Position numbers and translations under genes: made by a program. From assembly GCF_018918125.1 (NCBI RefSeq), contig NZ_JAHLQA010000019.1:1-64000 (forward strand): DNA of 64,000 nt, written 5' to 3'. Each line of letters opens with the position of its first letter. Position 1 is the stretch's first letter. Under the pieces are notes generated by a model that was not told the origin of the DNA, made no database searches, and saw only the letters and a list, made by a program, of their open reading frames with translations. This stretch comes from Blautia sp. MSJ-19. Lineage in GTDB: Bacteria > Bacillota > Clostridia > Lachnospirales > Lachnospiraceae. Below are positions 1 through 64,000 of this stretch, one piece after another.

Positions 1-2232
1 TTGTATGATCAGGGATATGCATGCGTGATCCAGGTACTGAATTATCACTATGTGGCAGTAAAAAATGTTAGCGGATCCACAGTAGAAATCATGGACCCTG
101 GATACAGTAACCGCCCGACCATAGCATCTTATGCGAATCCACTCAGGATTTATTATTACAAAGTGTCAGGAAATCCGTCACCACAGTTTAAATGCCACCT
201 TGATTTTCCACAGGAAGGCGGCAGTTATGTCGACTCTGTATATATTCAGGGATGGGCAGTAGTTCCGTCAGGATGTACCCATGTTACAGCATGGTGTAAT
301 GGACAGGTGTTTGATGTTCCGTTATATGACAGGGGCGATGTGCCGGATGGTAAGGGATTTGCTACATATATTCCTGTAGAGTATTTAAAAAATGGCTCCA
401 ATACGCTGGATATTTTTGCATATCATGATACAGAAACATGGAATGTATGCAGCATCAAGATCAACTATACAGACAGTGAAGGACCAACCATCTCAAATGC
501 AAAGATTACAGATCTGACATCTACTGGTTATACGATCACCTGCGAAGTGACAGATAATGCCAAAGTTGCATCGGTACAGTTTCCAACCTGGACACATAAC
601 AATGGACAGGATGATCTGATCTGGCATGAAGGAACCATATCAGGAAATCAGGTTTCCTGCAGAATCAATGTATCGGATCATAATGGCGAGGTAAACTGTG
701 TCTATCAGACAGACATATATGCATATGATACTGCAGGCAACTGCACTTCATATATCAATCAGTTCTTACCATATGTAGATGCTACAGCGCCGACAATTTC
801 AGATGTGGAGATTGTGGATGTATCTGAAAACGGATATACAGTAAAATGTACGGCAACAGATAATCACGCGATAGACAGGGTACAGTTTCCGACATGGTTT
901 GAAGCAGATAATCCATTTAATGGAGACGGAAGCTGGAAAACATCATCCGCGTATAAAGGAAAGCTTGAAAATGGAAAGTATGTATTCAGAGTAAATACCA
1001 GTGATTATAAGAAACAGGTAGGAACGTATCACACGGATATCTATGCGTTTGATGAATGTGGAAATTATACCAAATACAGTACAGATACGCTTATAAAAAG
1101 AACACCGATCACTGCAAAACTGACAATGAGTCCGTCAGGAAGCGCAGTGAAAGGAAGTCAGGTAAAACTGAACGCAAGTGCAAGCGGAGGAAGTGGAAAC
1201 TTTACATATAAGTTCTGGATCAGTGATGAAAACAATGAAAACTGGTATCTGCTGAGAGATTACGGAAAGAGCAGTACCTATACCTGGACTACAGGAGCAG
1301 TTGGAAAGAAACATCTGTATGTAGATGTGAAGGACAGTTATGGAACAGTAAAAAGAGTCGGAATTACATTCGAAGTGAAAAATAAGGCAGTAACAGCAAG
1401 TCTGAGTGCAAGCCCGTCCGGAAGTGCCGTAAGTGGAAGTCAGGTAAAACTGACAGCAGGTGCAGGTGGAGGAAGTGGAAACTATACGTACAAATTCCTG
1501 ATTTGTGATGCAAAAGGAAATTGGTACAAACTTCGGGATTATGCCAAAAGTAATACCTATACCTGGACTACAGGAACAGTTGGAAAGAAAACTTTGTATG
1601 TAGATGTCAAAGACAGCAATGGAACAGTAAAAAGAGCAGGAATCACGTTTGAAGTAAAAAACAAAGCATTGACTGCGAGTCTGAGTGCAAGCCCGTCCGG
1701 AAGTACCGTAAGTGGAAGTCAGGTAAAACTGACCGCAGGTGCGAGTGGTGGAAGTGGAAACTACACGTATAAGTTCCTTGTCTGCGATGCCAAAGGAAAC
1801 TGGTACAAACTTCGTGACTATGGAAAAAGCAATACCTATATCTGGACTACAGGTGCAGCAGGAAAGAAAACACTGTATGTAGATGTTAAAGACAATAATG
1901 GAACGGTCAAGAGAGCGGCATTATCTTATGAAGTAAAAAGCAAAACTGCCTTGTCGGTAACACTTTCTGCAAGTCCTTTGGGAAGCACAGCCAGTGGATC
2001 AAATGTAGTTTTGATAGCAAAAGCTACAGGTGGAAGTGGAAAGTATACGTATAAGTTCCTGATCTGCGATGCCAAAGGAAACTGGTACAAATTACAGGAT
2101 TACAGTACAGATAATGCCTGTGTATGGAAGACCGGAGCAACCGGAAAGAAAACTTTATATGTGGATGTAAAAGATTCTACAGGCCAGTATGTGCGTAAAC
2201 CAGTTACTTTTACAGTAACTGCAAAGAAATAG
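1..2232 (+). CDS. Repeat-rich cell-surface protein (3' part)
   Basis: The gene runs in from the left edge, so the true start is not visible. The first ~55 residues look like the end of a C39-type papain-like peptidase domain: HYVAVK, a beta strand, then MDPG, which would supply the catalytic His and Asp. Residues ~63-155 form an Ig-like domain containing QGWAV. Residues ~160-262 and ~265-365 are two GBS-Bsp-like repeats (PTIS, then VQFPTW, then TDIYAYD or TDIYAFD). Residues ~368-743 are four ~92-residue modules (GGSGNYTYKF, TLYVDVKD) of the triple-tyrosine type. No LPXTG or membrane anchor follows the last module, so any wall attachment lies in the missing N-terminal part or is non-covalent. 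The likely role is a secreted cell-wall-associated hydrolase or adhesin; the substrate is unknown. Confidence 0.75.
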   Translation: MYDQGYACVIQVLNYHYVAVKNVSGSTVEIMDPGYSNRPTIASYANPLRIYYYKVSGNPSPQFKCHLDFPQEGGSYVDSVYIQGWAVVPSGCTHVTAWCNGQVFDVPLYDRGDVPDGKGFATYIPVEYLKNGSNTLDIFAYHDTETWNVCSIKINYTDSEGPTISNAKITDLTSTGYTITCEVTDNAKVASVQFPTWTHNNGQDDLIWHEGTISGNQVSCRINVSDHNGEVNCVYQTDIYAYDTAGNCTSYINQFLPYVDATAPTISDVEIVDVSENGYTVKCTATDNHAIDRVQFPTWFEADNPFNGDGSWKTSSAYKGKLENGKYVFRVNTSDYKKQVGTYHTDIYAFDECGNYTKYSTDTLIKRTPITAKLTMSPSGSAVKGSQVKLNASASGGSGNFTYKFWISDENNENWYLLRDYGKSSTYTWTTGAVGKKHLYVDVKDSYGTVKRVGITFEVKNKAVTASLSASPSGSAVSGSQVKLTAGAGGGSGNYTYKFLICDAKGNWYKLRDYAKSNTYTWTTGTVGKKTLYVDVKDSNGTVKRAGITFEVKNKALTASLSASPSGSTVSGSQVKLTAGASGGSGNYTYKFLVCDAKGNWYKLRDYGKSNTYIWTTGAAGKKTLYVDVKDNNGTVKRAALSYEVKSKTALSVTLSASPLGSTASGSNVVLIAKATGGSGKYTYKFLICDAKGNWYKLQDYSTDNACVWKTGATGKKTLYVDVKDSTGQYVRKPVTFTVTAKK
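1111..2220 (+). repeat. Four tandem ~276-bp coding repeats
   Basis: The four C-terminal modules of the surface protein are tandem direct repeats of about 276 bp. Copies 2 and 3 share long near-identical stretches around 1395-1470 and 1671-1746. Copy 1 and copy 4 are more diverged. Such arrays can expand or contract by recombination. Confidence 0.8.
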
Positions 2233-2247
2233 AATCTGATGTAAAGA

Positions 2248-2289
2248 TAAATGCAACCTCTTGAACAGTGGAGTCAGGGGTTGCATTTA
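2248..2289 (+). terminator. Terminator after surface protein gene
   Basis: An 11-bp inverted repeat (TAAATGCAACC / GGTTGCATTTA) lies 16 bases after the stop codon and is followed by CTTTTTC. Confidence 0.8.
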
Positions 2290-2338
2290 CTTTTTCAATT
2301 AAGTGGGGATAAAAATTGGGTGATAAAAATTTTTATAT

Positions 2339-2360
2339 AAATTAGCACTCAACTCTTGAT
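2339..2360 (+). repeat. attL core repeat
   Basis: AAATTAGCACTCAACTCTTGA here matches AAATTAGCACTCACCTCTTGA at the other end of the element with one mismatch over 21 bases. It contains the CIRCE half-site TTAGCACTC (2342-2350). Confidence 0.8.
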
Positions 2361-2440
2361 AATGGAAGTCGATTTTTGTCCTGCTTTGTGTATAGCAGAA
2401 ATGCCTATTTTACAGGCTTTCTGAGCATTCAGTCATTTTG

Positions 2441-2500
2441 TCTGGTATCGTAGAGTATCGTCAAATTTATCGCAAATGTCGTAAATTTGTCGTAAAAAAA
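2441..2500 (+). repeat. Candidate integrase arm sites, left end
   Basis: The motif TGTCGTAAA occurs at 2477-2485 and 2488-2496, 11 bp apart, preceded by three related words (GTATCG, GTATCG, TTATCG). The same nonamer occurs twice at the right end (19215-19223 and 19265-19273) in the same orientation. Short direct repeats just inside both ends fit arm-type binding sites of a Tn916-like integrase. The function is inferred. Confidence 0.55.
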
Positions 2501-2527
2501 TGATGAGAAATGGAGAGTGCTAATAAA

Positions 2528-2875
2528 ATGAAACTGACTTATACAAATGTGAATGGATATCTGATTCCCAATCTCACCTATAAATCTGGTGAGCAGATGG
2601 AACAACTTGGCAAGTATGGATTTTTACGCAGAGACTATCTGAAGAATCATAGAAATTCATTGTATCAGGTGATGCTTTTGCAGGATAGCATTGGTGAGCA
2701 TCTGTTGGAAGTAGACAAGGCAGCCAGAGAACGGGAAGAAATGATTCTGAAACAGTTGGAAGAAAAAGATCCATTGCCGGATAAAGAGAAAGACCAGATG
2801 GCATGGGTAAGAGCAGCCAATGGTCACAGAGCGATTGCGGAAGAAGTTATCCTGAAAGAATTGATCTATGTATAA
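2528..2875 (+). CDS. tnpV: TnpV family transposon-encoded protein
   Basis: This 115-residue protein has the layout of TnpV proteins from clostridial mobilizable elements such as Tn4451: an MKLTYTNVNGYLIPNLTY opening, a YLKNHR motif near residue 40, an acidic helical middle and the ending AEEVILKELIYV. Its molecular role is not established. I chose the ATG at 2528 because GGAGAG sits ten bases upstream. An in-frame ATG at 2510 has no ribosome site and would add MESANK. It is the first gene inside the left end of the element. Confidence 0.75.
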   Translation: MKLTYTNVNGYLIPNLTYKSGEQMEQLGKYGFLRRDYLKNHRNSLYQVMLLQDSIGEHLLEVDKAAREREEMILKQLEEKDPLPDKEKDQMAWVRAANGHRAIAEEVILKELIYV

Positions 2876-2935
2876 GATAGATGAACACAGGAGATAACAG
2901 ATAAATTTACAGAAAATTGAATATTGTGAGCAGGT

Positions 2936-2976
2936 AAGGCGTGAGTCATAGAAATGTGGCCCACGTCTTTTCTTTT
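2936..2976 (+). terminator. Hairpin with T-rich tail after tnpV
   Basis: AAGGCGTG pairs with CACGTCTT (one G.U) and TTTCTTTTT follows. It lies between tnpV and the primase gene and is a moderate candidate. Confidence 0.5.
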
Positions 2977-2999
2977 TGCTCTGAAAGGAAGTGATGAAC

Positions 3000-4799
3000 A
3001 TGAATAAGAAGTTCCTGAAGCATTATATGGAAACAGAACCGGAAGGTACTTCCAAGAAGTATATCTTTTTGGTGGACAATCAGGATATTGCAATGAATAT
3101 TGTGATGTCCGGTTATCAGGCACTTTATCTGGGGCAGGAAGATGATGAATACTATTTCAGCGTAAACAGTTTCATAGAAGATATGCGGTCTATTCAGTTT
3201 CATGGAACCTGTCAGAGTGCGTACCACTATGTGGCTGCTTGCACGACCAAATGGATGAATGACCGGATTCTGGAATTCTGCAAGGATGCTGGTCTGGACG
3301 GAAAAGTCGGATGGCAGTTGTTTAAAGAAAAAGAGTATCTGGGGAAACTGGACAATCAGCCAGAAGTAGGGAAAGCTCTGGAGCAGTTTATCCTGCGGTT
3401 TGAACGGGAACCGAAGAATGATCCGGAATTAAGCCGTTTTCACAAGTTTGATTCCAAAGGGAAAGTTACCGGTGTGCGGGACATGGAGATTGTGGATTAT
3501 ATTGTGGAGAATGTGAGCTTCTTTGTAAGGGGAGAGATTCCCTATTATTATGAGCATGGCGTTTTTATTGAGGACACTAAGGGGGTAAAGCTGAAATACC
3601 GGATTCAAAAGTTAATTTATCGAGATCAGGTTAACAGCAGCACGATCCAGAGAGTTTATAACCTTTTGATTACACAGCCACAGATTTACCGGAATTCGTA
3701 TGAACTGAATAAGCAGCCTGCCCACTGGATCAATTTCAAAAATGCTTATTATGATGTGCTGACAGGTGAACTGGTAGAGCATGATCCGAAGTATCTGACA
3801 ATTAATCAGATCCCCTTCCCATATTATCCGGAGGACAGGGAAAAAGTCCTGGAAGGTGGGGCAAATATCAGAAAATATCTGGATTCTTCCATACCGGACA
3901 AGGTGGAACAGCAGATGTTCTGGGAGTATTTTGGATATTGTATGACTACGGATACTCAGTTCCAGAAATTTTTGATGTTGAAAGGAAATGGAGGTACCGG
4001 AAAGTCAGTTGCAGTTGCACTGATCCAGCATGTAATCGGGAATGAAAATACGTCCAGTATCTCATTGCAGGACTTGAACAAACGGTTTTATGCAACCGGG
4101 ATGTACGGAAAACTGTTAAATGCCTGTGCGGACATTCCATGTAAAGCAATGGACACAACCGATGTACTGAAAAAGGCAGTTGGTGAAGATACGCTTTTGT
4201 ATGAGAAAAAGGGAAAAGATGCCGTTTTTTACAAGGCGTATGCAAAGCTGCTTTTCTCAACCAATGAAATGCCGCAGAATCTGGAAGATAAATCGGATGC
4301 TTTCTACCGGAGACTCCTTGTGTTGGATATGAATCAGATGATTCCAAGAGAGGAAAAAGATATACGCTTGAAAGAAAAAATCAAGGCAGAAGCGGATTAT
4401 GCAATTCATATGGCAGTGACAGCACTGAAAGATGTCTATGAACGTGGGGAACTTATTGAAAGCGAACACAGCAAAGAATGCGTCCGGGAACTGCGGCGGT
4501 TATCAGACAGTGTATGTGCTTTTCTTGAGGACAAACTGGTGAAGGAAAAAGGAAAGCGGCTGAAACGCAGTGACGTGTTCCGGATGTATGAAGAATACTG
4601 CGAGGACAATGGACGTCAGGGACATGCAAAATCAGGATTTTTCAAAAATATGGAGGGCAAGGGGTTTCAGGCAAGGAAATATAACGGTGATTACTGCTAC
4701 CAGGATATTGCAATCCGGGAAGAAGATTTCCAGCCTCTGGAAGCAGGGGAGAAAACACCCTTTGATGAACACTCTGAACAATTAAAATTGAATATATAA
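3000..4799 (+). CDS. P4-type primase/helicase (SF3 ATPase) replication protein
   Basis: About 599 residues. The C-terminal half is a superfamily 3 helicase of the phage P4/D5 type: Walker A is GNGGTGKS near residue 330, followed by a conserved stretch ending in LLFSTNEMPQ, where the Asn is the sensor residue, then FYRRLLVLDM. The N-terminal half resembles the D5_N/DUF5906 region and lacks an obvious zinc-binding primase motif. It probably unwinds or primes the excised circle for autonomous replication. Two upstream in-frame starts exist (GTG 2991, ATG 2994); the ATG at 3000 has the best spacing from AAGGAAG. ParM follows 150 bases downstream. Confidence 0.75.
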   Translation: MNKKFLKHYMETEPEGTSKKYIFLVDNQDIAMNIVMSGYQALYLGQEDDEYYFSVNSFIEDMRSIQFHGTCQSAYHYVAACTTKWMNDRILEFCKDAGLDGKVGWQLFKEKEYLGKLDNQPEVGKALEQFILRFEREPKNDPELSRFHKFDSKGKVTGVRDMEIVDYIVENVSFFVRGEIPYYYEHGVFIEDTKGVKLKYRIQKLIYRDQVNSSTIQRVYNLLITQPQIYRNSYELNKQPAHWINFKNAYYDVLTGELVEHDPKYLTINQIPFPYYPEDREKVLEGGANIRKYLDSSIPDKVEQQMFWEYFGYCMTTDTQFQKFLMLKGNGGTGKSVAVALIQHVIGNENTSSISLQDLNKRFYATGMYGKLLNACADIPCKAMDTTDVLKKAVGEDTLLYEKKGKDAVFYKAYAKLLFSTNEMPQNLEDKSDAFYRRLLVLDMNQMIPREEKDIRLKEKIKAEADYAIHMAVTALKDVYERGELIESEHSKECVRELRRLSDSVCAFLEDKLVKEKGKRLKRSDVFRMYEEYCEDNGRQGHAKSGFFKNMEGKGFQARKYNGDYCYQDIAIREEDFQPLEAGEKTPFDEHSEQLKLNI

Positions 4800-4805
4800 C
4801 AGATG

Positions 4806-4912
4806 GTTTGGGGCATTTGGGGCAAAAAAGGCAAAAATGAACGAGGTCAGGACAGGGCAAAAAAATGGAAAGGCTGTCAGGAGGTTCAGAAAAATGCCCT
4901 TTTTGCCCCAGT
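4806..4912 (+). repeat. Repeats upstream of parM, candidate centromere
   Basis: TTTGGGGCA occurs twice in tandem, followed by the related AAAAAGGCA. GGGGCAAAAAAGGCA (4819-4833) forms an inverted repeat with TGCCCTTTTTGCCCC (4895-4909) across a 61-base loop. Repeats directly upstream of parM are where a ParR-binding parC site would be expected. The structure could instead terminate the primase transcript. Confidence 0.45.
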
Positions 4913-4958
4913 TGTTCTTTTATCAATAAAAATAAAGAAGAAAGAATGAGGTATGATT

Positions 4959-5903
4959 ATGAGAATGATGAAAACAAACAAAAACGAGACAATTATGGTG
5001 ATCGGGATTGATCATGGTTATGGCAACATGAAAACTGCAACCAGGTGTTTCCCATCCGGTGTAGTCAGATACGAGAAGGAGCCGATTTTTCAGAATAACC
5101 TTCTTGTTTACCATGGTATGTTTTATCAGATTGGTGAGGAGCATAAGGAGTTCTGTGCGGAGAAAACGCAGGACGAGGACTATTATGTGCTGACACTGGC
5201 TGCGATTGCGAGAGAACTGGAAGGAAAAGGAATGAACAGGGCAAAGGTACACCTTGCTGCCGGATTGCCTTTGACGTGGGTGGCTACTCAGAAAGAGGAT
5301 TTTCAGAAATATCTGCTTCAAAACGAGAGCGTGGATTTTACGTTCCGCAATAAACAGTATCATATTGAGTTTGAAGGAGCGGATATTTACCCACAGGGAT
5401 TTGCGGCAGCTTTTTACCGCTTGCAGGATTTTAAGGGGATCAATATGCTGGCTGATATTGGAAATGGAACCATGAACATCATGTATATCAACAACTCCCG
5501 TCCGGTGGAGAAGAAATGCTTTACAGAAAAATATGGAACGTACCAGTGTGTGCTTGCAGTCAGGGAAAGTCTGCTGAAAGAACTGGGAACGGTGGTAGAT
5601 GATCTTGTGATTGAACAGGTAATTCGTACTGGGACAGCAGATATCGGAGAAAAATATCTGGCTGTGATCCGTAAAGCTGCCAGTGATTACACAAAAGAGA
5701 TCTTTCACAAGCTGAGAGAACGGGAATACAACCCAGAGCTGATGCGCTTATATGTAGTTGGCGGTGGTGGCTGTATGATTCAGAATTTCGGGGAATATGA
5801 CAAAGAACGGGTGACGATTGTACGGGACATTTGTGCAACCGCAAAAGGATATGAAGCTATGACGGTGAGAAAAATTCAGAAGAACGGAGGAATGCTGGTA
5901 TGA
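4959..5903 (+). CDS. parM: ParM-like actin-type segregation ATPase
   Basis: About 314 residues with the actin/Hsp70 fold signatures of ParM/StbA proteins: phosphate-1 loop VIGIDHGYGNMK near the N-terminus, phosphate-2 motif LADIGNGTMN near residue 165, and an adenosine-type motif VVGGGGC near residue 267. ParM forms ATP-driven filaments that push replicated DNA copies apart. Start: ATG 4959 lies six bases after GAGGT; an upstream ATG at 4953 directly abuts it. The stop overlaps the start of the next gene (ATGA), so the two are translationally coupled as parM-parR pairs usually are. On an integrative element this suggests a stabilised circular phase. Confidence 0.85.
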   Translation: MRMMKTNKNETIMVIGIDHGYGNMKTATRCFPSGVVRYEKEPIFQNNLLVYHGMFYQIGEEHKEFCAEKTQDEDYYVLTLAAIARELEGKGMNRAKVHLAAGLPLTWVATQKEDFQKYLLQNESVDFTFRNKQYHIEFEGADIYPQGFAAAFYRLQDFKGINMLADIGNGTMNIMYINNSRPVEKKCFTEKYGTYQCVLAVRESLLKELGTVVDDLVIEQVIRTGTADIGEKYLAVIRKAASDYTKEIFHKLREREYNPELMRLYVVGGGGCMIQNFGEYDKERVTIVRDICATAKGYEAMTVRKIQKNGGMLV

Positions 5904-6346
5904 GAAAAGAACGGAAAATTATCAACACCAATATTCGGTTGAACCTGTGTGATGAACAGGATAGGAAAGCATGGGAATATCTTCAGACCATGGACAGGCA
6001 GAAATATAAATCCTATACGAAAGCAGTTGTGGCAGCTTTGAATGATTACTTTGCGAGAGAGTACCAGAATGAAGAAGATCCATATCTGGAAACCAGAGAA
6101 AAGGAAGATGCTTTTCTGGAAAGAGTAGAGAAAGCTATCCGAGATGGAGTGAAAGAATCCGTTCCAATGGCTATGGCAAAAAACTTATTTGAGATGCTTG
6201 CACCGTTTGTAAAAGAATCAGCAGGAGAAAAAGCATTGCCTGATCTCATAAAAGAAAAGGCGAGTGAGCAGCACACGGAGGCTATGACGGACTGGGAACA
6301 GGAGGCAGATCTGGATGCAGCATTGGATTTTGCGGATAGCTTTTAA
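5900..6346 (+). CDS. ParR-like centromere-binding partner of ParM
   Basis: 148 residues. The N-terminal ~55 residues (INTNIRLNLCDEQDRKAWEYLQ, SYTKAVVAALNDYF) look like a ribbon-helix-helix DNA-binding region. The rest is a charged helical tail, which in ParR proteins contacts the ParM filament. The assignment rests mainly on position: it overlaps the parM stop by four bases and ends at a terminator. The likely target is the repeat cluster upstream of parM. A generic RHH regulator is the alternative. Confidence 0.7.
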   Translation: MRKERKIINTNIRLNLCDEQDRKAWEYLQTMDRQKYKSYTKAVVAALNDYFAREYQNEEDPYLETREKEDAFLERVEKAIRDGVKESVPMAMAKNLFEMLAPFVKESAGEKALPDLIKEKASEQHTEAMTDWEQEADLDAALDFADSF

Positions 6347-6363
6347 ATGGCTATAAATAAAAT

Positions 6364-6401
6364 AAAGCAGTCCGGCTTTCTTACAAAAATCGGGCTGCTT
6401 T
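6364..6401. terminator. Bidirectional terminator between parR and xre
   Basis: AAAGCAGTCCG and CGGGCTGCTTT form an 11-bp stem with one mismatch or wobble. It separates two convergent genes; the stop codon of the minus-strand regulator lies inside it. Confidence 0.75.
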
Positions 6402-6633
6402 AAGTGGAGCTGTTTTTACTTCTTGGATATGGACGTTTATCATCCGTCAGGTTTAACAGATAATCAACACTGGTATTATGAAATTCTGCCAGCTTAATCA
6501 GAATCTGAGTGGGAATATCAACATCGCCACATTCATAATTACTGTAAATACGCTGGCTGCAGTTTAAGATTTCACCCATATTTTTCTGTGTCAGGTCACG
6601 ATCTTCACGCAGATCACGAATTCGTTTATACAT
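6400..6633 (-). CDS. XRE-family repressor (Cro/CI-type HTH)
   Basis: 77 residues, essentially one helix-turn-helix domain: LREDRDLTQKNMGEILN, then SQRIYSNYECGDVDIPTQ, then LIKLAEFHNTSVDYLLNLTD, the standard XRE layout. I chose ATG 6633 because GAGGTGG precedes it; the GTG nine bases upstream would absorb that site. The gene is divergent from a small membrane protein gene, and the shared intergenic region holds two copies of a 17-bp palindrome. That fits an autoregulated repressor controlling the element's rightward genes. Confidence 0.8.
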   Translation of the reverse strand: MYKRIRDLREDRDLTQKNMGEILNCSQRIYSNYECGDVDIPTQILIKLAEFHNTSVDYLLNLTDDKRPYPRSKNSST

Positions 6634-6661
6634 GATTTCCACCTCATGCCTAATAATAAAC

Positions 6662-6703
6662 TAGCGAGATATTCACTATTGAGATATAGCGAGAAATTCG
6701 CTA
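6662..6703. promoter_or_regulatory. Tandem 17-bp operators for the XRE repressor
   Basis: TAGCGAGATATTCACTA (6662-6678) and TAGCGAGAAATTCGCTA (6687-6703) are two copies of one palindrome, 25 bp apart. The second has perfect TAGCGA/TCGCTA arms and the first has one arm mismatch. They lie between the divergent xre and membrane-protein genes. Binding by the adjacent repressor is inferred from position and symmetry. Confidence 0.75.
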
Positions 6704-6740
6704 CAATGAGTTCATAAACTTAGGAGGGAGAAGAAACAGA

Positions 6741-7004
6741 ATGAAGAAGAAGCTGAAAAAGGTTTTGATATGGTTTTTTGAACTGAGTTTATTTTGTGGA
6801 TATTTTTATATTTTATTCGTGAATCTGGTATGTGGATTTGGCTATGGTGGGATAGAAAGCAGGGGACAGGCGATTAAAATTCTGGCTGTTGCGTTCCTGC
6901 TGGCAGCCGGACTGCCGGGACTGATCTGGTATCAACACCGCAGGATCATGAAATTGGAAAAGTTAATGGATGAAGTTTTTGATATCGTCAAAAAAGTAAA
7001 ATAA
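6741..7004 (+). CDS. Small two-helix membrane protein, unknown
   Basis: 87 residues with a basic start (MKKKLKK), a hydrophobic segment at ~8-32, a second at ~48-65 and a charged C-terminal helix (RRIMKLEKLMDEVFDIVKKVK). AGGAGGG lies upstream at good spacing. I do not recognise a family. It is divergent from the XRE repressor and shares its operator region, so it is probably repressed in the quiescent element. A role in mobilization or entry exclusion is possible but not shown. Confidence 0.65.
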   Translation: MKKKLKKVLIWFFELSLFCGYFYILFVNLVCGFGYGGIESRGQAIKILAVAFLLAAGLPGLIWYQHRRIMKLEKLMDEVFDIVKKVK

Positions 7005-7078
7005 CAGAACAAATGGAGTCAAGTGACAGCGTAGAATAGATTCACAAAAACAGAATAACAGAGAAAAAGGTGGCAGTG

Positions 7079-7324
7079 ATGGCATTTTTCAGGGAGAAAA
7101 TCCTGGAGATGTTCATGACTGCCAATTTTTATGCCTTTGAACAGGAAAGAAGATGAGTCGAAAGAATAGAAACAGCAATAAAAGGAAATCTGGCAGAAGA
7201 AAAGGCAGATGTGGTCAAAAAGAATGGAGTGCCGGATACGGCACATGATTGTCCGGTACTCCGCACCGGAGTGGCATGTGAAAAGCCTGTTACGGAAATC
7301 AAGATTCTCTGCAAAGGGGAGTAA
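7079..7324 (+). pseudogene. 82-codon ORF split by an in-frame TGA
   Basis: From ATG 7079, after AAAGGTGG, 25 codons (opening MAFFREKILEMFMTANFYAF) run into TGA at 7154-7156. The same frame then stays open for another 55 sense codons, including KKNGVPDTAHDCPVLRTG and KPVTEIKILCKGE, to TAA at 7324. Both halves read like one small soluble protein. A nonsense mutation is the simplest explanation. Readthrough, or separate translation of the second part, cannot be excluded. A 31-codon basic ORF overlaps in another frame from 7153 (MSRKNRNSNKRK). The function is unknown. Confidence 0.5.
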
Positions 7325-7791
7325 TCTGGTTTTCCTACACAGCCTTTCCACACACCACAAGACCACCGTCATCAGCCGCTTTTTATTCTGGAAGATGCCG
7401 CAGGGAAAATGGTGATCCGGTTCTTACAGTGGGCGGCAGATGACAGGCAAGTTTCGCAAAGTGGCAAGCCACTATGCACCGGAGCCAGCCTTTGGGCTGT
7501 TCCTAAACTTGCCAGAGGGCTCCGCCCCTTGGAACCCCGGCACGTCAATAGCGTAAATATCCCTGCGAAATGTCCACCGGACATTCCTACGGAACACTTA
7601 CTGATTGACTAGGACTTGTCTCCGCTGCCGCTCCGGTCGGTGCAAAGCTGACGTCCACTGGACGTCATGCACCCTGCACCTGTATAAGAGAGCGTTGCAC
7701 TCTCTTATAAATCTCCTGCTAATATGCTACCAGAACGATGTACCTGTTAATAAAGAATGAAAAATCAGGCAAAGAAAGGAGATAAAAGCCT
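7325..7791 (+). other. Candidate oriT / nick region upstream of mobC
   Basis: No convincing gene. This is the most GC-rich, palindrome-dense stretch of the element and directly precedes mobC and the relaxase gene, the usual place for oriT. Visible inverted repeats are ATGTCC/GGACAT (7570-7584), GACGTCCA/TGGACGTC (7650-7666) and ATAAGAGAG/CTCTCTTAT with a 7-base loop (7684-7708). The nick site cannot be identified from sequence alone. Confidence 0.55.
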
Positions 7792-8172
7792 ATGAGAAAA
7801 CGAAATTATACAGTAACCATACGGATGAATAAAGCAGAATATGATCTGCTTCAAAACAAAGTGAAAGAATCTGGAAGAACACAGCAGGAAGTTGTGATAA
7901 AAGCAATCGCAGACTTGAAGATAGCATCGGCAGAGGAAGTGGAAGAACTGAAAAGACTGAACCAGATGTTTGCAGACATCCTTTGTCAGCTCCGGGGAGC
8001 GACTACAAATATCAATCAGATTGCAAGAAAACTGCATACAGATGGAGAAATCCCAAACGACAGTATGTTGTATTTCCTCAATAAAAATATTTTCAAGTAT
8101 CGGAAGGAGAGTGAGAGGATATGGCAGTTAATAAGACGATTAATAAGCGGACAAATACACATGGAGCAATGA
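7792..8172 (+). CDS. mobC: MobC-like relaxosome accessory protein
   Basis: 126 residues. The N-terminus (YTVTIRMNKAEYDLLQNKVKESGRTQQEVVIKAI) is a ribbon-helix-helix-like DNA-binding region. The C-terminal part contains LRGATTNINQIARKLH, the signature of bacterial mobilisation proteins of the MobC/PF05713 type. These bind oriT and help the relaxase open the nick site. AAAGGAGA precedes the start, and the last 52 bases overlap the relaxase gene. Confidence 0.85.
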   Translation: MRKRNYTVTIRMNKAEYDLLQNKVKESGRTQQEVVIKAIADLKIASAEEVEELKRLNQMFADILCQLRGATTNINQIARKLHTDGEIPNDSMLYFLNKNIFKYRKESERIWQLIRRLISGQIHMEQ

Positions 8173-9362
8173 GAAACTGCATCGAATATGTGTTGCGACA
8201 GGACAAGACCAGCGAATTGCTTACCTATGTAACAGGCCCGTACCGCTATGATGAGATTACTTATGATCTGGTGTACAGAGCCTTTCTGGAAGAAAAGAAG
8301 ATGTGGGATAAAGACACCGGGAGAATGTACGCCCACAACATTATTTCCTGGCATAAGGACGAGCAGATCACCCCAGAGCAGGCATTTGAATTTGGAAAAG
8401 AGTTTGCAGAAAAATGGTTCAGTGGATTCCAGACCTTAGTAGCGGTACATAAGGATAAAGATCATATCCATTGTCATCTGGTTACAAATTCGGTGAGTTA
8501 TGAAGATGGGAGAAAGCTGCATAACACCAGAAAAGATCTGGAACGTATGAAACAGTTTACCAACCAGATGTGTCGGGAGCGAGGACTGACAGTTGCCGAG
8601 AAAGGAAAGCATTTTGATGGAAGTCAGATTGAAAAAGGGGAAGTCATTGCATGGAGCAAAGACAAATATAATCTGTTCCGTCAGCAGGTAAAGGACAGCT
8701 TTGTAGCGGACTGTGCAATAGCGGTGTTAAAAGCAATGGAAAATTGTATCAGTAAGGAAAAGTTTATAGAAAAAATGAAGCAGTTTGGGTGGAACGTAAA
8801 CTGGACAGAGAAACGGAAGCACATCACATTTCAAAATCAGGATGGAAAGAAAGTGCGTGACAGTAATCTGTCCAAAACATTCCATCTGGACATCAGCAAG
8901 GAGGGGTTAGAGAATGAATTTAATGGAAATAGGCAAAAAATCAGAGATGCAGCCAATAGAAACTGCGGAGCAGCCGAAGAACTCAGAAACTATTACAGAG
9001 AGCTTGACGCAGCAATCGCAGATACCAGAGGAATCACCGATCAAGCTCAAAGTGGAGAGAGATATTCTCGTACAGAGTTTCGAGAAAGCGAAAGAGTTTA
9101 TGCGAACACAGAAAAAGCAGATACAGACACTGGAAGAAGAGAAACGGATGATCTTATCCGACAGGCAGAGATTGCGAGAAGAAGTTCGGAAATCAACCGT
9201 AGAAATTCAGCGTCTGACAACCGAACTGTCCGAAACGCAGAAGCTGAATCAATCGCTTCAGCAGAGCAACGACGATCTGAGGAACAGAAATGGCTTAATG
9301 AGCAGGAGCGAGCAAGAGCAGCTCGAAGGAGAAATAAAAGACGTTCGGGACCAGAACTCTAA
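8121..9362 (+). CDS. MobP/VirD2-type relaxase
   Basis: 413 residues. The N-terminal ~250 residues are a relaxase/mobilization nuclease domain: HGAMRNCIEYVLRQDK near the start, YAHNIISWHKDE, and the metal-binding three-histidine motif HKDKDHIHCHLV near residue 110. The catalytic Tyr is not certain; an early Tyr such as Y28 or Y34 is expected. It nicks oriT and carries the strand into the recipient. The C-terminal ~150 residues are low-complexity, Arg/Glu-rich and share their DNA with the next gene in another frame. The start follows AAGGAGAG inside mobC. Confidence 0.85.
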   Translation: MAVNKTINKRTNTHGAMRNCIEYVLRQDKTSELLTYVTGPYRYDEITYDLVYRAFLEEKKMWDKDTGRMYAHNIISWHKDEQITPEQAFEFGKEFAEKWFSGFQTLVAVHKDKDHIHCHLVTNSVSYEDGRKLHNTRKDLERMKQFTNQMCRERGLTVAEKGKHFDGSQIEKGEVIAWSKDKYNLFRQQVKDSFVADCAIAVLKAMENCISKEKFIEKMKQFGWNVNWTEKRKHITFQNQDGKKVRDSNLSKTFHLDISKEGLENEFNGNRQKIRDAANRNCGAAEELRNYYRELDAAIADTRGITDQAQSGERYSRTEFRESERVYANTEKADTDTGRRETDDLIRQAEIARRSSEINRRNSASDNRTVRNAEAESIASAEQRRSEEQKWLNEQERARAARRRNKRRSGPEL

Positions 9363-10008
9363 ATTGCAGATACAGGTAAACAAATCATCGGTTGAGGCAG
9401 TAGATGAAGCCCAGAGAAAGCAGAAAGAAGCGGAGAAAAAGACAGAACAGGCAGAAGCAAAAGCCCGTAATGAAAAGAAAAGGGCAGAGCTGGAAATCCG
9501 TAAAGCGAAAAAAGAAGTAAAGGACAGAACGGAAAATATGAAGGCTATGGAATATTTCTGGGGAATGGGATACGTTACGGTAATTCTGTTTGCAATCGTA
9601 CAGAATGGTGCTTTTCAGAATGACTTTATAGATTTTTTCAGGACTCCATTCGTGTGGTATGTTCGATTTTGTGAATGGTTGGTACATCCAACCTATGATA
9701 ACGGATTCAACCAGAAAATAGCATATACAGGTGGAGAAGCGTGGGTTATCAGGATTCTGGCAATCGTAGCTGTGCTTTTTATATTGGCTATCGTGATGAT
9801 AATAACCGTGGAAGTAGTAAAACGATACAAAGAAATGTGGGATGAAATTTCACAGATGTTTTTAGTTGGAAGTCTTTCAGGGATTGTAGTACTTGGAGAT
9901 GTAATCAGAGAATATCTACCTGTGAATTTGATCTTGTTATTTGGATTTATTAATGTGGGAATGATGTTGCTACGAGTGCATCTTCAAAAGAAATTTGATT
10001 ATCTGTAA
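8914..10008 (+). CDS. Coiled-coil membrane protein of mobilization locus (DUF6040-like)
   Basis: 364 residues. Residues 1-50 are polar. Residues ~48-210 form a long charged coiled coil. The rest is membrane-embedded, with segments near 215-235, 285-310, 320-335 and 340-357. It resembles proteins annotated as DUF6040 that commonly follow relaxase genes in clostridial elements; that match is from memory. The start is well supported: AAGGAGGGG lies seven bases upstream of ATG 8914, inside the relaxase gene. The first 449 bases overlap the relaxase in the +1 frame. It may anchor the relaxosome at the membrane or recruit a helper system, which is inference. Confidence 0.7.
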   Translation: MNLMEIGKKSEMQPIETAEQPKNSETITESLTQQSQIPEESPIKLKVERDILVQSFEKAKEFMRTQKKQIQTLEEEKRMILSDRQRLREEVRKSTVEIQRLTTELSETQKLNQSLQQSNDDLRNRNGLMSRSEQEQLEGEIKDVRDQNSKLQIQVNKSSVEAVDEAQRKQKEAEKKTEQAEAKARNEKKRAELEIRKAKKEVKDRTENMKAMEYFWGMGYVTVILFAIVQNGAFQNDFIDFFRTPFVWYVRFCEWLVHPTYDNGFNQKIAYTGGEAWVIRILAIVAVLFILAIVMIITVEVVKRYKEMWDEISQMFLVGSLSGIVVLGDVIREYLPVNLILLFGFINVGMMLLRVHLQKKFDYL

Positions 10009-10022
10009 AATGAAATAGGGTG

Positions 10023-10059
10023 AAAAGGGTGTAACCACACTATAGATTTACACCCTTTT
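10023..10059 (+). terminator. Strong terminator after mobilization operon
   Basis: A perfect 12-bp stem AAAAGGGTGTAA / TTACACCCTTTT with a 13-base loop separates the mobilization genes from the cargo. The T run is the end of the stem itself. Confidence 0.85.
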
Positions 10060-10354
10060 GGAGTTAATTTTGTGATAATTTTCTATCTTTATCAAGGAAA
10101 AAAGTGCAATGGTGTCAGGCCTGACATGACTTCCGGTGCAGAAATCATAGGAAATGTTAATAAAATCATCGTAGTAGGTTATTTTTTCATAGTCCTGGTG
10201 TTTTATTTTGGAAAATAATTCCTAATCTAAATCTTTATACAATCTTAATACAGAATCAGAGACTCTTATACCATCTTTGAAAGCAATTATATATAATAAA
10301 AACAGCACAAAGATAGCATTATTTAGAATCAATAATAAGGAGTTCTGATTATTT
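10060..10354 (+). promoter_or_regulatory. Promoter region of the potassium cassette
   Basis: No gene here. The AT-rich region holds a perfect 14-bp palindrome TGTCAGGCCTGACA (10113-10126). It also holds three direct repeats CTTTATAC (10233-10240), CTTAATAC (10244-10251) and CTTATAC (10265-10271), the first two 11 bp apart, as expected for an OmpR-type regulator. TATAAT is near 10292 with no -35 at normal distance, which fits an activator-dependent promoter. The repeats resemble the KdpE site of E. coli (TTTATAC core). KdpE binding is inferred. Confidence 0.5.
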
Positions 10355-11692
10355 ATGACAGAAAAAGCATATAAGAAAAAACATCTGACATCCTTTCAGT
10401 TAATTATTCTGGGGTTTGCAGGAGTGATTCTTTTTGGAACCGTTCTGCTGATGCTTCCATTTTCCACTTTGGATAAAGTGACAACCCCATTTCATGATGC
10501 TCTTTTTACAGCCACTTCCGCAGTATGTGTGACAGGTCTTGTGGTGAAGGACACCGGAAGCTACTGGTCTATGGCAGGACAGGCGATTATTCTTGCACTC
10601 ATACAAATTGGCGGGCTTGGTGTGGTAACGGTGGCAGCATCTGTTTCCCTTCTTTCTGGGAGAAAAATATCTCTTATGCAAAGAAGCACCATGCAGGATG
10701 CGATATCAGCACCTAAAGTGGGAGGAATTGTCAGATTAACAAGATTTATTTTAAAAGGGACATTTCTGATTGAAGCTGCAGGGGTGCTGTTGTTATTGCC
10801 AGTTTTTTTACCTGATTATGGTGGAAAAGGAATCTGGATGTCTGTCTTTCATTCAATCTCAGCTTTTTGTAATGCCGGGTTTGATATTCTGGGAACGGCC
10901 GACAATCCCTTTCCTTCCCTGACCGGGTATTCTGGAAATGCCCTTGTAAATGTGGGAATTATGCTGCTGATCATTGTAGGGGGAATTGGTTTTCTCACCT
11001 GGGATGACATTTATACGAATAAACTGAATTTTAAACGTTACCGTATGCAAAGCAAGATTATTCTGATGACTACCGCAGGCCTGATCTTATTTCCGGCATT
11101 TTTTTTCTTCGCCTGTGATCTAAAAACTCTATCCGCGGGGAAACGTCTGTTAGCTGCGGTGTTCCAATCGGTAACGACAAGGACGGCAGGATTTAACACG
11201 ATTGACATTTCAAAGATGAGTGAGGCTTCAAAAGCAGTTATGATCCTGTTAATGCTGGTTGGTGGTTCGCCAGGTTCTACAGCTGGTGGAATGAAAACGA
11301 CAACCTTTACGGTGCTTAGTTTAAATGCGATTGCGACATTTCGAAGCCAGGAAAATGCAGGGGCTTTTGGGCGAAGGCTGGAATGTCATGTGATAAAAAA
11401 TGCAGCAACGATAGCTATGCTTTATTTTACCCTGTTCTTTTGTGGTGGAATTGCAATCAGCGTATACGAAGATCTTCCACTTTTAGACTGTCTGTATGAA
11501 GCTGCTTCGGCTGTAGGCACGGTAGGGCTGACACTAGGGATTACACCGGGACTTCATGTCTTTTCACAAAATGTGCTGATTATACTAATGTATCTGGGAC
11601 GTGTGGGCGGTCTGACCTTGATTTATGCGGTGTTTTCTGGAAGAAACAAGGGGAATGCAAAGCTGCCCCTGGAGAAGATTACAGTTGGATGA
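10355..11692 (+). CDS. trkH: TrkH/KtrB-type potassium uptake channel subunit
   Basis: 445 residues, the usual KtrB length, with about ten hydrophobic segments in four M1-P-M2 repeats. The four pore loops are visible: TSAVCVTGL (~57), ISAFCNAGFD (~170), TTRTAGFNT (~272) and SAVGTVGLTLG (~388). Each keeps the filter glycine that coordinates K+. It forms the ion-conducting membrane subunit and needs a cytoplasmic RCK-domain partner, supplied by the next gene. It is the first gene of a five-gene cargo operon. Start ATG 10355 follows AAGGAG. Confidence 0.92.
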   Translation: MTEKAYKKKHLTSFQLIILGFAGVILFGTVLLMLPFSTLDKVTTPFHDALFTATSAVCVTGLVVKDTGSYWSMAGQAIILALIQIGGLGVVTVAASVSLLSGRKISLMQRSTMQDAISAPKVGGIVRLTRFILKGTFLIEAAGVLLLLPVFLPDYGGKGIWMSVFHSISAFCNAGFDILGTADNPFPSLTGYSGNALVNVGIMLLIIVGGIGFLTWDDIYTNKLNFKRYRMQSKIILMTTAGLILFPAFFFFACDLKTLSAGKRLLAAVFQSVTTRTAGFNTIDISKMSEASKAVMILLMLVGGSPGSTAGGMKTTTFTVLSLNAIATFRSQENAGAFGRRLECHVIKNAATIAMLYFTLFFCGGIAISVYEDLPLLDCLYEAASAVGTVGLTLGITPGLHVFSQNVLIILMYLGRVGGLTLIYAVFSGRNKGNAKLPLEKITVG

Positions 11693-11711
11693 GAAGGAGA
11701 AAGATAAAATT

Positions 11712-12359
11712 ATGAAGAATGTATTGCTTGTTGGACTTGGAAGATTTGGAAGACATATTGCTATGCAGTTAAGCCAGCTGGGACATGAAATTATGGCGGT
11801 TGACTGGAATGAAGAAAGGGTGGATAAAGTACTGCCATTTGTGACTAATGCACAGATTGGTGACAGCACTAATGCGGAATTTTTACGCTCCCTTGGGATT
11901 GGAAACTATGATATCTGTTTTGTAGCCATTGGAGGAAGCTTCCAAAATTCCCTTGAAACAACGTCACTTCTAAAAGAGTTAGGAGCAAAACTGGTAATCT
12001 CCAGGGCTGAACGTGATGTTCAGGAAAAATTCCTTTTACGCAATGGTGCCGACAAAGTGGTTTATCCGGAAAAACAGGTTGCAAAATGGGCCTCTATCCG
12101 TTACACAGATGACCATATCCTTGACTATATGGAGGTGGATGCTTCCCATGCGATTTTTGAGGTAGAAGTGCCAGAAGAATGGGTTGGAAAGACAGTAGGT
12201 GAGCTGGATATCAGGAAACGTTACAACATTAATATCCTGGCGGTAAAGGGTGAAGGGGAATTCAGTATTGCAGTTTCCCCGAATACATATTTTGCAGAGA
12301 ATAATAAATTACTGGTGTTAGGAGAATACAGGGCGCTTCAGAAATGCTTCCGTATATAA
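11712..12359 (+). CDS. trkA: TrkA/KtrA-type RCK gating subunit
   Basis: 215 residues. It has an N-terminal Rossmann RCK domain with the nucleotide loop GLGRFGRHIA, the acidic strand end AVDWNEERVD and a second strand with GDSTNAEFLRSLG. A C-terminal RCK_C domain follows (~135-215: VPEEWVGKTVGELDIRKRYNINILAVK). It binds ATP/ADP or NAD(H) and opens or closes the TrkH/KtrB channel. I chose ATG 11712 after GAAGGAG; an upstream in-frame opening would overlap trkH and add non-homologous residues. Confidence 0.9.
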   Translation: MKNVLLVGLGRFGRHIAMQLSQLGHEIMAVDWNEERVDKVLPFVTNAQIGDSTNAEFLRSLGIGNYDICFVAIGGSFQNSLETTSLLKELGAKLVISRAERDVQEKFLLRNGADKVVYPEKQVAKWASIRYTDDHILDYMEVDASHAIFEVEVPEEWVGKTVGELDIRKRYNINILAVKGEGEFSIAVSPNTYFAENNKLLVLGEYRALQKCFRI

Positions 12360-12396
12360 TTAAATTGCCAGAGTGACTGATAAAGAGGTGATGGTA

Positions 12397-12738
12397 ATGG
12401 TACAGGGAATGCTAGCGGTTGCTGTATTTTGCATGTTTGGGTTTGGCTTTTATATTGCCAATAAAATAGATCAGTTTTTGGATACCATACAGGAAACTGT
12501 CAAAGACAAACCGGAAGGAAAGCAGACTTTATCGAAGATACTATTTTTGAACAATCTTTCGGATAAAGAATTGTTAAAAGAGGTTCACGAGTGTAAAAGC
12601 CAATATAAAGAAGCAGAAATTATCATTTTTGATGGACAGGCTGAAGAGGCAGAAAAGATTTTGACCATAACACAGTCACATGATATAATTTCCAAAACAG
12701 CAGAAAAAGGGGATAGGCAGGATGAATCAGAAAATTGA
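12397..12738 (+). CDS. Unknown single-span membrane protein in K+ cassette
   Basis: About 113 residues. One N-terminal hydrophobic segment (LAVAVFCMFGFGFYIA, ~4-22) is followed by a soluble tail of ~90 residues (LSDKELLKEVHECKSQYKEAEIIIFDGQ). No family is recognised. It lies between trkA and the KdpD-like kinase gene and overlaps the kinase start by 17 bases, so it is co-translated with the sensor. Starts at GTG 12373 and ATG 12391 are also in frame; ATG 12397 has the best spacing from GAGGTG. By position it could link channel activity to the kinase, much as small Kdp subunits modulate KdpFABC, but that is inference. Confidence 0.65.
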   Translation: MVQGMLAVAVFCMFGFGFYIANKIDQFLDTIQETVKDKPEGKQTLSKILFLNNLSDKELLKEVHECKSQYKEAEIIIFDGQAEEAEKILTITQSHDIISKTAEKGDRQDESEN

Positions 12739-14695
12739 AGATGATACTCAAAAGGCAGATGACCATATTCTTGTATGTCTGTCCGCAGCACCCTCGAATC
12801 TAAAAATAGTAGATACAGCAGCAAAGATGGCAAATGCGTTGCAGGCTCGTTTTACAGCTTTGTATGTGCAGACCGGTACAAAAGCAGAATCCATGGATAA
12901 AGAAAAGCTGGAAGAACATATCCGGTATGCGGAAAAACTTGGGGCAGAAATAGTAATGACTCATGGGGAAAATGTGCCCGTGCAGATTGCAGAATATGCC
13001 AGACTTTCCAGTGTTACAATAATTGTTATCGGACAAAGCAATGCCAGACGAAATCACTTTTTCAGCAAATCAACTCTGACGGAAAAGCTGATTGAAATTG
13101 TGCCGGACATCGATATCCATATTATCCCGGAGGCGGTAAAAAACAGAACCTATCCGAAGCGGTCATTTACATGGTATGCGGAAAAACCATCTGTAAAAGA
13201 TTATTTTCTGACCGTTTTTATATTTGCAGTATGTACTTTAATTGGTTTGCTATTCCAGAAGCTAAATTTCACGGATACGAACATTGTAACCATATATATT
13301 CTGGGAGTTCTGCTTACCTCAATTGTGACAGATGGATACCTTTGTAGTATAGCAGGCTCCTTTTTGAGCGTATTCTTATTTTGTTTTTTTCTCACAGAGC
13401 CAAGAATGTCTTTTCAGACATATGCAGTGGGATATCCGATAACCTTTCTTATCATGCTTATTTCATCCGTACTTATGGGAGTACTTGCGGCAAAGCTGAA
13501 AACACATGCAAAGCTTTCTGCACAGCTTGCTTTTCGCACACAGATTCTGTTTGATACAGACTGCCTGATACAGAAGGCAAAAGGGGAAACAGAGATTCTT
13601 GGAGTTACCTGTACACAGCTTATCCGCTTATTAAACCGTAATATTACAGCATATGTAGTGGTAAATGGAACTTTATCAGAGGGAAAACTTTTCTCTGGGG
13701 AAAAAGAAAATATTGAGGATTTTTTAACACCAGAAGAGCAGAAGGTAGCCAAATGGACTTATGAAAACAAACAGCGTGCCGGCGCATCCACGCACCATTT
13801 CCCCCAAGCCAAATGTTTATATCTGGCAATCAGAAGTGGGAATAATGTTTACGGTGTAATTGGGATACCGCTACAAAAAGAAACACTGGATTCTTTTGAG
13901 TACAGTATTCTGCTATCTGTAATAAATGAATGTGCGCTTGCCATGCAGAATGCACAAAATGCCATGGAAAAAGAGAAAAATGCTGTTTTAGCCAAAAATG
14001 AGCAGCTCCGTGCAGATCTTCTCCGTGCAATCTCCCATGATCTTCGGACTCCGCTCTGCTCTATTTCCGGCAATGCAGATATGCTTCTTAGCAACAGCGA
14101 CCGCTTGGACGAGGTTACCAGGCATCAGATTTACACCGACATCTATGATGATTCCGAATGGCTGATCGGAGTTGTGGAGAATCTTCTTTCCATTACCAGA
14201 TTGAATGATGGAAGATTGAAATTTAAATTTACGGATCAGCTTTTGGATGAAGTGATTGCAGAATCACTTCGACATATCAGCAGGAAACATGATGGTTATA
14301 AAATTGTGACAGACTGTGAAGAACTGGTTCTTACACGTATGGATGTTCGCCTTATTATACAAGTTTTTGTAAATTTAATTGATAATGCCATAAAATATAC
14401 GCCGCCAGGTTCTGTAATCCATATTCAGGGAAAGAAATCTGGTGGGAAGGCGCAGATAAGCGTGGAAGATAACGGTCCTGGAATCCCAGAAGAAATGAAG
14501 CCTCATATCTTCGAGATGTTTTATACAGGGAAAACAACAGTTACGGACAGCTATCGGAGCCTGGGACTTGGTCTGGCACTTTGCCGCTCTATTATAGAAG
14601 CACATGACGGAACACTGGTTCTGACAGACTATACTCCGCATGGATGCAATTTTACTTTTACTTTACCCTTAAGCGAGGTGACATTAAATGAATAA
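12722..14695 (+). CDS. KdpD-like sensor kinase lacking the N-terminal KdpD domain
   Basis: 657 residues against ~890 in E. coli KdpD. A universal-stress-protein-like domain is at ~15-135 (HILVCLSAAPSNLKIV, TIIVIGQS). A four-helix DUF4118 membrane domain is at ~155-265 and a GAF-like region at ~285-410. A HisKA domain holds the phospho-acceptor His439 in RAISHDLRTPL. A HATPase domain is at ~535-650 (NLIDNAIKYTPPGS, DNGPGIPEE, SLGLGLAL). The ~215-residue N-terminal KdpD domain with its Walker motifs is missing. Residues outside the kinase core match KdpD more than other kinases. It overlaps kdpE by 8 bases and probably senses K+ limitation or turgor. Confidence 0.88.
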   Translation: MNQKIEDDTQKADDHILVCLSAAPSNLKIVDTAAKMANALQARFTALYVQTGTKAESMDKEKLEEHIRYAEKLGAEIVMTHGENVPVQIAEYARLSSVTIIVIGQSNARRNHFFSKSTLTEKLIEIVPDIDIHIIPEAVKNRTYPKRSFTWYAEKPSVKDYFLTVFIFAVCTLIGLLFQKLNFTDTNIVTIYILGVLLTSIVTDGYLCSIAGSFLSVFLFCFFLTEPRMSFQTYAVGYPITFLIMLISSVLMGVLAAKLKTHAKLSAQLAFRTQILFDTDCLIQKAKGETEILGVTCTQLIRLLNRNITAYVVVNGTLSEGKLFSGEKENIEDFLTPEEQKVAKWTYENKQRAGASTHHFPQAKCLYLAIRSGNNVYGVIGIPLQKETLDSFEYSILLSVINECALAMQNAQNAMEKEKNAVLAKNEQLRADLLRAISHDLRTPLCSISGNADMLLSNSDRLDEVTRHQIYTDIYDDSEWLIGVVENLLSITRLNDGRLKFKFTDQLLDEVIAESLRHISRKHDGYKIVTDCEELVLTRMDVRLIIQVFVNLIDNAIKYTPPGSVIHIQGKKSGGKAQISVEDNGPGIPEEMKPHIFEMFYTGKTTVTDSYRSLGLGLALCRSIIEAHDGTLVLTDYTPHGCNFTFTLPLSEVTLNE

Positions 14696-15413
14696 GACAT
14701 TAATCCTGGTAGTGGAGGATGACAGGCCCATACGAAATCTGATTGTCACTACATTAAAAACACATGACTATAAATATCTGTCGGCAGAAAACGGATTTTC
14801 GGCTATTTTGGAGGCTTCTTCCCACAATCCGGATATTGTTCTATTGGATCTCGGGCTTCCTGATATGGAAGGCGTGGAGGTAATAAAGAAAATCCGTACC
14901 TGGTCCAACATGCCGATCATTGTGATCAGCGCCAGAAGTGAGGATACGGACAAAATAGAGGCATTGGATGCAGGGGCTGATGATTATATTACAAAACCAT
15001 TTTCCGTGGAGGAATTACTTGCACGTATCCGTGTCACCCAAAGAAGGCTTGCCATAACGCTGGCAGGGGAGCAGCTGGAGATTTCTGTTTTTGAAAATGG
15101 TGAATTAAAAATAGATTATACAGCCGGCTGTACATATCTGAAGGGAGAAGAACTGCATCTGACACCCATTGAATATAAGCTGATCTGCCTTCTATCCCGT
15201 AATGTGGGAAAGGTATTGACGCATACGTATATTACCCAGCAGATTTGGGGGCGGTGTTTGGAAAACGATATTGCATCTCTTAGGGTTTTTATGGCGACAT
15301 TACGAAAAAAACTGGAACCTGAGAAAAATGGGGTGCAATACATCCAGACTCATATTGGTATTGGATATCGTATGCTTAGAATTGAGAAAACTGAGCAGGA
15401 GACTGACAACTAA
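14688..15413 (+). CDS. kdpE: KdpE-like OmpR-family response regulator
   Basis: 241 residues. The receiver domain (1-118) has the acidic pair EDD, the phospho-acceptor in IVLLDLGLPD, the conserved Ser/Thr region VISARSE and Lys in DYITKPF. The winged-helix output domain (~140-230: LTPIEYKLICLLSRNVGKVLTH, YIQTHIGIGYRML) is of the OmpR/KdpE type. It is translationally coupled to the kinase. With no kdpFABC in the window, its nearest likely target is the trkH promoter region, where OmpR-type direct repeats occur. Confidence 0.9.
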   Translation: MNKTLILVVEDDRPIRNLIVTTLKTHDYKYLSAENGFSAILEASSHNPDIVLLDLGLPDMEGVEVIKKIRTWSNMPIIVISARSEDTDKIEALDAGADDYITKPFSVEELLARIRVTQRRLAITLAGEQLEISVFENGELKIDYTAGCTYLKGEELHLTPIEYKLICLLSRNVGKVLTHTYITQQIWGRCLENDIASLRVFMATLRKKLEPEKNGVQYIQTHIGIGYRMLRIEKTEQETDN

Positions 15414-15429
15414 TGGTTAGTCTCCTGCT
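15394..15429 (+). terminator. Terminator of the potassium operon
   Basis: A perfect 11-bp stem AGCAGGAGACT / AGTCTCCTGCT spans the kdpE stop codon and is followed by TAATTATAT. The T run is short, but the stem is strong. Confidence 0.75.
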
Positions 15430-15447
15430 TAATTATATGCTCCAGTT

Positions 15448-15790
15448 TTAATTCTGAGAATGCTTTTCGTTGTGTTTTCTGCGGTTTTCTTTCCAAAGCT
15501 TGTCTGCTACCGGTTTCCAGTGTTCTGCATAATGGTCACATTTTGAACAGAGATGTTCAGCACTTTCCGGTGACGGCAGGTCAGTGGAATGTGCACCGGC
15601 AGTAGTAACCATTTCGCGAAGTTTCTGCGGATTTTCCAGCATCAGACACGGGCGGAGCATATTTTCATTGAATGGCTGATTCCTGTGATAAGCCATCATC
15701 ATTGGAGAACGCAGGGTTTCAAGTAAAGTCTTTTCACGGATGTTTGAATCAGAATAGTGAATGAATACACAAGGATCAATATCGCCATTC
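15448..15790 (-). pseudogene. C-terminal fragment of a radical SAM protein
   Basis: Read on the minus strand, the frame is open upstream of the first ATG and gives PCVFIHYSDSNIREKTLLETL, then NENMLRPCLMLENP, then HLCSKCDHYAEHWKPVADKLW. This resembles the cysteine-rich C-terminal end of a radical SAM family seen in Lachnospiraceae, where the cysteines bind accessory iron-sulfur clusters. The radical SAM core (CxxxCxxC) is absent. Homology seems to stop near 15790, where the next remnant begins. It is a non-functional relic, and the family call is from memory. Confidence 0.5.
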
Positions 15791-16290
15791 TGATACTGTA
15801 CGGAATAAAACGTGAAGAATTTGGAACTTTAGACAATTTGTTCTTGGCGATATTATTTCTGACTATTATACCAATTTGTTCCTACCCAATTGCTATCAAG
15901 AAAAATTCTCAAAGAGAAAATCGTAATAATCAACGAAAAATGGCATTTGTTTTTAATTTTATATCATATCTGGCGGCAATGCTGATTGGCTATTTGGCAG
16001 GTTGCAGCAAAATGTTGCAATGGATTTTTAACGCTTATTTTTTAGCAGTTATGATACTTACGATTATAAATAAAGGATTTAAAATTCGTGCCAGTGGACA
16101 TGCGTGTAGTTGTACATTACCTTATCTAATTTTAAGTGATTGCTTAGGATGGATAGTAGCAATAATATGTATGGTTTTCTATTTGGCGGAATTCTGGTCT
16201 TCTATTGAATTAAAGAGACATATTGTGAAAGAATTTCTTTTGGGAAGTGTCGTGGCGTGTCTGGCTTTTTTGATAACTGTATGGATATGA
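15757..16290 (+). pseudogene. N-terminally truncated PAP2-like membrane protein
   Basis: 177 codons with about five hydrophobic segments. FKIRASGHACSCTLPYL (~112) resembles the SGH motif of PAP2-type phosphatases; a second catalytic His motif is replaced by LKRHIVKEF near 157. The first ~10 codons fall in DNA that reads as the radical SAM remnant on the other strand, and no ribosome site precedes the ATG. The gene therefore seems to have lost its own start by recombination near 15785. If translated it would make a membrane protein missing its first helix. Confidence 0.5.
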
Positions 16291-16334
16291 AAAAAGCACT
16301 GAAACCGTTTGATTATTGGTTTACAGTGCTTTTT
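16290..16334. terminator. Terminator between remnant and second XRE gene
   Basis: AAAAAGCACTGAAACC pairs with GGTTTACAGTGCTTTTT with one bulged base, and TCTTTTG follows. It can work in both directions between convergent genes. Confidence 0.8.
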
Positions 16335-16397
16335 CTTTTGCCGAAGAGGAAAAATGCGGTGAATTTAAGTTTTGCTAAGCTTCACTCAGTTCTGCTT

Positions 16398-16943
16398 TTA
16401 CGAACACCATTTTTTCTTAGGTTCATATTTCCCACATCCATCACAGGTTTGAGGCCAGTTGATTTTCCATTCAAAATATTCATCTCTGGTAATCACACCG
16501 GATTTCAGCTCATCCATCCGAACTACCCATTCTTTCAAAAAATCATTCAGAATTCCATAATCAAACCACATACAGACAGGTGCATGAGCAGGCCAGTTAT
16601 CATTATCATGGTAGTAAACGGATGTGTCAGCTACTTCATTACATTTTTCTCCGGGAAATTTTTTGGGGAGAAACAGATGCAATGCAGATGGATTAAATTC
16701 ATCCAGCCAGAAAAGTAGTTCCATCATTTCAGGAGCATCCCGTCCAGCAGTGTCGTAGAGAGTATACGGGTTGACATCAAGTGCTTTTGCCATCTTATCG
16801 ACCAGATCTTTTTTCGGGACACGAACGCCTTTTTCATATTGTACAATTCTATGCTGATCGGTCAGTCCAATCTTCTCTGATAATTCTTTTTGCGTCATTT
16901 TCCGGAATGTCCGGATTTTTTTTAATTTCAGATTAAAATTCAT
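16398..16943 (-). CDS. XRE-family regulator with C-terminal extension
   Basis: 181 residues. Residues 1-70 are an XRE helix-turn-helix (LKKIRTFRKMTQKELSEKIGL, RIVQYEKGVRVPKKDLVDKMAKALDVNPYTLYD). The C-terminal ~110 residues are acidic and aromatic-rich (MMELLFWLDEFNP, VCMWFDYGILNDFLKEW) and end in a small Cys cluster (CDGCGKYEPKKKWCS) that may bind metal. GAGGTGG precedes the start. It is divergent from the structured RNA and the excisionase-integrase genes, so it may control excision. The effector is unknown. Confidence 0.75.
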   Translation of the reverse strand: MNFNLKLKKIRTFRKMTQKELSEKIGLTDQHRIVQYEKGVRVPKKDLVDKMAKALDVNPYTLYDTAGRDAPEMMELLFWLDEFNPSALHLFLPKKFPGEKCNEVADTSVYYHDNDNWPAHAPVCMWFDYGILNDFLKEWVVRMDELKSGVITRDEYFEWKINWPQTCDGCGKYEPKKKWCS

Positions 16944-17019
16944 AAAGCCACCTCTGTATTAGTCCTGATAAATTTCATTTAATATAGAAAAACCAAGAAA
17001 TGAATAATTATTTGTCCAT

Positions 17020-17047
17020 ATTATAACATAAATTAACAAAAAATCAA
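17020..17047 (-). promoter_or_regulatory. Promoter of the second XRE gene
   Basis: On the minus strand TTGATT (17042-17047) and TATAAT (17020-17025) are separated by 16 bases, upstream of the XRE start at 16943. Confidence 0.6.
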
Positions 17048-17090
17048 TGAAAAAGAGTACAAAAAAGAACCTAAAATGCATGAGATGGTA

Positions 17091-17119
17091 TTGACATTGG
17101 CAGTAGAGGGGGATATAAT
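17091..17119 (+). promoter_or_regulatory. Perfect-consensus sigma-A promoter
   Basis: TTGACA (17091-17096), exactly 17 bases, then TATAAT (17114-17119). It is a full match to the consensus and the strongest promoter in the element. Transcription should start near 17126, 420-430 bases before the excisionase-like gene. Confidence 0.85.
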
Positions 17120-17125
17120 GGCATT

Positions 17126-17391
17126 AAATCAAATAGGTACAAAAATGTATACCTACAAAAATGTGCAACTTTGATTACAGAACCTTGAAAATTAAATGAG
17201 CTGTATAGGTGCCTTTCAGGGCTTAAAGGATAATACAGGGTTCCACCGCTGTACCAGAGAGTAGGATGTGGGAGCCGAAGATACTCCGGCAACGGCTGGT
17301 ATGTTTGAGAAGAAGCTGCCAGTATTCAGAAAGATTTCTGATAGAGGTCAACTTCCCTTAGGATGTCGATAAATGTGCCAGTGGCACATTT
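17126..17391 (+). ncRNA. Candidate structured RNA or leader upstream of the xis-like gene
   Basis: No long ORF fits. Hairpins visible from the start are TAGGTA/TACCTA (17134-17155), a two-part stem TGTAT-CCTTT/AAAGG-ATACA (17202-17237), and AGCCG/CGGCT around a GGAG/CTCC pair (about 17270-17300). The segment ends with a 9-bp stem and 3-base loop (AAATGTGCC/GGCACATTT, 17371-17391) running into TTTT. A 18-codon ORF (ATG 17118-TGA 17174, after GAGGGGG) begins inside the -10 box, so it would only be used by readthrough transcripts. I recognise no known RNA family. It could be an independent small RNA or an attenuated leader of xis-int. Confidence 0.5.
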
Positions 17392-17557
17392 TCGGTAGTA
17401 ACGTTGACACCGCCTATACGAATGGAAGCCAACACGCCGAACAGAATGGAAAATCATTGTAAGCAGTCCAATCAAAAATAAAATGCACTGACAACGGGCA
17501 TAACCGCTGTCTGGGAGGTGATGCAGAAGAATACGGAGGAAAGGAGGTATGTGCATC
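17392..17557 (+). other. Leader between the RNA hairpin and xis-like gene
   Basis: No gene is supported. GGAGG words recur close to the start of the next gene, and a 19-codon ORF (ATG 17521) runs through that gene's ribosome site and overlaps its start in another frame, which could couple translation. No consensus promoter is seen. Confidence 0.4.
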
Positions 17558-17752
17558 ATGAGGAAAACAACAGAATATAATGCGGAGAATCGTCTGACCG
17601 TAGACATTGAAGGCTTAATGGCAATGTTATCCTGCGGAGAAGTAACTGCAAAGAAAATTGCAGACTATGCAGAAGCAAAAGTGATTGTTGGAAGACGTGT
17701 TCTTTATAACGTGGATAAGATAAAAAAATATCTTGATGCAATGGCAGTGTAA
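17558..17752 (+). CDS. Excisionase-like small HTH protein (DUF6462-like)
   Basis: 64 residues. The layout fits the short MerR-like winged helix of element excisionases: IEGLMAMLSCGEVTAKKIADYAEA then VIVGRRVLYNVDKIKKYLDAM. Proteins of this type directly precede integrase genes in Tn916-like elements of Clostridia. They bend the att DNA and direct excision. AAGGAGGT lies nine bases before ATG 17558; the upstream ATG 17549 abuts it. The integrase follows after 226 bases. Confidence 0.7.
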   Translation: MRKTTEYNAENRLTVDIEGLMAMLSCGEVTAKKIADYAEAKVIVGRRVLYNVDKIKKYLDAMAV

Positions 17753-17810
17753 TGAAAGATAAAAGGATAAAATACAACAACTTTCCTTCGGAATGAAAAA
17801 GGGGCAAAAT

Positions 17811-17855
17811 ATTCCTGTAAAAACAGCGGATAAAAAATTAGCATTTTGCAGGAAT
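17811..17855 (+). other. Hairpin between xis-like gene and int
   Basis: ATTCCTGTAAAA pairs with TTTTGCAGGAAT (12 bp with one G.U) around a 21-base loop. There is no T tract after it, so it is not a clear terminator. It could limit integrase expression or be a recombinase-binding site. Confidence 0.45.
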
Positions 17856-17978
17856 TTACCCTTGGAAATCTTAAAATATTATGTTAATCTGTGAGCAGAT
17901 ATCAGACAAAAATGACTGATACGACAGGACAAAAATCATTCCGAATAACAAAGAAATGAAGTGAAAGGAATGATCGAT

Positions 17979-19202
17979 ATGGCAAGAAAAGATAATAAAG
18001 GCAGAAATTTAAAAACAGGTGAATACCAGCGTCCGGATGGACGTTATGAGTATCGTTATAAGGATGAAATTACTGGAAAGCGTAATTCGGTTTATGCAGC
18101 TGATCTGGCGAGTCTGCGGGAAATGGAAAAGAAGATCAATAAGGATATGGATGATCTGCTTATTACCGATGCATCAGTCAAGAAGCTGACCGTAAATACG
18201 TTGTTTGAGCGATACATGGCAACAAAGAATATCAAGGAAAGAACAAAAAAGAATTATATCCGTATGTGGGACTATCGGATACGAAATACTTTGGGAAATA
18301 TTCGTGTTGTGGATTTTAAGACATCTCACGTAAGGACATTCTTTTCAGCATTGTCAGATGAAGGACTGGCACACAGTACGATCAAAGGTCTTTATGGCTT
18401 ATTGAATCCCAGTTTTGAACTGGCAGTGGAAGATGGAATTATCCGTAAGAATCCGGTAACAGGAACACTTGGAGATTATGGGACTCCGGCAAAGGAGAAA
18501 GAAGCTCTGACGCTTGCACAGCAAGAGAAACTTCTGAAGTTCGTAGAGCAAAGCAAAGTGTACAAGCCACATCTTCCAATGATGCAGGTTATGTTTGGAG
18601 CCTGCCTGCGAGTGAGCGAGACAATCGGCTTAACCTGGTCAGATGTGGATATGAAGAACAGGGAAATCCATGTAGGTGGACAGCTTGTATATTATGAAGG
18701 CGATGAGGGATATTGTTTCCATGATTCAGAAACCAAAACGGATGCAGGTATCAGAGATATTCCTATGACGCAGATGGTATATGATGCATTCCGCAAGCAA
18801 AAAGAACTGAATCTGATGCTTGGGTTACAGAGCAAGGTGGAGATCGGTGGACGTAGTGGATTCATCTTCAATACAAAGCATGGACGTCCGATCATGCCAG
18901 CAGGAGTAAACAGTTTTCTGAAAAATATTGTCAATGCTTACAATAAGAAAGAAACCACACTGGCAGAAAAAGAGAACAGAGAACCGGAGCTGATGCCTCA
19001 TATTTCTTCGCATATCCTCCGGCATACAGGATGTACCAGACTGGGTGAGAACAATGTTAATCCAAAGGTTATGCAGTATGTGATGGGCCATTCAGATGCA
19101 CAGATTACCATGAATGTCTATAATCATATTGCAGAGAAGTCTCATGTGGAGAACGAGATGTCCAAAATGAACCTGCCAGAAACGGTACCTGCTGTGGTAT
19201 GA
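17979..19202 (+). CDS. int: Tn916-type tyrosine integrase
   Basis: 407 residues. An N-terminal AP2-like arm-binding domain (~1-60: TGEYQRPDGRYEYRYKDEITGKRNSVYA) is followed by a SAM-like core-binding domain (~70-165) and the catalytic domain (~180-395). The catalytic signature is Arg in GACLRVSETIGL, HILRHTGCTR with the His and second Arg, the downstream His in GHSD, and the nucleophile Tyr in MNVYNH. It catalyses site-specific integration and excision. I chose ATG 17979 (MARKDNKGRN) eight bases after AAAGGAA; the upstream GTG 17961 would absorb that site. The gene ends 160 bases before the right att repeat. Confidence 0.93.
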   Translation: MARKDNKGRNLKTGEYQRPDGRYEYRYKDEITGKRNSVYAADLASLREMEKKINKDMDDLLITDASVKKLTVNTLFERYMATKNIKERTKKNYIRMWDYRIRNTLGNIRVVDFKTSHVRTFFSALSDEGLAHSTIKGLYGLLNPSFELAVEDGIIRKNPVTGTLGDYGTPAKEKEALTLAQQEKLLKFVEQSKVYKPHLPMMQVMFGACLRVSETIGLTWSDVDMKNREIHVGGQLVYYEGDEGYCFHDSETKTDAGIRDIPMTQMVYDAFRKQKELNLMLGLQSKVEIGGRSGFIFNTKHGRPIMPAGVNSFLKNIVNAYNKKETTLAEKENREPELMPHISSHILRHTGCTRLGENNVNPKVMQYVMGHSDAQITMNVYNHIAEKSHVENEMSKMNLPETVPAVV

Positions 19203-19210
19203 ACCATAAG

Positions 19211-19284
19211 TCGTTGTCGTAAAATGTGGTAAGAAAATCAGGAGAATATATTTTTCCAAAGATTTGTCGTAAAAATGTGGTCAA
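19211..19284 (+). repeat. Candidate integrase arm sites, right end
   Basis: TGTCGTAAAATGTGGT (from 19215) and TGTCGTAAAAATGTGGT (from 19265) are 50 bp direct repeats between int and attR. They share TGTCGTAAA with two sites inside the left end. Confidence 0.6.
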
Positions 19285-19364
19285 ATCAAGAAAATCGAGT
19301 GCGAAAGCAAGTGAAAAACCTCTGTGAAGCCCATAAAATCAAGGATTCACAAATTCTTCACAAA

Positions 19365-19386
19365 AAATTAGCACTCACCTCTTGAC
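19365..19386 (+). repeat. attR core repeat
   Basis: Twenty of 21 bases match the left-end copy at 2339. The repeat overlaps the clpB operator half-site and the first bases of its -35 box. Confidence 0.8.
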
Positions 19387-19394
19387 TTGGCTAA
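19368..19394 (+). promoter_or_regulatory. Degenerate CIRCE (HrcA operator) of clpB
   Basis: TTAGCACTC, nine bases, then CTTGGCTAA. The left half is a perfect CIRCE half-site and the right half keeps GCTAA. Spacing equals the canonical CIRCE. It overlaps the -35 box of the clpB promoter, where HrcA would block RNA polymerase. Binding strength is uncertain because of four changes in the right half. Confidence 0.65.
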
Positions 19395-19410
19395 CGACAC
19401 GTGTTATATT
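19382..19410 (+). promoter_or_regulatory. clpB promoter
   Basis: TTGACT (19382-19387), 17 bases, TATATT (19405-19410). It is a near-consensus sigma-A promoter 80 bases before the clpB start. The mobile element ends right at its -35 box. Confidence 0.8.
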
Positions 19411-19490
19411 ACCAGTATAACAAAGATAACCCAAAGGGTACGGAAAGAAATTTCGGTATCCTTTTCCTACGATATAGAGGAGGAAAGCCT

Positions 19491-22073
19491 ATGAATATCA
19501 GTAAATTTACACAGAAATCCATTCAGGCTGTTCAGGACCTTGAAAAAGTTGCTTATGAGTATGGCAACCAGGAAGTAGAGCAGGAGCATCTTCTGTATGC
19601 GCTGCTGACACAGGAAGACAGCCTGATTCTCAAGCTGATTGAGAAGATGGAAATCAATAAAGATTATTTTATCAACGTAGTAAAGAAAGCTCTGGATGCG
19701 AAGGTTAAGGTATCTGGCGGTGATCTGAGATTTGGTCAGTATCTGAACAAGTCGCTTGTAAATGCGGAGAACGAAGCAAAGGCAATGGGAGATGAATATG
19801 TTTCCGTTGAGCATCTGTTCCTGTCCCTGCTGACACAGCCGAGCCCGAGCATGAAGAAGATCTTCAATGAATTCGGTATTACCAGAGAAAGATTTCTCCA
19901 GGCACTTTCTACCGTGAGAGGCAACCAGAGAGTTGTCAGCGACAACCCGGAGGCAACTTACGATACCCTGAATAAATACGGTGAGGATCTTGTCGAGAAG
20001 GCAAGAAATCAGAAACTTGATCCGGTCATCGGACGTGATGCAGAGATCCGCAACATTGTCCGCATCCTTTCCCGTAAGACAAAGAACAACCCGGTACTGA
20101 TCGGTGAGCCTGGTGTTGGTAAGACAGCAGCAATCGAAGGTCTGGCACAGCGAATCGTCGCAGGCGATGTCCCGGAAGGTCTGAAGGACAAGAAGATTTT
20201 TGCCCTGGATATGGGTGCTCTGGTTGCAGGCGCGAAGTACCGTGGTGAATTCGAGGAACGTCTCAAAGCCGTTCTCGAAGAAGTGAAGAAGAGCGAGGGT
20301 GAGATCATCCTCTTCATAGATGAGCTTCATCTGATCGTCGGAGCCGGTAAGACAGACGGTGCGATGGACGCAGGTAACATGCTGAAACCTATGCTTGCCA
20401 GAGGTGAGCTGCACTGTATCGGTGCAACTACACTGGATGAGTATCGTCAGTACATCGAAAAAGATGCTGCACTGGCACGTCGTTTCCAGCCAGTCATGGT
20501 AGATGAGCCAACGGTAGAAGATACCATTTCCATCCTTCGTGGACTGAAAGAAAGATACGAAGTTTTCCATGGCGTTAAGATTACAGACAGTGCCCTGGTA
20601 GCCGCAGCAACCCTTTCACACAGATACATCACAGACAGATTCCTGCCTGATAAAGCCATCGACCTGGTCGATGAAGCCTGTGCCCTGATCAAGACCGAAC
20701 TGGATTCCATGCCGACTGAGCTGGATGAGCAGAGACGTAAGATTATGCAGATGGAGATCGAGGAATCTGCCCTTAAGAAAGAAACAGACAATCTGAGCAA
20801 GGAACGTCTTGCAGAACTGCAGAAAGAACTTGCAGAGATGCGTGACACCTTCAATACTCAGAAAGCCCAGTGGGATAATGAGAAACATTCCGTAGAGAAG
20901 CTCCAGAAATTACGTGAGCAGATCGAGGATATCAATAAACAGATCCAGAAAGCGAAACAGAACTACGATCTGGAAAAGGCTGCAGAACTGCAGTATGGTG
21001 AACTTCCGAAACTCCAGCAGCAGCTTGAGATTGAAGAAAAACAGGTCAAAGAAAGTGATCGCAGTCTGGTACATGAAGCTGTTACAGATGATGAGATCGC
21101 AAGGATCATCTCCCGCTGGACCGGTATTCCGGTAACAAAACTGACCGAAGGAGAGAGAACCAAACTTCTCGGACTGGAAGATGAACTTCACAAACGTGTG
21201 ATCGGACAGGATGAAGGGGTTCGCCTTGTTACAGATGCAATCCTTCGTTCCAAAGCAGGAATCAAAGACCCGTCCAAACCGATCGGTTCCTTCCTGTTCC
21301 TTGGACCTACCGGTGTTGGTAAGACAGAACTTGCCAAGACTCTGGCAGCGACTCTGTTTGATGACGAGCAGAATATGGTGCGAATTGATATGAGTGAGTA
21401 CATGGAGAAATATTCTGTATCCCGTCTGATCGGAGCGCCTCCGGGATATGTTGGATATGAAGAGGGCGGTCAGCTTACAGAAGCTGTTCGTCGTAAACCA
21501 TACAGCGTAGTACTGTTTGATGAGATTGAGAAAGCACATCCGGATGTATTCAATGTACTTCTGCAGGTTCTGGACGATGGTCGTATCACCGACTCTCAGG
21601 GCAGAACGGTAGACTTCAAGAATACCATCCTGATCATGACTTCCAATATCGGTTCTCCGTATCTTCTCGATGGAATCGACGAGAACGGAGACATCAAACC
21701 GGATGCACAGGAACTGGTCATGAATGACCTGCGTGGACATTTCCGTCCAGAGTTCCTGAACCGTCTGGATGAAATTATCATGTTCAAACCATTGACAAAA
21801 GACAACATTGGCGGCATAGTAGACCTTATGGTGCGCGAACTCAGTGACCGTCTGGCAGACCAGGAACTTTCTCTGGAACTGACTGATGCAGCAAGAACTC
21901 AGGTAATCGAGAACGGCTACGACCCGGTATACGGTGCACGTCCGCTGAAACGTTATCTGCAGAACTATGTAGAGACACTTGCAGCCAAGAAGATCCTTTC
22001 CGGCGACGTTCATCAGGGAGACACTCTTGTGCTCGATGTCAGAGACGGTGAGTTTGTGATCAATACGAAATAA
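19491..22073 (+). CDS. clpB: ClpB disaggregase chaperone
   Basis: 860 residues, the usual length. It has an N-terminal Clp repeat domain (1-145) and a first AAA+ module with Walker A GEPGVGKT (K211) and FIDELH. A coiled-coil middle domain lies at ~400-525. The second AAA+ module has GPTGVGKT (K611) and Walker [17 protein letters not shown], and a C-terminal D2-small domain follows. It is a hexameric ATPase that pulls proteins out of aggregates with DnaK. ATG 19491 follows AGAGGAGG; in-frame codons back to 19401 lie in the promoter/leader. A CIRCE-like operator suggests HrcA control. Confidence 0.97.
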
Positions 22074-22123
22074 TCTGTTGCTGTGTAAAGTATTCAGCGG
22101 CAGAATACCACAGGAGGTAAATT

Positions 22124-22297
22124 ATGATACCAAAAGATCCGGTGATGCTGTTGAGCTACGTCAACACACAGCTCAGAGATTTTTATTCTTCTCTGGATGC
22201 TTTTTGCGAAGACAAAGATGTGTCCAGGGAAGAACTGGTGGAAAAACTCGCGTCGATTGATTACGAATACGATGCGGAGAAAAATCAGTTTTTATAA
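22124..22297 (+). CDS. DUF4250-type small protein
   Basis: 57 residues, after AGGAGG. The sequence opens MIPKDPVMLLSYVNTQLRD and ends IDYEYDAEKNQFL, matching the short conserved proteins annotated as DUF4250 in Clostridia. The middle LEEL-type helix pair suggests a compact helical fold. Its function is unknown. It follows clpB by 50 bases and may be co-transcribed. Confidence 0.8.
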   Translation: MIPKDPVMLLSYVNTQLRDFYSSLDAFCEDKDVSREELVEKLASIDYEYDAEKNQFL

Positions 22298-22736
22298 AGG
22301 ATTCCCGGCGATGATGGGAGAGTAAAAGAAGACTTAGACTGGAGATTTTCGATGAAAGATTCTCTGTGTCTGTCTCAATTCAAAACTTCTAAGGTGTCAA
22401 GGCATACAGAACTTTGCTAAAAACGATACAGAAAAGAGCTGAACTCGCATCAAAGATGCTCAGACAGCAGCATTTTCTGTATCAACGCAAAAACCTGTAT
22501 ACCAGAAACCTTCACGAAGTTTTTCAGGCGAGCCAGAGGCAGAGAATCTTCCCGAAAATCATCGGCCACGGGTCTTCTTTTTTTATACTTCCATTTATCC
22601 CCGTACTTTATAGCGGGTAGTGTGGTGAATGGGGAAGAACCCGGCCGGAGGTCAGCGTAGCCCGATACCTCGCGGTGCCTGATAGATGATTAGCCCAGCG
22701 CGAAGCGCGGTCCGGGGAGTGGCAGCCCACCGTGAA
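22298..22736 (+). other. Intergenic region, no gene recognised
   Basis: No supportable gene. A T-rich stretch (CTTCTTTTTTTATAC, about 22575) after a weak CCCG/CGGG hairpin could terminate the clpB transcript. From ~22620 the DNA turns GC-rich, with a small GCGC/GCGC hairpin near 22700, and leads into the foldback element. Confidence 0.4.
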
Positions 22737-23000
22737 GCTAATAAATTAGAGCAAGAGAATAGCTCTGGGTATAAACAGTCCCGTTCAGGAAACCTCTGGA
22801 GGAATTTATGGTAACACTTAGGTTCTCTACAGTCTGCGTTATGGAGAAAAAGTGCATTGTTTGAGCCGTGAGGCGAGTTATGCACTTTTTCTTCATGTAT
22901 TTAGCAGAATGGAAAGAACCATAGTGTTTCCAAATTCCGAAGCTGTTTTCGAACGGGACTGTTTATATACCAGAGCATTACTTTTCTTATATTTATTAGC
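22737..23000. repeat. 264-base foldback (imperfect palindrome) element
   Basis: The two halves pair along almost their whole length: GCTAATAAAT/ATTTATTAGC at the tips, CTCTGG/CCAGAG, TATAAACAGTCCCGTTC/GAACGGGACTGTTTATA, GGAATTT/AAATTCC, AACACT/AGTGTT, GGTTCT/AGAACC, and AAAAAGTGCAT/ATGCACTTTTT next to a ~22-base loop containing GCC-GTGA-GGC. No ORF fits. It could be a MITE-like non-autonomous repeat or a very long RNA hairpin. I recognise no known family. Confidence 0.7.
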
Positions 23001-23059
23001 CTGCCAAATCATTTATTAGCTACAAAATCTAAAAATTCTGTGAAATCTTCAAAAACCAG

Positions 23060-23128
23060 TTGCTTTTTTTGTGCAAATCCATATAATAAACAATTAGCCG
23101 ACTAATTAATAGCCGCCTAATCAATTGA
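23060..23128 (+). promoter_or_regulatory. MarR promoter with overlapping operator
   Basis: TTGCTT (23060-23065), 16 bases, TATAAT (23082-23087). Just downstream, ATTAGCCGACTAAT (23093-23106) is a palindrome followed by the related half TAGCCGCCTAAT, all within an outer CAATTAG...CTAATCAATTG symmetry. The position just after the -10 box fits autorepression by the MarR protein. Confidence 0.65.
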
Positions 23129-23152
23129 AAATATTTTTACGGAGGTGAAGAG

Positions 23153-23656
23153 GTGTTTATAGACGAAGAACCAGGGTTTTGCCAGGAACACAGCCAGAGC
23201 TTTCTGTCAATGTTCATGCGGATCGACCGCCGGTTTATGGGCAAATGCTTTGGTCAGATGCAGGAAGTAGGGATTTATCCGGGACAGATTCCGGTGCTGG
23301 GACTTCTGGCACACAGGGACGGACTGAGCCAGCGGGAGATCGCAGAGCATTTGCGGATCAAGCCGCCGACCGTCAACGTGACCGTCCAGCGACTGGAAAA
23401 GGCAGGATTTCTCTACAGAGAAGCAGATGAAAAAGATCAGCGTATCTCCAGGATCTACCTGACAGAGAAAGGCAAACAGGCGAAGGAAAATGGCATGAAG
23501 AAAGTGAAAGAGAATGAAAAGATCCTCCTCAGCGGTCTCAGTGATGCAGAACTTTGCCTTTTGAGAAGAATGTTGGAGCAGATCACGGAGAATATTGATA
23601 AGATACCGGGCAGCTCCGGAAAAAATGACACAAAGAAAGCGAGGCAGCAAAAGTGA
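23153..23656 (+). CDS. MarR-family regulator of an ABC exporter operon
   Basis: 167 residues with a GTG start six bases after GGAGGT. The winged helix is clear: GLLAHRDGLSQREIAEHLRIKPPTVNVTVQRLEKAGFLYREADEKDQRISRIYLTEKG, with the Asp/Arg wing. Long N- and C-terminal helices would form the dimer. It is the first gene of a MarR-ABC-ABC operon, overlapping the next start by four bases, a common arrangement for drug or metabolite efflux. It probably represses its own promoter until a ligand binds. Confidence 0.88.
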   Translation: MFIDEEPGFCQEHSQSFLSMFMRIDRRFMGKCFGQMQEVGIYPGQIPVLGLLAHRDGLSQREIAEHLRIKPPTVNVTVQRLEKAGFLYREADEKDQRISRIYLTEKGKQAKENGMKKVKENEKILLSGLSDAELCLLRRMLEQITENIDKIPGSSGKNDTKKARQQK

Positions 23657-25815
23657 TCAAACTGATGAAGTATCTGAAAAAATCAGCAGGCTATGTAGTT
23701 CTGATCATAGCACTTCTGTTTCTGCAGGCATACTGCGATCTGTCTTTGCCGGACTACACATCCAAGATCGTGAATGTGGGTATTCAGCAGAGTGGTATCG
23801 AAGATAATGTGCCTGAAAAGATCAGACAGACTTCCATGGACAGCTTACAACTGTTTATGGACGATGACGACAAGGAAACCGTAGATTCTTTTTATGAAGA
23901 AGATGGAGATGATCTCGTACTCAAAGAAGATATAACAAGTGACGAACGAGACGAACTGAACAGCATCTTCGGCAAGCCGATGATGATCGCAGCAAGCTTT
24001 TCATCCGGAAGCGATGAAGTTACAGCCATGCTCTCCCAGATGGGCGTTCCGGAGGGAACCGACCCGATGCAGGCGATCGCCATGATGCCAGAGGAAGCAC
24101 TTGACGCGATGACTGAGCAGATCAGCGAGAAGATCGACAGCATGCAGGATTCCATCATCACCCAGGCAGGCGTTGCTTATGTAAAGAGTGAATACGAGGC
24201 GATGGGCGAGGATGTCGATGCGATCCAGATGCATTACATCAAGATCGCAGGTGTCAAGATGCTTGGCATGGCACTGGTAACGATGCTCTGTGCGATCTGT
24301 GTGGTATTTCTTTCTTCCAGAGTGGCAGCAGCACTTGGACATGACCTGAGAAATGCCGTGTACCGCAAGGTTATCACCTTCTCAAGCCGTGAATACCATA
24401 AGTTTTCCACAGCATCCCTGATCACCCGCTGTACGAACGATATCCAGCAGGTGCAGCAGGTAATGGCAATGCTTTTCCGTATTGTTCTTTATGCCCCGAT
24501 CCTTGGTATCGGAGGTGTGATCCGTGTACTTAAGACCGATTCTTCCATGACCTGGATCCTTGGTCTGGCAGTCGGACTGATCCTGGTAGTTATTATCGTT
24601 CTATTCCAGGTGGCAATGCCGAAATTTACCGCATTACAGACACTGGTCGACAAGTTGAATCTGGTAACACGTGAGATTCTTACCGGTATCCCGGTCATCC
24701 GTGCATTCAGCCGTGAGGAACACGAAGAAGAACGTTTCGAAGAAGCAAACGAGCGACTGACAAAGACCAACCTGTTTGTCAACAGATGTATGACCTTCAT
24801 GATGCCGACCATGATGCTGATCATGAACGGTGTTTCCGTACTGATCATTTACAGCGGTTCCTATGCCGTTGATAACGGAACCATGCAGGTAGGTAACGTT
24901 ATGGCATTCATCCAGTACGCGATGCAGATCATCATGTCCTTCCTGATGATCACAGCCATGTCCATCATGCTCCCGAGAGCAAACGTGGCAGCACTCCGTA
25001 TCAACGATGTCCTCAAGACAAAAGTAAGCGTCACAGATCCGGAAAATCCGGTTCAGCCAGCCGAAAATGTCAAAGGAACGGTTGAATTCGACCATGTAAG
25101 TTTTGCTTATCCGGAAGCAGGAGAAAATGTCCTGACGGACATTTCCTTCAAGGCGGAGAAGGGTGAGACGATCGCCATCATCGGAAGTACCGGAAGTGGC
25201 AAGAGTACTCTTGTAAACCTGATTCCTCGTTTTTACGATGTGACAGAAGGTAAAGTTCTGGTGGACGGTATCGATGTCCGTGATATGACACAGAAAGAAG
25301 TAAGAGCCAGACTTGGATATGTGCCGCAGAAGGGAGTTCTTTTCTCTGGTACGATCGATTCCAACATCCGTTACGGTAAGACGGATATTTCAGAAGCAGA
25401 AGTAAAAGAAGCAGCAGAAGTTGCCCAGGCAACGGAGTTTATTGAGACAAAACCGGAGAAATACACATCCCCGATCGCACAGGGAGGAACCAACGTATCC
25501 GGTGGACAGAAACAGAGACTTTCGATCGCGAGAGCGATTGCCAAGAAACCGGAGATCTTTATTTTTGACGACAGCTTTTCCGCACTGGACTTCAAGACTG
25601 ACAGTACACTGCGTAAAGCACTCAAAGCACATACAAAAGATGCGACAACGATCATTGTTGCACAGCGTATCAGTACGATCCTGAATGCAGACAAGATCAT
25701 TGTCCTGGATGATGGACATATGGCTGGTATCGGTTCTCACAAAGAGCTGATGAAGAACTGTGAGGTTTACCGCCAGATCGCAATGAGTCAGCTGTCAGAG
25801 GAGGAATTGGCATGA
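23653..25815 (+). CDS. Heterodimeric ABC exporter subunit, degenerate Walker B
   Basis: 720 residues. Transmembrane helix 1 is at ~12-30, then a ~150-residue acidic insert before helix 2 (~195), longer than in typical exporters and predicted outside the membrane. Helices 3-6 lie up to ~450. The nucleotide-binding domain (~475-715) has Walker A GSTGSGKST, signature VSGGQKQR and Walker B IFIFDDSFSALD, where the catalytic Glu is Ser. A degenerate site is expected in one subunit of heterodimeric exporters. It starts at GTG 23653 or ATG 23665 and overlaps marR. The substrate is unknown. Confidence 0.88.
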   Translation: MIKLMKYLKKSAGYVVLIIALLFLQAYCDLSLPDYTSKIVNVGIQQSGIEDNVPEKIRQTSMDSLQLFMDDDDKETVDSFYEEDGDDLVLKEDITSDERDELNSIFGKPMMIAASFSSGSDEVTAMLSQMGVPEGTDPMQAIAMMPEEALDAMTEQISEKIDSMQDSIITQAGVAYVKSEYEAMGEDVDAIQMHYIKIAGVKMLGMALVTMLCAICVVFLSSRVAAALGHDLRNAVYRKVITFSSREYHKFSTASLITRCTNDIQQVQQVMAMLFRIVLYAPILGIGGVIRVLKTDSSMTWILGLAVGLILVVIIVLFQVAMPKFTALQTLVDKLNLVTREILTGIPVIRAFSREEHEEERFEEANERLTKTNLFVNRCMTFMMPTMMLIMNGVSVLIIYSGSYAVDNGTMQVGNVMAFIQYAMQIIMSFLMITAMSIMLPRANVAALRINDVLKTKVSVTDPENPVQPAENVKGTVEFDHVSFAYPEAGENVLTDISFKAEKGETIAIIGSTGSGKSTLVNLIPRFYDVTEGKVLVDGIDVRDMTQKEVRARLGYVPQKGVLFSGTIDSNIRYGKTDISEAEVKEAAEVAQATEFIETKPEKYTSPIAQGGTNVSGGQKQRLSIARAIAKKPEIFIFDDSFSALDFKTDSTLRKALKAHTKDATTIIVAQRISTILNADKIIVLDDGHMAGIGSHKELMKNCEVYRQIAMSQLSEEELA

Positions 25816-27662
25816 GTGAACAGAGACGACGTGGACCGATGGGCGGTCATGGAAGAGGCATGCGCCCGACAGAAAAAGCAAAAGACTTCAAAGGTGCGAT
25901 GGGCAAACTGTTCCGCTACATGGGACGCTATAAACTGCGTTTTGTGATGGTGTTCATTTTTGCGATCGCAGGAACAATCTTTAACATCGCAGGACCAAAG
26001 ATTCTTGGTAAAGCGACGACCGAACTTTATACAGGTCTGGTTGCAAAGGTAAACGGAACCGGAGGCATTGATTTCACGAAGATCGGAACGATCCTTCTGT
26101 GGACACTGGGATTATACCTGGCAAGTGCATGTTTCTCCTTTATACAGGGATGGATCATGACCGGAATTTCCAATGATGTAACCTATAATTTAAGAAAAGA
26201 TATTTCAAAGAAGATCAACAAACTGCCACTCAACTATTTTGAGAGCAGGACAAACGGTGAAATCCTCTCCCGTGTAACAAACGATGTTGATACACTGCAG
26301 ATGAGTCTGAACCAGAGTCTGACACAGCTTATCACATCTGTGACAACTCTGATCGGTGTATTTATCATGATGCTTTCCATCAACGTGTGGATGACACTGG
26401 CAGCACTTCTGATCCTGCCGGTTTCCATGTTTATCATCCAGGCAGTGATGAAGCATTCACAGAAATACTTCCAGGCACAGCAGAATTACCTTGGTGCAGT
26501 CAATGGTCAGATCGAAGAAAATTTCGGCGGACATGACGTAGTAAGAGTATTCAACAAAGAAAATGATGTTCTGGAAGAATTTGAAAAAGACAACAAGAAA
26601 CTTTATGAATCTGCATGGAAATCACAGTTTTTCTCAGGAATGATGATGCCGATCATGCAGTTCGTAGGAAACCTCGGATATGTAATGGTAGCACTGCTCG
26701 GTGGAGTTTTTGTTATCAAAGGTTCCATCGAAGTCGGTGATATCCAGTCATTTTTCCAGTATATCCGTAACTTTACACAGCCGATCCAGCAGATCGCACA
26801 GGTAACGAACCTCCTGCAGTCTTCGGCAGCGGCATCAGAGCGAGTATTTGAATTCCTCGAGGAAGAGGAAGAAGTACAGCAGCCGGAACATCCGGATTCT
26901 ATCGAAGGTCTGAATGGAAATGTGCAGTTCGAGCATGTAGAGTTCGGCTACAACCCGGATAAGATCATCGTTCATGATTTCTCCGCAGATGTGCATGACG
27001 GACAGAAGATCGCAATTGTAGGTCCAACCGGAGCAGGTAAGACGACCATGGTCAAACTCCTGATGCGTTTCTATGATGTAAATAAGGGCGCGATCAAGGT
27101 AGACGGACACGATGTCAGAAACTTCAACCGAAGCGAACTTCACGAGATGTTCGGTATGGTGCTTCAGGATACCTGGCTGTTCTCCGGAACGATCATGGAA
27201 AACATCCGTTACGGCCGGCTGGATGCCACCGATGAGGAAGTGATCGCAGCAGCAAAAGCAGCACATATCCACAACTTTATCATGCAGCAGCCGGGTGGAT
27301 ACCAGATGGTGCTGGATGAAGAGACCAGCAACATTTCCCAGGGACAGAAACAGCTTCTTACGATTGCGAGGGCAATCCTTGCGGACAACAAGATCCTGAT
27401 CCTTGATGAAGCGACATCTTCCGTCGACACAAGAACAGAAATGCAGATCCAGAAAGCGATGGATAATCTGATGAAGGGACGAACCAGTTTCGTTATCGCA
27501 CACAGACTTTCCACAATCAAAGATGCAGATCTGATCCTCGTTATGAAGGACGGAGATATCATTGAGCAGGGTAATCACGAAGAACTTCTGGCAGCCAAAG
27601 GATTCTATGCAGACCTTTATAACAGCCAGTTCGACAATGGTTCTTCGGAACTTTGCTCATAA
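25812..27662 (+). CDS. Heterodimeric ABC exporter subunit, canonical Walker B
   Basis: 616 residues. The N-terminus is basic and Gly/Arg-rich (SEQRRRGPMGGHGRGMR), then six transmembrane helices (~45-340). The nucleotide-binding domain has Walker A GPTGAGKTT (~403), Walker B ILILDEATSSVD with the catalytic Glu, and an altered signature ISQGQKQL in place of LSGGQ. Paired with the upstream subunit, the two changes fall in the same composite ATP site, leaving one active and one degenerate site. The start overlaps the upstream stop (ATGA). Confidence 0.9.
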   Translation: MSEQRRRGPMGGHGRGMRPTEKAKDFKGAMGKLFRYMGRYKLRFVMVFIFAIAGTIFNIAGPKILGKATTELYTGLVAKVNGTGGIDFTKIGTILLWTLGLYLASACFSFIQGWIMTGISNDVTYNLRKDISKKINKLPLNYFESRTNGEILSRVTNDVDTLQMSLNQSLTQLITSVTTLIGVFIMMLSINVWMTLAALLILPVSMFIIQAVMKHSQKYFQAQQNYLGAVNGQIEENFGGHDVVRVFNKENDVLEEFEKDNKKLYESAWKSQFFSGMMMPIMQFVGNLGYVMVALLGGVFVIKGSIEVGDIQSFFQYIRNFTQPIQQIAQVTNLLQSSAAASERVFEFLEEEEEVQQPEHPDSIEGLNGNVQFEHVEFGYNPDKIIVHDFSADVHDGQKIAIVGPTGAGKTTMVKLLMRFYDVNKGAIKVDGHDVRNFNRSELHEMFGMVLQDTWLFSGTIMENIRYGRLDATDEEVIAAAKAAHIHNFIMQQPGGYQMVLDEETSNISQGQKQLLTIARAILADNKILILDEATSSVDTRTEMQIQKAMDNLMKGRTSFVIAHRLSTIKDADLILVMKDGDIIEQGNHEELLAAKGFYADLYNSQFDNGSSELCS

Positions 27663-27693
27663 AGCCAGAAATAAAACCAGAATTTTAAGCCAT

Positions 27694-27746
27694 CGAAAAG
27701 GCAGCTATTGGCAGGAGTCAGCTCTTGTCAACGGCTGTCTTTTTCG
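27694..27746 (+). terminator. Terminator of the MarR-ABC operon
   Basis: CGAAAAGGCAGC pairs with GCTGTCTTTTTCG; the T run lies in the 3' arm. The helD promoter is built into the same DNA. Confidence 0.7.
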
Positions 27747-27753
27747 GTATAAT
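27725..27753 (+). promoter_or_regulatory. helD promoter inside the terminator
   Basis: TTGTCA (27725-27730), 17 bases, TATAAT (27748-27753), 88 bases before the helD start. The -35 box lies in the loop and 3' arm region of the upstream terminator hairpin. Confidence 0.7.
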
Positions 27754-27840
27754 ATCTCTCTAAAGCTATGGACAAGATCTGGAAAGAAACAGTTTACAGC
27801 ATCCAGATCTGTATATGATAGGATAGAGGAGAAATCACGA

Positions 27841-29886
27841 ATGGAAAATGGCAGAGAGTATCTTCAATATGTAATGAAGTGTCTTCACACAAGACTGGCC
27901 CAGATCGACCAGGCAATCCTCGAAGGTGAAAAGGAAGTTGAGGATATGCATGAATATTACTGGGAAAATTATACGGAGATGGACGAATATGGTTATGAGA
28001 ATTATGATAACCAGCAGGCTCTGTTCCATCAGATGCATGCAAATGAAGAACAGTTTCTTTTAAGAAAGCGATTCAAAAAGATGCTGGATTCCCCGTTTTT
28101 TGGCCGGGTGGATTTTCAGTATGACGGAGATGATGAGCCGGAGACTTTCTATATCGGGATCGGCAATCTTTCTGAGACGGCCGGAAGCCTGCCGCTGGTA
28201 TATGACTGGAGAGCACCGGTCAGTGGGCTGTTCTATGATTATGACAAAGGACCGGCATCCTATGAGGCACCATCGGGGACATTTACAGGCGATGTGGTTT
28301 CTAAATGGCAGTATAAGATCCGCCGTGGAAAAATGCTGTATGAATTTGAGAGCGATGTCAAAATCGATGACGAGATCCTGGGTGCAGAGCTTGGAAGTAA
28401 AGGCGAAGTACAGCTTAAGAATATTGTAAGGACAATTCAGAAGGAACAGAATGCGATCATCCGCAATACGCAGGATCGGATCATGGTGATCCAGGGAGCA
28501 GCCGGAAGTGGAAAGACTTCTGTGGCATTGCACAGAATCGCATATCTTCTTTATCATGACAGGGAAAATCTGAAATCATCCAACATACTTGTCCTTTCAC
28601 CGAATGGTGTATTCACAGATTATATTTCACATATTCTTCCGGAACTGGGCGAAGAAAACATCCGGGAGATGAGCTTTGACCTGTTTGCCTATCGGGAGCT
28701 CAGGGGAATTGCAGCAGATTGTGAAGACAGGTATGACCAGATCGAGCGTGTGATTCTTGTCCCGGAGATGCAGGAGCTGTGCAGAAAAAAACAGTCTGTG
28801 GAATTTGCTGCAAAGCTGGATGGGTTTATGCTTGGGCTGGAAGACGAACTGATGAATTTCCGGGATGTGGAATACAAGGGATGCATCCTCAAAGAAAGAG
28901 AGATCATTGATCTGTTCTATTTCAAATTTCTGGATATTCCGCTTCTTTCCAGAATGGAAGCAGTCGCAGAATATTTTATTGACCAGGTGGAAACACTGAG
29001 AGACAGGGATCTTGTGGACGAAGAAAAGGAAGAACTGACGGAGAAATTTCTGCGGATGTATGAGACGAGAGACTGTTATGTACTGTACAGTCGTTTCCTT
29101 GCACAGGAGGGCTATAAGCCGCTTCCCCGCATACCTGCAGAAAAAAGAAAACTTCGCTATGAGGATGTTTATCCGATACTGTATCTGAAATATTCTCTGT
29201 TCAGATGTCGCAGCCATCATGGGATCAAGCATGTCGTAGTTGATGAGATGCAGGATTATTCCTGGATGCAGTTTGTTCTTCTGAAAAAACTGTTTCCATG
29301 CAGGATGACCATACTGGGGGACAAGGCACAGACCATGGAAGAACAGCAGCAGGATGTCCTTACATTCCTGCCGAAGATTTTTGGCAGAGATATCCGTAAG
29401 ATCGTGATGAACCGCAGCTACCGAAATACCATGGAAATCGCACAGTATGCAAATCAGCTTACCGGGATTTCGGACATAGAGCTGTTTGAACGTCATGGGG
29501 AACCTGTGGAAACCAAAACCTTTGAAACAATGGAAACAGCGCTGGATACGATAATTGAACAATGGGAACAGCACAGGGCAGAGTATGAGACAGAGGCACT
29601 GATTCTGTTTACAGAAAAGGAAGCGGAACATGCATTCCTGTACCTGGAAGAAAAACTGAAAACGCGTGATTCACAGGGCGAATATCAGATTACCTATATG
29701 AATCGCGACAGTCAGAGTTTTAAGAAAGGTCTGACGGTGACGACTTTTTATCTCGCAAAGGGACTGGAATTCGATCAGGTTTTTGGGGTATATCGAACAG
29801 AAGAAAACAGCGGACTTGCTTCACAGGCGAAGTATATCACGGCAACCAGGGCACTGCATGAACTGCATATGTATGAGGTCAGATAA
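27841..29886 (+). CDS. HelD-like UvrD-family ATPase
   Basis: 681 residues. The N-terminal ~150 residues hold a long-armed coiled-coil region (MKCLHTRLAQIDQAILEGEKEVEDM) typical of HelD. The UvrD-type motor has Walker A GAAGSGKTSVALHR (~219), VVDEMQDYSWMQ, GDKAQTMEEQ, NRSYRNTMEIA and the C-terminal motif FYLAKGLEFDQVFGV. HelD proteins bind stalled RNA polymerase and free it from DNA. ATG 27841 follows GAGGAG; the longer reading frame to 27562 overlaps the ABC gene. It is shorter than B. subtilis HelD (774 residues), and a repair helicase is the alternative. Confidence 0.85.
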   Translation: MENGREYLQYVMKCLHTRLAQIDQAILEGEKEVEDMHEYYWENYTEMDEYGYENYDNQQALFHQMHANEEQFLLRKRFKKMLDSPFFGRVDFQYDGDDEPETFYIGIGNLSETAGSLPLVYDWRAPVSGLFYDYDKGPASYEAPSGTFTGDVVSKWQYKIRRGKMLYEFESDVKIDDEILGAELGSKGEVQLKNIVRTIQKEQNAIIRNTQDRIMVIQGAAGSGKTSVALHRIAYLLYHDRENLKSSNILVLSPNGVFTDYISHILPELGEENIREMSFDLFAYRELRGIAADCEDRYDQIERVILVPEMQELCRKKQSVEFAAKLDGFMLGLEDELMNFRDVEYKGCILKEREIIDLFYFKFLDIPLLSRMEAVAEYFIDQVETLRDRDLVDEEKEELTEKFLRMYETRDCYVLYSRFLAQEGYKPLPRIPAEKRKLRYEDVYPILYLKYSLFRCRSHHGIKHVVVDEMQDYSWMQFVLLKKLFPCRMTILGDKAQTMEEQQQDVLTFLPKIFGRDIRKIVMNRSYRNTMEIAQYANQLTGISDIELFERHGEPVETKTFETMETALDTIIEQWEQHRAEYETEALILFTEKEAEHAFLYLEEKLKTRDSQGEYQITYMNRDSQSFKKGLTVTTFYLAKGLEFDQVFGVYRTEENSGLASQAKYITATRALHELHMYEVR

Positions 29887-29930
29887 CGAGGGCAAAGGTG
29901 CTTTTCTGACAAGCCTGCCAGGGAAATTTG

Positions 29931-29959
29931 TTGACTTATTTGTAATAAAATTGTAAAAT
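29931..29959 (+). promoter_or_regulatory. Promoter of the lipoprotein gene
   Basis: TTGACT (29931-29936), 17 bases, TAAAAT (29954-29959), 48 bases before the start codon. Confidence 0.7.
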
Positions 29960-30006
29960 ATAGCATGTTATGCGAGTTGAACTTAACGATCATTAAGGAG
30001 GTTATT

Positions 30007-31086
30007 ATGAGAAATAAAAGATTACTTGCAATTTCTGCAATCGCGATTTCCGCATCTGTTTTTATGACAGCATGCAGTTTTGGCGGAGATACAAAAGATA
30101 ATGCAGAATCGGTAGTGTCTGTGACAGAGACACCGACACCGGAAGCGACTGAGACGCCGGCTCCGACACCGACAATTGCACCAGATGTGCAGAACAGCAC
30201 AACTTATACTTCTGCAGATAAATCCATAGCGATCAACCTTCCGGATGCTACATGGGCAAACAAGACGGATGAGACAGATATGGTCAGCTTTGAATCACCG
30301 GATAAAGGTAACATCCTGATTCTGCACGGACAGGGAGAGGATACCATGGCGGCAACTGTTGTTCCAAGTACACAGGATATGGCAGTATCTCTGGAACAGG
30401 CAGACGGAGACAAGGTCAACGGAACCGACTTTGAGATTCAGGAATATACATCCAATGATGTCAGTGGAATCGGTGTATACAGCTATACGACTAAAATGCT
30501 GAATACAGAAAAGAGCAATGGAAATCTCTATGTTGTTCACAAAGTATTTGCAAACGATACAGAGTATTATACAATTGAAGCCGGAGTAAAAACAGAAGAT
30601 GCACTTGCTTCTGTTAAGGCAGCGGTAGAGTCTTTCCAGATCCTTGGAGATTCCACACTGAAGGAAGCAGCTCCGCAGCAGGCTGCATCCAATACGCAGG
30701 CAGCTGACAACAGTTCAGCAGATGCCAATAATGCAGATGCTTCCACAGATCAGCAGGCAGCCGACAATGCCGGTACAACAGACGCAGCGGCAGCAGATAG
30801 TTCATCAGATGCCTCTGCAGATAGCGGAAGTGACAATTCCGGAAGTACAACAAATTCCGGCGGATTTACCGACGAACAGCTGTCCAATACCGATGAGACA
30901 AGAACACTGTACCGCAACTCTGACGGACATGCATTTGTGATCACACCGGACGGAAACGGAAACTGGGTTGACTTTGATGGAAATACTTACAATTTCGTTG
31001 ATGAACAGGATGCGTATGATGCAGATGGCAACAGCTATTACTGGCACGGAGAAGCGGCAGACGTATATTATATGCCTGTTCAGTAG
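30007..31086 (+). CDS. Lipoprotein with Ala/Asp/Ser-rich linker
   Basis: 359 residues. A lipoprotein signal peptide (MRNKRLLAISAIAISASVFMTAC, Cys ~23) would anchor it to the outer face of the membrane. A Thr/Pro-rich stretch (~35-65) follows, then a compact domain at ~70-220 (SIAINLPDATWANKTDE, NLYVVHKVFANDTEYYTIEAGVKTED) resembling PsbP/DUF1795-like folds. A low-complexity Ala/Asp/Ser/Asn linker spans ~222-290. The tail (~295-359) has DGNGNWVDFDGNTYNFVD. ATG 30007 follows AAGGAGG. The function is unknown, probably extracellular. Confidence 0.75.
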   Translation: MRNKRLLAISAIAISASVFMTACSFGGDTKDNAESVVSVTETPTPEATETPAPTPTIAPDVQNSTTYTSADKSIAINLPDATWANKTDETDMVSFESPDKGNILILHGQGEDTMAATVVPSTQDMAVSLEQADGDKVNGTDFEIQEYTSNDVSGIGVYSYTTKMLNTEKSNGNLYVVHKVFANDTEYYTIEAGVKTEDALASVKAAVESFQILGDSTLKEAAPQQAASNTQAADNSSADANNADASTDQQAADNAGTTDAAAADSSSDASADSGSDNSGSTTNSGGFTDEQLSNTDETRTLYRNSDGHAFVITPDGNGNWVDFDGNTYNFVDEQDAYDADGNSYYWHGEAADVYYMPVQ

Positions 31087-31144
31087 TGATTTGGTAATGA
31101 TTCAGTAACAGGATGTTATTGTTCATGGGAACAGTAACAAGGCG

Positions 31145-31174
31145 AAAGGCAGGTGAGAGATCATCTGCCTTTTT
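31145..31174 (+). terminator. Terminator after the lipoprotein gene
   Basis: An 8-bp stem AAAGGCAG / CTGCCTTT with a 12-base loop is followed by TT. Confidence 0.75.
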
Positions 31175-31234
31175 AAGCAGCATGGAGAGTGGAGATCTGA
31201 AATGCTGTCTCATCAAATTAAGAGGGAGTAGATT

Positions 31235-31996
31235 ATGGGCGCATATGAGAAATTTGCACAGGTATATGACCTGTTCATGGATAACATTGATTATGAGGGC
31301 TGGGCAGAGTATGTGACAGACCGGCTGAAAGAGTATAACATCACAGAAGGACTGGTCCTGGAGCTTGGATGCGGAACAGGAACAATGACAGGATTGCTTG
31401 CAGGCAAGGGTTATGATATGATTGGTGTGGACAATTCTGAGGAAATGCTTGCAGAGGCAATGGAGAAAAAAGTAGAATCCGGTCAGGATATCCTGTATCT
31501 TCTTCAGGACATGCAGGAATTTGAACTGTACGGAACGGTACGGGCAGTGGTGAGTGTCTGTGACAGTCTGAACTATATCACAGACAGAGAGGAACTGCGG
31601 CATGTATTTGAGCTGGTAAACAATTACCTGGATCCGGAGGGGATTTTCCTGTTTGATATGAATACCGTACATAAGTACAGAGATCTTATGGGAGATACTA
31701 CGATTGCAGAAAACCGCGAGGAAGGAAGTTTCATCTGGGACAACAGTTTTGATGAAGAAGAAAGCCTTAACTACTACGAACTGGCTGTGTTCCTTCCGAG
31801 AGAAGACGGCCTGTATGAGAAGTCCGAAGAAGTGCATTGTCAGAAAGCATATCCACAGGAAGAGATTGAAGCATTGATAAGAGAGGCAGGAATGGAACTC
31901 CTTGCCGTTTATGATGCATATACACTTGCTCCGGCTACAGAAAACAGTGAACGGCTTTTCTTTGTGGCACGGGAAAAAGGCAAGAAGAAATCATAA
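31235..31996 (+). CDS. Class I SAM-dependent methyltransferase
   Basis: 253 residues with a Rossmann methyltransferase core: motif I VLELGCGTGTMTGLLA (~46), acidic motif II IGVDNSEEML, and the later IFLFDMNTVHKYRDLMG. It transfers a methyl group from SAM to an unidentified acceptor. The pattern fits the small-molecule methyltransferases of Lachnospiraceae that sit upstream of hslO. AGAGGGAG precedes the start, and hslO follows after 20 bases. Confidence 0.88.
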   Translation: MGAYEKFAQVYDLFMDNIDYEGWAEYVTDRLKEYNITEGLVLELGCGTGTMTGLLAGKGYDMIGVDNSEEMLAEAMEKKVESGQDILYLLQDMQEFELYGTVRAVVSVCDSLNYITDREELRHVFELVNNYLDPEGIFLFDMNTVHKYRDLMGDTTIAENREEGSFIWDNSFDEEESLNYYELAVFLPREDGLYEKSEEVHCQKAYPQEEIEALIREAGMELLAVYDAYTLAPATENSERLFFVAREKGKKKS

Positions 31997-32016
31997 AACA
32001 GAGAGGTTTACAGAGA

Positions 32017-32895
32017 ATGAAAGACTATATTGTAAGAGCGATTGCAGCAGACAGTCAGATCCGTGCGTTTGCGGCAGTAACAACAGAAACTGTAGAGACA
32101 GCAAGAAAGGATCACAATACCAGCCCGGTTGCGACTGCCGCTCTGGGACGCCTTCTTACCGCTGGCTCTATGATGGGTGTTATGATGAAAGGAGATAAGG
32201 ATATTCTGACTCTCCAGGTAAAAGGCGACGGACTGATTCAGGGAATCACCGTAACCGCAGATTCCAAAGGTCGTGTCAAAGGTTATGTTGGGAATCCGGA
32301 AGTGATCATTCCGGCCAATGCAAAAGGCAAGCTGGATGTATCAGGAGCAGTTGGAAATGGATTCCTTCAGGTTATCAAAGATATGGGTCTCAAAGAGCCT
32401 TATGTAGGACAGGTGGCATTGCAGACAGGTGAGATCGCCGAAGATCTGACGTACTATTTTGCAGCAAGTGAGCAGGTACCATCCGCAGTAGGTCTTGGGG
32501 TACTGATGAACAAAGACAACACTGTCCGTCAGGCGGGTGGCTTTATCGTACAGGTTATGCCGTTTGCGGAAGAAGAGACCATTGCAAAGCTGGAAGAAAA
32601 TGTCCAGAAGATCCAGTCTGTTACGACACTTCTGGAACAGGGGCATACGCCGGAAAGTCTTCTGGAACAGGTACTGGATGGATTTGATATTGAGATCAAT
32701 GACACGATTCCTACAGAATTTTACTGTAACTGCAGCAAGAGTCGTGTGGAGCGTGCGCTGATCAGTATTGGACGTAAAGAACTGAATGAGCTGATTCAGG
32801 AAGGCAGGGAAGTAGAGCTGAACTGTCATTTCTGCAATACCAATTACACATTCAGTGTGGAAGAATTAAAAGAAATTCTCAGGAAGTGCAAATAG
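32017..32895 (+). CDS. hslO: Hsp33 redox-regulated holdase
   Basis: 292 residues, the standard length. The N-terminal core contains the conserved substrate-domain start DYIVRAIAADSQIRAF and ARKDHNTSPVATAALGRLL. The C-terminal redox switch keeps all four zinc cysteines: C237 and C239 (CNC) and C270 and C273 (CHFC). Oxidation releases zinc and turns on chaperone binding of unfolding proteins. It starts after AGAGAGG and is followed 12 bases later by nadE, so it is likely co-transcribed. Confidence 0.95.
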   Translation: MKDYIVRAIAADSQIRAFAAVTTETVETARKDHNTSPVATAALGRLLTAGSMMGVMMKGDKDILTLQVKGDGLIQGITVTADSKGRVKGYVGNPEVIIPANAKGKLDVSGAVGNGFLQVIKDMGLKEPYVGQVALQTGEIAEDLTYYFAASEQVPSAVGLGVLMNKDNTVRQAGGFIVQVMPFAEEETIAKLEENVQKIQSVTTLLEQGHTPESLLEQVLDGFDIEINDTIPTEFYCNCSKSRVERALISIGRKELNELIQEGREVELNCHFCNTNYTFSVEELKEILRKCK

Positions 32896-32907
32896 GAGGA
32901 CGAAGCG

Positions 32908-34893
32908 GTGAAAGACGGGTTTATCAAGGTGGCTGCCGGAACGCCGGATGTACGGGTGGCAGACTGTGAATTTAATGCTGCGGAGATCATCCGCATGGTT
33001 CATGAAATGGAAGAACAGGGTGCAAAGGTCATGGTCTTTCCGGAACTCTGCATCACTGCCTATACCTGCGGTGATCTGTTCTGGCAGGAAAATCTTCTGG
33101 AAGAAGCGAAGGTACAGCTTGTCCGTATCACGGAAGAGACCGCAGAAGTGGATGCGATCATTTTTGTGGGACTTCCGCTGGAATATAATGGCAAACTGTA
33201 CAATGTGGCAGCCGGTCTGAATCATGGAGAGATCCTTGGATTTGTGCCGAAACTTTATCTGCCGAACTATAATGAATTCTATGAGGCAAGATATTTCACA
33301 TCAGGAGAATGCCTTGATGGAATCGTGCGTATAGACAGAAGTGCCTGCAAAGAACGTTACGGAACAGTTTCCAAAGAAGCATATGAAGAGGAAATCTGGA
33401 TTTCTCCGAATACGATCTTTACCTGTGAGGAGATGCCGAAGCTTCAGATCGCAGCTGAGATCTGTGAGGATCTCTGGGTACCGAACCCGCCAAGTGTTGC
33501 GCATGCGTATCACGGCGCAAATCTGATCGTAAATCTGTCTGCGAGCGATGAAGTTGTCGGAAAAGATTCTTACAGAAAGAGCCTTGTGAGTGCACAGTCA
33601 GCAAGACTTCTCTGTGGCTATATTTATGCAACGGCAGGTGAGGGAGAATCTACACAGGATGTAGTTTACGGAGGTCAGAACCTGATTGCCGAGAATGGAA
33701 GTATCCTTGCCGAGAGCAGAAGGTTTGTGAACGGTGTGATCTATGCAGATCTTGATATGCATCGTCTTGATAATGAGAGAAGAAGAATGACGACCTGCCA
33801 GTTTGCACCGGATCTGGCACCGGACGGACAGGATATCAGCTATAACGAAGCAATATTCTCGATCAAAAAGACAGAGACGGTTCTTTCAAGAAAATTCGAT
33901 TCCAGACCATTCGTACCGGGAGTCCGTGAAGAGAGAGAACGCCGATGTGATGAAATCCTGAATATCCAGGCAATGGGACTGAAAAAACGTCTGGCACATA
34001 TCCACTGCCAGAATGCGGTCATTGGTCTTTCCGGAGGTCTGGATTCTACACTTGCACTTCTTGTGACGGTACGTGCATTTGATATGCTGGGGATGGATCG
34101 GAGTAAGATCACGGCTGTGACCATGCCATGTTTCGGAACAACGGACAGAACATACAACAATGCCTGCAGTTTGAGCGAATGTCTGGGAGCAACTCTGAAA
34201 GAAGTCAATATCCGGGAAGCAGTAAATCTGCACTTTCGTGATATCGGACATGATCCGGAAGTTCATGATGTTACTTATGAGAACGGACAGGCACGCGAGC
34301 GTACGCAGATTCTGATGGATATTGCAAACCAGTCCGGTGGGATCGTGATCGGAACCGGTGATCTTTCGGAGCTGGCACTTGGATGGGCGACCTATAATGG
34401 AGATCATATGTCTATGTATGCGGTCAATGCATCCGTACCGAAGACACTGGTGCGTCATCTGGTAAGATACTATGCGGATACCTGCGAGGATCAGAAGCTT
34501 GCAGAGATTCTTCTCGATATTCTGGATACACCGGTAAGCCCGGAACTTCTGCCTCCGAAGGATGGTGTGATTTCTCAGAAAACAGAAGATCTGGTGGGAC
34601 CGTATGAACTGCATGACTTTTTCCTGTATTATATGCTTCGTTGGACTTTCCCGCCGAAAAAAATCTTCCGTCTGGCACAGAATGCATTTGCCGGAGAATA
34701 TGATGATGAGACGATCCTGAAATGGCTCAGGACATTTTATCGCAGATTCTTTATGCAGCAGTTCAAACGCTCCTGTCTTCCGGATGGCCCGAAGGTCGGA
34801 AGTGTTGCAGTATCACCACGAGGAGATCTGCGTATGCCAAGTGATGCAAGTGCAGCTCTGTGGATGAAAGAGATTGATCAGATTCAGATCTAG
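32908..34893 (+). CDS. nadE: Glutamine-dependent NAD+ synthetase
   Basis: 661 residues in two domains. The N-terminal nitrilase-type glutaminase (~1-290) has the catalytic Glu in FPELCITAY, Lys in FVPKLYLPNYNEFYEARYF, and nucleophile Cys in AEICEDLW. The C-terminal synthetase (~350-650) has the ATP-pyrophosphatase loop GLSGGLDST and TGDLSELALGW. Ammonia from glutamine is channelled to adenylated deamido-NAD. It starts at GTG 32908 after AGGAGG. The stop shares CTAG with the stop of the convergent neighbour. Confidence 0.95.
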   Translation: MKDGFIKVAAGTPDVRVADCEFNAAEIIRMVHEMEEQGAKVMVFPELCITAYTCGDLFWQENLLEEAKVQLVRITEETAEVDAIIFVGLPLEYNGKLYNVAAGLNHGEILGFVPKLYLPNYNEFYEARYFTSGECLDGIVRIDRSACKERYGTVSKEAYEEEIWISPNTIFTCEEMPKLQIAAEICEDLWVPNPPSVAHAYHGANLIVNLSASDEVVGKDSYRKSLVSAQSARLLCGYIYATAGEGESTQDVVYGGQNLIAENGSILAESRRFVNGVIYADLDMHRLDNERRRMTTCQFAPDLAPDGQDISYNEAIFSIKKTETVLSRKFDSRPFVPGVREERERRCDEILNIQAMGLKKRLAHIHCQNAVIGLSGGLDSTLALLVTVRAFDMLGMDRSKITAVTMPCFGTTDRTYNNACSLSECLGATLKEVNIREAVNLHFRDIGHDPEVHDVTYENGQARERTQILMDIANQSGGIVIGTGDLSELALGWATYNGDHMSMYAVNASVPKTLVRHLVRYYADTCEDQKLAEILLDILDTPVSPELLPPKDGVISQKTEDLVGPYELHDFFLYYMLRWTFPPKKIFRLAQNAFAGEYDDETILKWLRTFYRRFFMQQFKRSCLPDGPKVGSVAVSPRGDLRMPSDASAALWMKEIDQIQI

Positions 34894-35330
34894 TCAGAGG
34901 TTTCTGCTTTTGTGACAGCTTCATCAATGGCATGGATCAGCATCAGCGCAGTATATTTCTGGTCACTGGAATATTCGAGATTATCCAGGGACTGACGGGA
35001 ATAGATCTGGCTGGAAAGAGAGTCCAGTACAGGTTCTACAAGCGGGAACATTGCAGAAGTACTCTCACTTAAATTGGCAAGATGGATTGCTTTTATCTGG
35101 TCCTGGTCTACGGTGACTTCCACATCAAAAGTATTGTTATTCAGACGGATGGAGGTACGATAGATTCCAGGCGTGTATTTTGAGACGGCATCGGTAGATG
35201 CCGTTTCTGACTTTCCGGAACCAAACATGAGAAAGATCAGCACACCCAGAATCAGGAGCAGCAGCAGAAAAATTCCTGTATAGATTACTTCTTTCATATG
35301 TAGAACGACGATCTTTGTTTTGGAACTCAT
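34890..35330 (-). CDS. Membrane-anchored FMN-bind-like small protein
   Basis: 146 residues. One transmembrane helix (~14-36) is followed by a short linker and a ~105-residue outer domain. GIYRTSIRLNNNTFDVEVTVDQDQIKAIHLANL resembles the beta-strand start of FMN-bind/RnfG-type domains, but the flavin-attachment Thr motif is not seen. AGGAGG precedes ATG 35330. It is convergent with nadE, sharing four bases at the stops. The function is unknown. Confidence 0.6.
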   Translation of the reverse strand: MSSKTKIVVLHMKEVIYTGIFLLLLLILGVLIFLMFGSGKSETASTDAVSKYTPGIYRTSIRLNNNTFDVEVTVDQDQIKAIHLANLSESTSAMFPLVEPVLDSLSSQIYSRQSLDNLEYSSDQKYTALMLIHAIDEAVTKAETSD

Positions 35331-35405
35331 GATTCAAGCCTCCTGATTTTCAATAATATGGTTTCCGTTCAGAGGATTTCGTGGGAGCAGATTCTGTATA
35401 TCTTA

Positions 35406-35434
35406 TTACAATTCGAACAGATTTATGTTACATT
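35406..35434 (+). promoter_or_regulatory. Possible addBA promoter
   Basis: TTACAA (35406-35411), 17 bases, TACATT (35429-35434), 30 bases before addB. Weak match, chosen by position. Confidence 0.4.
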
Positions 35435-35463
35435 AGAAAAAATTATTTTTGAGGAGGGCATGT

Positions 35464-38400
35464 ATGTCGCTTCAGTTTATCATTGGAAATTCCGGTTCGG
35501 GCAAATCATATACGGCATATCAGAATGTGATACGTCAGGCCTCCTGTCATCCGGAAAAAATGTATTATGTAATTGTTCCGGAACAGTTTACAATGCAGAC
35601 ACAGAAAACACTTGTAGAAATGCATCCGCAAAAAGGAATCCTGAATATCGATGTGCTGAGTTTTGAGAGACTGGCGTATCGTGTATTTGAGGAGGTTGGC
35701 GGAGATACCCGCAAAGTACTGGAAGAGACAGGCAAAAATATGGTTCTTCAGAAACTGGTACAGGACAGCAGAAATAAACTGAGTTATCTCAAAAACCAGA
35801 TGAAAAAACCGGGATACCTGGATGAGGTAAAATCTCTGATCTCCGAATTCATGCAGTATGAGGTGCATGAGGAAGAACTGGACAAAATGATCACAGATGC
35901 GGCAGATAAACCGCTGCTGCAGATGAAGCTGAAAGATGTAGCAGTGCTGTATCAGGCATTTCGTGAGTATCTGTCAGAACATTTTATGACATCGGAGGAA
36001 GTGCTGGAAGTTCTTGCAAAAGAGATTCCGTTTTCCGAAAAACTGCGGGGAAGCACCGTTGTGCTGGATGGGTATACCGGGTTTACACCAGTACAGCATA
36101 CCGTGATCCGGGAATTGCTGCAGGTCTGCGAACGGATATCGGTAACGGTGACGATGGATACCAGGGAGGAACTGCTGGCAAAAGGCAAACCACATGAGCT
36201 TTTTTACATGAGCCACAAAATGATACGGTCACTTGCTGAGTTTACAAAGGATATGGAAGATCCGATATGGATAAGACCAGATGAAAGATCACGCTTTGCT
36301 GATGCGCCTGCATTGAATTTTCTGGAGCAGAATCTGTTTCGCTATCATAAAAAGGTTTATGGGCAGGAACAGAGAGATGTGCAGATCTTTCAGGCAGGAA
36401 CGCCGGAAAAAGAGATGGAGGAAACGGCAAGAAGAATCATTCGACTGGTGCGTGAGCAGGATTGCCGTTATGGACAGATTGCAGTGATCACAGGAAATCT
36501 GGAGGAATACGGCAGCATTGCCAGACATGTGTTTGCGGAAGCAAAGATTCCGTTCTTTGTAGATGAGAAGCATTCGGTTCTGATGAATCCGTTTGTGGAA
36601 TATATCCGTGCAGCGCTTGAGATGGCAACACAGGGGTTCAGCTATGAGAGTGTATTTCGTTATCTGCGTTGTGGAATGTCTGATCTTTCGCGGGAAGAAA
36701 CAGACCGCCTGGAAAACTATGTGATCGCACTGGGAATCCGGGGATTCCGTAAATGGGATGAGACATGGGTAAGAATCTATCGGGATATGGATCCTGCATC
36801 AATTATGGAACTGAATCAGATCCGCGAACATTTTGTGGAGGAAATTCGTGAACTGGCTGAGGGATTTTCCGGCAAAAAGAAAACCATAGAGGAATATAGT
36901 CGGTGTCTTTATGCGTTTATTGTGAAAAGTCGGGTGCAGAAAAAACTGAAATGTCAGGAAATGAACTTTAAACAGCAGGGTGAACGTGCGATGGAGAAAG
37001 AGTATGCGCAGATTTACGGCATTGTTATGGAGCTGCTGGACAAGATCGTCAGCATACTCGGAGAAGAAGTGGTATCGGCAGAAGAGTTCCGACAGCTTCT
37101 GGAAACAGGCATGAGTCAGGCGAAGGTAGCACTGATTCCGCCGGGGGTCGATCAGGTGCTGATCGGTGATATGGAGAGAACACGACTGAAAGATATTCGT
37201 GCGTTGTTTTTCGTTGGTGTGAATGAAGGCTGTATACCGAAGAATACGGAATCGGGTGGAATTCTTACTGAAATGGACCGTGATTTTCTTGGAGGGCAGG
37301 GAATTGAGCTTGCGCCGGGACCAAAGGAACTGATGAATATGCAGAGATTTTATCTGTATCTGAATCTGACGAAACCAAGTGAAAAACTCTGTCTTTCTTA
37401 TAGTCAGGCCAATGGAAAGGGGGAGGCGGTCGGACCGGCATTTCTGATCAGGACCATACAGACACTTTTTCCCAAAATCTCTGCAGAACGTGCGGAAGAG
37501 CCGGATAATGAGATGGATCTTCTGGAAACTCCGAATACATCTGTAAGTTATTTTCTGGAAAACCTGACAGAGGAAGAAAAGCGTAAGGATAATCCGGTGT
37601 TTGAAGAATTGTACAGCTGGTATCTGAACAGTCCGGAATATCGTACAATGGCAGAAAGACTGACGGATGCGGCATTTCTGCGAAAACCGGAAGACCAGAT
37701 CAGCAAAAGTGTGGCGAAGGCACTGTATGGGGAAATATCTCCGAACGGAGCAACCAGACTGGAGCGTTTCTGTGCGTGTGCATTTGCGCATTTTCTTAAA
37801 TATGGTCTCGAAATCACGGAGCGGGCAGAATATGAATTTCGGGCGATGGATATGGGAAACATCATTCATCAGGCACTGGAGGATTTCGCAACAGAGCTTC
37901 GACGCAAAAAGCTGAACTGGAGCGAACTTTCTGATGAGGAACGAAATGAGATTGCAGATGCATGTCTGGATAAGGTGGCTGCGGATTACGGAAATACGAT
38001 CCTTCAGAGCAGTGCGAGAAATCATTATATGATCGAGCGTACAAGAAGAATCCTGAGAAGGACCGTGTGGGCGTTGCAGGAACAGCTTAAAAACGGAAAG
38101 TTTGAGCCGGAGGGATTTGAAGTTTCCATAGGCGGAGGACGTATTGACCGTCTGGATGTAATGAAGGAAGAGGACAAAGTTTATGTAAAGATCATCGACT
38201 ATAAGACAGGAAATACTTCGTTTGATCTGGTAAGCATTTATTATGGCCTGCAGATGCAGCTGGTTGTGTACATGGATGCGGCTATGCAGGCTGAGCAGCG
38301 AAAACATCCGGATTGTCAGGTAAAACCGGCAGGAATCTTTTACTATAATGTGAAGGACCCGATGCTTCAGAAAGAAATGGAAGAGGATCTGGATGAACTG

Positions 38401-38802
38401 GATCCGGAACTTTTCAAAAAGCTGAAAATGAACGGACTGGTCATGGCAGACAGGGATGTGATCGAAAGCCTGGACAGAACAACGATTTCACTGCCGTTGT
38501 CATATACGACCAAAGGAGCCCTTCGCAAAGGTTCGTCGGTGGCAGAAGAAAGGCAGTTTGCACTTCTGGATACCTATGTCAAAAAGAAGATCATGGATAT
38601 CCGGGAATCTGTCATGAGCGGAAATGCAGACGTTTCGCCATACGAGATGGGAAATCGGAATGCATGTACGTACTGTCCGTATCAGGGGACCTGTGGATTT
38701 GACCGTAAGATTCCGGGCTATGAATTCCGGAGACTGAAACAGTTTGCGGATGAAGAAATATGGAAAGCATTTGAAAAGGAGGTGGATGACGGATGGGAGT
38801 AA
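35464..38802 (+). CDS. addB: AddB helicase-nuclease subunit
   Basis: 1112 residues. The N-terminal Walker A is GNSGSGKSYTAYQ, in a UvrD-like but catalytically limited helicase fold. The C-terminal RecB-type nuclease shows IIDYKTG near residue 915. Cys-cluster residues for a 4Fe-4S cluster are visible: ERFCACAFAHFLKYG upstream and CTYCPYQGTCGF near the end. With AddA it resects double-strand breaks to a Chi-like site and loads RecA. ATG 35464 follows GAGGAGGG; the upstream ATG 35449 overlaps that site. It overlaps addA by 10 bases. Confidence 0.95.
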   Translation: MSLQFIIGNSGSGKSYTAYQNVIRQASCHPEKMYYVIVPEQFTMQTQKTLVEMHPQKGILNIDVLSFERLAYRVFEEVGGDTRKVLEETGKNMVLQKLVQDSRNKLSYLKNQMKKPGYLDEVKSLISEFMQYEVHEEELDKMITDAADKPLLQMKLKDVAVLYQAFREYLSEHFMTSEEVLEVLAKEIPFSEKLRGSTVVLDGYTGFTPVQHTVIRELLQVCERISVTVTMDTREELLAKGKPHELFYMSHKMIRSLAEFTKDMEDPIWIRPDERSRFADAPALNFLEQNLFRYHKKVYGQEQRDVQIFQAGTPEKEMEETARRIIRLVREQDCRYGQIAVITGNLEEYGSIARHVFAEAKIPFFVDEKHSVLMNPFVEYIRAALEMATQGFSYESVFRYLRCGMSDLSREETDRLENYVIALGIRGFRKWDETWVRIYRDMDPASIMELNQIREHFVEEIRELAEGFSGKKKTIEEYSRCLYAFIVKSRVQKKLKCQEMNFKQQGERAMEKEYAQIYGIVMELLDKIVSILGEEVVSAEEFRQLLETGMSQAKVALIPPGVDQVLIGDMERTRLKDIRALFFVGVNEGCIPKNTESGGILTEMDRDFLGGQGIELAPGPKELMNMQRFYLYLNLTKPSEKLCLSYSQANGKGEAVGPAFLIRTIQTLFPKISAERAEEPDNEMDLLETPNTSVSYFLENLTEEEKRKDNPVFEELYSWYLNSPEYRTMAERLTDAAFLRKPEDQISKSVAKALYGEISPNGATRLERFCACAFAHFLKYGLEITERAEYEFRAMDMGNIIHQALEDFATELRRKKLNWSELSDEERNEIADACLDKVAADYGNTILQSSARNHYMIERTRRILRRTVWALQEQLKNGKFEPEGFEVSIGGGRIDRLDVMKEEDKVYVKIIDYKTGNTSFDLVSIYYGLQMQLVVYMDAAMQAEQRKHPDCQVKPAGIFYYNVKDPMLQKEMEEDLDELDPELFKKLKMNGLVMADRDVIESLDRTTISLPLSYTTKGALRKGSSVAEERQFALLDTYVKKKIMDIRESVMSGNADVSPYEMGNRNACTYCPYQGTCGFDRKIPGYEFRRLKQFADEEIWKAFEKEVDDGWE

Positions 38803-41800
38803 TGTGGACAGAAGAACAGCAAAAAGTCATTTCACTTCGTGACAGGAATATCCTGGTCAGTGCTGCCGCCGGCTCAGGTAAAACGGCGGTGCTTGTACAG
38901 CGTATCCTGAGCAAAGTGCTGGATCCGGAGAGACCGGTAGATATCGACCGTCTGCTGATCATGACATTTACCCGTGCCGCTGCAGGGGAGATGAAAGAAC
39001 GAATTTCAGCGGCGATCGATCAGGCATTGTTTGAACATCCGGAGCATGAACATCTGCAGAGACAGGCGACACTGATCCACAATGCGCAGATCACAACGAT
39101 TGACGGGTTCTGCGCTTATATTATCCGAAACTATTTTCATATGATCGAGCTGGATCCGGGATATCGTACTGCAGAAGAAGGAGAGCTGAAACTTCTTCGG
39201 GAAGATGTCATGAAGGAAGTTCTGGAAGACGCTTATGCGAAAAAGAATGAAAAGTTTTTAAATCTTGTCGAATGTTATGCGACCGGAAAGACCGATGATG
39301 AGATTCGTGATATGATCTACAAACTGTACGATGCTTCCATGAGTCATCCGTTTCCGGAGGAGTGGCTGGAGGAATGCCTGCAGGTCTATCGGGTGGATAC
39401 CCTGGAAGAACTGCGCAAAACCGTGTGGATGGACCTGATCTGGGAGGCGGCACAGGAAAGTATTGCACAGATTCGGGAATTTTTGTCGAGGGCAACCGGG
39501 ATCTGCAGAGAAGAGGGCGGCCCGTATTTTTACGAAACAGCACTGGAAGATGATATTTTGCTGTTAAGGGCGGTTGAAGCACTGGCAGAAGAAAGGGATT
39601 ATGACAGGCTTTCGGAAATGCTCCGAAATCACAAATATGCCAGACTTTCCACCAGGAAAGATCCTGCAGTTGACGAAGAAAAGAAGGCACAGGTGAAAGA
39701 CCTTCGAGACAGTGAAAAAGAACTCTGGAATGAACTGGAAGAAAAATATTTTAATCAGACAGAAGAAAAAATTCTGGAATATCTGCAGTACTGTCGTATA
39801 CCGATGGAGGGCCTGACAGAGATCACGCTGCAGTTTAAGGAGGCTTTTGCGGCCAAAAAGAGAGAAAAGAATCTGCTGGATTTTACTGATATGGAACATT
39901 TCGCACTGGAGATCCTGATGCACAGAGAGGGCGATACGGTGACTCCGAGTGCCGCTGCCCGGGAATTGTCGTCACGTTATGACGAAGTTATGGTGGATGA
40001 ATACCAGGACAGCAACCTGGTCCAGGAAATGATCACCAATCTGGTGTCTGGCTGGGCAGATAAACGCAAAAATATTTTTATGGTAGGAGACGTAAAGCAG
40101 AGTATTTATCGTTTTCGACTGGCAAGACCGGAGCTTTTTATGGAAAAATATCACAGTTATTCACTGGAAGACAGCAAAGAGCAGAGGATTGACCTGCACA
40201 AAAACTTTCGAAGCAGAAAAGAGGTGCTGGCTTCTGTGAACTATCTGTTCCGGCAGATCATGGGGGAAGACCTTGGCGGGATTGCATACGATGATGAAAA
40301 TGCACTTTATGCGGGGGCATCTTTTCCGGAGAGAGAAGACAGGAAAGAGCCGGAAACAGAGGTACTTCTGATTGAAAAGGACGGAGAAGAACTGGAAGAA
40401 CAGGGAAACCAGACGATTCAGGAACTGGAAGCTCTGGCAATCGCACAGAGGATTCAGAAACTTGTAGGCACAGAGGAAGTACTGGACAAAGAGACCGGCA
40501 CATATCGAAAAGCCGGTTACGGAGATATTGTGATACTTCTTCGGACTTCTACCGGCTGGGCGGAGCCGTTCAGTCAGGTGCTGGCAGCCAAAGGAATCCC
40601 GGTTTATACGGCATCCAGAACCGGATATTTTTCTGCACAGGAAGTAGTGACGGTACTTAATTATCTGCGAGTGTGTGATAATCCGCTGCAGGATATTCCG
40701 CTGACGGGCGTCCTGCATTCGCCCATTGTCGGATGCAGTGCACAGGAGCTTGCGATGATTCGAAGCACCTGCCCGGATGGCATGCTGTATGAGAGCCTTC
40801 AGGCTTACTGTGAGAGAGAGGCACAGACAGAAGAAGAGATTCTGCTGAAAGAAAAAACAGGGCATTTTCTGGAACAGCTTGAAAAAATGCGTGACCGGTC
40901 TGTCTATACACCGGTGCATGAACTGATTCAGATGATTCTTGTGGAAACAGGATATGGAAATTATGTGAGAGCAATCCCGGGAGGTGCACAGAGAGGCGCA
41001 AATCTTCATATGCTGGTGGAAAAAGCCATGGATTATGAAAAAACGAGTTACCGTGGTCTGTTTAACTTTGTTCGTTATATCGAAAAACTTCAGAAATATG
41101 AGGTAGATTTCGGAGAGGTCAATCTGGCAGATGCCGGAAGTGGTGCGGTACAGATCATGACGATCCACAAGAGCAAGGGGCTGGAATTTCCAATCGTATT
41201 TGCAGCAGGCATGGGAAAACAGTTCAATTTTCAGGATATCAATAACCGTTTCCTGATTCATCCGGATATGGGTTTTGGCGTGGATGTGATCCTGCCGGAA
41301 AAAAGACTGATCTTAGCAACTGTACACAAGCAGATCATAAGAAGACAGCTCAAGAGAGAAAGCCTGGGAGAGGAACTGAGGGTACTTTATGTGGCTCTGA
41401 CCAGAGCAAAAGAAAAACTGATCATTACAGGCACGCTCGGAAAGATTGCAGATGTACTTACGGCAGTGTCCTGGCAGATGCGTCGCAGGGAGACTTTGCT
41501 TCCAATCGGCACACGAGGGGAGGCAAGAAGTTACTGGTCTTATATTTTGCCTGCGTTGGCACGGCATGAGGCTATGCTTCCTCTGTTCAGAGAATATGGA
41601 ATCACAGAACGTCCATTTCCGGTGTGTGAGATGGAAGATGCAAGGTTTGTGGTGCATAAGGTGACGGTGGCAGAACTTGTGCAGGGAGAAATCCTGGATC
41701 AGACGGACAGCCAGATGCAGGAAAAACTGCTGAAAGAATGGGACAGCAGCCGGATTTATGAGAAAGAGATTCATGAGATTCTGGCAGAGAGATTTTCTTT

Positions 41801-42485
41801 TCAATATCCGTATGACTATCTGAAGGAACTTCCGGTGAAGGTCAGTGTTTCAGAGCTTAAGAAGCGAAGCTGGCAGGGAGAAGCGGAAAAAGAAGAAGCG
41901 GTGTTTTATGAGACGGATGTGGAGGAAATCATTCCGGCATTTATTTCCGGAGTAAAAGAAGAATATCGTGGAGCTGCGAGAGGAACGGCATACCATCGGC
42001 TGATGGAATGCCTGGATTATGCAAATGCAGAGAACGCACGTCAGATCCAGAAACAGATACGCCAGCTTGTCGATACTAAAAAAATGTCACAGGAAGAAGC
42101 AGAATGTATCAGGATTTCAGATGTTCTGGAGTTTGTGGACTCGGAAGTCGGACAGCGGATGAAAGCAGCGGCAGAGCGGAATGCGCTTTACCGGGAGCAG
42201 CCGTTTGTCATCGCACAGAAGATGAAGCAGATTGAGACAGGATGGAATGGAGAAGAGACTGTGCTGGTACAGGGAATCATAGATGCATATTTTATAGAGG
42301 ATGAGGAGATCGTACTGGTGGATTATAAGACGGATAAGGTTTCCCCTAGTGGAGAACAGCATCTCGTTGATCTGTATCACACACAGCTGGAGGATTATGG
42401 GGCTGCATTGGAACGCATGCTTCAGAAGAATGTAAAGGAAACATATATTTATTCTTTCACACTTGGAAAGATGATACAGTTATAA
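38793..42485 (+). CDS. addA: AddA helicase-nuclease subunit
   Basis: 1230 residues. The UvrD-family helicase has Walker A AAAGSGKTAVLVQR (~24), FTRAAAGEMKERI, VDEYQDSNLVQ, GDVKQSIYRFR, HKSKGLEFPIVFAAG and VALTRAKEKLI. The C-terminal nuclease has GTAYHRLMECLD and the catalytic VLVDYKTDKV near 1175. It drives 3'-5' unwinding and cutting of one strand in the AddAB recombination enzyme. It is translationally coupled to addB. Confidence 0.97.
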   Translation: MGVMWTEEQQKVISLRDRNILVSAAAGSGKTAVLVQRILSKVLDPERPVDIDRLLIMTFTRAAAGEMKERISAAIDQALFEHPEHEHLQRQATLIHNAQITTIDGFCAYIIRNYFHMIELDPGYRTAEEGELKLLREDVMKEVLEDAYAKKNEKFLNLVECYATGKTDDEIRDMIYKLYDASMSHPFPEEWLEECLQVYRVDTLEELRKTVWMDLIWEAAQESIAQIREFLSRATGICREEGGPYFYETALEDDILLLRAVEALAEERDYDRLSEMLRNHKYARLSTRKDPAVDEEKKAQVKDLRDSEKELWNELEEKYFNQTEEKILEYLQYCRIPMEGLTEITLQFKEAFAAKKREKNLLDFTDMEHFALEILMHREGDTVTPSAAARELSSRYDEVMVDEYQDSNLVQEMITNLVSGWADKRKNIFMVGDVKQSIYRFRLARPELFMEKYHSYSLEDSKEQRIDLHKNFRSRKEVLASVNYLFRQIMGEDLGGIAYDDENALYAGASFPEREDRKEPETEVLLIEKDGEELEEQGNQTIQELEALAIAQRIQKLVGTEEVLDKETGTYRKAGYGDIVILLRTSTGWAEPFSQVLAAKGIPVYTASRTGYFSAQEVVTVLNYLRVCDNPLQDIPLTGVLHSPIVGCSAQELAMIRSTCPDGMLYESLQAYCEREAQTEEEILLKEKTGHFLEQLEKMRDRSVYTPVHELIQMILVETGYGNYVRAIPGGAQRGANLHMLVEKAMDYEKTSYRGLFNFVRYIEKLQKYEVDFGEVNLADAGSGAVQIMTIHKSKGLEFPIVFAAGMGKQFNFQDINNRFLIHPDMGFGVDVILPEKRLILATVHKQIIRRQLKRESLGEELRVLYVALTRAKEKLIITGTLGKIADVLTAVSWQMRRRETLLPIGTRGEARSYWSYILPALARHEAMLPLFREYGITERPFPVCEMEDARFVVHKVTVAELVQGEILDQTDSQMQEKLLKEWDSSRIYEKEIHEILAERFSFQYPYDYLKELPVKVSVSELKKRSWQGEAEKEEAVFYETDVEEIIPAFISGVKEEYRGAARGTAYHRLMECLDYANAENARQIQKQIRQLVDTKKMSQEEAECIRISDVLEFVDSEVGQRMKAAAERNALYREQPFVIAQKMKQIETGWNGEETVLVQGIIDAYFIEDEEIVLVDYKTDKVSPSGEQHLVDLYHTQLEDYGAALERMLQKNVKETYIYSFTLGKMIQL

Positions 42486-42503
42486 GAGAAAATATGAAAA
42501 AAT

Positions 42504-42556
42504 CATGGGGACGGAGTTTTTCGCGGCATTTTGGTGCTGCAAAACCGTCCCCGTAT
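42504..42556. terminator. Bidirectional terminator, GGGGACGG family
   Basis: GGGGACGG-AGTTTT (42507-42520) pairs with AAAACCGTCCCC (42541-42552) with a two-base bulge, and TATTTTTT follows. It lies between convergent addA and the rRNA methyltransferase gene. The same core recurs at 62057-62109. Confidence 0.85.
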
Positions 42557-42559
42557 TTT

Positions 42560-43969
42560 TTATACTCTCCATCCGGCAGGATATTTGTTTTTGAGCGTTG
42601 CACCGACCAGTTTGCCAAATCCGATCGGATATCCCTCCGCACAGAGCAGATGCCAGCCTTTGGCATGTGTGGCTTCTTCCGGTTCGATATTTAATGTCTC
42701 ACCTTTTAAATAGCGTGTGAGACGCTGGTCAGATACAGGAAGCGAGATGACGGCTTCTGCATTGCCTTTACGAAGAGCCAGAGCGAATGGCTGAGAAGGC
42801 TCAAAACGATTCTTTTTCAGATCACCGAGATACAGACCGTTTCGAAGAAAGGTAAGGCCGCGAAAATCTCCGCTGACTGGTGGCAGATAGTAGACTTTGT
42901 CTTTGCGGGTTTCAACGCGGTTCCAGTCGAATGGCTGTCCGCCAAGAGTTTTAAGGCCGATTTCTTTCAGGAACAATTCCAGCCATTTTCGTGTCTCGGC
43001 ATTTGGTTTGGCTATGGAAAACTGTCCGATCAGATCTGTTTTGCCTTTTTTGCGGAACAATGCGAGAAAATGCCCTTCCCCCTGCATTTTGTGAGGAAAC
43101 AGATGTACACATTTCTTTAGCTGTGGGTCGCCATTGCCCCATTCCGGGACACCCGGGGCGAATCCTTCGTATGCAGGAAGTTCCAGAAGTTCCATATCCG
43201 GACGGTTTTCCAGAAGGTGAGAGACGACAGCTTCATCTTCTTCCGGGGCAAAGGTACAGGTTGAGTACAGAAGCTGCCCACCTGGCCGGAGCATATCCGC
43301 AGCCTGCAGGATCAATTCCTTCTGCAGGACAGAAAGTTCCCGGGATTTTTCAGGTGTCCAGTCACGGGCAAGTGCTTCTTCCTTACGAAACATGCCTTCA
43401 CCGGAACATGGGGCATCGAGCAGAATCTTATGGAAAAATTCAGGAAAGCGTTCACCTAAATGTGCTGGTGTTTCATTTGTGACAAAAGCATTGGTAATGC
43501 CAAATAATTCTACATTGCGAAGCAGTGCCTTGGTTCGGGAGGAGCTGATGTCATTCGCAACAAGCAGTCCGCTGCCATTTAACATAGCTCCAAGTGCAGT
43601 TGCCTTGCCTCCTGGTGCAGCACAGAGATCCAGGACATTTTCGCCGGGAGTGACCGGAAGGCAGGCGGCTGGTGTCATGGCGCTTGGTTCCTGCAGATAA
43701 TAAAGACCTGCCTGATAAAGCGGACAAAAAGACGGACGGACATCTTCCGGGTAGAAATAACCGTTCGAGATCCATGGAATCGGCGTGACCGGGAACGGAA
43801 CGATCCGCTCGAATTCCTCACAGCTGATCTTGGCAGTGTTGACACGAAGCCCGTAGGTACGTGGTGCTTCATAGCTTTTCAGAAAATCTTCGTATTCGTC
43901 ACCCAGCATATTTTGCATACGATCAAGAAATGCAGGGGAAAGAAGTTCAGTAATGGTGTGTTCAGACAT
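42560..43969 (-). CDS. RsmF/NOP2-type rRNA m5C methyltransferase
   Basis: 469 residues. The NOL1/NOP2/Sun methyltransferase has SAM motif LDLCAAPGGKATALGAML (~112), motif IV DAPCSGEGMFRKE with its Cys (~190) and the catalytic Cys in LLYSTCTFAPEEDE (~240). The C-terminal ~170 residues (GGQPFDWNRVETRKDKVYYLPP, GLYLGDLKKNRFEPSQPFAL) are the RsmF-type RNA-binding extension. It methylates cytosine in 16S rRNA; the exact position is not readable from sequence. AGGGAG precedes ATG 43969. Confidence 0.9.
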   Translation of the reverse strand: MSEHTITELLSPAFLDRMQNMLGDEYEDFLKSYEAPRTYGLRVNTAKISCEEFERIVPFPVTPIPWISNGYFYPEDVRPSFCPLYQAGLYYLQEPSAMTPAACLPVTPGENVLDLCAAPGGKATALGAMLNGSGLLVANDISSSRTKALLRNVELFGITNAFVTNETPAHLGERFPEFFHKILLDAPCSGEGMFRKEEALARDWTPEKSRELSVLQKELILQAADMLRPGGQLLYSTCTFAPEEDEAVVSHLLENRPDMELLELPAYEGFAPGVPEWGNGDPQLKKCVHLFPHKMQGEGHFLALFRKKGKTDLIGQFSIAKPNAETRKWLELFLKEIGLKTLGGQPFDWNRVETRKDKVYYLPPVSGDFRGLTFLRNGLYLGDLKKNRFEPSQPFALALRKGNAEAVISLPVSDQRLTRYLKGETLNIEPEEATHAKGWHLLCAEGYPIGFGKLVGATLKNKYPAGWRV

Positions 43970-43980
43970 AAAAATCTCCC

Positions 43981-44009
43981 TATTTAGTAAAATATGATAC
44001 CAGGGTCAA
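43981..44009 (-). promoter_or_regulatory. Promoter of the rRNA methyltransferase gene
   Basis: On the minus strand TTGACC (44004-44009), 17 bases, TAAATA (43981-43986). The -10 box is close to the start at 43969, leaving a short leader. Confidence 0.5.
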
Positions 44010-44081
44010 AAGTGCATGGCACGAAATAATCTGTATGTATCATAAAAATTATAAAGTAGTTGAAGAAAATAGAAAATACTA

Positions 44082-44111
44082 TTGACAAAACTATATTATA
44101 TAACGTATAGT
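44082..44111 (+). promoter_or_regulatory. PadR operon promoter and operator
   Basis: TTGACA (44082-44087), 18 bases, TATAGT (44106-44111). The palindrome ACTATA-N10-TATAGT (44090-44111) covers the spacer and -10 box, as expected for autorepression by the PadR protein. Confidence 0.65.
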
Positions 44112-44177
44112 ATTGCTAACGAAATAATATTATATCGGTTGACAATATTACAGAAAATATAAGAAGGAAGTGAGAGC

Positions 44178-44501
44178 ATGGTATTTAACACAGGTGCGGC
44201 ACTTCTGGACGCGATCGTTCTGGCTGTAGTATCGAATGAGAAAGACGGGACCTACGGTTACAAGATTACCCAGGATGTACGGAGTGTGCTGGATGTATCC
44301 GAATCAACGCTGTATCCGGTGCTGCGGAGACTGCAGAAGGATGAATGCCTGGAGACTTATGATCAGGCATTCGCGGGCAGGAACCGCAGATATTACAAGA
44401 TCACAGAGAAAGGCATGGCACAGCTGAATCTGTACAGAGTTGAGTGGAAGAATTATTCGACAAAGATTTCGAAGCTGTTTGAGGGAGGCATAGAGTTATG
44501 A
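44178..44501 (+). CDS. PadR-family repressor
   Basis: 107 residues. The winged helix is typical: LDAIVLAVVSNEKDGTYGYKITQDV, then STLYPVLRRLQKDECLETYDQ, then RRYYKITEKGMAQL. It is the short PadR class with one C-terminal dimer helix. GAAGGAAG precedes the start, and it overlaps the next gene by four bases. Together with DUF1700 and DUF4097 proteins it forms a common Firmicute envelope-stress module, probably self-repressed through the palindrome in its promoter. Confidence 0.9.
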   Translation: MVFNTGAALLDAIVLAVVSNEKDGTYGYKITQDVRSVLDVSESTLYPVLRRLQKDECLETYDQAFAGRNRRYYKITEKGMAQLNLYRVEWKNYSTKISKLFEGGIEL

Positions 44502-45199
44502 ACAGAGTGCAGTTTATGGAACAGTTAAAGAGACTGCTTTCTGATATCTCTGAGGAAGAAAGGCAGGAGGCTCTTGATTACTACGAGAGTTATTTTGACG
44601 ATGCAGGGGAAGATCAGGAGGCAGAGGTGATCCGGGAGCTTGGAAGTCCGGGCAAAGTAGCCGCTATCATAAAAGAAGATTTAAAGAACAGTTCACAGAA
44701 TTACGGGGAATTTACCGAGACAGGATTTCAGGACGAACGAGTGGAGGATGAGCGTCAGATGCCGCAGAGCCGTGCAGAGCGTGGGTATCATGCAGAACGA
44801 AAAGGTGGAAAGGCAAGCAAAGCCAGTGTGATCCTGGTACTGATTCTGCTGGTATTTGTTTCTCCGTTTATCAAAGGCGCAGTGGGAGGAGTCCTTGGAT
44901 TTATTGTAAGCCTGGCATTGCTTCCGTTTCTGATCGTATTCGGGATCGGAGCCGCAGTAGTTGGACTTTTTATAGCAGCAGTCGCAGTAGTCGGAGCCGG
45001 AATAGGAACCTGCTTCAGTGCACCGCCGTTTGGAGTCCTGATCGTTGGACTTGGCTTGATACTGTTTGCACTGGCACTTGTCGGACTCGTGTTTCTGAAA
45101 TGGGCAGCGACCCGTGCACTTCCGGCAGTTCTTCGTAAGTTTACAGATTTTTGCTGTCGGATTGTGAACAGAGGCGTAAAGGAAGGTGAACGGGCATGA
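44498..45199 (+). CDS. DUF1700 (HAAS) membrane protein
   Basis: 233 residues. Residues 1-65 are the HAAS/DUF1700 helical domain (QFMEQLKRLLSDISEEERQEALDYYESYFDDA, VIRELGSPGKVA). A polar linker follows, then three or four hydrophobic segments at ~105-210 rich in Gly/Ala/Val. HAAS domains often partner with PadR regulators and are thought to relay membrane signals. It is coupled to padR upstream and to the DUF4097 gene downstream by ATGA overlaps. Confidence 0.85.
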   Translation: MNRVQFMEQLKRLLSDISEEERQEALDYYESYFDDAGEDQEAEVIRELGSPGKVAAIIKEDLKNSSQNYGEFTETGFQDERVEDERQMPQSRAERGYHAERKGGKASKASVILVLILLVFVSPFIKGAVGGVLGFIVSLALLPFLIVFGIGAAVVGLFIAAVAVVGAGIGTCFSAPPFGVLIVGLGLILFALALVGLVFLKWAATRALPAVLRKFTDFCCRIVNRGVKEGERA

Positions 45200-46065
45200 A
45201 AAAATCTTCAAAAGTGATGTTACTTACAGCTGCAGTTGTTGGTGTGGTCGGAATCGGCATGAGCATCGGAGGCGTGGCGATGGGGGCAACGATCACAGGC
45301 CTGAATTTATCAAAATATGGATTCAGCGAAGCAATTAAGCAGACAACGAAATATGTCAGTCTGGATGATAAAGATGACTGGGAACAGGACTGGGATGAGA
45401 TCATGCAGCTTAAACCGGTTAAAACAGATACTGACAAAGAAATGTTTGAAACAGCACCAACTTCTGATCTGGAATTTTCACTGAGTGGAGATGAACTTGA
45501 GTTTCAGTCTTATGATGGAGATAAGATTCGCATAGAGGTGTCCGGTTCGAAGAAAGATAAAGTAAAAATCGGCACAGAGGATGACTGTTTGATTCTTGAG
45601 ACGACCGGCAGGATCCAGGACCGTAAGATTACAGTGAGTTATCCGAAGGGGTTGAGATTTAAGGAGACTTCTATTGATGTTGCGGCGGGTACAGTTACAA
45701 TGTCTGATGAATTCCGGACAGATGATCTGGATGTATCTGTAGGAGCAGGAGAGTTTACAAATACAGGGAAGATCAGTGTAGCCAATGATACAACGATCAC
45801 AGTCGGCACAGGAAATGTAGAATTGTCAGAGCTGGATATATGTGATCTGGAAGTTAAATGCGGTATCGGAAATGTTGACCTTGACGTTCTGGGAAAAGAA
45901 GCAGACTATAATTATGCGATTTCCTGTGCAGCAGGTAACGTTGATATTGGTGACAGTTCCTACAGTGGTCTTGGTCATGAAAGGGATATCAGTAATCCTG
46001 GAGCGTCCGACAGGATGAACCTGGACTGCGGGGTCGGAAATATCACGGTAAATTTTGAAAAGTAA
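45196..46065 (+). CDS. DUF4097 beta-helix (putative adhesin) protein
   Basis: 289 residues. One N-terminal transmembrane helix (~7-32) is followed by a repeated beta-strand domain of the DUF4097 type: LEFSLSGDELEFQSYDGDKIRIEVSG, then three rungs with VAAGTVTMSD, VGAGEFTNTG, VGTGNVELSE and CGIGNVDLDV. The fold is a right-handed beta solenoid facing outside. It is probably the sensor or structural output of the PadR-DUF1700 module; the ligand is unknown. Confidence 0.85.
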   Translation: MKKSSKVMLLTAAVVGVVGIGMSIGGVAMGATITGLNLSKYGFSEAIKQTTKYVSLDDKDDWEQDWDEIMQLKPVKTDTDKEMFETAPTSDLEFSLSGDELEFQSYDGDKIRIEVSGSKKDKVKIGTEDDCLILETTGRIQDRKITVSYPKGLRFKETSIDVAAGTVTMSDEFRTDDLDVSVGAGEFTNTGKISVANDTTITVGTGNVELSELDICDLEVKCGIGNVDLDVLGKEADYNYAISCAAGNVDIGDSSYSGLGHERDISNPGASDRMNLDCGVGNITVNFEK

Positions 46066-46107
46066 TTTTATTTATATATCATTTTATTAAGAAAGAAGGA
46101 ATCTGTT

Positions 46108-46293
46108 ATGAGTAACAAAAGACTTTACAAATCTTCTGTAAATTATATGCTGTGTGGTGTGTGCGGCGGTATTGCGGAATATTTTGACATTGATCCAACG
46201 CTGGTGAGACTGGCATGGGTAGTCCTTACCTGCTTTGGCGGTGCCGGAATCTGGGCATATATCATTGCAGCAATCATCATTCCGAAAGGCTGA
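46108..46293 (+). CDS. PspC-domain protein
   Basis: 61 residues, a complete PspC domain: RLYKSSVNYMLCGVCGGIAEYFDIDPTLVRLAWVVL, then a second hydrophobic segment ending in AAIIIPKG. PspC proteins are inner-membrane stress modulators. It is preceded by AAAGGA, lies 43 bases after the DUF4097 gene, and probably belongs to the same operon. Confidence 0.9.
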   Translation: MSNKRLYKSSVNYMLCGVCGGIAEYFDIDPTLVRLAWVVLTCFGGAGIWAYIIAAIIIPKG

Positions 46294-46425
46294 TCCTGCA
46301 AAAAACTGAGAATACCATATAGAGAATGTGAAGCAGTGTATATTCTCTGAAAAATCTGTCCATACTCTGAAAGAAATGTTGAAAGAAAGACTGCTGTGTG
46401 GGAAGTGCAGCGGTACAAAGGAGTT

Positions 46426-46626
46426 ATGGACATGAAGAAAGAAAAAGAAGTGGAAGCTTATCTTAAGGGGGAACTCCCCGAAGAGCAGAAGCTGAAATAT
46501 GAGATCGCACAGGAGCTGGGTGTGCTGGATAAAGTGCTGGAGAGCGGCTGGAAAAGTCTGTCGGCAAAAGAGACCGGGCAGATTGGAGGTCTGCTTGCCA
46601 GCAAACGAAAAGAAAATAACATATAA
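46426..46626 (+). CDS. Alpha/beta-type small acid-soluble spore protein
   Basis: 66 residues. The pattern KYEIAQELGVLDKV, then GWKSLSAKETGQIGGLLASKRKE matches alpha/beta SASP, which coat spore DNA. YEIAQE corresponds to the site cut by the germination protease GPR (consensus T/Y-E-[I/F]-A-x-E). The longer opening (from 46396) lacks a ribosome site; ATG 46426 follows AAAGGAG. It is shorter and more basic at the end than the major Bacillus SASP, so it may be a minor form. Expected control is sigma-G. Confidence 0.75.
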   Translation: MDMKKEKEVEAYLKGELPEEQKLKYEIAQELGVLDKVLESGWKSLSAKETGQIGGLLASKRKENNI

Positions 46627-46642
46627 CACACAGAAAAAACAC

Positions 46643-46682
46643 AAAAAGCATCGACCGGGAACTATTCCGGACGGTGCTTTTT
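46643..46682 (+). terminator. Terminator of the spore protein gene
   Basis: AAAAAGCATCGACCGG pairs with CCGGACGGTGCTTTTT with one wobble and one mismatch; the T run ends the stem. Confidence 0.8.
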
Positions 46683-46792
46683 GTGGTATACTTATAACAC
46701 TGACATCAGGACAGGATTGCAGGAGTGCGCGGCACGCAGCAATCTGCAGAGATATTAAAGATCATGAGAGTTGTGAGAGACAGGAGAAAAGA

Positions 46793-47509
46793 ATGGGCAG
46801 CCTTCAAAAAGCATATGTAAAGTTAGATAAAGTTTCAAAGATATACAAAATGGGCGAAGTAGAGATCCGTGCAGTAGATGAGATCAGTTTTGAAATCGCC
46901 AGAGGAGAGTTTGTTGTAGTGGTTGGACCGAGTGGAGCAGGAAAAACCACGGTCCTGAATATTCTTGGCGGCATGGATACGGCTACCAGGGGAGCGGTAC
47001 TGGTAGATGGCAGTAACATAGCAAAATATAACAGTCGCCAGCTTACCGCATACCGCCGGGATGACATTGGGTTTGTGTTCCAGTTTTACAATCTGGTTCC
47101 GAACCTGACGGCACTGGAAAATGTAGAACTTGCCATGCAGATCTGTAAGAATCCACTGGATGCGGCAGAAGTTCTCAGAGAAGTTGGCTTGTCTGACCGT
47201 ATGGGGAATTTTCCGGCACAGCTTTCCGGAGGAGAGCAGCAGCGTGTTTCCATAGCAAGAGCACTTGCGAAAAATCCGAAACTACTGCTGTGTGATGAGC
47301 CGACGGGTGCCCTGGATTATCAGACCGGTAAGTCAATCCTGAAACTGCTTCAGGACATGTGCAGGGAAAAAGGAATGACTGTAATCGTTATCACGCATAA
47401 CTCTGCACTGACACCTATGGCAGACCGTGTGATCCACATCAAGAATGGAACGGTATCTGCGATGGAAATGAATGAACATCCTACACCGGTGGAGGAGATC
47501 GAATGGTAG
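46793..47509 (+). CDS. MacB/LolD-type ABC transporter ATPase
   Basis: 238 residues. It has Walker [17 protein letters not shown] (~45), Q-loop [18 protein letters not shown], signature [14 protein letters not shown], Walker [13 protein letters not shown] and H-loop VIVITHN. Together with the FtsX-type permease downstream it forms a mechanotransmission ABC system that works outside the membrane rather than by alternating access. ATG 46793 is the likely start; the longer opening overlaps a terminator. It overlaps the permease gene by seven bases. Confidence 0.9.
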
Positions 47510-50500
47510 GAAAAAGAAGAAAGAAGGCATTACATAAAGATTTCTGGCAGGAGATCCGAAAGAGCAGAGCACGTTTTATTTCCATTTTCTGTATTGTGGC
47601 GCTGGGAGTGGCATTCTTTTCGGGAATCCAGGCAGCGTCGCCGGATATGAGACTTTCCGGGGATGCTTATTATAATGAATCGAACCTCATGGACATCAAA
47701 GTTATTGGGACACTGGGGCTTACGGAAGATGATGTAAAAGCAATCCAGTCAGTTGACGGTGTGGAGAGTGCGGAGGGTGCGTATTCGACAGACGTCATCT
47801 GCGGAGAGAATGAGACGCAGAAAGTGCTTCATATTGAGTCTATGAATAAAACGGTCAATCAGCTTACTGTGACGGAAGGTCGTCTTCCGGAAAAAAGCGG
47901 CGAGTGCTTCCTGGATTCTACATTTGCTGCGGGACAGGGATATGAGATCGGCAGCACGATCAACATGCGTCAGGATGAAGACAGCGAACTTCTGCTGACA
48001 GAGACTTATACGGTAGTCGGATTGGGTAAAAGTCCACTGTATATTTCATTTAACAGAGGAAATACGACAGTCGGTTCCGGTGAGGTAAATGGATTTGCCT
48101 ATGTGCTCCCGGAGGATTTTGATCAGGAAGTTTTTACACAGGTCTATGTGCGGGCACATGGAACAGATCGGGTGATCAGTTATACCGATGCCTATGACAA
48201 TCTGATCGAGAAGCTTCAGGACAAGGTCGAGGCCATTCAGGCGGAACGCTGCCAGATCCGCTACGATGAGATCATTTCTGAAGCTCAGGATAAGATCTCT
48301 GACGCAGAGCAGGAACTTGCCGACGGCAAAAAAGAAGCGGACGAGAAACTTGCTGATGCAAAGAAAAAGCTGGATGACGGCGAAAAAGAACTTGCCGATG
48401 GCAAAAAACAGTACGAGGACGGAAAGAAACAGCTTGCTGATGCAAAGAAAGAACTTGCCGACGGCAAAAAACAGATCGCAGATGCCAAAGCGCAGATCGC
48501 CGACGGAAAGGAACAGCTTGCTTCGGCGAAAGCACAGCTCTCCGATGGGCAGTCCCAGCTATCAGCGGCACAGGCAAAGCTGGATGACGGATGGGCACAG
48601 TACAATGCCGGAAAGCAGCAATATGATGAAGGCAAAGCCGAATTTGATAAAGCCAGGCAGCAGATAGAATCCGGAAAGCAGCAGATTGCTGACGGAAGAG
48701 CGCAGCTTGAACAGAAACAAAAAGAGCTGACAGCAGGGATTGCACAGGTAAAAGAAGGACAGACAGCCGTAGATGCGCAGATTACGCAGCTGGAAAGTCA
48801 GATCGCACAGATTCAGGCAGGACTGGAACAATTTTCCGGTGTAGAGGATCAGCTTGCCGCGGCACAGCAGGTTTATAATCAGACAAGTGGCGCAGTACAG
48901 GCGGCCCAGGAAGCTGTAAACAGTGCCCAGGCAGCGTACGATGCGGCGAAACAGCAGGCTGAGGCAGGCGAACTTGCAGAAGATGAACTGGCAGGATATG
49001 AGCAGGCACTTGGAGAAGCACAGGGACAGCTGGAAACAGCAAATGGTGCTCTTGGTCAGGCTCAGGCAGCTCTGGATGCCTGTCAGCAGGCAGTAAATCA
49101 GAAAACAGAACTTCAGAACAACTTAAGTGCGGCCCAGGGGGGACTCAGTCAGGCACAGGCAAAGAAAACAGAACTGGCCTCTACGCTGCAAAACCTGAAT
49201 GCCGGTCAGCAGACGATCGAGCAGAGCCGGACACAGCTTGACAGTGAAGAAGCCAAACTTGTAGCAGGAGAAAAAGAACTTACTTCTAATGAAAAAACGC
49301 TGGCTGCGAGTAAAAAGAAACTTGATGCAAGTCTCGTACAGCTTCAGAGTGGACAGGCAGAGATCGATGCAAACTGTGAGAAATTGCAGAGTGGACAGAA
49401 TGAGATCGAAGCTAATGAAGCGAAACTTTCTTCCGGAGAAGCAGAGATCGCGGCCAATGAGAAGAAGCTTGCAGACGGCGAGAAAGAAATTACTGAAAAT
49501 GAACAGAAACTTAAAGATTCCGAACAGAAACTTGTCGATGCCGAGAAAGAATTAAAGGACGGAAAGAAAGAATATGAAGATGGCAAGAAGGAAGCGGAAG
49601 ATGAGATCCGCGATGGTGAGCAGAAGATCAGCGATGCAAAAGAAGAACTGAACGATCTCAAAGAACCGGAATGGATCATCACAGACCGTAACGGTCTTCC
49701 GGAATATTCCGACTATGGCGATAATGCAGACCGAATCAAAAACATTGGTCAGGTATTTCCTGTCATCTTTTTCCTGGTTGCGGCATTGATCAGTCTTACA
49801 ACCATGACAAGAATGGTGGAAGAACAGCGAATACAGATCGGAACGATGAAGGCGCTTGGCTATAAGAAATTTGACATTGCATCCAAGTATCTGAGTTATG
49901 CATTTCTGGCAACAGCGGGAGGAAGCGTGACGGGAATCCTGATCGGCGAAAAAATTCTTCCATATATAATCATCAAGGCATATGGAATGATGTACCATAA
50001 CGTTTCCAACAGCCTGCAGATTCATTATGAGTGGAAATATGCGCTGACGGCTTCCATAGCGGCACTTGTATGTACTGTGGGGGCAACGATTCTTTCCTGT
50101 CGGCAGGCACTGGCAGAGACACCTGCATCTCTGATGCGTCCGCCGGCTCCGAAGGAAGGAAAGAGAATCCTTCTGGAGCATATCCCGTTTTTGTGGAAGC
50201 ATCTGAACTTTACCTGGAAGTCATCGCTTCGAAATCTTTTCCGTTACAAGAAACGTCTGTTTATGACGATTTTTGGTATCGCGGGAAGTATGGCACTGAT
50301 GCTGGTAGGATATGGAATCCAGGATTCTGTTTCGGATATCGTTAATCTTCAGTATGCAAATATCCAGCATTATGACGGCACGATCATCTCCGATGATGAT
50401 GCAACGGAGCAGGAAAAGACAGCACTCACAGAAGAACTGGATGCAACGGAAACACTGGATCATTATACGAAGATCCAGCTTTCCAAACTCACTGCACCGA

Positions 50501-51345
50501 ACGGAAAATCAAACTTAAGCGTATATGTTTATGTTCCGGAAAATCTGGACAATTTTAAAAAGGACGTAACACTCAGAAACCGTAAGACAAAGGAAGAATA
50601 CGAACTGACGGATGAGGGGGCAGCAGTCAGTGAAAAAACAGCCAGTCTTCTGGGCCTCAAAGTGGGAGATGAACTGACAGTCAAAAAAGACGATACAGAG
50701 TACCAGGTGAAGATCGCTGTCATCACAGAGAATTATGCCGGTCATTATGTTTATATGACGCCGAGCGTTTATAAGGAAACCTTTGGTGAAGATCCGGATT
50801 ATGCAGATATTGTTTTTGCTGTCAGAGATGAGTATAAGGATCAGACAGAGACGATCGGACAGAAGATCATGGAATCACCGGCAGTCTTGAGTATCAGCTA
50901 TACGGCCAGTACCATGGATATGGTAAACCGTATGCTCAGTACACTGGGAATCGTCATCATTGTGCTGATCGTATCAGCGGGAATGCTGGCATTTGTGGTA
51001 CTTTACAATCTGAATAATATCAACATCACGGAACGCCAGAGAGAGCTGGCGACACTCAAAGTACTGGGATTTTTCGACGGGGAAGTTTCACAGTATGTGC
51101 TGAGGGAAAATATTATCCTGACCATAGCCGGAATCCTTTTCGGCGCGGGATTTGGTATTCTCCTGCACCGTTATATCATTGTGACAGTAGAGGTTGACGC
51201 AGTCATGTTCGGAAGGAACATCCGGCCGATAAGCTTCGTATACTGTGCGGTGATCACCTGTATTTTCTCGATCATCGTAAATATCTTCATGCACAGGAAA
51301 CTCAAGAAGATTGACATGGTAGAATCGCTGAAATCTGTCGAATAA
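47503..51345 (+). CDS. FtsX-family permease with giant coiled-coil domain
   Basis: 1280 residues. Transmembrane helix 1 is at ~20-42. A MacB-like outer domain (~45-240) follows. Then a ~470-residue region (~250-720) of heptad repeats, followed by three FtsX helices (~750-860). A second half has one helix near 930, another outer domain, and three helices (~1150-1270). The repeat block keeps a strict seven-residue period over at least sixteen heptads of the type QLADGKK. A second heptad block (KLSSGEA, EIAANEK) precedes the membrane. An Ala/Gln-rich bend at ~440-560 lets the arms fold back as an antiparallel hairpin. It probably spans the wall, and the partner is unknown. Confidence 0.88.
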   Translation: MVGKRRKKALHKDFWQEIRKSRARFISIFCIVALGVAFFSGIQAASPDMRLSGDAYYNESNLMDIKVIGTLGLTEDDVKAIQSVDGVESAEGAYSTDVICGENETQKVLHIESMNKTVNQLTVTEGRLPEKSGECFLDSTFAAGQGYEIGSTINMRQDEDSELLLTETYTVVGLGKSPLYISFNRGNTTVGSGEVNGFAYVLPEDFDQEVFTQVYVRAHGTDRVISYTDAYDNLIEKLQDKVEAIQAERCQIRYDEIISEAQDKISDAEQELADGKKEADEKLADAKKKLDDGEKELADGKKQYEDGKKQLADAKKELADGKKQIADAKAQIADGKEQLASAKAQLSDGQSQLSAAQAKLDDGWAQYNAGKQQYDEGKAEFDKARQQIESGKQQIADGRAQLEQKQKELTAGIAQVKEGQTAVDAQITQLESQIAQIQAGLEQFSGVEDQLAAAQQVYNQTSGAVQAAQEAVNSAQAAYDAAKQQAEAGELAEDELAGYEQALGEAQGQLETANGALGQAQAALDACQQAVNQKTELQNNLSAAQGGLSQAQAKKTELASTLQNLNAGQQTIEQSRTQLDSEEAKLVAGEKELTSNEKTLAASKKKLDASLVQLQSGQAEIDANCEKLQSGQNEIEANEAKLSSGEAEIAANEKKLADGEKEITENEQKLKDSEQKLVDAEKELKDGKKEYEDGKKEAEDEIRDGEQKISDAKEELNDLKEPEWIITDRNGLPEYSDYGDNADRIKNIGQVFPVIFFLVAALISLTTMTRMVEEQRIQIGTMKALGYKKFDIASKYLSYAFLATAGGSVTGILIGEKILPYIIIKAYGMMYHNVSNSLQIHYEWKYALTASIAALVCTVGATILSCRQALAETPASLMRPPAPKEGKRILLEHIPFLWKHLNFTWKSSLRNLFRYKKRLFMTIFGIAGSMALMLVGYGIQDSVSDIVNLQYANIQHYDGTIISDDDATEQEKTALTEELDATETLDHYTKIQLSKLTAPNGKSNLSVYVYVPENLDNFKKDVTLRNRKTKEEYELTDEGAAVSEKTASLLGLKVGDELTVKKDDTEYQVKIAVITENYAGHYVYMTPSVYKETFGEDPDYADIVFAVRDEYKDQTETIGQKIMESPAVLSISYTASTMDMVNRMLSTLGIVIIVLIVSAGMLAFVVLYNLNNINITERQRELATLKVLGFFDGEVSQYVLRENIILTIAGILFGAGFGILLHRYIIVTVEVDAVMFGRNIRPISFVYCAVITCIFSIIVNIFMHRKLKKIDMVESLKSVE

Positions 51346-51409
51346 CGAAAACTCTGGAATTCAAAGACAAAAAAGGAAACGAATATCTGTGAATTTTCAT
51401 CAATCCTTC

Positions 51410-51438
51410 TTGACAAGGTCGAAAAATGCAATTATAGT
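51410..51438 (+). promoter_or_regulatory. valS T-box promoter
   Basis: TTGACA (51410-51415), 17 bases, TATAGT (51433-51438), giving a ~325-base leader before valS. Confidence 0.8.
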
Positions 51439-51444
51439 AGTTTT

Positions 51445-51726
51445 CATAACTATGAGTTTCATAGCAAAGGCAGAGAAAAAGAGGAGTAGGCGATATTCGC
51501 TGACAGAGAGGGGTTCTCGGAGGCTGTAAGGAACCCTCAGAAAGAGATTGTCGAAGGTAGCTTTGGAGCCGGAAAGCTGAGAAAGGACTGCGTCAGGCAG
51601 AATCAGTAAGCTTTCACGTTTCCTGCGTTAAGGGAGAATGAGATGTGTAGTTCTATCATCTGCACAATGAAGGTGGTACCGCGATTTAATTGCCCTTCAC
51701 ACAGGTTCTGTGTGAGGGGCTGTTTT
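51445..51726 (+). ncRNA. T-box riboswitch of valS
   Basis: The T-box sequence AAGGTGGTACCGCG is at 51670-51683. The terminator GCCCTTCACACAG / CTGTGTGAGGGGC plus TGTTTTTT is at 51692-51726, sharing bases with the antiterminator. An upstream Stem I-like region lies at ~51470-51600. Uncharged tRNA-Val would pair with the bulge and allow readthrough. The specifier is probably GTC or GTA near 51550; I could not settle which without folding. Confidence 0.9.
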
Positions 51727-51769
51727 TTCAATAAGCAAAATGCACCTATCAAAAATTCAGGAGGACATT

Positions 51770-54424
51770 ATGAGCAAAGAACTTGCAAAGACTTATGACC
51801 CGAAAGGGCTGGAAGAACGTCTCTACCAGAAATGGATGGACAACGGATACTTCCACGCAAAAGTAAATCCAGATAAAAAACCATTTACCATCGTTATGCC
51901 GCCGCCGAACGTAACCGGTCAGCTTCATATGGGACATGCACTCGATGAGACCATGCAGGATATCCTGATCCGCTTCAAGAGAATGCAGGGATACGAAGCA
52001 CTCTGGCAGCCGGGAACTGACCACGCAGCGATCGCAACAGAGGTCAAGGTTATCGACAAGCTGAAAAAAGAAGGAATCGACAAACACGACATCGGACGTG
52101 AAGAATTCCTCAAGCATGCATGGGCATGGAAAGAAGAGTACGGCGGAAAGATCATCAACCAGCTCAAGAAGCTCGGTGCATCTGCTGACTGGGAGAGAGA
52201 ACGTTTCACCATGGACGAAGGATGCTCCAAGGCAGTACAGGAAGTGTTCATCCGTCTCTATGAGAAAGGTTACATTTACAAAGGTTCCAGGATCATCAAC
52301 TGGTGTCCGGTATGCCAGACTTCCATCTCTGATGCAGAAGTTGAGCATGAGGACCAGGACGGATTTTTCTGGCACATCAACTACCCGATCGTAGGTGAAG
52401 AAGGAAGATTCGTAGAAATCGCAACTACACGTCCGGAAACACTGCTCGGTGATACCGCAGTAGCAGTAAACCCGGAGGATGAGAGATACAAAGATCTGAT
52501 CGGCAAGATGCTGAAACTGCCTCTGACCGACCGTGAGATCCCGGTTATCGCAGATGAGTACGTTGACAAAGAATTCGGAACAGGCTGCGTTAAGATCACA
52601 CCGGCACACGACCCGAACGACTTCGAAGTAGGCAAACGCCACAACCTCGAAGAAATCAATATCCTGAACGATGATGCTACCATCAATTCCCTTGGCGGCA
52701 AATACGCAGGAATGGACCGCTACGAAGCACGTAAGGCAATGGTGGCAGACCTCGATGCACAGGGACTTCTGGTCAAAGTTGTTCCGCACAACCACAGCGT
52801 TGGTACACATGACCGCTGCGGCACAACCGTAGAGCCGATGATCAAACCTCAGTGGTTCGTCCGCATGGACAAAATGGCAAAAGCAGCTATGGACGCTCTG
52901 AAACCGGGCGAGCTGGAATTTGTTCCGGCAAGCTTCGGAAAGACATACCTGCACTGGCTGGAGAACATCCGCGACTGGTGTATTTCCCGCCAGCTCTGGT
53001 GGGGACACAGGATCCCGGCTTACTACTGCGATGAGTGCGGTGAAGTAGTCGTTGCAAGAGAAATGCCGGAGAAATGCCCGAAATGCGGCTGCACACATCT
53101 TCATCAGGATGAAGACACTCTGGATACATGGTTCAGCTCCGCTCTGTGGCCGTTCTCCACACTTGGATGGCCGGACAAGACACCGGAACTGGAATACTTC
53201 TATCCGACAGATGTCCTGGTAACAGGATACGATATCATTTTCTTCTGGGTTATCCGTATGGTATTCTCCGCACTGGAGCAGACAGGAGAAGTTCCATTCC
53301 ATCATGTACTGATCCACGGTCTGGTACGTGACTCTCAGGGACGCAAGATGAGTAAATCCCTCGGAAACGGTATCGATCCTCTTGAAGTTATCGACAAATA
53401 CGGTGCAGATGCACTTCGTCTGACTCTGATCACAGGTAATGCACCTGGAAATGACATGCGTTTCTACTGGGAGCGTGTAGAGTCCAGCCGTAACTTTGCA
53501 AACAAGATCTGGAACGCATCACGTTTTATCATGATGAACCTGGAAGGCAAGACAGTCACCGAACCGGCAGACCTTAATGATCTCTGCTTCGAGGACAAAT
53601 GGATCCTTTCCAAACTCAACACCGTGATCCGTGACGTAACAGACAACATGGATAAATACGAACTTGGAATCGCTGTACAGAAGGTTTATGACTTCCTGTG
53701 GGATGAGCTCTGCGACTGGTATATTGAGATGGCGAAGGTACGTCTCTGGAAAGCAGACGAAAATCCGAAGGCAGCCAATGATGCACTCTGGACACTGCGT
53801 ACAGCCCTGACAGAAGGACTGAAACTGCTTCATCCGTATATGCCGTTCATCACAGAAGAAATCTACTGCACACTTCTTCCGGAAGAAGAGTCTATCATGA
53901 TCTCTGACTGGCCGGTATTCCAGGAAGCATGGGTATTCCCGGAAGCAGAAAAAGCAGTAGAGAGCTTCAAAGAAGCAATCCGCGGAATCCGTAACACACG
54001 TACAGAAATGAACGTACCGATGAATCGCAAGACAAATCTTTACATTGTAGGTAAAGATGCAGAAACCTGTGCAAGATACGAGGCATGCAAGAAATCCTTT
54101 GTAAATCTCGCATTTGCAAAAGAAATCCACGTGCAGGAAAGCAAAGACGGCATTGGTGAGGATGCGGTATCTGTTGTCGTATCCGATGCAGTTGTTTATA
54201 TGCCGCTGGAAGATCTGGTTGACAGAGAAAAAGAGATGGAACGCCTTAAGAAAGAGCGGGAGCGTCTCACAAAAGAAATCGCAAGATGCCAGGGTATGCT
54301 GAATAACCCGAACTTTGTCAACAAGGCACCGGAAGCAAAAGTAAACGCAGAAAAAGAAAAACTTCAGAAATATGAAGAAATGATGGAAAAGGTAAAGACA
54401 CAGCTTACACAGATGGAGAAGTAA
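51770..54424 (+). CDS. valS: Valyl-tRNA synthetase
   Basis: 884 residues, class I. HIGH motif as HMGH (53-56), KMSKS exactly at 526-530, and an editing domain between ~180 and 350. Zinc-type cysteines (CPKCG) lie near 440. The anticodon-binding region follows ~600, and the C-terminal coiled-coil arm (~815-884: [18 protein letters not shown]) contacts tRNA. It charges tRNA-Val and hydrolyses mischarged Thr. ATG 51770 follows GGAGG. Control is by the T-box directly upstream. Confidence 0.97.
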
Positions 54425-54439
54425 TAAAGGAGCATTTGG

Positions 54440-56461
54440 ATGAGATTGTATAAGATATGCAATAAGATTTCCCTGCTGCTTCATGCACTTTGCAGTGCGG
54501 CCGGCTATTTTCTGATCGAGGCGATCAGCCGTCATTCCTTTACGGAAGCATGGACTTTTATGACAGGAAAACCACTGGTATTTGCGTATAATGCAGGATT
54601 GATCTTTACGACGAGCCTGCTTGTATATCTGTTCCGGCGGAGAACCTTCTGGCGTGTCCTGGTATCCATGTTCTGGCTGCTTCTTGGAATTATAAATGGT
54701 GTGATTCTGTCCAACAGGGTCACTCCGTTTACCGGGCCGGACCTGCATCTTCTGACAGATGGTATGGCAATTCTGAACAAATATCTGCCGGCATGGGGTG
54801 TGGTTCTTGCACTGATCGTTCTCGGCGTATTTGTACTCATTTTGCTTGCACTGCTGATCAAGGGACCGAAGTATCAGAGAAAAGTAAAATTCCGTTATGA
54901 CCTTCTTCTGGTGGTTGTGGGAGTTGCGGCATTTGCCGGAATCACACAGCTTGCACTGGAAAAAAGAGTGCTTTCCAATTATTTTGGAAATATTGCATTT
55001 GCCTATGAAGATTATGGCTATCCATATTGCCTTGCTGTTACGATCTTTGACACGGGCATCAGCTGCCCGAGGGATTATTCAGAAGAAGAAATCCAGCGGA
55101 TTGAGAAAAGCGAGGATAATCTTCCGGCAACAAATGAAAACAGCAAACCAAACATTATTTTCCTTCAGTTGGAATCATTTTTTGATCCGACGCTGGTTAA
55201 TTATCTGAAGATTTCCGAAGATCCGATTCCGAATTTCCGCAAACTGATGAAGGAATATTCTTCCGGATATTACAAGGTGCCGTCTGTAGGCGCCGGTACA
55301 GCAAATACAGAGTTTGAATCCATCACAGGCATGAGCCTTCATTATTTTGGACCAGGTGAATATCCGTACAAGAGCATTCTGAAGGAAACGACCTGTGAAA
55401 GTGCACCGTATGTGCTGAAGAATCTTGGATATTCGACACATGCCGTACATAACAATGAAGCGAATTTCTATGGGAGAAGGACGATTTTCCCGAATCTGGG
55501 ATTTGATACCTTCACTTCAGCAGAATACATGCCGGAGGAAGAGGATAAGAATCCGCTTGGCTGGACCAAAGATGAAGTGCTGACAGATGAGATCATCAAA
55601 TGTCTGGATTCCACAGAAGGTCCGGACTATGTATATACGATTTCCGTGCAGGGACATGGGGCATATCCGGAAGAAGAACTGATCGATGATCCGGAGATCA
55701 CTGTCACCGGTGCTGCGACAGAGGCACAGAATAATCAGTGGGAGTATTACTGTAACGAGATTCATGAGATGGATAATTTCGTGAAAGAGCTTACAGATGC
55801 GCTTGCGGACTATCCGGAGGATGTGATCCTTGTGATGTATGGCGATCATCTTCCGACGATGGGACTGAAAGTGGAAGATCTCAAAAACAAGTATCTTTTC
55901 CAGACCCAGTATGTTATGTGGGATAATTTCGGAATGGAGAAGAAAAATGTCAACCTGGCGGCTTATCAGATGGCAGCAGAAGTTATGGACCGTGCCGGAA
56001 TTCACGAAGGTACGATCTTCCGTTATCATCAGGCAAGAAGAAGTACCCGCAACTATCAGGTGGATCTGGAGACACTGCAGTATGACCTTCTCTATGGAGA
56101 AAAGTATTCCTACAAAGAAGATGGCGAATCCTTCGAGAGAACAAAGATGAGGATGGGACTGTATGATGTGACTCTTGATTCCATGGATCTTGTATCGGCT
56201 TCAGATTCGACTTACCGTCTGAAAGGAACAAATTTCACACCATCCAGTCAGGTCAAACTGAATGGAGAATGGATCGATACCGTTTATGTAAATCCAACGA
56301 CTCTGATGATATCAGGTACAGAACTGGATGATTTTGACAGGATCTCTGTGACACAGCGGAGCAACAGTTCAACCAGAAAGGCATTGAGCAAGAGCTACGA
56401 TCGCTCGGTTTATATGCTGTATTCTGAAAATAAATGGAAACTTCCGACGGAAGAATCCTGA
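54440..56461 (+). CDS. LtaS-like sulfatase-fold glycerophosphate polymerase
   Basis: 673 residues. Five transmembrane helices lie at ~15-180, then an extracellular sulfatase domain at ~230-560. The nucleophile is Thr287 in VGAGTANTEFESITG. Metal-site motifs include NIIFLQLESF, SVQGHGAYPEEEL and MYGDHLPTMG. The family polymerises phosphatidylglycerol head groups into lipoteichoic acid. An extra ~100-residue C-terminal domain (SSQVKLNGEWIDTVYVNPTTLMISG) looks like an IPT/TIG Ig-like fold and is not in S. aureus LtaS. It starts after AAGGAG and follows valS by 15 bases. Confidence 0.88.
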   Translation: MRLYKICNKISLLLHALCSAAGYFLIEAISRHSFTEAWTFMTGKPLVFAYNAGLIFTTSLLVYLFRRRTFWRVLVSMFWLLLGIINGVILSNRVTPFTGPDLHLLTDGMAILNKYLPAWGVVLALIVLGVFVLILLALLIKGPKYQRKVKFRYDLLLVVVGVAAFAGITQLALEKRVLSNYFGNIAFAYEDYGYPYCLAVTIFDTGISCPRDYSEEEIQRIEKSEDNLPATNENSKPNIIFLQLESFFDPTLVNYLKISEDPIPNFRKLMKEYSSGYYKVPSVGAGTANTEFESITGMSLHYFGPGEYPYKSILKETTCESAPYVLKNLGYSTHAVHNNEANFYGRRTIFPNLGFDTFTSAEYMPEEEDKNPLGWTKDEVLTDEIIKCLDSTEGPDYVYTISVQGHGAYPEEELIDDPEITVTGAATEAQNNQWEYYCNEIHEMDNFVKELTDALADYPEDVILVMYGDHLPTMGLKVEDLKNKYLFQTQYVMWDNFGMEKKNVNLAAYQMAAEVMDRAGIHEGTIFRYHQARRSTRNYQVDLETLQYDLLYGEKYSYKEDGESFERTKMRMGLYDVTLDSMDLVSASDSTYRLKGTNFTPSSQVKLNGEWIDTVYVNPTTLMISGTELDDFDRISVTQRSNSSTRKALSKSYDRSVYMLYSENKWKLPTEES

Positions 56462-56491
56462 TTCTGACGAATAAAAGATTACGATTAGTAC

Positions 56492-56519
56492 TGGACATCT
56501 TTCACCACTCATATATAAT
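56492..56519 (+). promoter_or_regulatory. folC promoter
   Basis: TGGACA (56492-56497), 16 bases, TATAAT (56514-56519). Transcription should start near 56526. Confidence 0.7.
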
Positions 56520-56524
56520 GATAT

Positions 56525-56561
56525 CGTAGTGGTTTGAATCCCGGAGATTCAGACCGCTGCG
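56525..56561 (+). other. Hairpin at the 5' end of folC mRNA
   Basis: CGTAGTGGTTTGAATC, loop CCGGA, GATTCAGACCGCTGCG: a 16-bp stem in RNA where all three departures from Watson-Crick pairing are G.U. It begins right at the predicted transcript start, 16 bases before GTG 56577. No T run follows. Confidence 0.7.
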
Positions 56562-56591
56562 AATACATTAGATGAAGTGGTGAATTTTTTT

Positions 56592-57893
56592 ATGAATTAC
56601 GAAGAAGCAGTTGCTTATATTGAAGAAACTCCGAAATTTACAACAAAGAACAAGCTGGAGCATACAAAGGAATGTCTGCACCGTCTGGGGGACCCGCAAA
56701 AGAAATTCAGGGTCATACATGTGGCAGGAACAAACGGAAAAGGAAGCACCTGTGCATTTCTGACTTCTGTTCTGAGGGAGGCAGGTTATTCCTGTGGTCT
56801 GTTTACTTCCCCGCATCTGGTCGTGATCAATGAACGTTTTCAGATCAACGAGAAGAATATTGATGATGAAGCATTTTTGAATGCGTTTGAAAAAGTAAAG
56901 AAACTGTCAGAGGAACTGGTAGCAGAGGGAAACTATCATCCGACCTATTTTGAATTTCTGTTTCTGATGGGAATGGTAGTCTTTGCGGATGCAAAAGTAG
57001 ATTATGTGATTCTGGAGACTGGACTGGGTGGAAGACTGGATGCGACAACAGCTGTAGAAGATCCGGCAGCGTGTGTGATCACGTCGATCAGTTTTGATCA
57101 TATGCAGTATCTTGGAGATACGATCGAGGCGATTGCCGGTGAAAAAGCAGGAATCATAGTACCTGGAGTTCCGGTGATCTATGACGGGAACAATCCTGTG
57201 GCAGCAGAAGTGATACGTAAACATGCACAGGAACTGGGAAGCCCGTATTATGAAGTCAGGAAAGAAGATGCAAAAATCGTGCGCAGCACAAGGTCAGGCA
57301 TTGATTTTTTGTTTGAGAATGAGTATTATGGAAATACAGTTTTCTCATTGCCGTTTATTGCAGAATACCAGGTGATGAACGGATCTCTTGCACTGAAAAC
57401 GATTGAAGTACTGAAGAATCAGATTCCGGTATCTCTGGAGGCAGTCAGAAAAGGACTTCAGGAGACTCGCTGGCAGGGACGAATGGAAACCGTACTTCCG
57501 GGAGTTATCGTGGATGGAGCACACAATGAGGATGGTGTGGAGAAGTTTGTGGAGACAGCAGCTCACTTTCAGGAGGACTGTCCGCTGACACTTCTTTTTT
57601 CGGCAGTAGATGACAAGGATTACACAGATATGATCCGGACGATCCTCGGCAGAATTTCGTTCCGTCATGTGATCGTGACACAGGTAGGCGGCTACCGTAA
57701 GGTGCCGGCAGAGAAACTTGCGGAGATCTTCCGCAAAGAAGGATGTCCGTCAGCTGAAGCCTGTGAGGATGTAGAAGAGGCATTTCGCAAAGCACTGGCT
57801 GTGAAGGGCGAAGACGGAATGCTGTTCTGTGTTGGTTCCCTGTATCTGGTTGGTGAGATCAAGACAGCCATCCTGAAGGGAATCGGAAAATAA
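56592..57893 (+). CDS. folC: Folylpolyglutamate/dihydrofolate synthase
   Basis: 433 residues. Mur-ligase fold: P-loop GTNGKGSTCAFL near residue 47, LFTSPHLVVINERFQIN, VILETGLGGRLDATTAV and SFDHMQYLGDTIEAIAGEKAGI. The C-terminal domain has DGAHNEDG (substrate Asp/His) and VTQVGGYRK. It adds glutamate to folates and, in many Firmicutes, also makes dihydrofolate. Start is ambiguous: ATG 56592 or GTG 56577, five codons earlier, as the ribosome site is poor in either case. A 5' hairpin precedes it. Confidence 0.93.
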   Translation: MNYEEAVAYIEETPKFTTKNKLEHTKECLHRLGDPQKKFRVIHVAGTNGKGSTCAFLTSVLREAGYSCGLFTSPHLVVINERFQINEKNIDDEAFLNAFEKVKKLSEELVAEGNYHPTYFEFLFLMGMVVFADAKVDYVILETGLGGRLDATTAVEDPAACVITSISFDHMQYLGDTIEAIAGEKAGIIVPGVPVIYDGNNPVAAEVIRKHAQELGSPYYEVRKEDAKIVRSTRSGIDFLFENEYYGNTVFSLPFIAEYQVMNGSLALKTIEVLKNQIPVSLEAVRKGLQETRWQGRMETVLPGVIVDGAHNEDGVEKFVETAAHFQEDCPLTLLFSAVDDKDYTDMIRTILGRISFRHVIVTQVGGYRKVPAEKLAEIFRKEGCPSAEACEDVEEAFRKALAVKGEDGMLFCVGSLYLVGEIKTAILKGIGK

Positions 57894-57904
57894 AGGAGAA
57901 TACG

Positions 57905-58057
57905 ATGATTGATTATGAAGAGGAACTGAAGAAGTTTGAACCATGTCTGGATGTCACAGATGCAGAAGGCGCGATCTATGACCGTGAACTGACAGATATT
58001 CTGGATGTTCTGCAGGAAGTATTAAGAGAAGCAAAGAGCAACAGACGTGTAAAATAA
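57905..58057 (+). CDS. Small acidic protein, unknown
   Basis: 50 residues, ATG after AAAGGAG, 11 bases downstream of folC. The sequence opens MIDYEEELKKFEP and has an amphipathic helix ELTDILDVLQEVLREAK. It carries one cysteine and no signal peptide. Tight spacing to folC and the next gene supports real translation. No family is recognised. Confidence 0.65.
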   Translation: MIDYEEELKKFEPCLDVTDAEGAIYDRELTDILDVLQEVLREAKSNRRVK

Positions 58058-58074
58058 AGCACAAGGAGAACTAC

Positions 58075-59322
58075 ATGAATTGTATGAACTGCGGTGCATT
58101 TCTCATGGATATGGATCTGGATTACTGTCCGAACTGTGGGTATAATGTGCTGATTCAGAAAAAAGTAGATTATCTGTCCAAAATATACTATAATCAGGGG
58201 CTTGAAAAAGCGAGCATTCGTGACCTTTCCGGCGCGATTGCCTGTCTGAAACAGAGCCTGATGTATGATAAAAGAAATATTCGGGCTCGAAATCTGCTTG
58301 GACTGGTATATTTTGAGACGGGTGAAGTGGTGTCGGCACTCAGTGAATGGGTGATCAGCAAGAATCTTCAGCCGAGCAGAAATCTTGCAACAGAGTATAT
58401 CAATAAATTACAGGCCAACCCGAACAAGCTGGCTGCGATCAATGAGACGATCAAAAAATATAATCATGCGCTTTTTCTCTGCAGAGAGGGGCATGAGGAT
58501 ATGGCTGCGATCCAGCTGCGTAAAATTCTTGCGCAGAATTCAAAACTGATCAAGGGATACCATCTGCTTGCCCTGATCCAGATGAAAAACGGGGAATGGA
58601 ATCGTGCACGAAGAATCCTGAAGAAGGCAGCACGGATCGACAAAACAAATACGACAACACTTCGGTTTCTTCGTGAAGTGGATGAACAGACCGGGGTTAC
58701 GACAAGACTGGAAAAAACTCCAAAGAAGGGGCTGTTCCGTTCCAAAAACAAAAAACAGAGTTTTGATGAGGAAATCCTTGGAAATGGCAGCAGTGTGCAG
58801 CCGACCGTGTACAGGGAACATTCGAGGATTTCTGCATTCTTTATTTTGATGTCCGGTATTGCGGCAGGTGCAGTTGCATTCTGGCTGCTGGCCGTGCCAT
58901 CGATTCGTCAGGGAATCTACCAGGAAGCAAATCAGCAGATCGTGCAGTACAGTGAATCGCTGGCAAGTCAGGGAGCTGAGCTGACCAAAGTGCAGGGAGA
59001 GGCAAAAGAGTCCGGGGATACCGTAGAATCCGTGACACAGGAGCTGACAACGGAGCAGGCGAAGAGTGAGAGTTATCAGGCACTTCTGCAGGCATATACG
59101 TATTATCAGCAGCAGGATATCGACAGTGCAGCGGTGGAGATTCAGAAAGTACATGTAGATGTGCTGACAGATTCCATGAAGACGATCTATACGACGATCA
59201 AAAATGCAACCGGTGTTACTGGAATCAATGATTCTGAAGGCGTACAGGCGCAGAGTGACCAGAATACAGACAATGCTGATTACAGTGAGTATGACAATGC
59301 AGATGGAGAATATTATGAATAA
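58075..59322 (+). CDS. Zinc-ribbon TPR membrane protein
   Basis: 415 residues. An N-terminal zinc ribbon has CMNCG and CPNCG. TPR-like helix repeats follow (~35-215: LEKASIRDLSGAIACLKQSLMYDKRNIRARNLLGLVYFETG and later units). One transmembrane helix lies at ~258-280, then a coiled-coil outer stretch and an acidic tail. The layout suggests an intracellular zinc/TPR scaffold tied to an outer coiled coil. The function is unknown. It ends just before the spoIIA operon terminator and is not obviously part of that operon. Confidence 0.75.
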   Translation: MNCMNCGAFLMDMDLDYCPNCGYNVLIQKKVDYLSKIYYNQGLEKASIRDLSGAIACLKQSLMYDKRNIRARNLLGLVYFETGEVVSALSEWVISKNLQPSRNLATEYINKLQANPNKLAAINETIKKYNHALFLCREGHEDMAAIQLRKILAQNSKLIKGYHLLALIQMKNGEWNRARRILKKAARIDKTNTTTLRFLREVDEQTGVTTRLEKTPKKGLFRSKNKKQSFDEEILGNGSSVQPTVYREHSRISAFFILMSGIAAGAVAFWLLAVPSIRQGIYQEANQQIVQYSESLASQGAELTKVQGEAKESGDTVESVTQELTTEQAKSESYQALLQAYTYYQQQDIDSAAVEIQKVHVDVLTDSMKTIYTTIKNATGVTGINDSEGVQAQSDQNTDNADYSEYDNADGEYYE

Positions 59323-59348
59323 GCGATTCGGATTTTAAGAAAAACCTC

Positions 59349-59391
59349 GGAGAAGGGGATGTACCAGCGGTGCATCCTCTTTTTCTTTTTT
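59349..59391 (+). terminator. Terminator before spoIIAA
   Basis: GAGAAGGGGATG-ACC pairs with GGTGCATCCTCTTTTTC around a short AGC loop, followed by TTTTTTAT. It isolates the sporulation operon. Confidence 0.8.
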
Positions 59392-59414
59392 ATAAAAGCA
59401 GGGGGGAGTGGAAA

Positions 59415-59744
59415 ATGAAAGAAATGTTTAAACTGGAGGGGACAACATTGGTTATTCTGGTTCCGGAGGAACTGGATCATCCGGTATCTGACTGGATCCG
59501 GAAAGAGGCGGAAAAACTGGCAGGCAGAACTTATATAAGGACGATCGTGTTTGATTTTTCGCAAACGCAGTTCATGGACAGCTCCGGAGTTGGATTGCTG
59601 ATGGGAAGATATCGGTCTCTGGGGATGCGCAAAGGCTGCATCCAGGCAACGGGAGTGAGCAGCCATATCGACAGGCTGCTCCATCTGTCGGGACTGCATC
59701 GTTATATTGAAATACACAGAGCAGAAGAGGAGGAGAAACCATGA
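59415..59744 (+). CDS. spoIIAA: Anti-sigma F antagonist SpoIIAA
   Basis: 109 residues, STAS domain. The phosphorylated serine is in MDSSGVGLLMGRY at S57 (S58 in B. subtilis). In the forespore, dephosphorylated SpoIIAA binds SpoIIAB and frees SigF. ATG 59415 follows GGGGGGAG. It overlaps spoIIAB by four bases. The usual forespore operon order is kept. Confidence 0.95.
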   Translation: MKEMFKLEGTTLVILVPEELDHPVSDWIRKEAEKLAGRTYIRTIVFDFSQTQFMDSSGVGLLMGRYRSLGMRKGCIQATGVSSHIDRLLHLSGLHRYIEIHRAEEEEKP

Positions 59745-60169
59745 AAGAGAATACAAACGAAATGCTTCTTGTTTTTGACAGCCTTCCGGCAAATGAAGGT
59801 CTTGCGAGGATCACGGCGGCATCTTTCTGTACGCAGCTGAATCCTACATTGGAAGAGATTGCAGACCTTAAGACTGCAGTGTCGGAAGCCGTGACAAACT
59901 GCATCATTCACGGATATGAGAATCAGATAAAAAAGATTGAAATGAAATTATATTACAGAGAGCAGGTACTGTACGTGGACATCACAGATCATGGAGTGGG
60001 AATTATGGATGTGCAGAAAGCAATGGAACCAATGTATACCACAAAACCGGATAAAGACCGTTCGGGAATGGGATTTACCTTTATGGAAGCCTTTATGGAT
60101 GAAGTGGAGGTGGAATCAGAAACAGGAAAGGGAACCACGGTGCATATGAAAAAGACCATTGGTCGGTAG
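59741..60169 (+). CDS. spoIIAB: Anti-sigma F factor / kinase SpoIIAB
   Basis: 142 residues, GHKL kinase: N-box LKTAVSEAVTNCIIHGY, G1 box DITDHGVGIMDV, G2 box DKDRSGMGFTFME. It binds and inhibits SigF and phosphorylates SpoIIAA. The start overlaps the spoIIAA stop, and sigF follows after eight bases. Confidence 0.95.
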   Translation: MKENTNEMLLVFDSLPANEGLARITAASFCTQLNPTLEEIADLKTAVSEAVTNCIIHGYENQIKKIEMKLYYREQVLYVDITDHGVGIMDVQKAMEPMYTTKPDKDRSGMGFTFMEAFMDEVEVESETGKGTTVHMKKTIGR

Positions 60170-60177
60170 GCACAGAT

Positions 60178-60894
60178 ATGACCTTGGATACATCGGCCCT
60201 GATCGGGCGGGCGCACCAGGGGGATAAAGAAGCGAGAGAACTGTTATTTCATCAGAATATGGGACTGGTCTACAGTGTTGCCAGAAGGTTTGCGGGCCGA
60301 GGGGTAGAAATGGAAGACCTTGTCCAGATTGGAAGTATCGGCCTTTTGAAAGCGATAGATAAATTTGACCTGTCATTTGATGTGAAATTTTCTACTTATG
60401 CCGTGCCTATGATCGCAGGTGAGATCAAAAGATTTCTGAGAGATGATGGCATGGTAAAAGTCAGTCGTTCTATAAAAGAAAATCAGTACAGGATCTATCG
60501 TGCACGGGAAATGCTCGAAAAAAGGCTGGGAAGGGAACCGAACATTACAGAACTTTCCGAAGAACTGCAGATGCCGCCGGAAGAGATTGCGATGGCATTG
60601 GAATCAGCAGCTGAGGTGGAATCCATTTACCGGCCGATCCATCAGGGTGAGGGAACGGAACTGAGGCTGCTGGATAAAATTCCGGAACTGAAGAATATGC
60701 AGGAGAAATTGTTGGACAGAGTGCTGCTGGAAGAACTTCTGGATCGCCTTCAAAAAGAAGAAAGAGATATGATCTGTATGCGCTATTTCTGCGATATGAC
60801 ACAGACAGAGGTAGCGTCGCGCCTGGGAGTATCACAGGTGCAGGTATCCAGAATGGAAAAAAGAATTTTGCAGAAGCTTCGAAAAGAATTATAA
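60178..60894 (+). CDS. sigF: Forespore sigma factor SigF
   Basis: 238 residues. Region 2 is complete (MGLVYSVARRFAGRGVEMEDLVQIGSIGLLKAIDKFDLSFDVKFSTYAVPMIAGEIKRFLRDD). Region 3 has VSRSIKENQYRIYRAREML. Region 4.2 has the helix-turn-helix MTQTEVASRLGVSQVQVSRMEKRILQKL. It is the first forespore-specific sigma factor. A near-identical sigma-G could be confused, but the spoIIAA-spoIIAB context decides. Confidence 0.95.
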   Translation: MTLDTSALIGRAHQGDKEARELLFHQNMGLVYSVARRFAGRGVEMEDLVQIGSIGLLKAIDKFDLSFDVKFSTYAVPMIAGEIKRFLRDDGMVKVSRSIKENQYRIYRAREMLEKRLGREPNITELSEELQMPPEEIAMALESAAEVESIYRPIHQGEGTELRLLDKIPELKNMQEKLLDRVLLEELLDRLQKEERDMICMRYFCDMTQTEVASRLGVSQVQVSRMEKRILQKLRKEL

Positions 60895-60999
60895 AATATG
60901 CTGTGGCAGCCAAAACTTTAATGGCACTATTACGTATACTTTTTGCCGGTTTTTCAGATACTGATACAGAAACAAACCGGAAAGGACGTGTGGGGATTT

Positions 61000-61641
61000 A
61001 TGGCATCTGAATCAGTAACGGTGTATATCAAAGGTGACCGGAATGTGGAGGTAACAAAAACGGATGTGACTCTGGGAGATATTGTCACACTGGAGTGTGC
61101 CGATAAAGTTATGCTGCCCAGGATCAAAGCATTGAAGATACTCAAAATACACGGGGAGAAAGAACAGAGATTTGTGATATCCATATTAAAGATCATTGCC
61201 TGCATTCACGAGCAGTATCCCAAAGTAGAAGTGCAGAATCTGGGAGAGTCGGATCTGATCGTGACCTATGAAAATCAGAAGACACCGCCATATGCGTGGC
61301 ATATCCTGAAGGTGACTGCTGTGGCAGCTGTGATATTTGTAGGATCGGCTTTTTCTATCATGGCATTTAACAATGATGTAGGAGGGACGGAACTGTTCGG
61401 TCAGATCTATGAACTTGTGATGGGAAGCAAAAGTGATGGATTTACAGTGCTGGAGATCACTTACTCGATTGGGCTGACACTAGGAATTCTGATCTTTTTC
61501 AATCATTTTGGAAAAAAACGTTTTACTGTGGATCCGACACCAATGGAAGTGCAGATGCGTCTTTATGAAAATGATATTCAGACAACACTTGTGGAAGATG
61601 CGGCGCGCAGAAAAAAAGAAATGGAAGTTGGTGGGAAATAA
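61000..61641 (+). CDS. spoVAA: SpoVAA (dipicolinate channel component)
   Basis: 213 residues. The N-terminal ~100 residues form the SpoVAA soluble domain (ESVTVYIKGDRNVEVTKTDVTLGDIVTLEC). Two or three transmembrane helices follow (~105-125, ~145-165, ~170-190), with the family end DPTPMEVQMRLYENDIQTTLVEDAARRKK. SpoVA proteins carry Ca-dipicolinate into the forespore and release it at germination. ATG 61000 follows GTGTGGGG. It follows sigF by 105 bases and meets spoVAB with a TAATG overlap. Confidence 0.88.
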   Translation: MASESVTVYIKGDRNVEVTKTDVTLGDIVTLECADKVMLPRIKALKILKIHGEKEQRFVISILKIIACIHEQYPKVEVQNLGESDLIVTYENQKTPPYAWHILKVTAVAAVIFVGSAFSIMAFNNDVGGTELFGQIYELVMGSKSDGFTVLEITYSIGLTLGILIFFNHFGKKRFTVDPTPMEVQMRLYENDIQTTLVEDAARRKKEMEVGGK

Positions 61642-62057
61642 TGTGGATACAGAAGATAGTTCTTGTACTGATCGGACTGAGTGCAGGTGTGGTCGTTGCA
61701 GGCGGATTGTTCTCTTTTATCGTAGAACTGGGGGTGATCTCTGATTTTGCGGACCGGACGCATACCGGAAATAAGATCATGTTCTATGAAGATATGGTTT
61801 CGGCAGGGGCTGTGTTTGGGAATCTGTTTCAGATCTTTGGACTGCAGATGCCGGGTGGAAAGCTCTTTTTGTCTGTATTTGGTCTGCTTGGAGGAATCTT
61901 TGTGGGATGCTGGGCTATGGCACTGGCAGAGATTCTGAATGTATTTCCGATCTTTATGCGCAGGGCCAGGATCGTTCGCTATCTGGCGGTGTTTGTGCTT
62001 ATGGTAGCACTGGGAAAAGGGTTTGGAGCAGGGCTCTTTTTCTGGAAGAGATGGTAA
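61641..62057 (+). CDS. spoVAB: SpoVAB
   Basis: 138 residues with four hydrophobic segments. The opening MWIQKIVLVLIGLSAGVVVAGG and the GEPY-like loop FQIFGLQMPGGKLFL match SpoVAB. It is a small membrane component of the SpoVA complex. It begins within the spoVAA stop codon. The next member of the usual operon, spoVAC, does not follow; a strong terminator does. Confidence 0.88.
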   Translation: MWIQKIVLVLIGLSAGVVVAGGLFSFIVELGVISDFADRTHTGNKIMFYEDMVSAGAVFGNLFQIFGLQMPGGKLFLSVFGLLGGIFVGCWAMALAEILNVFPIFMRRARIVRYLAVFVLMVALGKGFGAGLFFWKRW

Positions 62058-62109
62058 AAGACAACGGGGACGGAGTTTTGTGTTGTAAAACTCCGTCCCC
62101 GTTGTCTTT
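62057..62109. terminator. Perfect 23-bp terminator hairpin, GGGGACGG family
   Basis: AAAGACAACGGGGACGGAGTTTT, a 7-base loop, and its exact complement. The stem begins at the spoVAB stop. It can serve both spoVAB and the convergent sstT. Its core GGGGACGGAGTTTT is the same as in the terminator at 42507. Confidence 0.9.
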
Positions 62110-62140
62110 GGAGATAAAATCAATAAACAAGAATAGTTGG

Positions 62141-63367
62141 CTAGAATTTAATTTCTTTTCCTTCCAGTCGCCACTGTCTGAATTCTGCAGATGCAGAAAG
62201 GAGAAGGTCGGAAGAAGAGTTCAGAGCGGTCTCTACAGAGTCCTGGATAACACCGATGATGAAACCAACGGCAACGACCTGCATGGAAATATCATCAGAG
62301 ATACCAAACAGGGAGCAGGCCATCGGAATCAGCAGCAGGGAACCGCCGGCAACACCGGAAGCACCACAGGCTGACAGAGCTGCCAGGAGACTGAGGATGA
62401 TCGCAGTCGGAATGTCTACATGGATACCAAGTGTGTAAGCGGTTGCCATAGTCATAACGGTAATAGTGATCGCAGCACCATCCATGTTGATCGTAGCACC
62501 TAACGGAATCGTTACAGAATATGTATCACGGTCCAGACCCATTTCTTCACATACTTTCATGTTGACCGGAATGTTGGCAGCAGAACTTCTTGTAAAGAAT
62601 GCAGTCAGGGCGCTTCTTTTCAGACAGTGGAAGATCAGCGGATACGGGTTCTTACGGATACACCAGTAAACCAGAAGCGGGTTGGTGACAAAATAGATAA
62701 AGAGCATACAGCCAACCAGCAGGAGAAGCAGTTTTCCATATGTGGTAAAGATATCCAGACCATTGGTGGATACGGTATTGAATACAAGACCGAAGATACC
62801 AAATGGTGCCATATTGATGATCCAGGTAACAACTGTGGAGATTCCGTCAGCAACATCAGCAAGAACATTTTTAGTCATGTTATTGGCTGCACGGAATGCA
62901 AGTCCGAGAAGAACTGCCCACATAAGGATTCCGACATAGTTTGCATTTACGAGGGAGGATACCGGATTGGCAACCAGATTCAGAAGAAGGTTGTTAAGAA
63001 CCTCTACGATACCCTGTGGTGCAGCTGTGTCAGTTGCGGCAGCGGTAGCAAGTGTCAGTTTGACAGGAAAAGCCATGCTTGCGAATACTGCGATGACTGC
63101 TGCCAGTACAGTACTGAACATATAAAGAATGATGACTGTCTTGATGACCCCGCCGTGGGATTTTCCTGCGTTGCACAGAGAACTGATCACAAGAAAGAAT
63201 ACCAGAAGTGGTGCGATTGCCTTAAGGGCACTTACAAAGACATCGCCAAGAATTGCAATGCCGGTTGCACCTGGTACAGCGATTCCCAGAATGGCACCAA
63301 GAATAAGGCCGACCAGGATTCGCTTTACCAGAGCGATGTCTGTCCATTTGTTCCAAAGCTTTTTCAT
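62141..63367 (-). CDS. sstT: Serine/threonine:Na+ symporter SstT
   Basis: 408 residues, DAACS family. It has ~8 hydrophobic helices and the family's re-entrant loops: FFTRSSAANIPVNM (serine-rich, HP1) and the substrate helix SVTIPLGATINMDGAAI with the NMDG motif for Na+ and substrate. LSACGASGVAGGSLLLIPMA is HP2. It imports Ser/Thr with Na+. AAAGGAG precedes the start. It lies on the minus strand between two halves of the spoVA genes. Confidence 0.93.
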   Translation of the reverse strand: MKKLWNKWTDIALVKRILVGLILGAILGIAVPGATGIAILGDVFVSALKAIAPLLVFFLVISSLCNAGKSHGGVIKTVIILYMFSTVLAAVIAVFASMAFPVKLTLATAAATDTAAPQGIVEVLNNLLLNLVANPVSSLVNANYVGILMWAVLLGLAFRAANNMTKNVLADVADGISTVVTWIINMAPFGIFGLVFNTVSTNGLDIFTTYGKLLLLLVGCMLFIYFVTNPLLVYWCIRKNPYPLIFHCLKRSALTAFFTRSSAANIPVNMKVCEEMGLDRDTYSVTIPLGATINMDGAAITITVMTMATAYTLGIHVDIPTAIILSLLAALSACGASGVAGGSLLLIPMACSLFGISDDISMQVVAVGFIIGVIQDSVETALNSSSDLLLSASAEFRQWRLEGKEIKF

Positions 63368-63408
63368 ATTTGTACTCCTTTAACGTTTTAAAATGATAAT
63401 ATGATACA

Positions 63409-63437
63409 ATTATAAACGAAAAGAAGTAAGAATGCAA
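63409..63437 (-). promoter_or_regulatory. sstT promoter
   Basis: On the minus strand TTGCAT (63432-63437), 17 bases, TATAAT (63409-63414), about 42 bases upstream of the sstT start. Confidence 0.7.
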
Positions 63438-63487
63438 GAACGTAATGTACAAATGTTCACCAGTGAAAGACAAGACGGCAAAATCTT

Positions 63488-63844
63488 CTATTCTTTCATT
63501 TGGGGATGAAAGATCAGACTGGCAAGATAGGAAAAAATCAGTGCAGCAGAGACTCCGACAGCACAGGCTGTAAAACCTCCGGTGAAGAGACCGAGAAAAC
63601 CGTCCTGGTCAATTGCCTTTTTCATACCCTTCCAGAGAACATGGCCGAAACCCAGAAGAGGAACACTTGCGCCGGCTCCGGCATAATCGGTAAATGGCTG
63701 ATAGAGTCCGACAGCACTGAGAAGTGTGCCGAGGCAGACCAGCAGGACCATGACCCGTCCGGGGAGCAGCTTGGTTTTGTCCAGAAGGATCTGGACAAGG
63801 GCGCAGATCAGTCCGCCGACCCAGAATGCATTAAAATAATCCAT
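63488..63844 (-). CDS. spoVAE: SpoVAE
   Basis: 118 residues with four hydrophobic helices: FWVGGLICALVQILLDKTKLLPGRVMVLLVCLG, GLYQPFTDYAGAGASVPLLGFGHVLWKG and DGFLGLFTGGFTACAVGVSAALIF, a clear SpoVAE pattern. It is part of the dipicolinate channel. Its ribosome site AAAGGAGG lies in the end of spoVAD, so the two are co-translated. Confidence 0.92.
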   Translation of the reverse strand: MDYFNAFWVGGLICALVQILLDKTKLLPGRVMVLLVCLGTLLSAVGLYQPFTDYAGAGASVPLLGFGHVLWKGMKKAIDQDGFLGLFTGGFTACAVGVSAALIFSYLASLIFHPQMKE

Positions 63845-63847
63845 TGT

Positions 63848-64000
63848 TTATGCCTCCTTTGTTTTGGGAATGTGTTCAAGGACGATGGCATGTGCGATGC
63901 CGGCAACGGGAGCTCCTTCATTGAAGCTGACTTTGGAAAGCATCGCACCTGTTGGCACAAAGAGAATTTTTTTCCATATTCCGGATGCGACCTTTGGAAG
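63848..64000 (-). CDS. spoVAD: SpoVAD C-terminal end (partial)
   Basis: 50 codons enter from the right edge on the minus strand and stop at 63848. LPKVASGIWKKILFVPTGAMLSKVSFNEGAPVAGIAHAIVLE fits the end of SpoVAD, the thiolase-fold dipicolinate-binding subunit. The stop lies four bases from the spoVAE start. The rest is outside the window. Confidence 0.9.
   Translation of the reverse strand, partial: LPKVASGIWKKILFVPTGAMLSKVSFNEGAPVAGIAHAIVLEHIPKTKEA

Follow-up and report, generated by a model that had tools for sequence, protein, structure and literature searches.

In the window, the whole stretch of 64,000 nucleotides of DNA analysed here, five genes probably form a portable, self-inducing Trk module that is carried as cargo by a mobile element and encodes a membrane accessory protein of KdpD (ORF3). 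We give this reading, which rests on sequence comparison, a probability of roughly 0.7. The firmer or new points are the paired KdpE-type boxes, the anchor family to which ORF3 belongs, the location in a cargo slot, and the loss of the KdpD serine-kinase domain together with the Kdp pump. The five-gene order is common in Lachnospiraceae among the genomes compared and therefore not new in itself. Of 52 relatives, 33 have the trk genes 5′ of kdpD, kdpE follows kdpD in 31 of those 33, and the annotation of Lachnospira eligens ATCC 27750 (replicon NC_012780.1) displays the same order. The prediction had named a common, fixed chromosomal operon as the finding that would speak against it, and half of that was found: Lachnospiraceae genomes commonly contain an operon with this order. 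Among the matches listed from the open-licence literature, no title concerned a Lachnospiraceae trk-kdpDE operon or the anchor.

Gene content and KdpE-type boxes of the cassette

All five reading frames were confirmed on the forward strand and are tightly spaced. The first, trkH (10355-11692), encodes a Trk/Ktr channel subunit of 445 aa (PF02386, 196 bits; NCBIfam TIGR00933, 312.7 bits, slightly under the cut-off of 331.15). The following trkA (11712-12359) encodes a KtrA-sized protein of 215 aa with one PF02254 (TrkA_N) and one PF02080 (TrkA_C) match, and the pair thus displays the TrkH domain and single-RCK partner of a Trk/Ktr importer. ORF3 (12397-12738), a membrane anchor of 113 aa, was assigned from family alignments, hhalign and the gene context of relatives. 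It is overlapped by 17 bases by the start of the kdpD-like gene (12722-14695, 657 aa), which in turn is overlapped by 8 bases by kdpE (14688-15413, 241 aa). KdpE consists of an OmpR-type receiver and winged helix (Response_reg and Trans_reg_C, Pfam); its score against the NCBIfam equivalog NF007820, 209.9 of 325 bits, is under the cut-off and still the best of all models.

As predicted, the coupled genes lie between two terminator-like hairpins on the forward strand, both of which fold. The hairpin 5′ of the cassette (10023-10059, 12-bp stem, -15.1 kcal/mol, z -2.0) is likely the terminator of the preceding DUF6040 gene. The cassette terminator (15394-15429, 14-bp core stem, -28.6 kcal/mol, z -6.9) overlaps the kdpE stop; neither hairpin was picked up by a simple terminator scan. 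A cassette extent of 10228-15444 on the forward strand is common to four other genomes (blastn against L009, L010, L170 and L171: left edges 10228-10231, right edges 15389-15444). The predicted absence of kdpFABC was borne out for KdpA, the component covered by our search, which is missing from the 98% complete own genome. A second TrkH gene is present elsewhere in this genome, adjoined by what by eye is a 451-aa TrkA-like frame. A riboswitch 5′ of trkH was considered and rejected, as Rfam gave no match over the gathering score in positions 2000-20000.

The repeats proposed at 10233-10271 turned out to be real. Putative KdpE box 1, TTTATAC-AATC-TTAATAC (10234-10251, forward), agrees with the footprint in 16 of 16 positions, and a weaker putative box 2 (10265-10282, forward, 11 of 16) lies 31 bp 3′ of it, followed by a possible -10 element TATAAT read from the sequence at 10292-10297 (forward). 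The half-sites of box 1, TTTATA and TTAATA with a 5-bp spacer, are arranged like those of the E. coli KdpE site, TTTATA-N5-TTTACA, given in an extract of PMC3264566 as two 6-bp direct repeats 5 bp apart. Of the 53 regions 5′ of trkH, 35 contain a box with at least 14 of 16 positions, against none for the reversed pattern, none on the opposite strand and a mean of 0.02 in 200 base shuffles; the counted loci also served to refine the 16-position pattern, and several of them are close relatives counted as independent. The next-best site was located at +31 in 34 of the 35 box-bearing loci. With the earlier pattern TTTATAC-N4-TTTATAC, shuffling gave p ≤0.05 in 33 of the 53 regions. Eighteen regions had no box at 14/16; in L077 and L126 such a box occurs farther upstream. 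In the own genome, box 1 is the single exact match, and the three sites with at most two mismatches do not exceed the reversed control (16). The recurrent footprint and its E. coli spacing argue for the predicted control of the Trk importer by KdpDE through OmpR-type repeats.

The short KdpD and the anchor family

PF02702, the N-terminal KdpD domain, is absent from the kinase of the window according to Pfam, in agreement with the prediction, and the protein is called KdpD-like for this reason. It comprises a DUF4118 membrane domain, HisKA and HATPase_c, with Usp (19.7 bits, cut-off 24) and GAF_3 (21.5 bits, cut-off 27) matches below threshold; NF007793, an NCBIfam equivalog, was the best-scoring model with 298 of 1123 bits, under its cut-off. 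In its c-di-AMP motif, Ala takes the place of the second Ser (SAA...FTALY), the same form as in L128. Across the genomes compared, loss of the serine-kinase domain, whose function is treated in an extract of PMC11018627, tracks loss of the Kdp pump. Of the genomes with KdpA, 16 of 17 encode the domain at the KdpD locus, compared with 8 of 35 without KdpA (p 1e-6, uncorrected for kinship), presence being defined by a phmmer score above 150 bits against the N-terminal portion of the sensor protein of L049 and not by a per-genome Pfam scan. The 17 genomes had KdpA matches with E <= 1e-100; weak matches in G005, G124, G155 and G191 were left out, three of these four exceed the Pfam cut-off, and counting G155 and G191 changes p to 2e-6.

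ORF3 had been described as unrecognised, and indeed it has no match over the cut-off in Pfam or NCBIfam. Its single span was read from one hydrophobic stretch, and further in-frame starts exist upstream. By alignment and gene context, ORF3 is a member of an unnamed anchor family. It includes a short segment akin to the LysR-effector-like portion of longer members, and hhalign of short against long forms gave 99%. PF03466 (LysR_substrate) exceeded the cut-off in three of five long anchors scanned (L045, L047 and the 171-aa form of L127) and stayed below it in L134 and L138; the match covers only the first 55-70 of 209 positions, and Pfam did not detect it in ORF3 of the window. Pfam results for the long anchors contain no N-terminal DNA-binding HTH family, and a hydrophobic helix takes its place. 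In 46 loci, kdpD is the gene directly 3′ of the anchor 40 times; this count left out anchors below 22 bits or starting past profile position 6, among others L043, L053, L152, L153 and LysR-only matches. Among 52 kdpD loci, the anchor is present in 20 of 33 with trk upstream and in 0 of 19 without trk (p 5e-6). Anchor and KdpD are encoded in one reading frame in seven genomes, where an internal start signal is plausible in three, weak at four bases in two and missing in two.

In six of ten same-genus copies of the cassette lineage (G263, G683, G694, G725, G716, G741) ORF3 is missing, and in the Mogibacterium copy a deletion has removed its helix. At 22 bits, 13 of the 33 trk-kdpD loci have no anchor, two of them with weaker matches. 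By these comparisons ORF3 is dispensable, not essential, because it is absent or deleted in so many copies. Of the proposal that ORF3 links sensor and channel, the link to the sensor is favoured by the frames shared with KdpD; the copies that lack ORF3 count against the proposal.

Kinship of ORF3 with KdpF was considered on a likeness seen by eye (GY near the helix end) and rejected: no KdpF family appeared in Pfam with E up to 5 or 10. KdpF matched neither ORF3 (Pfam, NCBIfam) nor the other anchors (Pfam), in searches whose HMMER filters drop most weak matches. Both libraries presumably include KdpF models.

ORF3 might act as a small Trk channel subunit in a KdpF-like role, its helix packing on TrkH and stabilising the TrkH-TrkA complex. 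We regard this as unlikely, even with trkA directly 5′ of the anchor in 36 of 46 loci, RCK-like anchor relatives upstream of trkH in four loci and two weaker ones, and, among 52 kdpD loci, the anchor only where trk lies upstream. The anchor is found between kdpC and kdpD in L127 and before kdpD in L135 with no trk match in either stretch; in the loci read, every frame that it shares is with KdpD, never with TrkH or TrkA; and the missing KdpF family argues in the same direction. Less probable still is that ORF3 is what decay has left of a LysR-like gene with a membrane tether and now serves chiefly as a translational bridge from trkA to kdpD. Decay would fit the natural deletions, the overlap of ORF3 with kdpD, and lengths between 25 and about 180 aa with a ragged C-terminus. 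It fits poorly with the Met, Gly and Phe of the helix region, invariant or at least 90% kept amid variation in 28 aligned members, with the occurrence of these anchors, their gene context unchanged, in five genomes from other families of Clostridia, and with two stand-alone copies (L148, L151) that have a KdpE box directly upstream.

A cargo slot in a probable mobilizable element

The genes around the cassette fit an integrative mobilizable element, namely an integrase, a relaxase and a mobilization accessory gene (Pfam, part of the genes in 2485-19275 scanned). On the left, a MobC/NikA-like mobilization protein (7792-8172, forward; PF21983, PF05713), a MobA/VirD2-type relaxase (8121-9362, forward; PF03432, 115 bits) and a DUF6040 protein (8914-10008, forward; PF19506) form the backbone, the latter being its final gene ahead of a variable cargo slot (10009-16284). 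These limits are set by relatives, in which backbone homology ends at 10008 (L241, L242, L243), 9998 (L244) or 9617 (L249) and restarts at 16285 (L242), 16291 (L249) or 16407 (L244). The first backbone gene past the slot encodes an HTH regulator (16398-16943, reverse; PF12844/PF01381), located at the same place in L244 and L249, and further on lies a tyrosine integrase with a Tn916-type DNA-binding domain (17961-19202, forward; PF00589, PF02920). A 14-bp forward-strand repeat, ATTTGTCGTAAAAA, provides putative left (2485-2498) and right (19262-19275, upstream of clpB) attachment sites. Three of five same-genus stretches support the right edge, with matches to the window that begin at 19269 or 19258 (L206, L207 and L208); in L209 and L211 the match begins only at 19346 and 19341. 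In these five stretches the left flank of the element was not found beside clpB. Nor was an empty site with both flanks found, the same-genus stretches matching from the clpB side only, apart from pieces of other elements.

The cassette looks like cargo of a mobilizable element and appears able to move between cells, as its predicted mobility implies; the backbone, the variable slot and a second cassette in the same genus point to this. In G700, a different trk-kdp cassette directly follows the same backbone gene, its far side running off the contig. That the cassette is instead an ordinary chromosomal operon, by chance near element genes and not moved by them, is very improbable. The same-genus copy in G263 does sit between chromosomal-looking genes, and among the copies read none of the close lineage lies on another element; against it speak the G700 arrangement and those relatives with different cargo in which the backbone is found again on either flank of the slot. 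Cargo was read in G700, G725, G694 and G191, with G232, G169, G152 and G102 left out. The names GntR, AraC and ECF were given to cargo genes by eye; scans covered a single ABC gene in each of G725, G694 and G191.

A chromosomal reading of the HTH gene at 16398-16943, which adjoins clpB in G680, was dropped because the gene occupies the same element position in G725 and G694. In G701 it is located outside the left end.

On plasmids, neither a near DNA match for the cassette nor a protein match for ORF3 was found; the element backbone gave two weak matches only, and KdpE relatives occur on 15 plasmid records, three of which were read.

Proposed regulation and comparison with known systems

In the module that we propose, low K+ would cause KdpD to phosphorylate KdpE, dimers of which would occupy the two boxes from one side of the helix, their distance of 31 bp being close to three turns, and switch on the operon, kdpDE included, so that TrkHA imports K+. 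With ample K+, c-di-AMP may restrain both TrkA and the Usp region of KdpD. KdpDE, once the partner of the Kdp pump, would have come to control a Trk channel, and the N-terminal serine-kinase domain may have been lost because no KdpB was left to phosphorylate. ORF3 would place a single helix next to the membrane domain of KdpD, keep its C-terminus cytoplasmic, and aid sensing, assembly or contact with TrkHA; the LysR-type effector piece of long anchors may bind a ligand. More tentatively, the anchor could be a third component, a transmembrane adaptor tying KdpD to TrkH-TrkA, whose cytoplasmic Rossmann-like module (LysR-effector-like, or RCK-like in a second group) would read channel state or a metabolite, with the unit spreading through gut Clostridia as exchangeable cargo, passed between chromosomes and mobilizable elements.

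The mechanism of K+ sensing by KdpD is a matter of continuing debate. Inputs inside and outside the cell as well as accessory ones are described in an extract of PMC8534201. Kinases that lost the serine-kinase domain together with the Kdp pump, and that are now coupled to a channel, offer a compact system for a minimal K+ sensor. What a one-helix partner adds can be asked with their small, conserved membrane protein, which several genomes encode in the same frame as the kinase. A K+ importer with its own switch could serve many gut Clostridia, and the two cassette versions in one cargo slot suggest that it is worth carrying.

The KdpDE-KdpFABC systems of E. coli and others share the KdpD/KdpE pair, the 6-bp repeats 5 bp apart and K+ supply as output. 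In contrast, the cassette targets a Trk channel, its KdpD has no PF02702 serine-kinase domain, two boxes lie 31 bp apart, an anchor protein is added, and kdpDE follow the importer in the same operon. TrkH-TrkA, KtrB-KtrA and CabP of Gram-positives likewise combine a TrkH channel with a single-RCK TrkA, whereas the importer studied here shares one operon with kdpDE and the anchor. Control of single-RCK TrkA by c-di-AMP is known in S. mitis (extract of PMC12453120), and S. aureus KdpD has a c-di-AMP-binding Usp domain (extract of PMC4686210); the KdpD of the window differs from the latter in the Ala at the second Ser and the missing serine-kinase domain.

Accessory proteins tuning a sensor kinase include the KdpD partners UspC and PtsN (E. 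coli) and LprJ/LprF (M. tuberculosis), and the small membrane regulators of PhoQ, SafA and MgrB, the latter of 47 aa and induced by its own system (extracts of PMC3610689 and PMC8534201). The anchor differs in that its gene lies within the operon and sometimes shares a reading frame with the kinase gene. kdpDE also occur on mobile DNA in SCCmec II and on Listeria plasmid pLI100. SCCmec II carries kdpD2, and its strains are described with a second Kdp system (extract of PMC4686210), pLI100 carries kdpABC, and the cassette has Trk and no pump. L. eligens ATCC 27750 has the same five-gene order and a 13/16 box upstream of the TrkH gene. Its anchor, annotated as hypothetical protein WP_041688905.1, is 59 aa long and free of the LysR-like piece, and its kinase is shorter, at 362 aa.

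Gene content of the cassette and its place in the family

The trkH-trkA-ORF3-kdpD-kdpE cassette (10228..15444) is a real and common K+ operon that here appears to be mobile cargo. All five reading frames of the original prediction are present at the named place, tightly packed or overlapping: trkH (10355-11692), trkA (11712-12359), ORF3 (12397-12738), a short kdpD (12722-14695) and kdpE (14688-15413). RNA folding reproduced the hairpins described on both sides of the cassette. Pfam and NCBIfam checks agreed that the kinase lacks the N-terminal KdpD domain (PF02702 absent) and that ORF3, without a match over a cut-off, is unrecognised; in the kinase they displayed a weak Usp region, DUF4118, a weak GAF_3, HisKA and HATPase_c. 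As to the claimed absence of kdpFABC, no KdpA was found in the genome of Blautia sp. MSJ-19 (98% complete), which also contains a second TrkH gene.

The gene order proved not to be unusual on comparison with relatives. A search for the kinase in 200 family genomes gave 53 with matches at E <= 1e-60, the own genome included. For the other 52, one kdpD locus per genome was fetched (L-numbers denote fetched stretches, G-numbers genomes of relatives) and its surroundings were compared with the proteins of the window. A trk gene was located upstream of kdpD, on the same strand and within 2.5 kb, in 33 of the 52 loci, and kdpE followed kdpD in 31 of these 33. A Lachnospira eligens ATCC 27750 replicon carries annotated genes in the identical order, the third of them encoding a 59-aa 'hypothetical protein'. 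Because of these 33 loci and the L. eligens annotation, the trk-kdp operon is to be regarded as common in Lachnospiraceae.

Across the 52 genomes, related ones among them not being independent and weak KdpA matches being left out, a PF02702-type region was present at the KdpD locus in 16/17 genomes with KdpA and in 8/35 without it (Fisher p 1e-6); regions on a separate sensor protein, such as those of L049 and L058, were counted too. In E. coli, the domain is described as a serine kinase that switches off KdpFABC (PMC11018627). Immediately upstream of trkH, L045, L064, L066 and L067 carry whole or partial copies of kdpB or kdpC. A kdp-trk-kdpDE cluster appears to have lost the pump first and then the serine-kinase domain.

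At five kdpABC loci (L049, L058, L060, L069 and L089), the KdpD N-terminal region sits on a protein of its own, a sensor encoded beside a short kinase. The one scanned, from L049, contains PF02702, Usp, DUF4118 and GAF_3 but lacks a kinase domain.

For S. aureus KdpD, the c-di-AMP motif is given as SXS-X20-FTAXY, with S244 and Y271 tested (PMC4686210). The window KdpD reads SAA...FTALY at this motif, and the commonest form among relatives in which the pattern was found is SSS...FTALF. The window KdpD may bind c-di-AMP. A TrkA of S. mitis is reported to bind c-di-AMP (PMC12453120).

Direct repeats upstream of trkH

The predicted OmpR-type repeats are present as TTTATAC-AATC-TTAATAC at 10234-10251. 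Their spacing is identical to that of the E. coli KdpE site, described as 6-bp repeats TTTATA and TTTACA 5 bp apart (PMC3264566). A first pattern for this putative KdpE box, TTTATAC-N4-TTTATAC, was fixed before the upstream regions of relatives were viewed. It reached a shuffle p <= 0.05 in 33 of 53 trkH upstream regions, namely those of the window, L009, L010 and 50 loci also containing a same-strand kdpD. A refined pattern, TTTATACNNTCTTAATAC, matched at least 14 of 16 positions in 35 of the 53 regions, compared with 0 for the reversed pattern, 0 on the opposite strand and a mean of 0.02 over 200 base-shuffling rounds; these box counts are descriptive only, because the pattern was refined on the same loci and several of them are closely related. 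The next-best copy begins 31 bp downstream in 34 of the 35 box-bearing regions. Among the remaining 18 regions, the score is 11 to 13 in 13 and 9 in five. Three of these five belong to a second kind of trk locus, the tested stretch lying inside the gene before trkH; in the other two (L077 and L126), TrkH is broken into two frames and a box scoring 14/16 stands farther upstream.

The own genome holds one exact match to the pattern, at the cassette; allowing up to two mismatches yields 3 sites versus 16 for the reversed control. KdpE, we infer, controls the operon that encodes it and may have few other targets in this genome; sequence evidence for the predicted self-control is strong.

ORF3, the anchor family and KdpD

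ORF3 aligns with a small gene at the same place in relatives. The members of this family, here called anchors, consist of one hydrophobic helix and the majority motif G-x-x-x-M-x-K-x-D-x-F-L-E-x-N, followed by little more (25-60 aa in total), by a short alpha-beta-like piece (the form of the window ORF3), or by a longer part. The first 55-70 residues of the longer part match the LysR effector domain of Pfam, over the cut-off in L045 (28.9 bits), L047 (30.4) and L127 (33.9) and under it in L134 and L138; a Pfam scan of the window ORF3 gave no match to PF03466. Short and long forms agree in a profile comparison (99%). Searched against genomes, the anchor profile also matches, with its C-terminal half, many frames of ~300 aa, by their size possible LysR regulators. 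Of 397 Lachnospiraceae genomes, 68 have a match to the profile at E <= 1e-3, many of them via the LysR-like half only.

Counting anchors at >= 22 bits that start within the first six profile positions, we found one in 46 of 83 fetched loci. Their nearest annotated upstream neighbour is trkA in 36 cases, trkH in 2, kdpC in 1 and a kdpE lying farther off in 1, while 6 have none; the downstream neighbour is kdpD in 40 and trkH in 4, while 2 have none. The four anchors before trkH belong to a group whose proteins contain a TrkA_N-like part (in the three scanned, E 2.6e-4 to 0.011, below cut-off) and which may be related to the anchor family. Outside Lachnospiraceae, the anchor half was detected among 291 genomes of the class in G522, G442, G569, G565 and G471, always between trkA and kdpD, a tally leaving out G508 and several weaker N-terminal matches.

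Stand-alone anchors of 42-51 aa occur in L151 (3131-3277) and L148 (5995-6168); each is closely preceded by a KdpE-type box, and neither is directly followed by a kinase gene. A second type of trk operon (L142, L144, L146, L147, L152, L153) carries a TrkA_N-like one-helix protein upstream of trkH-trkA, with a KdpD-like kinase next in L142, L147 and L152 (152-160 bits). In L153, a KdpE-type box scoring 14/16 immediately precedes the one-helix gene; no box of this score was found in the stretches of the other five.

Anchor and KdpD form a single open frame in G155, G027, G194, G174, G010, G289 and G707. No internal start with a ribosome-binding signal was seen in the shared frames of G010 and G707; those of G155 and G027 have a four-base internal start signal only, and those of G194, G174 and G289 a plausible internal start. 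Pfam confirmed kinase domains in the four shared frames scanned (G707, G010, G155, G174). The shared frames are the best evidence for an anchor serving KdpD, and there is good evidence from sequence comparison that ORF3 belongs with KdpD. Since the anchor shares a frame with KdpD, whose N-terminal region is described as cytoplasmic in S. aureus (PMC4686210), its C-terminus should be cytoplasmic.

Losses of the anchor count against a vital role. Among the 33 trk-kdpD loci, 20 have an anchor at >= 22 bits, two a weaker one and 11 none, and six of the 20 accompany kinases without a detected Usp region. A Mogibacterium copy of the cassette (88% DNA identity) has 254 bases over the ORF3 helix replaced by 23. 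The cassette lineage was found at >= 71% DNA identity in ten of 64 same-genus genomes, the own one included. Window 12359-13135, which spans ORF3 and the Usp region, is missing from G263, G683, G694 and G725, as is a similar stretch from G716 and G741. Absence of the anchor was profile-checked in G263, G716 and G741 and deduced from the DNA-match gap in G683, G694 and G725. G701 and G732 retain the anchor, and that of G707 is in frame with KdpD.

The putative mobile element and its cargo slot

The cassette occupies the cargo slot (10009-16284) of a predicted mobilizable element. Upstream lie genes for a D5-type protein (DUF5906), an actin-like protein, MobC, a relaxase and DUF6040, and downstream an HTH gene, a Tn916-type integrase and then clpB (19401-22073). 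This backbone on both sides, together with a different trk-kdp cassette behind the same DUF6040 in G700, supports mobility of the cassette. A 14-bp repeat is present at 2485 and 19262; among five same-genus stretches that lack this integrase at clpB, the match to the window begins at 19258 or 19269 in three and only at 19341 or 19346 in two.

Backbone copies at E <= 1e-100 exist in 9/250 family genomes, the own included, and in same-genus genomes. Their homology breaks off no later than the end of DUF6040 and starts again in, or shortly ahead of, the HTH gene. Three slots harbor no K+ cassette and contain, with regulators named by eye, a GntR-like regulator and an ABC transporter (G725), an AraC-like regulator and two ABC exporters (G694), or an AraC-like regulator and several ABC transporters (G191). 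In G700, DUF6040 is followed by a cassette that shares about 65% DNA identity with that of the window and consists of a kdpC remnant, trkH, trkA, a 186-aa anchor containing the LysR-like part, and a 900-aa KdpD; the contig stops after KdpD, before any kdpE or the far side of the slot. The slot thus appears to have received trk-kdp cassettes at least twice. The window cassette, with edges at 10228-10231 and 15389-15444, is common to four other genomes, and in the three copies whose surroundings were read (L009, L010, L170) these are unlike the window's and each other's.

The clpB promoter region (19258-19350) looks like an integration hotspot, differing repeat-like ends meeting it at one point in the same-genus stretches L206, L207 and L208. 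The sequence AAATTAGCACTCA occurs both at 2339, the left end of the element, and at 19365 in the clpB promoter; the left-end occurrence looks like a copied promoter fragment. The HTH gene directly adjoins clpB in G680 (L211) and lies beyond the left-end sequence in G701 (L207), places that do not fit a simple single insertion. At the left edge, window 1-2232 encodes a protein with GBS Bsp-like and Ig-like repeats.
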